Source: a virus. Taken from it: a DNA stretch of 25,456 nucleotides. Positions 1 through 25,456 of this stretch are shown here, one piece after another (positions within the stretch are counted from its first letter, which is position 1; each line of letters starts with the position of its first letter). The position numbers and the translations under genes were made by a program. The stretch lies in the IMG/VR virus record IMGVR_UViG_3300017917_003561, positions 1 through 25,456 of that record; one strand, given 5' to 3'. The notes below the pieces were generated by a model, which was not told where the DNA came from, made no database searches, and saw only the letters and a list, made by a program, of their open reading frames with translations.

Positions 1-886
1 AGTTAAACATATCTTCACTAGTAACCTGCTTAGGCAAACTGCTCTTGACAGTCTGCAAGGCCGCGGCCCAAGTCAAATCTTTACTCCGGTCATAAGTCTA
101 CCAGAATTAGAAGCACTAGTCTACAACTGGACATTCTTCGAAACTAATATTCACAGTCGTTCATACAGCCACATTATCCGCAACATCTACAACGTGCCGA
201 AAGAAGTGTTCAACACAATTCACGACACTAAAGAAATCGTAGATATGGCAAGTAGTGTAGGCAAATATTACGACGACTTACATAAAATTAATTGTATCAA
301 AGAAGCAGGCTTTAATGACACAGAAGAAAATCACATCAAAGCAATTTATCTAGCACTACATGCCAGTTATGCATTAGAAGCATTCCGCTTCATGGTATCA
401 TTCGCTACTAGTTTAGCAATGGTTGAGAACAAGATCTTTATCGGTAACGGTAACATTATCAGCTTGATCCTGCAAGACGAGTTGTTACACAAGGGATGGA
501 CTGCTTTCTTGATTAATCAAGTAGTTAAAGAAGATACTCGATTTGCTAAGGTAGCACAAGAGTGTCAAGAAGAAGTGCTACAGATTTATCGAGATGTTAT
601 TGCGGAAGAAAAAGCATGGGCTGACTACTTGTTTAAGAAAGGTCCAGTTATTGGATTAAATGCAAACATTCTAAAAGACTTTGTTGACTATACTGCTGTT
701 GGCGCACTGAAGGATATCGGTATTAAGTATTGGAATCCAGCACCAAAAACAACTCCTATTCCTTGGTTCAACAAGCACAGCGATACTAGTAAAAAACAAA
801 CAGCACTACAGGAAAGTGAAAGTACCAATTATGTTATCGGAGTAATGTCCGATGCGATTGATTACGACGAGCTTCCTGCATTATAA
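1..886 (+). CDS. nrdB: Ribonucleotide reductase class Ia beta subunit, 5' truncated by window edge
   Basis: The reading frame is already open at base 2 and gives the last 294 residues of an R2 protein, which holds the di-iron/tyrosyl radical cofactor and works with NrdA to make dNTPs. Visible landmarks, numbered from the first codon in the window: the Asp ligand in ALDSLQGRG (D16), Glu ligand E47, His ligand H51 and radical Tyr Y55 in IHSRSY, the helix ALEAFRFMVSFA with the third Glu, DELLH with the last Glu and His, and an acidic C-terminal tail (DYDELPAL) of the kind that docks on NrdA. Asp-to-Glu spacing (31) equals that of E. coli NrdB, but Glu-to-His is four residues apart instead of three (ETNIH against ETIH), a one-residue insertion between two ligands. 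An internal ATG at 194 is not the start, because homology runs through it. Glutaredoxin follows after 24 bases, a usual pairing in T4-like phages. Confidence 0.95.
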   Translation, partial: VKHIFTSNLLRQTALDSLQGRGPSQIFTPVISLPELEALVYNWTFFETNIHSRSYSHIIRNIYNVPKEVFNTIHDTKEIVDMASSVGKYYDDLHKINCIKEAGFNDTEENHIKAIYLALHASYALEAFRFMVSFATSLAMVENKIFIGNGNIISLILQDELLHKGWTAFLINQVVKEDTRFAKVAQECQEEVLQIYRDVIAEEKAWADYLFKKGPVIGLNANILKDFVDYTAVGALKDIGIKYWNPAPKTTPIPWFNKHSDTSKKQTALQESESTNYVIGVMSDAIDYDELPAL

Positions 887-910
887 TTAAAATACTATAA
901 AGGATATTTC

Positions 911-1135
911 ATGAAAGCGGTAGTATGGAGTAAAGATCATTGTCCTTTCTGCGATCAAGCTAAAAACTTGCTCAAGATGAAAGGCATTGAATTCGAAGAA
1001 AAGAAAATTGGCCACGGCTATACTAAAGAACAACTTTTAGAAGCTGTGCCAACAGCAAGAACTGTCCCTCAGATTTTTCTAGATGATAAATTAATTGGCG
1101 GATTTGCAGAATTAAAAACACACTTACAAGGATAA
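911..1135 (+). CDS. Glutaredoxin
   Basis: A 74-residue dithiol glutaredoxin. It carries the CPFC active site at residues 11-14, the cis-Pro motif TVPQIF and the GGFAEL glutathione-binding segment, which together cover the thioredoxin-like fold with little to spare. The likely role is to re-reduce ribonucleotide reductase, since it lies directly behind nrdB; in T4 the same job is done by NrdC. The start has AAGG a few bases upstream (aaaggatatttcATG). The next gene begins three bases after its stop codon, so the two are very probably co-transcribed. Function is secure; the choice of physiological partner is inferred from gene order. Confidence 0.93.
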   Translation: MKAVVWSKDHCPFCDQAKNLLKMKGIEFEEKKIGHGYTKEQLLEAVPTARTVPQIFLDDKLIGGFAELKTHLQG

Positions 1136-1138
1136 AAT

Positions 1139-1429
1139 ATGTTAATCGATAAAGGCGTTACAGTTGGTGAAGTTATCACACTTAAACTAACCAGCGGAGA
1201 AGAAATTGTTGCCAAAATGGTAGAAGAAACTGCTACCTATTACAAACTGGTAAAACCAATGGTCATTGGTATGGGACCAAAAGGCCCAGGACTGATGCCT
1301 TACTTGTTTACAGTTAGCCCAGAGAAAGAGGTTAAACTTCTTAAGTCTACTGTTACTGTATGCGAAGCTACAGACAAAGGCTTTGCTGATCAATTTGTAG
1401 AACAAACTACCGGCATTAAATTAGCATAA
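1139..1429 (+). CDS. Small Sm-like-fold protein, conserved phage type
   Basis: 96 residues. The N-terminal half (VGEVITLKLTSGEEIVAKMVEE) has the alternating pattern of the Sm1 motif: a beta strand, a turn with SGEE, then a second strand, as in Hfq/LSm proteins and in small Sm-like proteins of T4-like marine phages. The middle is glycine- and proline-rich (MGPKGPGLMPYLF) and could be a loop or strand 4-5 hairpin. No Hfq-type RNA-binding motif is evident, so an RNA function is not shown. It begins three bases after the glutaredoxin gene and probably belongs to the nrd transcript. Its stop codon overlaps the late promoter of the next gene. Fold assignment is moderate, function unknown. Confidence 0.6.
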   Translation: MLIDKGVTVGEVITLKLTSGEEIVAKMVEETATYYKLVKPMVIGMGPKGPGLMPYLFTVSPEKEVKLLKSTVTVCEATDKGFADQFVEQTTGIKLA

Positions 1430-1432
1430 ATA
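1425..1432 (+). promoter_or_regulatory. T4-type late promoter CATAAATA
   Basis: The octamer CATAAATA fits the NATAAATA late element of T4-like phages and lies 20 bases before the ATG at 1453. With T4 geometry, transcription would begin near 1438, giving a 15-base leader that contains the Shine-Dalgarno sequence GGGAG. The element overlaps the stop codon of the preceding gene. Confidence 0.7.
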
Positions 1433-1452
1433 TCCTATAAAGGGAGAATATT

Positions 1453-2175
1453 ATGCCATTAGTCACCGCAACGTTCAGCACAGGCGGCAACGTAGTTATT
1501 AACGATGCAGTCGAAGTAGCTTTGCTAACTGCCATCGAGACACTATTAATAGAGCATTCAGTAGCTTCTGTTAATATTCCTGGAACTCCTGCAGCTAATA
1601 TGGCAGTTATTGCTGGGTCTGTCAACGACATTGCGGCGCTAATGACAACTATGATTGCCGAGCAGAAAAAAACTAATAACAGCATTGGGAATTTGGTAGC
1701 ATCGTTAAGTAGCATAAATGCGAACCTTGGGACTGCGGTTACAACTAGTCAGCTATCTTACATAGAACAGACTAAACAAAATGCATTCCTGAAACAAACA
1801 CAAAATGATGCACTTCAACGTGCAGGGCTTCCTCCAACACAGGTCACACCTGGTGCTGTTCTAGCTCAAATAGAAACTACTGCAAGTGACATGGTTAACT
1901 TTAACTTACAATCAAGTGTAGCAGGACTTACACAAAAAGGTTTAAATTTTGTAGGCGGTCTAGCAACAGATGGATTGACTTATGTATACGGTAAAGCAGC
2001 CACTTATGTTGTAGAGTCGGCAGTTGGACAAAAAGTTACAGCTCTATGGAACAAGATATTCCCACCAACTAAACAAATTACAGTTGAAACCAATTCTGTT
2101 GGAAGAGCAACGTTTGTTGGCCAGTTAGCAACTAAGCCTATTCCACCAGATGTTTCTCAATATGTATCGACATGA
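1453..2175 (+). CDS. Late phage protein of unknown function, probable virion or tail-tip component
   Basis: 240 residues, not recognised. The N-terminus (MPLVTATFSTGG) is beta-like; residues about 25-125 are Ala/Thr/Ser/Asn-rich and helical with ISSINANLG and many Gln/Lys, resembling an extended coiled coil; about 145-195 hold small-residue, weakly hydrophobic segments (GLNFVGGLATDGLTYVYGKAA). There is no signal peptide or clear catalytic motif. It has a good ribosome binding site (AAGGGAG) and a late promoter, and its stop overlaps the start of the PAAR-like protein (ATGA), so the two are probably made together late in infection. A structural role beside the spike is inferred from that context only. 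Confidence 0.55.
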   Translation: MPLVTATFSTGGNVVINDAVEVALLTAIETLLIEHSVASVNIPGTPAANMAVIAGSVNDIAALMTTMIAEQKKTNNSIGNLVASLSSINANLGTAVTTSQLSYIEQTKQNAFLKQTQNDALQRAGLPPTQVTPGAVLAQIETTASDMVNFNLQSSVAGLTQKGLNFVGGLATDGLTYVYGKAATYVVESAVGQKVTALWNKIFPPTKQITVETNSVGRATFVGQLATKPIPPDVSQYVST

Positions 2176-2426
2176 GTAAAGACAGCGTAGCTAGGGCAGG
2201 TAAAGATACTGCCAATCGATCCATATTAACAACTGGTTCCACAGATGTGATTACAAATGATGTAAGCACAGTCTTTGCTACTAGTGTAAATGCAGTTGGG
2301 GATATGGTTGTAGCACCGTCCACAACTGTGTTCGTCAATGACAAAGGTATTGGCCGTGAAAGTGACGGCATGAGCAACGGCACCCTTATCGAAATGGGCA
2401 GTACAAACGTATTCGCCGGAAAATAA
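2172..2426 (+). CDS. PAAR-like spike-tip protein (T4 gp5.4 type)
   Basis: 84 residues with the two-fold repeated pattern of PAAR proteins: VARAGKDTANRSILTTGSTDVITN, then VGDMVVAPSTTVFVNDKGIGRESDGMSN, ending GTLIEMGSTNVFAGK. PAAR proteins cap the membrane-piercing spike of contractile tails and T6SS; the T4 counterpart gp5.4 is of similar length (97 aa). The usual His/Cys metal ligands of PAAR tips are not obvious here, so metal binding is uncertain. The gene starts inside the stop codon of the 240-aa late gene (ATGA), which suggests translational coupling and stoichiometric production. This is one of the clearest signs that the window is from a contractile-tailed phage. Confidence 0.75.
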   Translation: MSKDSVARAGKDTANRSILTTGSTDVITNDVSTVFATSVNAVGDMVVAPSTTVFVNDKGIGRESDGMSNGTLIEMGSTNVFAGK

Positions 2427-2440
2427 CTCCACCAAAAATT

Positions 2441-2490
2441 TTGACAATAAGTATTGTAAGCTGTTACATTAGTAACAGAGTGACACACTC
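2441..2490 (+). promoter_or_regulatory. Sigma70-like promoter with overlapping palindrome, before the histone H1-like gene
   Basis: TTGACA at 2441-2446 is a perfect -35; 17 bases later lies TTACAT (2464-2469), a weak -10. Over the -10 sits the perfect palindrome CTGTTAC-ATTA-GTAACAG (2461-2478), followed at once by GAGTG-ACA-CACTC (2478-2490). The first could be an operator, or both could fold as RNA hairpins. No U-tract follows, so a terminator is unlikely. The -35 is convincing, the rest less so. Confidence 0.5.
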
Positions 2491-2509
2491 ACCATTAAAG
2501 GAGATAAAA

Positions 2510-2710
2510 ATGGCACAAAATAGACATCAAGAATTCACAGCAATCGTAGAGGCAATGGAAGGCGACTTTGAAAAGTTTTACGACAAAGAAGTTGGCGCTG
2601 CAGGTACCCGTGTACGCAAGCACCTACAGGAACTAGCCAAACTTTGTAAAGAAGTTCGTAACGACGTTACTGCAACCAAAAACGCTCGCAAAGAAGCATC
2701 AGCCAAGTAA
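2510..2710 (+). CDS. Histone H1-like (Hc1-type) nucleoid protein
   Basis: 66 residues. The core EGDFEKFYDKEVGAAGTRVR followed by a helix KHLQELAKLCKEVRNDV is the signature of the small histone H1-like (Hc1 family) proteins found in Bacteroidetes, Chlamydia relatives and some phages; the C-terminal tail is basic (TKNARKEASAK), suiting DNA binding. The ATG at 2510 has a strong ribosome binding site (AAGGAG, 2498-2503). An upstream in-frame extension would run through the promoter and palindrome and is rejected. A role in compacting viral or host DNA is inferred from the family. It has its own host-type promoter, suggesting expression early in infection. Confidence 0.75.
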   Translation: MAQNRHQEFTAIVEAMEGDFEKFYDKEVGAAGTRVRKHLQELAKLCKEVRNDVTATKNARKEASAK

Positions 2711-2716
2711 TAAATA
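2709..2716 (+). promoter_or_regulatory. T4-type late promoter AATAAATA (iscU)
   Basis: AATAAATA overlaps the stop codon of the histone-like gene and ends 18 bases before the iscU ATG. T4 geometry puts the transcript start near 2722, just ahead of the AAGGAG ribosome binding site and inside the hairpin described at 2714-2736. Confidence 0.65.
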
Positions 2717-2736
2717 CCAAACAAGGAGTTTGGTAT
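2714..2736 (+). promoter_or_regulatory. Hairpin enclosing the iscU ribosome binding site and start codon
   Basis: A perfect 9-bp inverted repeat, ATACCAAAC (2714-2722) and GTTTGGTAT (2728-2736), closes a 5-base loop AAGGA that is the Shine-Dalgarno core; the 3' arm takes in the first two bases of the ATG. A transcript reading through from upstream could fold this and mask the start codon. A transcript begun at the late promoter (start near 2722) would lack the 5' arm and stay open. This is the logic known from T4 gene e. Pairing is seen; regulation is inferred. Confidence 0.55.
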
Positions 2737-3142
2737 GGCGTACAGCGACAAAGTAATTGATCATTATGAAAACCCACGTAATGTAGGAAGTTTTGATAAG
2801 AACGATCCAACAGTCGGCACAGGTATGGTAGGAGCACCGGCCTGTGGCGATGTAATGAAGCTGCAGATTAAAGTAAACGAGTCAACAGGTATAATTGAAG
2901 ATGCCAAGTTTAAGACTTATGGTTGCGGAAGTGCTATTGCAAGCAGTTCACTGGTCACTGAATGGGTTAAGGGTAAAACACTTGACCAAGCAGGACAGAT
3001 TAAGAATAGTGAGATTGCAGAAGAGCTTGCGCTCCCTCCGGTTAAAATACATTGTTCTATCCTAGCAGAAGATGCCATCAAAGCCGCAGTAAATGATTAC
3101 CGTAACCGACACAGCTCGACAAAAGATCAAGCAACTGATTGA
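2735..3142 (+). CDS. iscU: Fe-S cluster scaffold protein IscU
   Basis: 135 residues, full length. All functional residues of IscU are present: C37 and D39 in GAPACGDVMKLQI, C64 in TYGCGSAIASSS, and C107 with H106 in LPPVKIHCSILAEDAIKAA. The LPPVK segment (100-104) is the recognition site for the Hsp70 HscA, and a complete Hsp70 (DnaK) is encoded further along. IscU builds [2Fe-2S] clusters on sulfur from IscS; no cysteine desulfurase is visible here, so host IscS would have to supply it. The C-terminus runs a few residues beyond the E. coli protein (128 aa) and the gene overlaps iscA by 50 bases. Expression appears tied to a late promoter and a start-masking hairpin. Confidence 0.95.
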   Translation: MAYSDKVIDHYENPRNVGSFDKNDPTVGTGMVGAPACGDVMKLQIKVNESTGIIEDAKFKTYGCGSAIASSSLVTEWVKGKTLDQAGQIKNSEIAEELALPPVKIHCSILAEDAIKAAVNDYRNRHSSTKDQATD

Positions 3143-3419
3143 GCGCCGAGGTAAAGGTGTCGGCATACGCCTAGGAGTTAAGACCACTGGATGCAGCGGT
3201 CTTGCTTATACACTAGAATATGTGGACACATACGAACCTGAAGTTGGCGTTACTAATTTTGCACAACCAGAATTTGTTGTTTTGGTTGACGCAAAGTCCC
3301 TAGTGTACATGAATGGACTAACAGTTGATTGGGTTCGAAACGGACTCAATGAAGGATTTGAGTTTCAAAATCCAAACGAGCGAGATCGTTGCGGCTGCGG
3401 CGAGTCATTCAGAGTTTAA
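3093..3419 (+). CDS. iscA: A-type Fe-S carrier protein IscA
   Basis: 108 residues of the HesB/IscA family. The three cluster-binding cysteines are in place: C34 in TTGCSGLAY and C100/C102 in the C-terminal CGCGESF. A-type proteins receive clusters and deliver them to apo-enzymes. The ATG at 3093 lies 50 bases inside iscU in another frame; it is supported because the encoded MITVTDTARQKIKQLI is the typical IscA N-terminus. No separate promoter is seen, so it should be co-translated with iscU. The order iscU-iscA without iscS, hscB or fdx suggests a minimal module that plugs into the host pathway. Confidence 0.93.
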   Translation: MITVTDTARQKIKQLIERRGKGVGIRLGVKTTGCSGLAYTLEYVDTYEPEVGVTNFAQPEFVVLVDAKSLVYMNGLTVDWVRNGLNEGFEFQNPNERDRCGCGESFRV

Positions 3420-3430
3420 ATCAAAGGTAC

Positions 3431-3459
3431 TTGACATAGTTTTGGTATTATTATATAAT
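3431..3459 (+). promoter_or_regulatory. Consensus sigma70 promoter
   Basis: TTGACA (3431-3436), a 17-base spacer, then TATAAT (3454-3459): a perfect match in both hexamers and spacing. It should be read by host RNA polymerase without phage factors, so the gene at 3491 is probably expressed early. Confidence 0.88.
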
Positions 3460-3490
3460 ACTGAAATAGTCATTACTTTTGGAGAAAATT

Positions 3491-3883
3491 ATGAGTATGC
3501 ATTTGGAAGGCCCGTGGTTGTCAACTACAGGCAAAAAGAAAGGCAAACAAAAATTTCGATCAGCAGAACATGCTAGAAAGGCCAGAGAATTGGACGAAAG
3601 CTGGAAAGAATTACAGAAAAAATGGGCTATAGAAGCCGAAGACAAAAAACGCAAACGCGGTTTGGCTGCACCTTCTATGAATCCAGTGGTAAACAAGCCC
3701 TTTATTAGAGATACAGGGCCGCGGATTGCAAGTTTGCCTTTTACCGGTGGTGCTTGTACAAAACCAGCCGAAAAAGTTTATACTGGCACTAACATTGTTG
3801 GCATTGCAACCATGCACAAAAGTAACGCTGTGCCCGTTTTTAGTGCAGATGATGCTAAAGATATTAGCAAAATGCGCAGGTAA
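3491..3883 (+). CDS. Conserved T4-like phage protein of unknown function
   Basis: 131 residues. The first half is very basic and helical (TTGKKKGKQKFRSAEHARKA through KKRKRG), the second half holds ordered-looking short motifs (SLPFTGGACTKPAEKVYTGT, then MHKSNAVPVFS) and ends DAKDISKMRR. I recognise this N-terminal LEGPWLSTTGKKKG and the MHKSNAVP pattern as typical of an uncharacterised family of marine T4-like phages, but no function is known to me. The ATG at 3491 is chosen over a TTG at 3479 because GGAG (3481-3484) is ideally placed for it. A perfect sigma70 promoter lies just upstream, so early expression is likely. Strong positive charge suggests nucleic-acid contact, which is inference. 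Confidence 0.7.
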   Translation: MSMHLEGPWLSTTGKKKGKQKFRSAEHARKARELDESWKELQKKWAIEAEDKKRKRGLAAPSMNPVVNKPFIRDTGPRIASLPFTGGACTKPAEKVYTGTNIVGIATMHKSNAVPVFSADDAKDISKMRR

Positions 3884-3932
3884 GGTAAAAACTTATGTTT
3901 TTATCCCAGTCGCATAGGCATAACTATATATT

Positions 3933-3953
3933 GTACCTCAAAGGTTGGGGTAC
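3933..3953 (+). other. Hairpin in the 166-base gap before the cell-wall hydrolase
   Basis: GTACCTCAA-AGG-TTGGGGTAC forms a 9-bp stem (one T-G pair) with a 3-base loop. It is not followed by a U-run, so it may be a processing or leader structure more than a terminator. The remainder of 3884-4049 contains a short GTCC/GGAC repeat (4011-4025) and the ribosome binding site AAAGGAG (4037-4043) of the next gene. Confidence 0.35.
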
Positions 3954-4049
3954 ATTAAGCAGTAGGCTTTTAACGCATGAGGAGATGTATCGGAGCCGTT
4001 TATTAAAAGTGTCCCTAGCGAGGACTCATCCAGCGTAAAGGAGAAAAAG

Positions 4050-4580
4050 ATGATACGCATCATTAAATTTGTAGTATTTGCACTAGCCGTTGTGTTAGTT
4101 GCGTTAGGTGGTTATAAAGCAGTAACATATAAATTAGAGACCCTAAAGACTGCTAGAATCGCCGTAAGCCCAGTTACAGCAGAAATGAGACAGAAACAAT
4201 TAGACTGTCTTGCTCGTAACATTTATCATGAAGCAGGCTATGAGCCATTTGAAGGCAAAGTAGCGGTTGCACAAGTTACAATCAATCGTGCAGAAAGTGG
4301 ACAATTCCCAAGTGACATCTGCAAGGTTGTTTATCAAAAGAACGTTATATACGAAAAAGTTCTTTGCCAGTTTAGCTGGTATTGCGAAAGTGCTAGTTTG
4401 AAAAAACCTATGAACGGTCCGGTATATATTGAAAGTATGGAAGTGGCAAAGAAAGTTCTATTAGAAGGATTTAGACTTCCTTCAGTAAAAGATGCACTAT
4501 ACTTTCATGGGGATTATATCAACCCTGGTTGGAAAAGAGAACGAGTAGCAAAAATTGGTCGACATATCTTTTATAAGTGA
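4050..4580 (+). CDS. SleB-type cell-wall hydrolase (Hydrolase_2), membrane-anchored endolysin candidate
   Basis: 176 residues. Residues about 4-24 form one hydrophobic segment (IIKFVVFALAVVLVALGGY), then a Hydrolase_2 domain from about 50 to the end: LARNIYHEAGYEPFEGKVAVAQV with the catalytic-type Glu, NRAESGQFPSDICKVVYQ, CQFSWYC, then LYFHGDY, NPGW and IGRHIFY. This family cleaves peptidoglycan (SleB of spores, and many phage endolysins). Having a single N-terminal anchor and no obvious signal-peptidase site, it could be a signal-anchor-release endolysin. The ribosome binding site is AAAGGAG. It overlaps or abuts the next membrane-protein gene, a natural lysis pair. Confidence 0.85.
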   Translation: MIRIIKFVVFALAVVLVALGGYKAVTYKLETLKTARIAVSPVTAEMRQKQLDCLARNIYHEAGYEPFEGKVAVAQVTINRAESGQFPSDICKVVYQKNVIYEKVLCQFSWYCESASLKKPMNGPVYIESMEVAKKVLLEGFRLPSVKDALYFHGDYINPGWKRERVAKIGRHIFYK

Positions 4581-4588
4581 GAACACAT

Positions 4589-4936
4589 ATGAATACAGAA
4601 ACAGTAACCGTTTCAATTAAGAAGTTTTTCCATGATCTTTTTGACTTGGATCTTTGGGTCAAAAATATCAAAGAACATGCACCACACATCAGCGCAGAAA
4701 CTGCTGGATGGGTAGCTGTTGTACTCCTACACATGGCTACTATTCCAACTATGATTGCTATTCTAACAGGATTAACTGAAAAGATGCCTCCTGTTGATAT
4801 GGTGCTTTTTAGCTGGCTAGGACTGTTCCTATTCTTTATGAAAGCTACTATTCAAAAAGATTTGCTTAATATTGTTACTATCGGGCTTGGGTTTTTTATC
4901 CAAGCGGCCTTGCTGGCTTTGATAGTTTTCAAGTAA
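4589..4936 (+). CDS. Small three-span membrane protein, holin candidate
   Basis: 115 residues from the ATG at 4589; a GTG at 4577 overlapping the previous stop (GTGA) is a possible alternative adding four residues. After an amphipathic N-terminus (FHDLFDLDLWVKNI) there are three hydrophobic spans at about 38-60, 72-90 and 94-115. Size, topology and position directly behind a peptidoglycan hydrolase fit a class I-like holin, but no family motif proves it, and it may instead be a conserved membrane protein of unknown role. No strong Shine-Dalgarno is visible, consistent with coupling to the hydrolase gene. Confidence 0.55.
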   Translation: MNTETVTVSIKKFFHDLFDLDLWVKNIKEHAPHISAETAGWVAVVLLHMATIPTMIAILTGLTEKMPPVDMVLFSWLGLFLFFMKATIQKDLLNIVTIGLGFFIQAALLALIVFK

Positions 4937-4942
4937 AATAGC

Positions 4943-4950
4943 GATAAATA
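4943..4950 (+). promoter_or_regulatory. T4-type late promoter GATAAATA
   Basis: GATAAATA in the 36-base gap, 22 bases before the ATG at 4973; TAGGAG serves as ribosome binding site. The arrangement is that of a highly expressed late structural gene. Confidence 0.7.
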
Positions 4951-4972
4951 CAAGATAACTTAGGAGCATAAT

Positions 4973-5614
4973 ATGCCATCAGGATTCGTACAAGATTCAA
5001 ATCAACTTAGCCCAAACTTTTATCGTGTTGTTTGGGTAGCAAGCACCGGCACATACGCCACTGCTGACGGTAACGATAACGGCGCAATTGGCCCAACTAG
5101 CTCAGACAACGTTGGCTCAGGTGCAAACCAAATTTCTGCAAAACCAACCACATTAGCGGCTGGTAAACGCAGAGCTCGCGGTAACATGAGATTCCGCAAT
5201 GTGATCAATCGCTTATCTGGTCTAGCAGACTGCCAGATCCTAGACATTGAAGTTGGCGGTCAAACAGACGGTGATAGTCAGCCAACAAGTTTGGCATTCA
5301 CTGTTAAGTTCGATCGTGACGCAGGTGTGTTAGATGCAGTTAAAAACCAAATCGGTTCACCTTACACCGGTGCTGATGGTTCTACAACAATCACAACTGC
5401 CGCATTAGCCATCAAAGATCAATTTGTAAGAGGCTTCCGTGACGCAACTACAGCAAACGTTCGTGTGCTAGACGGTACAGCAGGAACAGATAACATGTTG
5501 TCTATTACTGTTGCTGCGCCAGACAGCGGTGCTGACATCTGGGCAGACACTACTGTTACACGCATTGACGGTACTGAAGTCGTTACAACAGACGAATCAG
5601 GCGCAGCAGAATAA
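4973..5614 (+). CDS. Probable virion structural protein, late
   Basis: 213 residues, no recognised family by name. Composition is that of a soluble beta-rich virion protein: many Thr, Ala, Gly, Asp, no Cys apart from one, no signal peptide, no membrane span. The centre has a basic patch (GKRRARGNMRFRNVINRLSG) and a strand-rich segment (TSLAFTVKFDRDAGVLDAV); the end is acidic. A late promoter and good ribosome binding site suggest strong late expression. A virion role is inference from composition and promoter; mass spectrometry of particles would be the test. Confidence 0.55.
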   Translation: MPSGFVQDSNQLSPNFYRVVWVASTGTYATADGNDNGAIGPTSSDNVGSGANQISAKPTTLAAGKRRARGNMRFRNVINRLSGLADCQILDIEVGGQTDGDSQPTSLAFTVKFDRDAGVLDAVKNQIGSPYTGADGSTTITTAALAIKDQFVRGFRDATTANVRVLDGTAGTDNMLSITVAAPDSGADIWADTTVTRIDGTEVVTTDESGAAE

Positions 5615-5622
5615 GGATACAA

Positions 5623-6810
5623 ATGATTCTAGCCTGGTTACTACTTCTAACTGGCTTAATAATATCTGCGGTAGCGATCTATTACTCAGTAGTAGGTCTT
5701 ACCGCAATATTTTCTGCCGCCGCCATTCCAATTATTATCATGGGCTCGGCCTTGGAGGTTGGCAAGTTAGTCTGTGCCAGTTGGTTAAAGGCCAATTGGG
5801 AACGTGCTCCACGTTTCATGAAGTACTACATGATTACCGCAGTAATGGTTCTCATGTTAATAACCAGCATGGGTATCTTTGGCTTTTTAAGTAAAGCACA
5901 CAACGACCAAAACTTAGTAAGTGGCGATGTTCAAAGCAAGATTGCTATCTACGATGAAAAAATTAAAGTAGCAAAGGAAAACATCGATGCAAATCGCAAA
6001 GCACTCAAACAAATGGATGAGGCTGTGGACCAAGTTATGGGTCGAAGTCAAGACGAAAAAGGTGCGGACAAGGCAGTTGCGCTACGTAGAGCACAGGCCA
6101 AAGAACGCACTAGATTACTTTCTGAGATTACCGCCGAACAGAAAATTATTAGCCAACTTAGTGAAGAACGGGCACCCATCGCCGCTGAAGTACGTAAGGT
6201 GGAAGCAGAAGTTGGTCCGATAAAATATATTGCTAAATTTGTCTACGGCGATCGAGGCGCAGATGAAAACATGCTGGAACGTGCAGTAACTTGGATCATT
6301 ATCCTTATTGTTATTGTGTTCGATCCACTGGCAGTTATCATGTTACTGGCCGCTCAAATGACCTTTGGGTGGTATAGAAACAGTCAGCCTAAAGAAGAAC
6401 AGTATCCTACAATAGCAGACTTGGATCGCGATGTAGGCGAACCACCAACAGAAGAAGAAAAAAGGCAACTAGAAGAGGCAAATGATAGGCAACAGGATGT
6501 TCAACCCGTCAGCTCAAAATGGCCATTCCCATCAGCGAGTAAACCAGAACAAGTTCCAAGCGAAACACCGTCGACTGCACTAGGAGGTGATATAACAGCG
6601 CCGGAGGAAAAGCCAACAGAAGTGGTAGAAGAGATACCACTCGAACAATGGAACAAAATGATTGCGGAAGCTGAACGTGCAGTTGAAGAAGAAAAGAAGG
6701 CAGCTTTGGAAATTGATCTACCTCATGTAGAAGAAACAGAAGAGTCAAAAAAAAAGACATACATGACCAAGGACGAACAGGGACAGATACAGATCAAGAA
6801 CCGGTCATAA
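5623..6810 (+). CDS. Membrane and coiled-coil protein, conserved in T4-like marine phages; zero-frame product
   Basis: 395 residues in the zero frame. Two or three hydrophobic spans at 1-50 (LAWLLLLTGLIISAVAIYY and the Ile/Ala-rich SAAAIPIIIMG) and one near 65-88, then a long charged coiled coil (about 95-200), a further span pair near 224-248 (TWIIILIVIVFDPLAVIMLL), and a Pro/Glu-rich cytoplasmic tail (about 260-395). Function unknown; topology suggests an inner-membrane protein with a coiled-coil domain facing periplasm or cytoplasm. It begins 8 bases after the virion-like gene and may share its late promoter. A canonical slippery heptamer near codon 378 would let ribosomes pass into the -1 frame and extend the protein by 111 residues (see 6750-6808). 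Confidence 0.75.
   Translation: MILAWLLLLTGLIISAVAIYYSVVGLTAIFSAAAIPIIIMGSALEVGKLVCASWLKANWERAPRFMKYYMITAVMVLMLITSMGIFGFLSKAHNDQNLVSGDVQSKIAIYDEKIKVAKENIDANRKALKQMDEAVDQVMGRSQDEKGADKAVALRRAQAKERTRLLSEITAEQKIISQLSEERAPIAAEVRKVEAEVGPIKYIAKFVYGDRGADENMLERAVTWIIILIVIVFDPLAVIMLLAAQMTFGWYRNSQPKEEQYPTIADLDRDVGEPPTEEEKRQLEEANDRQQDVQPVSSKWPFPSASKPEQVPSETPSTALGGDITAPEEKPTEVVEEIPLEQWNKMIAEAERAVEEEKKAALEIDLPHVEETEESKKKTYMTKDEQGQIQIKNRS
6750..6808 (+). promoter_or_regulatory. Probable -1 programmed ribosomal frameshift signal
   Basis: The zero frame reads TCA AAA AAA AAG, so the heptamer A-AAA-AAG (6750-6756), the same one E. coli dnaX uses, is in phase. Six bases later ATGACC (6763-6768) can pair with GGTCAT (6803-6808), a plausible stimulatory stem with a 34-base loop. 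The -1 frame is open from 6717 (stop TGA at 6714-6716) to 7091, overlapping the zero frame by about 94 bases. The A9 run could also be an assembly indel joining one continuous gene. Confidence 0.6.
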
Positions 6811-6875
6811 AAGGCTACGTTCAAAATGCTGAACAGTCAGAAGGCACTATATGGGCAAAGATTAATCAAGCAAAT

Positions 6876-7091
6876 ATGAAGCCTAAAGACGAAATGTACA
6901 GGCTATACGACTTTGACAAATTTAATGATTTAATTATAGACAAGTTTACTGACCCAGCGTTATATCAGTTTGTTGAAGAAACAAAAACCCGTGGCCCTAA
7001 ATTTGCCAATTATAGCCAAGAACGGCTGAAAGAATTCGTAAATAGAATATATGAACTTAGGAAAAATAACCCTAATTACACCTCCAGATAA
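6876..7091 (+). CDS. -1 frame C-terminal extension of the membrane protein (or separate 71-aa protein)
   Basis: From the ATG at 6876 this is a 71-residue charged helical protein (KPKDEMYRLYDFDKFNDLI to [12 protein letters not shown]). The frame is open well upstream, and the upstream residues (EPVIKGYVQNAEQSEG, then IWAKINQANM) look like real protein. No ribosome binding site precedes the ATG. The best reading is therefore that it is translated as the tail of a 489-residue fusion made by frameshifting at 6750-6756: 378 residues from the zero frame plus 111. No catalytic motif is seen; function unknown. Its last 41 bases overlap the next gene in another frame. Confidence 0.6.
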   Translation: MKPKDEMYRLYDFDKFNDLIIDKFTDPALYQFVEETKTRGPKFANYSQERLKEFVNRIYELRKNNPNYTSR

Positions 7092-7461
7092 GTTGTTCAA
7101 TTTGAATTTAAGTTATCTGCTAGTTAAACCATCCAATTCTGTTAAACAACAGTTTCAAACTATTCTAAGTAAAAGCATCGATGATCTTAATGTTTTTATT
7201 TTCGACGAAAAAGAAACAGACATTGCTTGGATGCTTAGTGTTGCACAGCAAGTTGATGTCGTGGTAATTGATGTAGATAACTGCGACCCAACGACTAAAA
7301 GTTTTATCACATTTCTGTTGGCGCAACCCAATGCACACTATATAACATTAGATGAAACTACTCCTTACAATCTAATAAGCAAAAATAGAATTTGGGATTT
7401 AGAAGGAATAGTTGAACAATTCACACAAGAGGAAGATGAAGATGATGAACCACAAGACTAA
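7051..7461 (+). CDS. Conserved T4-like phage protein of unknown function
   Basis: 136 residues. The pattern is alpha/beta: [35 protein letters not shown], then [35 protein letters not shown] and [13 protein letters not shown], ending in an acidic tail ([13 protein letters not shown]). The buried strands [11 protein letters not shown] and AHYITLDE suggest a Rossmann-like or receiver-like domain, but no nucleotide-binding loop is visible. I recognise the family from marine T4-like phages without a known function. It overlaps the preceding frame by 41 bases and the bS21 gene by about 20, so it is part of one tight transcript. Confidence 0.7.
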
Positions 7462-7675
7462 AGGTACTGGCGTTACTGTAAAGGATAACGAAAATATCAA
7501 TCAGGCTTTGCGTAGATTCAAAAGAAAAGTTGAAGATGCAGGTATTTTGGACACACTACGTAAAAAAGAATTTTACGAAAAACCAACCACAGCACGTAAA
7601 CGTGCCAAAGGTGCAGCCAAAGCTCGTTGGCGCAAGAAGCTCGAAAAAGAGTCATTACCACCAAAACTCTATTGA
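7442..7675 (+). CDS. rpsU: Ribosomal protein bS21 homologue
   Basis: About 77 residues. The core [20 protein letters not shown], then [20 protein letters not shown] followed by [15 protein letters not shown], is unmistakably bS21, the last small-subunit protein to join and one that sits by the anti-Shine-Dalgarno of 16S rRNA. Several ATGs are close together (7436, 7442, 7445); 7442 is preferred because AAGAGGAA (7427-7434) is best spaced for it, and the gene then overlaps its neighbour by 20 bases. Virus-encoded bS21 is known from pelagiphage and huge-phage genomes and is thought to replace the host protein and bias translation. The basic, shortened C-terminus is typical. Confidence 0.92.
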
Positions 7676-7700
7676 CATTGTTAACATTATCTGTTAAACT
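7672..7700 (+). promoter_or_regulatory. Sigma70-like promoter
   Basis: TTGACA (7672-7677), 17 bases, TAAACT (7695-7700, 4 of 6 matches). The overlapping TATACT at 7702-7707 is too far from this -35 but could serve with TTAACA at 7681. Either would drive the exonuclease gene at 7728. Confidence 0.55.
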
Positions 7701-7727
7701 ATATACTCTAAAATAACGAAAGAGTGT

Positions 7728-8315
7728 ATGGCTAATACAGACGTAATGATTGACTTAGAAACATTGGCGACATCAACCGATGCCGCCATTCTTACGATTG
7801 GAGCAGTAAAGTTTGATCCATTTGGTAGAGATGTTGCAGAACCCGCAATGGACAGTTTTTATGTTAGAGTAGATTTGGACAGTTGTCATGAGATTGGTTT
7901 AGTTACCAACGACGATACCATAGCATGGTGGGCTCAACAGGATAAGGCAGTTCAAGACGAAGCATTTAGTGAAGGTGCAGACAGACTGCATATTCGAGAT
8001 GCAATGGAAAGATTGTACAAATTCTGTTGGGGTGCAAAACGTGTATGGAGCAACGGCGCAGCCTTTGACGTGCCAATTTGCGAAACTGCCTTCAAGCGTG
8101 TAGGCAAAGCCATTCCTTGGAGCTTCTGGCAAGTTCGCGATGTGCGTACAGCATTTGATTTAGGAATCAATCCTAATCGTCCGCCTGTTACCAAGCATCA
8201 TGCACTAGAGGATGCGTGGAATCAGGCAGTAGGTATTCAGAACGTTTACAATACCCTACGTAGTTGTTCAACATACGATGGTAAATTTGTAACCCCATTT
8301 AGTAACGAAAGATAA
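7728..8315 (+). CDS. DEDDh 3'-5' exonuclease, phage type (Rv2179c-like)
   Basis: 195 residues with the ordered DEDDh residues: D9 and E11 in MIDLETLATS, the middle Asp in VWSNGAAFDVPICETAF, and the final His/Asp in HHALEDAWNQA. The segment DTIAWWAQQDKAVQDEAF matches the phage and mycobacterial Rv2179c-like subfamily of RNase T-fold enzymes, which trim RNA or single-stranded DNA 3' ends with two metal ions. Such genes are common in T-even-like and other large phages, where a role in RNA turnover or DNA repair is assumed. It has its own host-type promoter and sits two bases ahead of the HD-domain gene, so the pair is probably early and co-transcribed. The substrate cannot be told from sequence. 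Confidence 0.85.
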   Translation: MANTDVMIDLETLATSTDAAILTIGAVKFDPFGRDVAEPAMDSFYVRVDLDSCHEIGLVTNDDTIAWWAQQDKAVQDEAFSEGADRLHIRDAMERLYKFCWGAKRVWSNGAAFDVPICETAFKRVGKAIPWSFWQVRDVRTAFDLGINPNRPPVTKHHALEDAWNQAVGIQNVYNTLRSCSTYDGKFVTPFSNER

Positions 8316-8317
8316 GG

Positions 8318-8899
8318 ATGAAAACTCTTGAAACTGTTTCGGGTAGAAAAATTAATGTCACAGACCCAGATCCTAGCACTATTGAAATCAGCGATATTGC
8401 TTGGAGCCTTAGTAGGATGCCTCGTTTTAGCGGTCATTCTATCCCTTACATTCCCTATTCCGTTGCCCAACATTGCATACAAGTAGCAAAAGAATTAGCA
8501 CCGCACGGAGAGCGTATTCAACTTCATGGTCTACTACACGATGCAGCTGAAGCCTACATTAATGACCTTCCTAGTCCTGTAAAGCATATTCCTGAAATAC
8601 ATGCCGTGATTAGTAAGTTAGAGGATCGACTGATGCTAACTATATATGAATCACTAGGCATTGCACCTCCTACTAAGGAAGAAGAAGCTATCGTTAAAAT
8701 TGCAGACAAGCATCAGCAGGCAGTAGAAGCATATAACTTCATGTACAGCAGAGGTAGCGATTGGAACTTGCCTAAAGTTACTTTTAAACGATTACAAGAA
8801 TTTGAACAACCGCTGACCAGCATTAAAGCATACGATTCTTACCTAGAATTTTTTGAAATTTTACTTGAAAAAGTTAAAAAATCAGATAATCAGGTATAA
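8318..8899 (+). CDS. HD-domain phosphohydrolase (YfbR-like nucleotidase family)
   Basis: 193 residues. The HD fold is shown by the His in SVAQHCIQVAKEL, the adjacent His-Asp pair in HGLLHDAAEAYINDLPSPVK and the last Asp in VKIADKHQQAVEAYNF. The N-terminal SGRKINVTDPDPSTIEISDI, followed by AWSLSRMPRFSGH, is typical of phage members. YfbR-type enzymes remove the 5' phosphate from deoxynucleoside monophosphates, so a role in balancing dNTP pools beside NrdB is likely, but related HD enzymes act on other nucleotides. ATAAGGATG gives a good ribosome binding site. The gene ends inside the late promoter of dnaK. Confidence 0.85.
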   Translation: MKTLETVSGRKINVTDPDPSTIEISDIAWSLSRMPRFSGHSIPYIPYSVAQHCIQVAKELAPHGERIQLHGLLHDAAEAYINDLPSPVKHIPEIHAVISKLEDRLMLTIYESLGIAPPTKEEEAIVKIADKHQQAVEAYNFMYSRGSDWNLPKVTFKRLQEFEQPLTSIKAYDSYLEFFEILLEKVKKSDNQV

Positions 8900-8902
8900 A
8901 TA
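8895..8902 (+). promoter_or_regulatory. T4-type late promoter TATAAATA (dnaK)
   Basis: A perfect TATAAATA overlapping the end of the HD gene. No -35 hexamer is suitably placed (the nearest, TTGAAA at 8865, is 24 bases away), which favours a phage late promoter. Predicted start is near 8908, at the foot of the leader hairpin. Confidence 0.7.
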
Positions 8903-8908
8903 AAAATG

Positions 8909-8927
8909 TAGAACGCTTCGGGTTCTA
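8909..8927 (+). promoter_or_regulatory. dnaK leader hairpin
   Basis: TAGAAC (8909-8914) pairs with GTTCTA (8922-8927), with an inner C-UUCG-G tetraloop and one bulged G. It sits at the predicted 5' end of the late transcript. The context AAAAATGTAG before it and TCTTGCTTAA then AAGGAGATA after it are repeated in front of hsp20, so the two leaders are related. Confidence 0.6.
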
Positions 8928-8959
8928 TTAAATTCTTGCTTAAAATTAAGGAGATAAAA

Positions 8960-10855
8960 ATGAGCAAAATCATAGGTATTGACCTTGGCACCACTAATAG
9001 TTGCGTTGCCATTCTAGAAAACGGCGTAGCCAAAGTTATTGAAAACAGCGAAGGCGCCCGCACTACACCATCAATCGTTGCGTACACACCAGATGAAATC
9101 TTAGTTGGTGCTACAGCAAAACGACAAGCAGTTACAAACCCAAAGAATACAATTTATGCCGCCAAGCGTTTAATTGGCCGTAAGTTCTCTGAGAAAGAAG
9201 TTCAGAAGGACATCGACCTAATGCCTTACTCAATTGTACAGGCTAAGAACGGAGATGCTTGGATTAAGGCACAAGACAAGGAACTGGCACCTCCACAGAT
9301 CAGTGCAGAAGTTCTGCGTAAAATGAAAAAGACCGCGGAGGATTATCTAGGTGAAAGTGTTACAAAGGCTGTTATCACAGTTCCAGCATATTTTAACGAC
9401 AGCCAACGACAAGCTACAAAAGACGCTGGCCAAATCGCAGGCTTGGAAGTACTGCGTATTATTAACGAGCCTACTGCTGCAGCTCTTGCGTATGGCGTTG
9501 ATAAGTCTGATAAAAAAGATAGGAAAGTGGCTGTTTATGACCTTGGTGGTGGTACATTCGACATCAGCATCATTGAAATCGCGGATATCGAAGGCGATAA
9601 ACAAATCGAAGTTTTAAGCACAAACGGCGATACATTCCTCGGTGGTGAAGACTTTGATCAACGCATCATGGATCATCTCTGCGATGAATTTAAGAAAGAG
9701 AATGGTATCGACCTTAAGTCGGACATGTTGGCCCTACAACGTCTAAAAGATGCTGCGGAAAAAGCCAAGATTGAACTATCTAGTTCGCAGAGCACAGACA
9801 TTAACCTGCCATACATTACAGCAGACGCTACTGGTCCTAAGCACATGAACGTTAAACTAACTCGTGCTAAGTTTGAAGCAATGGTTGAAGACTTGATTCA
9901 ACGTTCAATTGAGCCATGCAAAGTAGCAATGAAAGATGCAAACGTTACAGCCAACGACATTACAGAAGTTATCTTGGTCGGTGGCCAGACACGTATGCCT
10001 AAAGTTCAAGAAGCAGTTGAGAAATTGTTTGGTAAAACTCCGCGTAAAGATGTTAATCCAGACGAAGCAGTTGCCGCAGGCGCTGCTATTCAAGGTGCTG
10101 TTTTAGCTGGTGACAAGACAGACGTTCTGTTACTTGACGTTACTCCTCTAAGTCTTGGTATTGAAACAATGGGCGGTATCTTTACTAAACTAATTGAAAA
10201 GAATACAACTATCCCAACCAAAAAGTCACAGACTTTCTCAACGGCAGAAGACAATCAACCTGCTGTTGATATTAAAGTAGCACAAGGTGAACGCGAGTTG
10301 TTCAAGTACAACAAGATGCTTGGAGAATTCAAACTAGATGGCATCAATCCTGCACCACGCGGTATGCCGCAGATTGAAGTTACCTTTGATATTGATGCTA
10401 ACGGTATCATGAACATCAGCGCCAAAGACAAAGGTACTGGTAAAGAAAACAAAATTACAATTAAATCAGATAGCGGTCTAAGCAAAGACGATATCGAGCG
10501 TATGATCAAAGAAGCAGAAGCAAATGCCGAAGCCGATAAGAAAGCTCGTGAGTTAATCGATGCTAAGAATCAATCTGAAAGTGCTGTACATAGCATCAAA
10601 AAAGACTTTGAAGAATTTAAAGATCAGCTTACTGAAGAAGAGCGTAGTAAATTTGAAGAGTCTTTAAAAGGTGTTGAACAAGCACAAAGCGGCGAAGATG
10701 TTGAAGCTATCAACAAAGCCGTTCAAACAATGTTTGAGTCAGCTGGTCCTGTGTTTGCCAAAAAACAAGCCAAGGCCAGTGCTGAAACAGCCCAACCAAC
10801 CGAGGGCGAACAAACCGTTAATGCGGAGTTCAAAGAGGTTGATAAGAAAGACTAA
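8960..10855 (+). CDS. dnaK: Hsp70 chaperone DnaK, full length
   Basis: 631 residues, close to E. coli DnaK (638). The nucleotide-binding domain has [16 protein letters not shown] at the start, [28 protein letters not shown] and [10 protein letters not shown]; the linker is [18 protein letters not shown]; the substrate domain and helical lid follow; the C-terminus ends EFKEVDKKD, similar to the EEV tail of bacterial DnaK. The start is the ATG at 8960, placed by AAGGAG (8948-8953); a TTG at 8936 would add eight residues in the leader. No dnaJ or grpE is seen, so host co-chaperones are assumed. Besides helping fold virion proteins it could serve the viral IscU, which keeps the LPPVK Hsp70 site. 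A late promoter and a hairpin leader precede it. Confidence 0.97.
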
Positions 10856-10867
10856 TGGTCTTATAAT
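10839..10867 (+). promoter_or_regulatory. Sigma70-like promoter (hsp20)
   Basis: TTGATA (10839-10844), 17 bases, TATAAT (10862-10867): five of six and six of six matches. The -35 is inside the last codons of dnaK. This gives hsp20 an expression route independent of the late promoter of dnaK. Confidence 0.75.
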
Positions 10868-10872
10868 AAAAA

Positions 10873-10900
10873 TGTAGGGTGCCGATGGTCGGGCCCTACA
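10873..10900 (+). promoter_or_regulatory. hsp20 leader hairpin
   Basis: TGTAGGG (10873-10879) pairs with CCCTACA (10894-10900), and CCGA (10882-10885) with TCGG (10889-10892) around a TGG loop, leaving a small internal loop. It is flanked by the same AAAAATGTAG and CTTGCTTAA blocks as the dnaK leader. There is no U-tract, so it is probably a leader element rather than a dnaK terminator. Confidence 0.6.
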
Positions 10901-10928
10901 CAATCTTGCTTAATTAAGGAGATATAAA

Positions 10929-11354
10929 ATGACACAATTAAGAACTATTGATACTAATGCTTTAGCTCAGCTTAACAGAGCCCTTGTAGGTTTTGATCGT
11001 ATTTTCAATGATCGTTTCTTTGAAACACGAACAAACAACTACCCTCCATATAACATTGTAAAATACAGTGATAATAATTATGGAATTGAAGTTGCAGTTG
11101 CAGGTTTCGACAAATCAGAAATCACAGTCGAAGTTGATCAAGATCAACTGACAATTAAAGGTGAAAAAGTTAAGTCTGATTCTGAAGTAGAATATCTGCA
11201 CAGAGGGTTGGCTGCACGTGACTTTGAACAAACATTTACTCTAGCTGAGTACATGGAAGTCCGTGGTGCAGAAGTCAAGGACGGTATGCTAAAAATTGAC
11301 ATTGAGCGTATTGTTCCAGAAGCACTGAAGCCGCGCCAAATTGAGGTTAAATAA
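10929..11354 (+). CDS. Small heat shock protein, Hsp20/IbpA family
   Basis: 141 residues. N-terminal QLNRALVGFDRIFNDRFFE and PPYNIVKYSDNNYGIEVAVA are typical of IbpA-like proteins; the alpha-crystallin domain continues with GFDKSEITVEVDQDQLTIKG and ends with GMLKIDIERIVPEALKPRQI, including the IxI-like tail. Small Hsps hold unfolding proteins for DnaK, which is encoded just upstream. Hsp20 is a near-universal gene of T4-like marine phages. Ribosome binding site AAGGAGATA; own sigma70-like promoter; a terminator-like hairpin follows. Confidence 0.95.
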   Translation: MTQLRTIDTNALAQLNRALVGFDRIFNDRFFETRTNNYPPYNIVKYSDNNYGIEVAVAGFDKSEITVEVDQDQLTIKGEKVKSDSEVEYLHRGLAARDFEQTFTLAEYMEVRGAEVKDGMLKIDIERIVPEALKPRQIEVK

Positions 11355-11367
11355 TTTGTAAAACACA

Positions 11368-11390
11368 GGGGGAGGCAACTCCCCCATTTT
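11368..11390 (+). terminator. Rho-independent terminator-like hairpin after hsp20
   Basis: GGGGGAG (11368-11374), GCAA tetraloop, CTCCCCC (11379-11385): a perfect 7-bp GC-rich stem closed by a GNRA loop, followed by ATTTT. The U-tract is short, so termination may be partial. It separates the chaperone genes from clpS. Confidence 0.65.
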
Positions 11391-11404
11391 AGAAAGAGAA
11401 TAGA

Positions 11405-11707
11405 ATGCCTGGTACAGATATCCAACTAGACGAGAAAATCAAAGTAAAAGTTGCCGAACCAAAAAACTGGAAGGTAATTTTACTCAACGACGATTCAACT
11501 CCTATGGAGTTTGTAATTTCTATTTTGGTAGAAATCTTTAAACATACCTCAGACACTGCCAGAGATATAATGTTTCAAGTTCACGAAACTGGTAGCGGTA
11601 TTGCAGGCGTTTATAGTTTTGAAATTGCCGAAGCCAAAGCTGTAGAAGCAACACACCAAGCACGTTCAAACGGCTTCCCCTTACAAATTAAGTTGGAGGA
11701 AGAATGA
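11405..11707 (+). CDS. clpS: ClpS, N-end-rule adaptor for ClpAP
   Basis: 100 residues of the ClpS family. The N-degron pocket motif NDDSTPMEFVISIL, the following helix EIFKHTSDTARDIMFQVHETG with the conserved His, and GVYSFEIAEAKAVEATHQA with the C-terminal FPLQIKLEEE are all present. ClpS hands proteins with bulky hydrophobic N-termini to ClpA and blocks other substrates, so a viral copy could redirect host proteolysis. The start codon follows AGAAAGAG. Its stop overlaps the heme oxygenase start (ATGA), which makes clpS, heme oxygenase and bilin reductase one coupled unit. Confidence 0.93.
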   Translation: MPGTDIQLDEKIKVKVAEPKNWKVILLNDDSTPMEFVISILVEIFKHTSDTARDIMFQVHETGSGIAGVYSFEIAEAKAVEATHQARSNGFPLQIKLEEE

Positions 11708-12258
11708 GCTTAAAAGAAGCAACACACGAACAGCATCGTCGAGCAGAAACAAGACCATTTGTAAAAATACTGTTTTCTGGAAAAATAGATCCAAAACTCT
11801 ACGCAACATATCTCAAGAATCAGCACCCAATGTATGAAGTGCTAGAAGCCTGCGCTATGCCACACCAGCTGTTGCATGGTATCCCAGATATTCGTAGAGC
11901 TCCTGCAATTTTAGAAGATTTTATCGAATTGTGGGGAAGAGATAATACTGAGCAACCCAAAATTTGTCCAGTAGTTAACGAGTACATAAGATATATCCTA
12001 AGTATTAAAGAAGATCCACATAAACTAATGGCACACATATATGTTCGTCATATGGGAGATTTGAGTGGCGGACAAATGATTAGCCAGCGTGTTCCAGGTA
12101 GTGTAAAATTCTATAAATTTAACGGCGACACAGAAGAAATTAAAAATGCTATTCGCACAAAGCTAGATGATAGTATGGCAGACGAAGCCAAAGTTTGTTT
12201 TGATTTTGCCACAAAATTATTTGAACAAATGATGGATGTTGCCAAAGACTATGAGTGA
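11704..12258 (+). CDS. Heme oxygenase (biliverdin-forming)
   Basis: 184 residues, somewhat shorter than cyanobacterial HO1 (about 240). The proximal heme ligand is H11 in LKEATHEQHRRAE; the distal helix has YVRHMGDLSGGQMI with the flexible GG pair; FYKFNGDTEEIKNAIRTKLD is the usual C-terminal helix region. The enzyme opens heme to biliverdin IXalpha, Fe2+ and CO, taking electrons from ferredoxin. The gene overlaps clpS by four bases (ATGA) and the bilin reductase by eight. Heme oxygenase plus bilin reductase cassettes are known from cyanophages (ho1-pebS) and from other oceanic phage contigs. Released iron could also feed NrdB and IscU/IscA, which is speculation. Confidence 0.93.
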   Translation: MSLKEATHEQHRRAETRPFVKILFSGKIDPKLYATYLKNQHPMYEVLEACAMPHQLLHGIPDIRRAPAILEDFIELWGRDNTEQPKICPVVNEYIRYILSIKEDPHKLMAHIYVRHMGDLSGGQMISQRVPGSVKFYKFNGDTEEIKNAIRTKLDDSMADEAKVCFDFATKLFEQMMDVAKDYE

Positions 12259-12937
12259 AAGCAAAGTTTGGGATACACTAATTGATATTCAACATTTACT
12301 CGAAGATTCGTTCAATCGCACAGGCACAGAAATACAAGAGCCTGGAATGGATCGTTTTAATCAGCCTGGTTGGGTCAATCGCGTCTGGACCAGTAGCTCT
12401 TATCGTCGCGCTCATATTGATGTCGTAGACGCTAGAGAAACTAAAGGTTTGTGGATGATGCATTGTTGCATTTTCCCACATACGCACAATCCTGCTCCTA
12501 TTTACGGGTTCGACGTTGTAGCTGGTCGTAATAAAATGACTGGCTGTTTTCATGATTACAGCGCCGCAGGTGATACACTTCATCCTATGATTGAATGGTT
12601 TGGTGAGTATGTAGAACGTCTAGAATGGCGTAAACCACGCGAACTACCTGACTGGGCCAAGCGCATTTTTAGCCCGCATATGGTAGCTGCTGGCAACGTC
12701 AAAGACGAAACAGAGCTGGATCAAATTACACAAATGGCTAGAGATACTCTATCTCATTATCTAGCTACAGTAGCAGAAACAAATAACACAGTTTTAGATA
12801 CTACTACACATCAGAACTATTACTGCGATAATCAGAAACAAAACCCGCATACACCCCGTGTAATGGCCAGCTTAGGGCTAGACGAAGAGGACGTTCGGGT
12901 TTTCATTCAGGAATGTCTATTCCCAGAAATCGCATAA
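12251..12937 (+). CDS. Ferredoxin-dependent bilin reductase (PcyA/PcyX-like)
   Basis: 228 residues from the ATG at 12251; an in-frame ATG at 12236 would lie deeper in the heme oxygenase gene and lacks support. Family marks: MMHCCIFPHTHNPAPIYGFD followed by VVAG, then HDYSAAG, and the C-terminal YYCDNQKQNPHTPRVM and LFPE. Aligned by eye to PcyA, the catalytic His88 is H71 and Asp105 is D88, but Glu76 is replaced by Asp (D57 in YRRAHIDVV). That pattern departs from PcyA and could favour phycoerythrobilin, as in the phage-derived PcyX group; the product cannot be settled from sequence. It uses biliverdin from the overlapping heme oxygenase. Its stop codon lies within a late promoter. Confidence 0.88.
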   Translation: MSESKVWDTLIDIQHLLEDSFNRTGTEIQEPGMDRFNQPGWVNRVWTSSSYRRAHIDVVDARETKGLWMMHCCIFPHTHNPAPIYGFDVVAGRNKMTGCFHDYSAAGDTLHPMIEWFGEYVERLEWRKPRELPDWAKRIFSPHMVAAGNVKDETELDQITQMARDTLSHYLATVAETNNTVLDTTTHQNYYCDNQKQNPHTPRVMASLGLDEEDVRVFIQECLFPEIA

Positions 12938-12940
12938 ATA
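12933..12940 (+). promoter_or_regulatory. T4-type late promoter CATAAATA, leaderless geometry
   Basis: CATAAATA overlaps the stop of the bilin reductase gene; only seven bases separate it from the ATG at 12948. T4 geometry would start the transcript about two bases before the ATG, with no room for a Shine-Dalgarno. The same seven-base spacing occurs at 21376-21391. Confidence 0.6.
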
Positions 12941-12947
12941 TTACACT

Positions 12948-14480
12948 ATGCGATTTACCGACCTAAAAACACTTTCAAATAGCCTTTTTGAAATGGCTGC
13001 AGCTGCGCTGGATGACTTAAAAAGCGTTATTGCATCTAAAATTAAAGAACTGCCAGCAGACGAAGGCACAGTAAAAACTCTAAGAGAAATTGAGGATCTT
13101 TTGCGTGATGTAAACGCAGGCGGAAGATTAGGGTTAATCAACAAAGATCTAGCATCAGTTGACGATCCTGCTGTTAATGCTTCTCAGCGTATGTTGGCAC
13201 GTTATATTATGAGTATAGAGTCTACTCCAGAAGAACGTAATGAACTTTTTACACTATGGAGAAAAGATGCTCTGGTAAACAAAAAGCAGTTATTCAGTGG
13301 TGATAGAGTTAGCTTTGCTGAGGTCTTTAACGGTTACAGTAATAACAAATTAATTGAAGAACTAGTAAATGACGTAATGGAAGTCAACAGGCTAGGACAC
13401 GGTAAGGGAGAATTTGGCCTTAATGTTCTAAGTAAAAGTATAAATTATCCAGAAGGTACTAAGGGCGATTTAATCTTAAACTGGAATGGAAAAACTTATC
13501 AAGTTGAAGTAAAAACTTCTTCAGTTACTGTTAGTGTTGATCCTGAAACAGGAAAAGAAAAAGTTAGCAAAAGTTCTGCTAGATTTGGAGATCAGGAAGT
13601 AAGTCCAGCAGTTGGATTTGAACAAGCAGGTAAAGAATTAAATGATTTTGTCAGTGGTATTGGTGCATATAAAAATCGAAAAGGTTTCAAAATTTCAGGC
13701 TTGAGTGGTTACGGAGTTAACCTTAATAAAGCTGTCAATTTTATGCAAAACTCAACTCCGGAAGATCAGAAAAAGTTTATGGGACTTGCAAGAAAGTGTA
13801 TTTCGTTAATATTTGGAAATTTCCCCAAAGACAAACCAGCTCGTAAAGATTACACCGTTCGTCTCAAAAAGAATGTTAATGAAATTCTAGATGCTATTGA
13901 ATCCGGAAATGCACAACAAGCTGCCCAAGCCTATGCTAGAGCTAGTTTTAACTACTACATGGCACGTAAACACGATGATGGTGTTTTATACATTGATTTA
14001 GGTGCAAAAACTTTTGTATGGTATAATAGTGCAGAAGCTTTACGAGAAAAGGGCCTACGCTTCCATGCTGACACCATTTCTATTAGCGCAACAAAAGACC
14101 CAGGAAGAGCAGTATATCCACAGATCTATGTAGAACCAAGTACCTTTGGCGGCGAACGAGCAGGCAAAGAACTTAAAAAACTAAAAGTTGGCAAACGTAC
14201 TAACATGGAAGAGTTTAAAACTCAGATGTTAGGATGGGCTACACGATTTGCTAACATAAGAAATGTCACAAATCAGCGTATTATTCACAAAATGGCAATT
14301 AGGGCAATTGAAATGAGATTGCAGGGATTAGAAACTGAAGACATTATCAACACACTGGAACAAGAAATTCCTCAATTACAGGTAGCAAAACCTCGTCAAT
14401 TAACTCAGCAACCTGCACAGACAACACCGCCTGCTGCAGAGCCTCAAACTGCTGTAGCACCGCAACCTGCCACAATTTAA
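12948..14480 (+). CDS. Late phage protein with PD-(D/E)XK-like nuclease core
   Basis: 510 residues, not identified by name. Residues 150-190 contain GKGEFGLNVLSKSI, then KGDLILNWNGKTYQVEVKTS: an upstream Glu (E155), an Asp on a strand (D174) and E187-x-K189, the layout of a PD-(D/E)XK restriction-like nuclease. The N-terminal 90 residues are helical and charged (MRFTDLKTLSNSLFEM); the middle and C-terminal parts are mixed alpha/beta; the tail is Pro/Gln/Thr-rich (about 475-510). There is no ribosome binding site, and the start lies eight bases after a late promoter, so the message may be leaderless. A late nuclease could be packaged or act on host DNA, but catalysis is inferred only from the motif. 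Confidence 0.6.
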   Translation: MRFTDLKTLSNSLFEMAAAALDDLKSVIASKIKELPADEGTVKTLREIEDLLRDVNAGGRLGLINKDLASVDDPAVNASQRMLARYIMSIESTPEERNELFTLWRKDALVNKKQLFSGDRVSFAEVFNGYSNNKLIEELVNDVMEVNRLGHGKGEFGLNVLSKSINYPEGTKGDLILNWNGKTYQVEVKTSSVTVSVDPETGKEKVSKSSARFGDQEVSPAVGFEQAGKELNDFVSGIGAYKNRKGFKISGLSGYGVNLNKAVNFMQNSTPEDQKKFMGLARKCISLIFGNFPKDKPARKDYTVRLKKNVNEILDAIESGNAQQAAQAYARASFNYYMARKHDDGVLYIDLGAKTFVWYNSAEALREKGLRFHADTISISATKDPGRAVYPQIYVEPSTFGGERAGKELKKLKVGKRTNMEEFKTQMLGWATRFANIRNVTNQRIIHKMAIRAIEMRLQGLETEDIINTLEQEIPQLQVAKPRQLTQQPAQTTPPAAEPQTAVAPQPATI

Positions 14481-14494
14481 TCTAAGTATATAAT
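14467..14494 (+). promoter_or_regulatory. Possible sigma70-like promoter before csgF
   Basis: TATAAT at 14489-14494 is a perfect -10; CTGCCA (14467-14472) is a 4-of-6 -35 at 16 bases. No NATAAATA element is present in the csgF leader. Confidence 0.4.
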
Positions 14495-14503
14495 TCGCTT
14501 CTA

Positions 14504-14540
14504 CCCTGGTGTAAATACTATACCGGGACATCGGGAGCGA
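14504..14540 (+). promoter_or_regulatory. csgF leader hairpin and GGGAGCGAA ribosome binding site
   Basis: CCC-T-GGT (14504-14510) pairs with ACCGGG (14522-14527) apart from one bulged T. The ribosome binding site CGGGAGCGAA (14532-14541) follows. Nearly the same words, with a hairpin beside them, occur before the curlin gene and the autotransporter gene, so the three leaders may be controlled together. Confidence 0.45.
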
Positions 14541-14543
14541 ATC

Positions 14544-14993
14544 ATGAAGTTCAAACTTTACGTACTAGGTACGGTATTGTTGTCAGTGTACTCGACAGTA
14601 CAAGCAGAATTAGTACACCAATTTCAAAGTCCAGCCTTTATTCCAGGTAATGGGTTTAGTCAGCACGTTCTTTCTATCTATCAACTAGAAGAAAACAAAA
14701 AGAAAGAAATCAAAGCAGACGAAGCAGCAGCAATAGCCAAAGCAGAAGCAGCTGCTAAACAAACAAACCTAAGCAAATTCCTAGTTAACGTAGAAGCACG
14801 TATCTATGCTCAGTTGTCTAAGCAACTGGCAGACCAAATGTTTGCCGAAGGTACTGGTAATAGCGGTACTATGAACTTCCAAGGAACAAATATTAGTTGG
14901 GTAAAAACAGGTACAGACGTTACCCTTACTATCATAGAAGCAAATGGTAGTAGAACTGAAATTGTTGTACCTATTGCGAGCTTTGCATTCTAA
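14544..14993 (+). CDS. csgF: CsgF-like curli assembly factor
   Basis: 149 residues with a signal peptide (cleavage after VQA, about residue 21). The mature start ELVHQFQSPAFIPGNGFSQH corresponds to the conserved CsgF N-terminus (TFQFRNPNFGGNPNNG), the part that plugs the CsgG pore; an Ala/Lys/Glu-rich helix follows (about 50-75), then LSKFLVNVEARIYAQLSKQL and TDVTLTIIEANGSRTEIVVP, matching the CsgF C-terminal half. CsgF caps the CsgG channel and places the nucleator at the cell surface. The stop codon overlaps the csgG start (TAATG). Pelagimyophages are reported to carry curli-related genes, which fits. Confidence 0.85.
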   Translation: MKFKLYVLGTVLLSVYSTVQAELVHQFQSPAFIPGNGFSQHVLSIYQLEENKKKEIKADEAAAIAKAEAAAKQTNLSKFLVNVEARIYAQLSKQLADQMFAEGTGNSGTMNFQGTNISWVKTGTDVTLTIIEANGSRTEIVVPIASFAF

Positions 14994-16171
14994 TGAAACG
15001 AGCACTCTTAAGCCTTTTGATTGTAACAGCACTATCAGGTTGTGCCAGCATCCATATGGAAGCGGCTAAAGAAGAACCTGTGGCTTTACAACCTAAAGAA
15101 AACTTAGTAAGTAAATTGCCAGAATTAGACGGCCCAGCAATAACTATAGCGGTTTACGGATTCCAAGATAAAACAGGGCAAATGAAGCCCAATGATAGAT
15201 TAGCTGTGTTCTCAAAAGCAGTAACACAGGGTGCTGAAGTATTCCTAATTAAATCACTTCAGGACTCAAAGAATTGGTTTAAGGTGGTTGAACGTGTCGG
15301 ACTAGATAACCTGATTAAAGAAAGACAATTGATTCGCAACCAACGGGAAGTTTATGAAGGTAAAGATGCTAGACCCCTTAAGCCAATGACTGTAGCAGGA
15401 GTCATGATTGAAGGTGGTATCATTGGTTTTGACTCCAACATTCGCTCTGGTGGTAACGGAGCGAGATTCTTAGGTATTGGCGGAAGCCAACAGTATCGCG
15501 TTGATGAGATTGTAATTAGTCTGAGATTAGTCAGTGTAAACAGCGGTGAAGTCTTGCTTACTAATGCTGTGAGTAAAACAATCTACAGTACACAACACAA
15601 CGTAGGAGTACTACGTTTTGTTGATGCAGGAACTAAAGCATTAGAATTAGAAAATGGTTCGGCACTAAACGAGCCAACTACCTATGCTGTTCGTGTGGCT
15701 ATTGAGCAGGCAGTGTATGATATGATAGTTGAGGGTGAAAAGAAAGGTTTATGGAGATATAAAAAACCTAAACCAGTAGTAGAGACTGCGCCTGCAGCAG
15801 TCCAGGAAAAAAAGGAGGTTAAGAACGATGAGTTGGTACAACCGCAAACCGCACCGTCATCCCAAAGAGCCCCAGAGCCCGCACCTGCCCCACAGGACGA
15901 GCCCAGCATCAGAAAGAATAATGACGGAAACAAAGGAGAGGACGTCTCCAAAGCAAATGAAGAAAAAATAGTATCTGGGTCAATAATGTATTTGAAAGAT
16001 CATTATTACGTAAGAAAAATAGACAGCGATAAGAGTACAAAAGTTTGGTTTTTTGATAAAGGGACAGAAGTAGTAGTAACGGCCCACAATCAAGAATGGA
16101 GTACCGTTAAGAGTAAAGACGGCAAAGGTGGGTTCGTAAGGAATGAAATGCTTACAGCGAGCAAACCTTAA
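14993..16171 (+). CDS. csgG: CsgG-like curli secretion lipoprotein with C-terminal SH3-like domain
   Basis: 392 residues against about 277 for E. coli CsgG. A lipobox LSGC (C17) marks an outer-membrane lipoprotein; residues about 45-260 are the CsgG domain (ITIAVYGFQDKTGQMKPNDR, WFKVVERVGLDNLIKERQLI, VEGEKKGLWRYKKP), the nonameric pore that exports curlin. Then comes a Pro/Ala/Glu linker (about 262-330) and a domain SIMYLKDHYYVRKIDSDKST to SKDGKGGFVRNEMLTA, which looks like a bacterial SH3 (peptidoglycan-binding) domain. In the linker the codons GAA AAA AAG make a dnaX-type slippery heptamer; slipping would end the protein at 276 residues, the size of ordinary CsgG. A small ORF is nested in the linker in another frame. 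It is coupled to csgF by TAATG. Confidence 0.88.
   Translation: MKRALLSLLIVTALSGCASIHMEAAKEEPVALQPKENLVSKLPELDGPAITIAVYGFQDKTGQMKPNDRLAVFSKAVTQGAEVFLIKSLQDSKNWFKVVERVGLDNLIKERQLIRNQREVYEGKDARPLKPMTVAGVMIEGGIIGFDSNIRSGGNGARFLGIGGSQQYRVDEIVISLRLVSVNSGEVLLTNAVSKTIYSTQHNVGVLRFVDAGTKALELENGSALNEPTTYAVRVAIEQAVYDMIVEGEKKGLWRYKKPKPVVETAPAAVQEKKEVKNDELVQPQTAPSSQRAPEPAPAPQDEPSIRKNNDGNKGEDVSKANEEKIVSGSIMYLKDHYYVRKIDSDKSTKVWFFDKGTEVVVTAHNQEWSTVKSKDGKGGFVRNEMLTASKP
15808..15814 (+). promoter_or_regulatory. Candidate -1 frameshift heptamer in csgG
   Basis: A-AAA-AAG in phase (codons GAA AAA AAG GAG). In the -1 frame the next codons are GGA, GGT, then stop TAA (15820-15822), giving a 276-residue CsgG without linker and SH3 domain. 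The overlapping AAAGGAGGT is also a strong ribosome binding site for the nested ORF, so the A-rich tract may simply belong to that. Confidence 0.35.
15828..15971 (+). CDS. Possible 47-aa basic protein nested within csgG
   Basis: An ATG lies 8-9 bases after AAAGGAGGT, the best Shine-Dalgarno in the whole window, in a frame different from csgG. It encodes a Pro/His/Arg/Lys-rich protein starting MSWYNRKPHRHPKEP, continuing HLPHRTSPASERIMTETKER and ending PKQMKKK. The composition is unlike a random shadow of a Pro/Ala linker and looks like small basic phage proteins. Only coding overlap with the csgG linker argues against it. Function unknown. Confidence 0.45.
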   Translation: MSWYNRKPHRHPKEPQSPHLPHRTSPASERIMTETKERTSPKQMKKK

Positions 16172-16185
16172 GGAGTAGAGTAAGC

Positions 16186-16260
16186 ATGGAGGAGCGCAAT
16201 AAAAACAATAACATGGACGCATTAACAAACTTTAACTTGCGTCCGGAGCGAATAAAATGA
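16186..16260 (+). CDS. Possible 24-aa leader peptide before the curlin gene
   Basis: ATG at 16186 after AAGGAG (16170-16175), encoding MEERNKNNNMDALTNFNLRP then ERIK, with its stop overlapping the curlin start (ATGA). It runs through the GGACGCA/TGCGTCC inverted repeat, so its translation could open the hairpin and couple to the curlin gene. Too short to be sure that it is translated. Confidence 0.25.
   Translation: MEERNKNNNMDALTNFNLRPERIK
16215..16248 (+). promoter_or_regulatory. Inverted repeat abutting the curlin ribosome binding site
   Basis: GGACGCA (16215-16221) and TGCGTCC (16238-16244) are a perfect 7-bp pair around a 16-base loop; the ribosome binding site GGAGCGAA starts at the very next base (16245). 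Confidence 0.5.
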
Positions 16261-16928
16261 CTAAAAGAAAGACAGGCCATGGCGGGGTGCCGAGAAAATT
16301 ACTCGCAATTCTAGTAGCGGCTGCAATGCCACTATCGGGAGCGTTTGCCAATGATGTTTACGTAGATCAAATTGGTGATAATTCATCAGTTTCTATCACG
16401 CAAACAGGTGCTGGTAACTTAGTCAACGGTAATGTTGGCGGCAACGGTAACGCAGACGATGCGGCATTGATTAAAGGTGATCTTAATAATGTTACCATCA
16501 GCCAAATTGGTGCAAGTAACACCGTTAGCTTAATTATCAACAATGAGTCAAACGGAACTGGTTCAACTGTTGTTATATCAGCAGACGGTAGCAACAACAA
16601 TCAAACTATTGGTTGTGGTACTGCATTAAGCTCTAGTTGTAATGCCAGTGTAATTAGGTCTGAAATAACAGGTAATAACAATAATACAGTACAAACTTTA
16701 AGTGGTGGAGTTGTAAAAAGTACCATTGCAATTAATGGCAACTATAACAACGTAACCCATAGTGCATCAGGAGTAGGACAACATTCGGGTGAAATAACAG
16801 TTTCTGGTAGCGGCTCAAGCACTATTGCTAATGCTGTAACTTTGACACAGAGCGGAGTATTTGCTAAAAATGCAGTCATTACTAGCAACGGTTCTAATAA
16901 CAACGTTACTGTTACTCAGTCCGATTAA
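16257..16928 (+). CDS. Curlin-repeat amyloid-like protein (CsgA/CsgB-like)
   Basis: 223 residues. A basic N-terminus and signal peptide end at AFA (about residue 31). The mature protein carries degenerate curlin repeats of about 20-25 residues: VDQIGDNSSVSITQTGAGN, VTISQIGASNTVSLI, VVISADGSNNNQTI, then Asn-rich copies (EITGNNNNTVQTL, AINGNYNNVTHSA) and a last NAVITSNGSNNNVTVTQSD. The Q-x-G-x-x-N core is clear in the first two and blurred later. One Cys pair (IGCG, SSSC) is unusual for curlin. It should be the cargo of the CsgG/CsgF pore just upstream. Whether it is fibre subunit or nucleator cannot be told. The last 59 bases also encode the start of the FecR-domain protein. Confidence 0.8.
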   Translation: MTKRKTGHGGVPRKLLAILVAAAMPLSGAFANDVYVDQIGDNSSVSITQTGAGNLVNGNVGGNGNADDAALIKGDLNNVTISQIGASNTVSLIINNESNGTGSTVVISADGSNNNQTIGCGTALSSSCNASVIRSEITGNNNNTVQTLSGGVVKSTIAINGNYNNVTHSASGVGQHSGEITVSGSGSSTIANAVTLTQSGVFAKNAVITSNGSNNNVTVTQSD

Positions 16929-17970
16929 TAGCATTGCCGGCGTCGGCAAAGTTACTGAACAGACTGGTCCTACAGAAATTATTCGAGATAAAAAATCAAT
17001 CTCGGCGAGCTTAAACACAGGGGTAGAAATGAACGACACAGTTAGTACAGCTCGCGCTAAGGCTGAACTAACTTTTGAAGACAAGACCACAGTTAAACTT
17101 ACAGAGCATAGTAAGATGGTCATTGATGACTTTGTTTATGATCCAAAAAAAGGCTCAGGCAAGTTAGCACTAAACATGGCACTAGGTACTGCACGATATG
17201 CCAGCGGACAGATTGCTAAAAACAATCCGCAACAGGTAGCAATAAAAACACCCACAGCCAGTATCGCTGTTCGAGGCACAGACTTTTCAATGACTGTAGA
17301 CGAACTAGGAAGAAGTTTAGTTATGCTTCTTCCTAGTTGCGATGCTAAAGGGTGTGTTACTGGAGCGATTGAAGTTAGAAACTTGGCAGGAGTAGTGTTG
17401 CTTGATGTTCCATATCAAGCAACACTAGTCAATAGCGCCTATACATCGCCCACCGACCCTGTAGTAATTAAAATTGATCAAGCTAATATCAACAACATGT
17501 TAATCATCAGCAAACCAAAAGAAGTAGCAGATGCTGAAAGTGCAGGCACAGTTAAGAAAGAAAAAGGATTATTAGATTTTAATGAACTAGATGTTGACCT
17601 TTTAAAGTATTCAAAGTTAGACGAAAACGCATTGGATAAAAAATCGTCTTTAGATCGAAACGATTTAGATGCAGACTTACTAGCTTTTAATTCTTTAAAT
17701 GAATTAGACAGACAAAATGCATCTTTACTATCTAACGAATTAGATAATCCAATATTACCTGGATATTCATCAAATAAATCATTAGGATTATTATATTATT
17801 TTAATGATGATCAGACTAAAGTAACATTGTACAAAGCAGGCAGTCATAATGCCACAGTGACATTTGATACCACTAAGAATGCCACTCTTACGCTTAACCA
17901 GAGTGGCCAACAAATTATACAAAACGTGAATAAAGGTTCAACAAGCGTTGTTTCTATTACACAAAATTAA
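16870..17970 (+). CDS. Exported FecR-domain protein with curlin-like C-terminus
   Basis: 366 residues from the ATG at 16870 (a TTG at 16861 is an alternative). Residues 1-24 are a signal peptide, MQSLLATVLITTLLLLSPIN then SIAG, encoded inside the 3' end of the curlin gene in another frame. A FecR domain follows (about 25-160): VGKVTEQTGPTEIIRDKKSI, AELTFEDKTTVKLTEHSKM, TPTASIAVRGTDFSMTVDE. In bacteria exported FecR-domain proteins are often found beside CHASE2 cyclases and surface proteins. The middle (about 230-285) is a Leu/Asp/Asn-rich repeat (ELDVDLL, KLDENALDKK, RNDLDADLL). The last 30 residues (ATLTLNQSGQQIIQNVNKG, SVVSITQN) resemble curlin repeats, hinting at co-assembly with the curlin protein. 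No anti-sigma helix is seen, so FecR-type sigma regulation is unlikely. Confidence 0.82.
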   Translation: MQSLLATVLITTLLLLSPINSIAGVGKVTEQTGPTEIIRDKKSISASLNTGVEMNDTVSTARAKAELTFEDKTTVKLTEHSKMVIDDFVYDPKKGSGKLALNMALGTARYASGQIAKNNPQQVAIKTPTASIAVRGTDFSMTVDELGRSLVMLLPSCDAKGCVTGAIEVRNLAGVVLLDVPYQATLVNSAYTSPTDPVVIKIDQANINNMLIISKPKEVADAESAGTVKKEKGLLDFNELDVDLLKYSKLDENALDKKSSLDRNDLDADLLAFNSLNELDRQNASLLSNELDNPILPGYSSNKSLGLLYYFNDDQTKVTLYKAGSHNATVTFDTTKNATLTLNQSGQQIIQNVNKGSTSVVSITQN

Positions 17971-18017
17971 CCACTATGTTAATTTAATACTGTAGTACAT
18001 TAAATAAAAATACTAAC

Positions 18018-18035
18018 ACCGGGAGCGAAATCGGT
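18018..18035 (+). promoter_or_regulatory. Short stem around the autotransporter ribosome binding site
   Basis: ACCG (18018-18021) and CGGT (18032-18035) flank GGAGCGAAAT, putting the ribosome binding site in a loop next to the ATG. The stem is only 4 bp. The words AAATACTA and CCGGGAGCGAA are shared with the csgF leader. Confidence 0.35.
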
Positions 18036-21000
18036 ATGAAACTTAACAAACTAGCCATGGCCATGGCTTTAGCAATGTCTGCCCTAACAGCGAAAGCAGA
18101 TATATCCGACGGCCAATTCAGTACAAATCAGATTTTTGACGTACAATACTATTGGAGCGGAACGACACTAAACGCTTCAAATTTTATTGCACCGTATGAC
18201 ATGAACTTCCAGCATCCAACAGTTGGTGCTGGACAGTATTTTAAATTTTTCCCAAGCACAACTAATCCAGGAACATATGGACTAGGATTGTATAACAGTG
18301 ATGGAACACGAGCACAGATAGTACACAATACCGGTACACTACAGGCTATTGGACCAGATGCATTGTTTTACATTGGTTCTGGTTTCTTTGGAACTGTAAT
18401 TACTACATCTGCAGGATACAGTTACGGACAAAGTGCAAGTTTTGCCAGTATGGACACCAGTGTATCGACATCAGATATGACCAGCTATACTTGGGCAAGT
18501 ACTACTCCTTTGAGCGCAGGACAAACTGCAAGCTCAACACCTAGTACTCCAGCACCAAGCGGACCTAACTATGTTGCAGTTACACAACCAACAGTTACCT
18601 CAGTAACACCAACAAGTACAAATAGCCCCCCAGGCGAAACTGCTGAGAATGCTATTGATGGTAATCCATCGACTAAGTATCTAAATTTTGACCGTGCCAA
18701 CGCAGGCTTCACAATTAAACTACAGTCAGCACAAGTGTTACAAGGTATTAAGTTTACCACAGCTAACGACTTTCCAGATAGAGACCCAAGCAAGTACAGC
18801 CTATATGGATCTAACGACGGTGTAAACTGGACAACTATTGTTAATGCAGCAAGTATTACATTGAGTAATAGTCGTTACACACAATCTAGTATGTACACGA
18901 TTACTAACACTAATCCATACTTTTACTACTTTATTACATTCCCAGACATTAAAGCCAGCGCCAGTTATGCTGATATTAATGCCTGCGGATTAGCTTGCGA
19001 CAGCGTACAGATTGGTGATGTAGAATTTATCTACGATACAAACTTTGCATTTACAGCGCCAACAGATACTGGTACAGGTACTATTGCTAACCCAGGAACA
19101 GCGGGTAGTGTATCAGATATGGCAGTTCCAGTAGTTGGGCCGCAAGCCGTTACAGTAGCAAGTGGCTCAACAGGTACTAATGCTAGTGGATCAACAACAT
19201 TGTCAGTTACTAATGCTGGAACATACACCAACGATGGTACAAATGGAGATGTTACAAATAGCGGAACATTTACTAACAATGGAACAACTGGCGCAGTAAC
19301 TAATACAGGTACGTTCAATAATAATGGAACAACTGGTAACGTATCTAATAGTGGCACATTTAACAATGACGGCACAACTGGTACAGTTACTAACCACGGT
19401 ACATTTAACAACGGTGTTACAGGAACAACTGGTGCTGTTTCAAACCATGGAACATTTAACAACAGTGGTTCTGTTACAACATTTGAAAACGCAGGTACGC
19501 TAACCAATAACTCCAGCGGAACAATTGGTACGTTAGCATACAATAACCACATTGTTAATAACAATGGCACTATTAACACAATTACGTATAACGGTGGCAC
19601 AGTAAACAATCACGGTACAATTGGTAGCATCAACAACAGTGAAGCACACGGTACATTCCATAACGACGGAACAGTAACTGGTAACGTAACAACAAACAGT
19701 ACATTCAACAATAATGCTACTGGTATTGTTCAAGGGACATACGCTAACACTGGTACATTAAACAACGCTGGTACAGTTGGTGCTGTTTCTAACGATGGTA
19801 CATTTAACAACTCAGGCACAGCAGGCGCAGTCACACTTGTAAGCGGATCATTTACTAATACAGGTTCAGCCGCAAGTGTTGACAATACAGCAGGTTTGAC
19901 ATTCACTAACGGTGGTACAATTACTGGAGCATTAACTAATGCTGGTACAGTAACTAACAACGGTAACGTTGGTAGTGTTAACAATACTGGTTGGTTCACT
20001 AATGCTGTAAATGCTATTGTAGGGTTCGTTGCAAATAGTTTAAACTTTACAAATAACGGTACTGCTGGCGATGTTACAAACACAGGTACTATGACTAATA
20101 GTGGAACAGCTGGTGTTATTACAAACAGCGGAACACTAACACAAACTGGTGGAACTGCATCTGTTAATAACACAGGCACATTTACAATGACTGGCGGCAC
20201 ACTAGGATCATATACACAAACTGCTCCAGGCATTACTGTAATGAGCGTCAATCAACCAATATTAGTAACTGGTGCGGCTTCTTTGGGCGGCGGCATATCA
20301 ATCAACGACGTGCCAACAGGCTATGGTAGATATACTGTATTAACAGCAGGTAGTGTAAATGGTACATATGATTCAATCAACAGCACCAGCAACTACCTAC
20401 GTTATAGTCTAACTGATGTTAAACTTTATGTCACTCCAGATGCATCGGCTACTCAGTCAAGTATTAATGCTACAAGCAGCAACTTAGCCAACGCATTCAA
20501 CCTACAGTCAAATGTTGTAACAACAGCACTAGGCAGCGACTGTGCTGTGTTTGGTGCAACAGGTGCATGTGTAGGAGTTAACTTAGGAATGAATAAAGCC
20601 AGTAGCGGTGATTTGTTCAACGGTGGTGTAACTGTTGCTAAGAAAATTAACGATAACTGGAGAGTAGGCGTTGTAACTAATGCACCGTTCAACAATCCAA
20701 CTATTGGCAACGTAAGTCAATCAAGTGATCCTGCTTATGGTTTATTTGCAACATGGACTAAAGAACGTTTAAGTGTTCAAGGTAGTGCGGCATTTAATCA
20801 AGGCACAATGACCATTACAAGAAACGGACCAGAAACAGGTGTTGGTAAAATGGCAGTAGACAACAAGGCTTATCAATTGAAGGCAAGCTATGTTGTTCCT
20901 GTAAACGAAACAGTATCTGTTACTCCTTACATTGGTGTTCGTTATGTAGAGTCTAACTATGGTGGATATACTGAGCAAGGACCAGTGTTCCCACTAACAG

Positions 21001-21332
21001 TAAACAGTACTACTCGTAATGCTACAAGTGCAATCGCAGGCGTAAGCGTAGCAAAGCAACTAACAGAAAAACTTAGTGGCAATGTTGCAGTCGGTGTCAC
21101 ACAAAACTTAACTGGACAGTCAGCAACGTTTAAAGGAACAAGCGAAATTGGCGGACTTGCTACTTTCACAAATAATATCCCAAGTAACGGATCTGTTAAC
21201 CCAAGCGTAAGTGCTGGTGTATCGTACAGCATCGACAAAACAACTAAAGTTGGTGCAAACGTTGGTTGGCAAGCTAAAGGGTCTAACGCAAACATTGGCT
21301 CAATTGGTATTAGTCTAACTAAAGGTTTCTAA
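18036..21332 (+). CDS. Autotransporter adhesin (type Va-like) with discoidin-like domain and Asn/Gly/Thr repeats
   Basis: 1098 residues. Signal peptide to about residue 22 (MSALTAKA). Residues about 23-175 are a Ser/Thr/Tyr-rich beta domain. About 180-330 resemble an F5/8 type C (discoidin) carbohydrate-binding domain: GETAENAIDGNPSTKYLNFD, YSLYGSNDGVNWTTIV. About 390-730 are degenerate 10-12-residue repeats (GTFNNNGTTGAVTN) expected to form a beta-helix stalk. From about 850 to the end is a beta-barrel: alternating strands (GGVTVAKKINDNWRVGVVTN, AYQLKASYVVPVNETVSVTP) ending in GSIGISLTKGF with the terminal Phe required for BAM insertion. It would be displayed on the outer membrane of the infected cell. 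No passenger protease motif is seen. A strong terminator follows. I know of no well-described phage gene like it. Confidence 0.85.
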   Translation: MKLNKLAMAMALAMSALTAKADISDGQFSTNQIFDVQYYWSGTTLNASNFIAPYDMNFQHPTVGAGQYFKFFPSTTNPGTYGLGLYNSDGTRAQIVHNTGTLQAIGPDALFYIGSGFFGTVITTSAGYSYGQSASFASMDTSVSTSDMTSYTWASTTPLSAGQTASSTPSTPAPSGPNYVAVTQPTVTSVTPTSTNSPPGETAENAIDGNPSTKYLNFDRANAGFTIKLQSAQVLQGIKFTTANDFPDRDPSKYSLYGSNDGVNWTTIVNAASITLSNSRYTQSSMYTITNTNPYFYYFITFPDIKASASYADINACGLACDSVQIGDVEFIYDTNFAFTAPTDTGTGTIANPGTAGSVSDMAVPVVGPQAVTVASGSTGTNASGSTTLSVTNAGTYTNDGTNGDVTNSGTFTNNGTTGAVTNTGTFNNNGTTGNVSNSGTFNNDGTTGTVTNHGTFNNGVTGTTGAVSNHGTFNNSGSVTTFENAGTLTNNSSGTIGTLAYNNHIVNNNGTINTITYNGGTVNNHGTIGSINNSEAHGTFHNDGTVTGNVTTNSTFNNNATGIVQGTYANTGTLNNAGTVGAVSNDGTFNNSGTAGAVTLVSGSFTNTGSAASVDNTAGLTFTNGGTITGALTNAGTVTNNGNVGSVNNTGWFTNAVNAIVGFVANSLNFTNNGTAGDVTNTGTMTNSGTAGVITNSGTLTQTGGTASVNNTGTFTMTGGTLGSYTQTAPGITVMSVNQPILVTGAASLGGGISINDVPTGYGRYTVLTAGSVNGTYDSINSTSNYLRYSLTDVKLYVTPDASATQSSINATSSNLANAFNLQSNVVTTALGSDCAVFGATGACVGVNLGMNKASSGDLFNGGVTVAKKINDNWRVGVVTNAPFNNPTIGNVSQSSDPAYGLFATWTKERLSVQGSAAFNQGTMTITRNGPETGVGKMAVDNKAYQLKASYVVPVNETVSVTPYIGVRYVESNYGGYTEQGPVFPLTVNSTTRNATSAIAGVSVAKQLTEKLSGNVAVGVTQNLTGQSATFKGTSEIGGLATFTNNIPSNGSVNPSVSAGVSYSIDKTTKVGANVGWQAKGSNANIGSIGISLTKGF
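19203..20220 (+). repeat. Coding region of degenerate tandem repeats
   Basis: About 1 kb in which words such as GGAACATTTAACAAC and GGTACAGTTACTAAC recur roughly every 30-36 bases, encoding GTFNN-GT-G-VTN units. Copies are well diverged at DNA level, so the array is old or under selection rather than freshly amplified. It lies wholly in the autotransporter stalk. Confidence 0.8.
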
Positions 21333-21349
21333 AACTGTTTGACAAAAAT

Positions 21350-21373
21350 AGCCCGCTTCGGCGGGCTTTTTTT
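21350..21373 (+). terminator. Strong Rho-independent terminator after the autotransporter
   Basis: AGCCCGC (21350-21356), TTCG tetraloop, GCGGGCT (21361-21367), then a run of seven T (21367-21373). A textbook intrinsic terminator that closes the curli/autotransporter unit. Confidence 0.95.
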
Positions 21374-21375
21374 AC

Positions 21376-21383
21376 GATAAATA
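21376..21383 (+). promoter_or_regulatory. T4-type late promoter GATAAATA, leaderless geometry
   Basis: GATAAATA directly after the terminator. The ATG at 21391 is seven bases downstream, the same spacing as at 12933-12948. There is no Shine-Dalgarno between them, so a message starting near 21389 would be essentially leaderless. Confidence 0.65.
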
Positions 21384-21387
21384 ATTT

Positions 21388-23430
21388 ATGATGAAAAAAA
21401 TCTTATTAAGCCCTTGGACTGCTCTACTAACTCTAGCTTTAGTAGTGGGCATACGTGTTGCAGATCCTAGTTTTGTAGAAAATGTTCGTCTAAAATACTT
21501 TGACGAATTAATTACCAGCAAAGCGCCTACAGAAAACAATGTTTATACTGTGAACATAGATGAGGACACAATAACTAAGTACGGACAGTTTCCGTTTCCA
21601 AGAGATGTTTACGCTAAGATTATCGAAGACTTGTATAAAAGAAATGCTGGGTTAGTTGTGTTCAACGTACTATTATCTGAAGAAGATAGGTTTGGTAAAG
21701 ACAAAGTATTAGCAGACACACTAAGTCGTTATCCTGTAATACTGCCAAATACTCCAGAGAATAAAAATAAGAACATTCCACGTAAACCTAGCACCGCAGT
21801 AATAGGCGCAGAGAATAGTCATGTAATTACACAGTATGGCGGAATCATCGCCAATACACCAATTTTAGAAAGCCGTGCTGTAGGCACAGGAACTATACAC
21901 ACTGAAGAAGAAAATGACAATGTTGTAAGGCGTATGCCTTTAGTAGTTGCAGTAGATGGTGTAGTTTATCCTAGTTTGGCTATGGAAGCATTACGTGTGG
22001 CCGCAGGAGATAGTACAACACAGATAAAGCTAAATGAAAACGGTGTTGAAAAAATGCGTATTCCAAAGTTTGGTCCTATAACAACAGACAATAAAGGTCG
22101 CGTATGGATTGATTGGAGTCAGCGCAGTCGAGCAGTATCCGCGGCAGACTTGCCAAAAGATTTTGCAGGCGCAGTAGTCATTGTAGGCGTTGCTGCTACG
22201 GGCTTAGGAAATCCTGTTCCTACTCCGGTTAAAGGCACCTGGCCTCAAGATGTTCAAGCCGCTGTGTTAGGCACAATGTTTAACGGAGTTAACATACAGA
22301 GGCCTGACTATGCAGATGGTGCAGAGATACTGGCTATTGTATTAGCCGGTGTGATTTTATTGTTTTTAACGAGGTATGTTTATGTTGGTTTGGCGACGAC
22401 CGTTATTATTGCTGGCGGCAGTTATTTTGCTAGTCAGTATGCTTTCAATAACTTTTTATTCTTATTTGACATTACTGCCTTTGCAAGTGGCACAGTCTTG
22501 GTCGCTTTGCACGCCTACGGTGTCAAGTTTGTCTCAGAGTTCTTACAAAAGCAAGCCATAAAGAAACAGTTTGCTGGTTACTGTAGTAAAGAAGTAGTAG
22601 AGATGCTACAGAAAGATCCAGATTTAATCAAGCGTGGTGTACGTAAAGATGTAAGTGTTATGTTCAGCGACCTACGTGGATTTACTCCGATTGGTGAACA
22701 CTACGGTGATGATGTTGCCGGCTTAGGCAAATACATGAACGGTTATATGGATGCTATCTCAAAGCCTATCATGGACAACAAGGGCATGGTTATCAAGTAT
22801 GTAGGCGATGCATCAATGCACATACACGGTGCTCCTATTGAAGATCCTAACCATGCTCGCACAATCGTTGCTGTTGGCTTGCAAATGTTAGATGCTGTTG
22901 ATGCTTATACTAAGGAGATGGAAGCACAAGGCTTACCACCTGCGGCAATGGGGTGGGGTTGTAACACAGGCATTGGCTTTATTGGTGAAATGGGTTCAAC
23001 TGATAGACACAGTTATGACATCTTAGGCGACATGGTTTCGACAGCCGCACGTTTAGAAGCACGTTGTAAAGCCTACGGTGTGTTATGCATTATTGGTGCA
23101 GAAACATACAACCGTACTAAAGATGATTTCTTCTACTTGTGTATTGACAACTTACAACCTAAAGGCAAGTCGGTAGCAGATTTAATCTATACAGCATTAC
23201 GTCCTAATGGCGAAGATTGGAGTAAAGACTTAGAACGTTACAATAAGATGCAACAGTTGTATAGAGAAAAACAGTTTGATGCAGCCGCTATTATATGTGG
23301 CGAATTAAAAGGTACATTTGGCGGACAAATGGACAAGTACTATAAGATTTGGATTGAACGTTGCGAGTTTATGAAGCAACAGGATTTACCAGATAATTGG
23401 AACGGCGAATTCGTCGCACACGAGAAATGA
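21388..23430 (+). CDS. CHASE2-domain class III adenylate cyclase
   Basis: 680 residues from the first ATG (679 from the second, at 21391, which fits the late promoter better). One N-terminal span (about 8-23), a periplasmic CHASE2 sensor (about 30-300: LRYFDELI-like LKYFDELITSKAP, INIDE-like VNIDEDTITKYGQFPFPRDV, AVVIVGVAAT), three spans (about 308-385), then the cyclase domain (about 415-600). Metal ligands D428 (MFSDLRGF) and D474 (KYVGDA) are present, as is the adenine-selecting pair K470 and D544 (YDILGD). Transition-state Arg R555 is kept, but the partner Asn is Ser (S551, MVSTAARLE). Activity is therefore likely but perhaps altered. The C-terminal 80 residues look like a helical TPR-like tail. 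Next to a FecR protein, as often in bacteria. Stop overlaps the next start (ATGA). Confidence 0.92.
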   Translation: MMKKILLSPWTALLTLALVVGIRVADPSFVENVRLKYFDELITSKAPTENNVYTVNIDEDTITKYGQFPFPRDVYAKIIEDLYKRNAGLVVFNVLLSEEDRFGKDKVLADTLSRYPVILPNTPENKNKNIPRKPSTAVIGAENSHVITQYGGIIANTPILESRAVGTGTIHTEEENDNVVRRMPLVVAVDGVVYPSLAMEALRVAAGDSTTQIKLNENGVEKMRIPKFGPITTDNKGRVWIDWSQRSRAVSAADLPKDFAGAVVIVGVAATGLGNPVPTPVKGTWPQDVQAAVLGTMFNGVNIQRPDYADGAEILAIVLAGVILLFLTRYVYVGLATTVIIAGGSYFASQYAFNNFLFLFDITAFASGTVLVALHAYGVKFVSEFLQKQAIKKQFAGYCSKEVVEMLQKDPDLIKRGVRKDVSVMFSDLRGFTPIGEHYGDDVAGLGKYMNGYMDAISKPIMDNKGMVIKYVGDASMHIHGAPIEDPNHARTIVAVGLQMLDAVDAYTKEMEAQGLPPAAMGWGCNTGIGFIGEMGSTDRHSYDILGDMVSTAARLEARCKAYGVLCIIGAETYNRTKDDFFYLCIDNLQPKGKSVADLIYTALRPNGEDWSKDLERYNKMQQLYREKQFDAAAIICGELKGTFGGQMDKYYKIWIERCEFMKQQDLPDNWNGEFVAHEK

Positions 23431-23591
23431 TGTATACTCCGTTGGATTGGTGGGTTGACTACAGCGTATGGTTGATGCTACAATATAAATTCATGGTTCC
23501 GGCTATGATGATTGGTTACAATGACGATATGCAGGACTATCTCAAACATTTTAGCTTGAACGGAATAAAACGTTTTAGTATCTGCCAATAA
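23427..23591 (+). CDS. Small aromatic-rich protein between cyclase and D,D-peptidase
   Basis: 54 residues starting at ATGATG (23427), overlapping the cyclase stop by four bases; its own stop overlaps the next ATG (TAATG). Sequence MMYTPLDWWVDYSVWLMLQY then KFMVPAMMIGYNDDMQDYLK is rich in Trp, Tyr and Met and partly amphipathic, so it may lie on the membrane. GAGAA upstream is a weak ribosome binding site. No known family recognised. Tight coupling on both sides argues that it is real. Confidence 0.6.
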   Translation: MMYTPLDWWVDYSVWLMLQYKFMVPAMMIGYNDDMQDYLKHFSLNGIKRFSICQ

Positions 23592-24298
23592 TGAAAAAAA
23601 TTATATTATCATTGTTAGTTCTGTTGCCCCTGATGGCAAAGTCTCAGCCAATCACAGCAACCTCTTGGCTAGTAGCTGATGAAAAAGGCGATATAATAGA
23701 CAGTCAAAATATGCATCAACAGAGAAGCATAGCCAGTATTACAAAACTTATGACTGCTATTGTTGTGTTGGATGCTAATCAAAACTTAGACGAATATATC
23801 AAACCCTATACTAGACGTGAATTACTATATCTAGCATTAGTGCATTCTGATAACCATGCCGCAGAACTACTGTGTAAACACTATCCAGACGGTAGACATG
23901 CTTGTATCCGAGCAATGAATGAAAAGGCAAGATATTTGGGCATGATTGACAGTAAGTTCACCGATCCCACTGGCTTGGGTGTAATGAATTATAGTACTGC
24001 TTACGATTTAGTAAAACTAGTACAAACTGCCGAGCACTATCCTACCATCGTTGAATCAAGCAAGATGAGTGAAGTAAAGATACGAAATAAAAAGCGCACG
24101 GTAGTTTTTAGAAATACTAATCCACTAGTAGCTACTAAAAATTTTGTTGTAAGTAAAACTGGATATATTCGTGCTGCCGGCGGATGTATAGTTATGATGG
24201 TAGAAACAAACATAGGACGCCGTATTGTTGTCCTATTAAACAGCAAGAATACACGTACACGTATCCCTGAAGCGTTTCAATTAGCTACTAATTTCTAA
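23591..24298 (+). CDS. D-alanyl-D-alanine carboxypeptidase/endopeptidase, S11 family (PBP7-like)
   Basis: 235 residues with a signal peptide (about 1-18, ending AKSQ). The three penicillin-binding motifs are complete: S49-I-T-K52, S86-D-N88 and K189-T-G191. FTDPTGLGVMNYSTAYDLVK is the usual S11 segment. The protein lacks the C-terminal beta domain and membrane anchor of PBP5, which is closer to the PBP7/8 endopeptidases. It would trim peptide cross-links in periplasmic peptidoglycan; in this setting it might help envelope passage of the autotransporter or curli pore, or prevent reinfection, which is speculation. Coupled to the 54-aa gene (TAATG); its end overlaps the convergent desaturase gene by 11 bases. 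Confidence 0.9.
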   Translation: MKKIILSLLVLLPLMAKSQPITATSWLVADEKGDIIDSQNMHQQRSIASITKLMTAIVVLDANQNLDEYIKPYTRRELLYLALVHSDNHAAELLCKHYPDGRHACIRAMNEKARYLGMIDSKFTDPTGLGVMNYSTAYDLVKLVQTAEHYPTIVESSKMSEVKIRNKKRTVVFRNTNPLVATKNFVVSKTGYIRAAGGCIVMMVETNIGRRIVVLLNSKNTRTRIPEAFQLATNF

Positions 24299-24989
24299 TA
24301 GTTGCTAATCTCATTTTTTCTAGAATCTTTATATACATCCAACCAATATCAAATTCAAACCAGCGTTTATTAAATTTAGCACTGACACCGTTGCCATGAT
24401 GATTGTTGTGTAGTTCTTCCCCACCAATCCAGATGCCCCAAGGTATTAAATTACGTGAAGTGTCCTTGACTTCGTAATTACGATACCCCCACCAGTGTGC
24501 AAGACCGTTTATCACGCCTGCAGCCCAGAAAGGAATCCACAGCATCTGAACTCCCCACACAATAAACCCAATAGGACCAAAGAACAATAAGTCTATGACT
24601 AGCATTAAGAGAATTCCTAATAAGGGGTGGGGAGTATAAACTCGACGTTCGATCCAGTCGTTAGGAGTTCCTATACCTAGTTTCATTACTTCTGGATCTT
24701 TTTTTGCCTTAACATACAAGAACGCTCCGCCGAACAACACACGCCATATGCCATGTATTTTTGGACTGTGCGGGTCTGCAAGTGTGTCGCTTGCCTGATG
24801 ATGCTTGCGATGAACAGCGACCCATTCTCGAGTATTCATTCCAGTAGTTAACCATAACCATAAACGCATGAAATGACTAATCACTGGATGAAATGATACT
24901 GCTCTGTGTGCTTGACTACGATGCAAATACAGCGTAACACAAGCAATAGTGATTTGTACCATCACCAAGGTATAGATTATAATAAGCAT
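24288..24989 (-). CDS. Membrane fatty acid desaturase (delta-9 acyl type)
   Basis: 233 residues. The three His boxes of di-iron membrane desaturases are intact: HRSQAHR near residue 23, HRKHH near 60 and HNNHH near 195, with hydrophobic spans at 1-20, about 35-50, 125-150 and 155-170. It is short compared with stearoyl-CoA desaturases (about 300 or more) and like bacterial and cyanophage acyl-lipid forms. It inserts a double bond into acyl chains using O2 and ferredoxin or a similar donor, altering membrane fluidity. It starts one base after the aceA stop, so both are on one minus-strand transcript, and its TAG stop lies inside the end of the convergent D,D-peptidase gene. Confidence 0.92.
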   Translation of the reverse strand: MLIIIYTLVMVQITIACVTLYLHRSQAHRAVSFHPVISHFMRLWLWLTTGMNTREWVAVHRKHHQASDTLADPHSPKIHGIWRVLFGGAFLYVKAKKDPEVMKLGIGTPNDWIERRVYTPHPLLGILLMLVIDLLFFGPIGFIVWGVQMLWIPFWAAGVINGLAHWWGYRNYEVKDTSRNLIPWGIWIGGEELHNNHHGNGVSAKFNKRWFEFDIGWMYIKILEKMRLATIRN

Positions 24990-24990
24990 A

Positions 24991-25456
24991 TTAATGGAAT
25001 TGATCCGCCTCCGTTGAGTGTTTGTTTGCTACAGTACTCGTTGCCCCAACTGCTTCGCTAATTAAATCAAAGTAGCCAACGCCAACTTCACGTTGATGTT
25101 TAACAGTTGTAAAGCCACGTTCTTGTGCGGCAAACTCACGTTGTTGCATTTCACTGTAACCAGCCATACCACGTGCCTTGTATGCTTCTGCTAGTTCAAA
25201 TGTTGCTAGGTTAACAGAGTGGAAACCTGCTAGTGTAATAAATTGGAACTTATAACCAAGCTCACCTAGTTCACGCTGGAATGTTTCACACTCTTCTACA
25301 GATAAAAACTTGCGCCAATTAAAACTAGGACTGCAATTATAAGCCAACATTTGGTCTGGAAACTCAGCATGTATAGCATCGGCGAATTTCTTAGCCTGTG
25401 CAATATCAGGTGTACTAGTTTCGAACCATAAGAGATCAGCGTAAGGGGCATAAGCA
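24991..25456 (-). CDS. aceA: Isocitrate lyase, C-terminal part; gene runs out of the window
   Basis: The last 154 residues are present, and the frame is open to the window edge ([20 protein letters not shown] onwards). [36 protein letters not shown] and [13 protein letters not shown] match AceA closely, and the end (STEADQFH) corresponds to the E. coli STEESQF. An internal Met at 25350 is not the start. The catalytic KKCGH loop lies beyond the edge. The enzyme splits isocitrate to glyoxylate and succinate, the first step of the glyoxylate bypass. Finding it in a phage would be very unusual; one-base spacing to the desaturase shows it belongs to the same compact genome rather than to a loosely joined host fragment. 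Confidence 0.95.

Follow-up and report, generated by a model that had tools for sequence, protein, structure and literature searches.

The analysed DNA, here called the window, is a 25,456-bp virus contig from IMG/VR, and the features of the locus described below all lie on its plus strand. The locus is built around a gene at 5623–6810, which runs in the 0-frame from the ATG at 5623 to the TAA at 6808–6810 and encodes a membrane protein of 395 aa. This short product has transmembrane helices at its N-terminus, a long coiled-coil and a tail that is acidic and of low confidence; it ends ...SKKKTYMTKDEQGQIQIKNRS, with TYMTKDEQGQIQIK as its C-terminus. Close to the stop codon the gene contains the site TCA AAA AAA AAG (A9G, 6745–6756), in which nine A's at 6747–6755 are followed by G at 6756, and no other A/T run of the window reaches a length of 8. 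The heptamer A_AAA_AAG, to which an earlier note on this DNA had drawn attention, indeed occupies 6750–6756 in phase with the ATG at 5623. The −1 frame was found open from 6717, as claimed there, and runs to the TAA at 7089–7091. Its part past the run, the −1 extension (6756–7091), has 111 codons, is helical and carries the core motif YVQNxEQ...W.RI. Joined to 378 residues of the gene it gives a fused product of 489 aa, and the lengths of 395 and 489 residues proposed earlier were both recovered from the ORFs. Positions 6757–6810 are coded in both frames, as TYMTKDEQGQIQIKNRS and a stop in the 0-frame and as DIHDQGRTGTDTDQEPV in the −1 frame. The first ATG of the −1 frame, at 6876, is preceded by CAAAGATTAATCAAGCAAAT and is located 3' of the YVQN motif, and the window sequence has no Shine-Dalgarno sequence 5' of it; the earlier note had likewise seen no ribosome binding site at this ATG and coding-looking residues before it. 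The next gene (7051–7461) has its start codon within the end of the −1 ORF and is a candidate for translational coupling. The neighbours of the locus include an endolysin-like hydrolase (a wall hydrolase, 4050–4580) and an exonuclease (7728–8315), and no tape measure gene was recognised near it.

Relatives of the N-terminal part of the protein (residues 15–248) occur in Pelagibacter phage Mosig (Kyanoviridae), Xanthomonas phage XacN1, Salicola phage SCTP-2 and others; the slippage site is absent from the Mosig, XacN1, SCTP-2 and RAS14 homologues. Similarity of the window protein to Tetraspanin reached 25 bits, below the cut-off of 32.1. It was not matched by DUF4407 (Pfam PF14362) at E up to 0.01, and the same family scored 18.5 bits, below the curated cut-off of 31.3, with L050, a relative in which the two reading frames are naturally fused. 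Searches with the protein in PHROG, NCBIfam and PDB sequences gave no match worth using, Rfam showed no family in the window, the −1 tail alone matched nothing among annotated phages, and no host or homologue was found in a search of bacterial genomes. The extension was helical in the AlphaFold2 model of L050, with pLDDT of 80–97. Modelled on its own it had a pLDDT of 63.5, and a fold search of PDB with this latter model returned nothing.

Several other genes of the window were recorded. A curli-type cluster at 14544–17970 consists of CsgF (14544–14993), CsgG (14993–16171), a curlin-repeat protein (16257–16928) and a FecR-domain protein (16861–17970). Pelagimyophages are reported to carry CsgF and CsgG without CsgA/CsgB (PMC7029224); unlike in those phages, a curlin-repeat protein is also present in the window. 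At 11704–12937 a heme-oxygenase-like gene adjoins a ferredoxin-dependent oxidoreductase of the bilin reductase kind (phrog_7278), and the two are probably a phage bilin-synthesis pair. A chaperone and proteolysis set, DnaK-like, Hsp20-like and ClpS-like as judged from ORF translations, stands in a row at 8936–11707. The CHASE2-adenylate cyclase-like gene at 21388–23430 matches phrog_35576, which has no assigned function, over almost its full length (E 5e-185). A 1,098-aa repeat-rich autotransporter-like protein at 18036–21332 had no PHROG match, and at 2172–2426 a small PAAR-motif protein (phrog_281) adjoins a structural-looking ORF of 240 aa.

Conservation of the Site and of Both Reading Frames

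To collect relatives, viral contigs were searched at the protein level with these queries: the window protein, the −1 extension, two default-short relatives and one fused relative. The loci obtained were clustered at 90% nucleotide identity, and 75 distinct ones keep the site. Loci fetched via the site pattern itself were excluded from codon statistics to avoid circularity. In all 75 loci (less than 90% identical) the run and both frames are retained and the 0-frame stop is similarly placed, 48–60 nt from where the last lysine codon begins and in most cases 51 or 54 nt. A homopolymer of at least about eight A/T at the frame transition, typical of transcriptional slippage, was present (as A8–A11) in 75/75, and a conserved in-phase slippery heptamer of the X_XXY_YYZ type, typical of dnaX-type frameshifting, in 73/75 default-short relatives. 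The earlier note was right that a comparison of homologues would be decisive. The codons AAA AAA AAG were kept in the same 73, while lysine codon usage in these genes (1895 AAA, 794 AAG) would give about 15% per locus. The serine codon before the lysines is TCA in 67 of 71 cases, compared with a background of 26% of serine codons, and where serine is replaced, CTA or CCA still supplies the A. Seventy relatives have a run of A9, four have A8 and one has A11. In the 443,636 bases of the 75 related loci the site accounts for all 70 A9 runs, and outside it no A/T run reaches a length of 9. By these counts the A9 site of the window is far beyond chance, and its ninth A, although dispensable for the heptamer, is evidently conserved. 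One relative, L348, reads ACC AAA AAA AAA GAG: A9 is retained, the lysine codons are in another phase and A_AAA_AAG is lost.

Selection was visible in both frames. Within the overlap, substitutions sorted by codon position of the short frame numbered 377/324/793, and amino-acid entropy was 1.44 bits in the short frame vs 1.90 bits in the −1 frame. The third-position bias, together with the lower entropy, indicates that the protein with the short C-terminus is genuinely made and does not arise by an accident of early termination. Past the short stop, substitutions followed the −1 frame (65/38/176 by codon position, 9 pairs). In 36 aligned rows of the extension, 11 columns are invariant, six of which belong to YVQNxEQ...W (Y21, Q23, N24, E26, Q27 and W33). 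Substitution patterns thus indicate that protein-level selection acts on the short C-terminus and on the −1 extension alike. The third frame is shut 8–11 nt past the run in 73/73. Among 71 complete −1 ORFs, 59 are without ATG, GTG or TTG ahead of the conserved motif, and in 23 such codons are missing from the whole ORF. An extension that lacks its own start in relatives needs a frame shift, and the same absence makes an indel, a sequencing error or a separate gene unlikely. The proposal that a membrane protein of a T4-related phage is extended by slippage on an A-run is in this way supported by at least 75 lineages, and the gene is predicted with confidence to make two products, one short and one long.

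The −1 ORF reaches over the next gene's start codon by 1–50 nt in 69 of 70 default-short relatives, and this holds for tails of about 22 and about 90 codons alike. The short stop of these relatives precedes that start codon by 37–255 nt. Such an overlap would partly explain why the IYELRKN end of the extension is conserved.

Sequences Around the Slippage Site

The earlier note had pointed to a 6-bp stem as part of a dnaX-type frameshift signal. Its arms are present in the window (ATGACC at 6763–6768 and GGTCAT at 6803–6808, on the plus strand) and enclose a 34-nt loop; as a conserved feature the stem did not hold, since all six pairs form in only 1/50 relatives. RNAalifold gave no consensus structure in several windows spanning −50 to +140 of the site (energy 0 kcal), and folding of single sequences around the site gave a mean z of −0.16. 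A conserved downstream stimulatory structure was therefore rejected. Upstream of the site, anti-Shine-Dalgarno energy averaged −1.30 vs −0.84 in the control, and TAGAAGAAACAGAAGA of the window gave −0.2. Binding at −5 kcal or lower was seen in 11% vs 5% of the control, so that pairing was near background and no Shine-Dalgarno-like upstream stimulator was found in relatives. Of the proposed dnaX-type frameshift, the slippage site was thereby borne out as conserved, while a ribosomal mechanism stimulated by the stem gained little from the relatives.

Long-Default Lineages

Six lineages read directly into the long frame, four by a run of A10 (L050, L254, L301 and L338) and two by T-A9 (L266 and L095). 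Placed on a tree of the N-terminal domain, these lineages represent six separate changes, forced by well-supported branches, with bootstrap values not fully settled. Deleting one A in each of these lineages restores a short-type peptide ending 46–58 nt later, and these short peptides match relatives better than synonymous recodings of the long peptide do, of which only 0–6 in 1000 attain the observed score. That the short frame is open in these lineages was not counted as evidence, since the long peptide by itself goes most of the way towards forcing this; similarity of the short peptide took its place. A −1 ribosomal shift in them leads to a stop within 8 nt. The retention of the run and of the short-frame text favours polymerase slippage; this text may also be inherited from recent default-short ancestors.

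Discussion

We infer that the extension is probably expressed by RNA polymerase slippage that adds one A, which we prefer over −1 ribosomal frameshifting, though not by a wide measure of certainty. Most transcripts would carry nine A's and give the 395-aa membrane protein. On the A9 template the polymerase would sometimes slip and add one A, and ribosomes on such an mRNA would go on in the other frame and make the 489-aa protein with its C-terminal helical extension. In the long frame these ribosomes would run as far as the next gene's start codon, and translation of that gene may be coupled. The ribosome may contribute through −1 slippage of its own at this A_AAA_AAG. Polymerase as the main slipping machine is favoured because the ninth A is conserved, the heptamer of L348 is out of phase, A9 is absent elsewhere and no stimulator is conserved. 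An A9 run in a reporter gave 40% frameshift product, and A9 is the transcriptional slippage site of Thermus dnaX (PMC3711429). Against polymerase slippage stand the four relatives with A8 only, and a lower slippage of E. coli RNA polymerase on A than on T runs (PMC6260861). The ninth A, moreover, also yields a second in-phase heptamer, A_AAA_AAA.

That the ribosome itself slips, tRNA-Lys re-pairing one base back on unaltered A9 mRNA by programmed −1 frameshifting at A_AAA_AAG without conserved stimulators, is a real though lesser possibility. The exact phase of the heptamer in 73/75 default-short relatives, with its final G nearly invariant, speaks for the ribosome and against the polymerase, and the heptamer is still present in the A8 relatives. 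A_AAA_AAG ranks among the best, highly shift-prone heptamers in E. coli (PMC5009743; PMC4066793), and −1 shifts for tail proteins are described as common across phages (PMC5009743). However, no stem, pseudoknot signal or Shine-Dalgarno sequence is conserved, and shift-prone heptamers that lack stimulators shift in E. coli at only about 2–10 times a background of 0.055% (PMC4066793). The ribosome offers no obvious reason for a conserved ninth A, nor for the run and short-frame text that persist in the six long-default lineages despite the stop within 8 nt. Replication slippage between A9 and A10, which would produce phage populations of mixed short and long type, finds some footing in the coexistence of A9 and A10 genomes (3 A10 contigs vs 110 A9 stretches that share the flanking pattern). 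Run length, however, differed in 0/268 near-identical, non-identical locus pairs, which makes phase variation in the genome unlikely, and A10 is rare and sits at isolated tree tips; we consider this explanation very improbable. Hardly more can be said for the −1 ORF as a separate downstream gene with a start of its own, for example the ATG at 6876. This codon does exist in the window, and BFVD entry A0A6J5KW49, a 65-aa uncharacterised phage protein, is 47% identical to part of the fused model. That resemblance suggests that part of the extension may be annotated alone and that databases may split the product. The ATG nevertheless has no Shine-Dalgarno sequence, the motif is upstream of it, and most relatives offer no start ahead of the motif. 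To a sequencing error or decay, with a true run of A8 or A10 in a continuous gene, or with a pseudogene, we give practically no credence. Homopolymers are error-prone and some relatives, the four with A10, are continuous, yet many independent assemblies, covering 70 distinct relatives, show A9, which refutes an error unless all assemblies share it, and selection on both reading frames stands against a pseudogene.

Among known systems, dnaX of Thermus thermophilus resembles the present gene in its coding-frame A9 and two C-terminal variants (PMC3711429). RNA polymerase slips there, as proposed here; unlike here, where a phage membrane protein receives a 111-codon extension, the slip leads to the shorter gamma subunit. 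The E. coli dnaX gene shares the in-phase A_AAA_AAG heptamer. It differs in that its −1 product is shorter, whereas ours is longer, and in that its upstream Shine-Dalgarno-like sequence and downstream hairpin (PMC3711429) have no conserved equivalent here. Citrobacter rodentium tssM1 and Yersinia pseudotuberculosis tssM3 use poly-A slippage to make a short and an extended membrane protein (PMC4256274). The A's are added there by transcriptional slippage, both forms are required and their ratio matters, and the short stop of C. rodentium tssM1 is 28 nt past the run (PMC4256274). Unlike the phage site, the tssM1 and tssM3 runs are 11 long and belong to bacterial genes of type VI secretion; the sequences showed no relation. 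Phage lambda G/GT, the tail assembly chaperone, is similar as a tailed-phage gene with one start and a short and an extended product, whereas the gene studied here encodes a membrane protein and is not upstream of a tape measure gene in the window. No earlier description of recoding in this phage gene family was found in the literature searched, and we know of no prior example of conserved polymerase slippage in a tailed-phage gene. The phage recoding examples given in the available part of PMC5009743 are ribosomal.

Shigella spa13, according to PMC5009743, has a C-terminal extension of about 110 residues overlapping the start of the next gene, and its transcriptional slippage also affects that gene; translational coupling is reported there for spa13 and spa32. 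In contrast to the phage gene, spa13 is a type III secretion gene on a plasmid and encodes an unrelated protein. By this analogy, coupling of the next gene to the long product may reasonably be supposed for the phage locus. The two lengths of the membrane protein might, speculatively, be needed in a set ratio as with tssM.

An uncultivated group of T4-related phages may well carry, in a membrane protein gene, a long-lived cassette for transcriptional slippage, in which A9 or A10 would set only the default, both products would always be kept and ribosomes would enter the next gene, although we stop short of calling this probable. If true, a run that outlasts deep divergence with at least six flips of the default would be an unusual, phage-wide use of RNA polymerase slippage. 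L348 is a useful natural test of polymerase vs ribosome slippage, and the natural A8, A9 and A10 variants could separate the two in a simple reporter. The recoding signal is conserved across many uncultivated phages, and the long product of its gene would be missed by ordinary gene calling. With two C-termini and a −1 ORF that overlaps the next gene, the locus provides a testable case in which one slip may set both the form of a protein and downstream expression.
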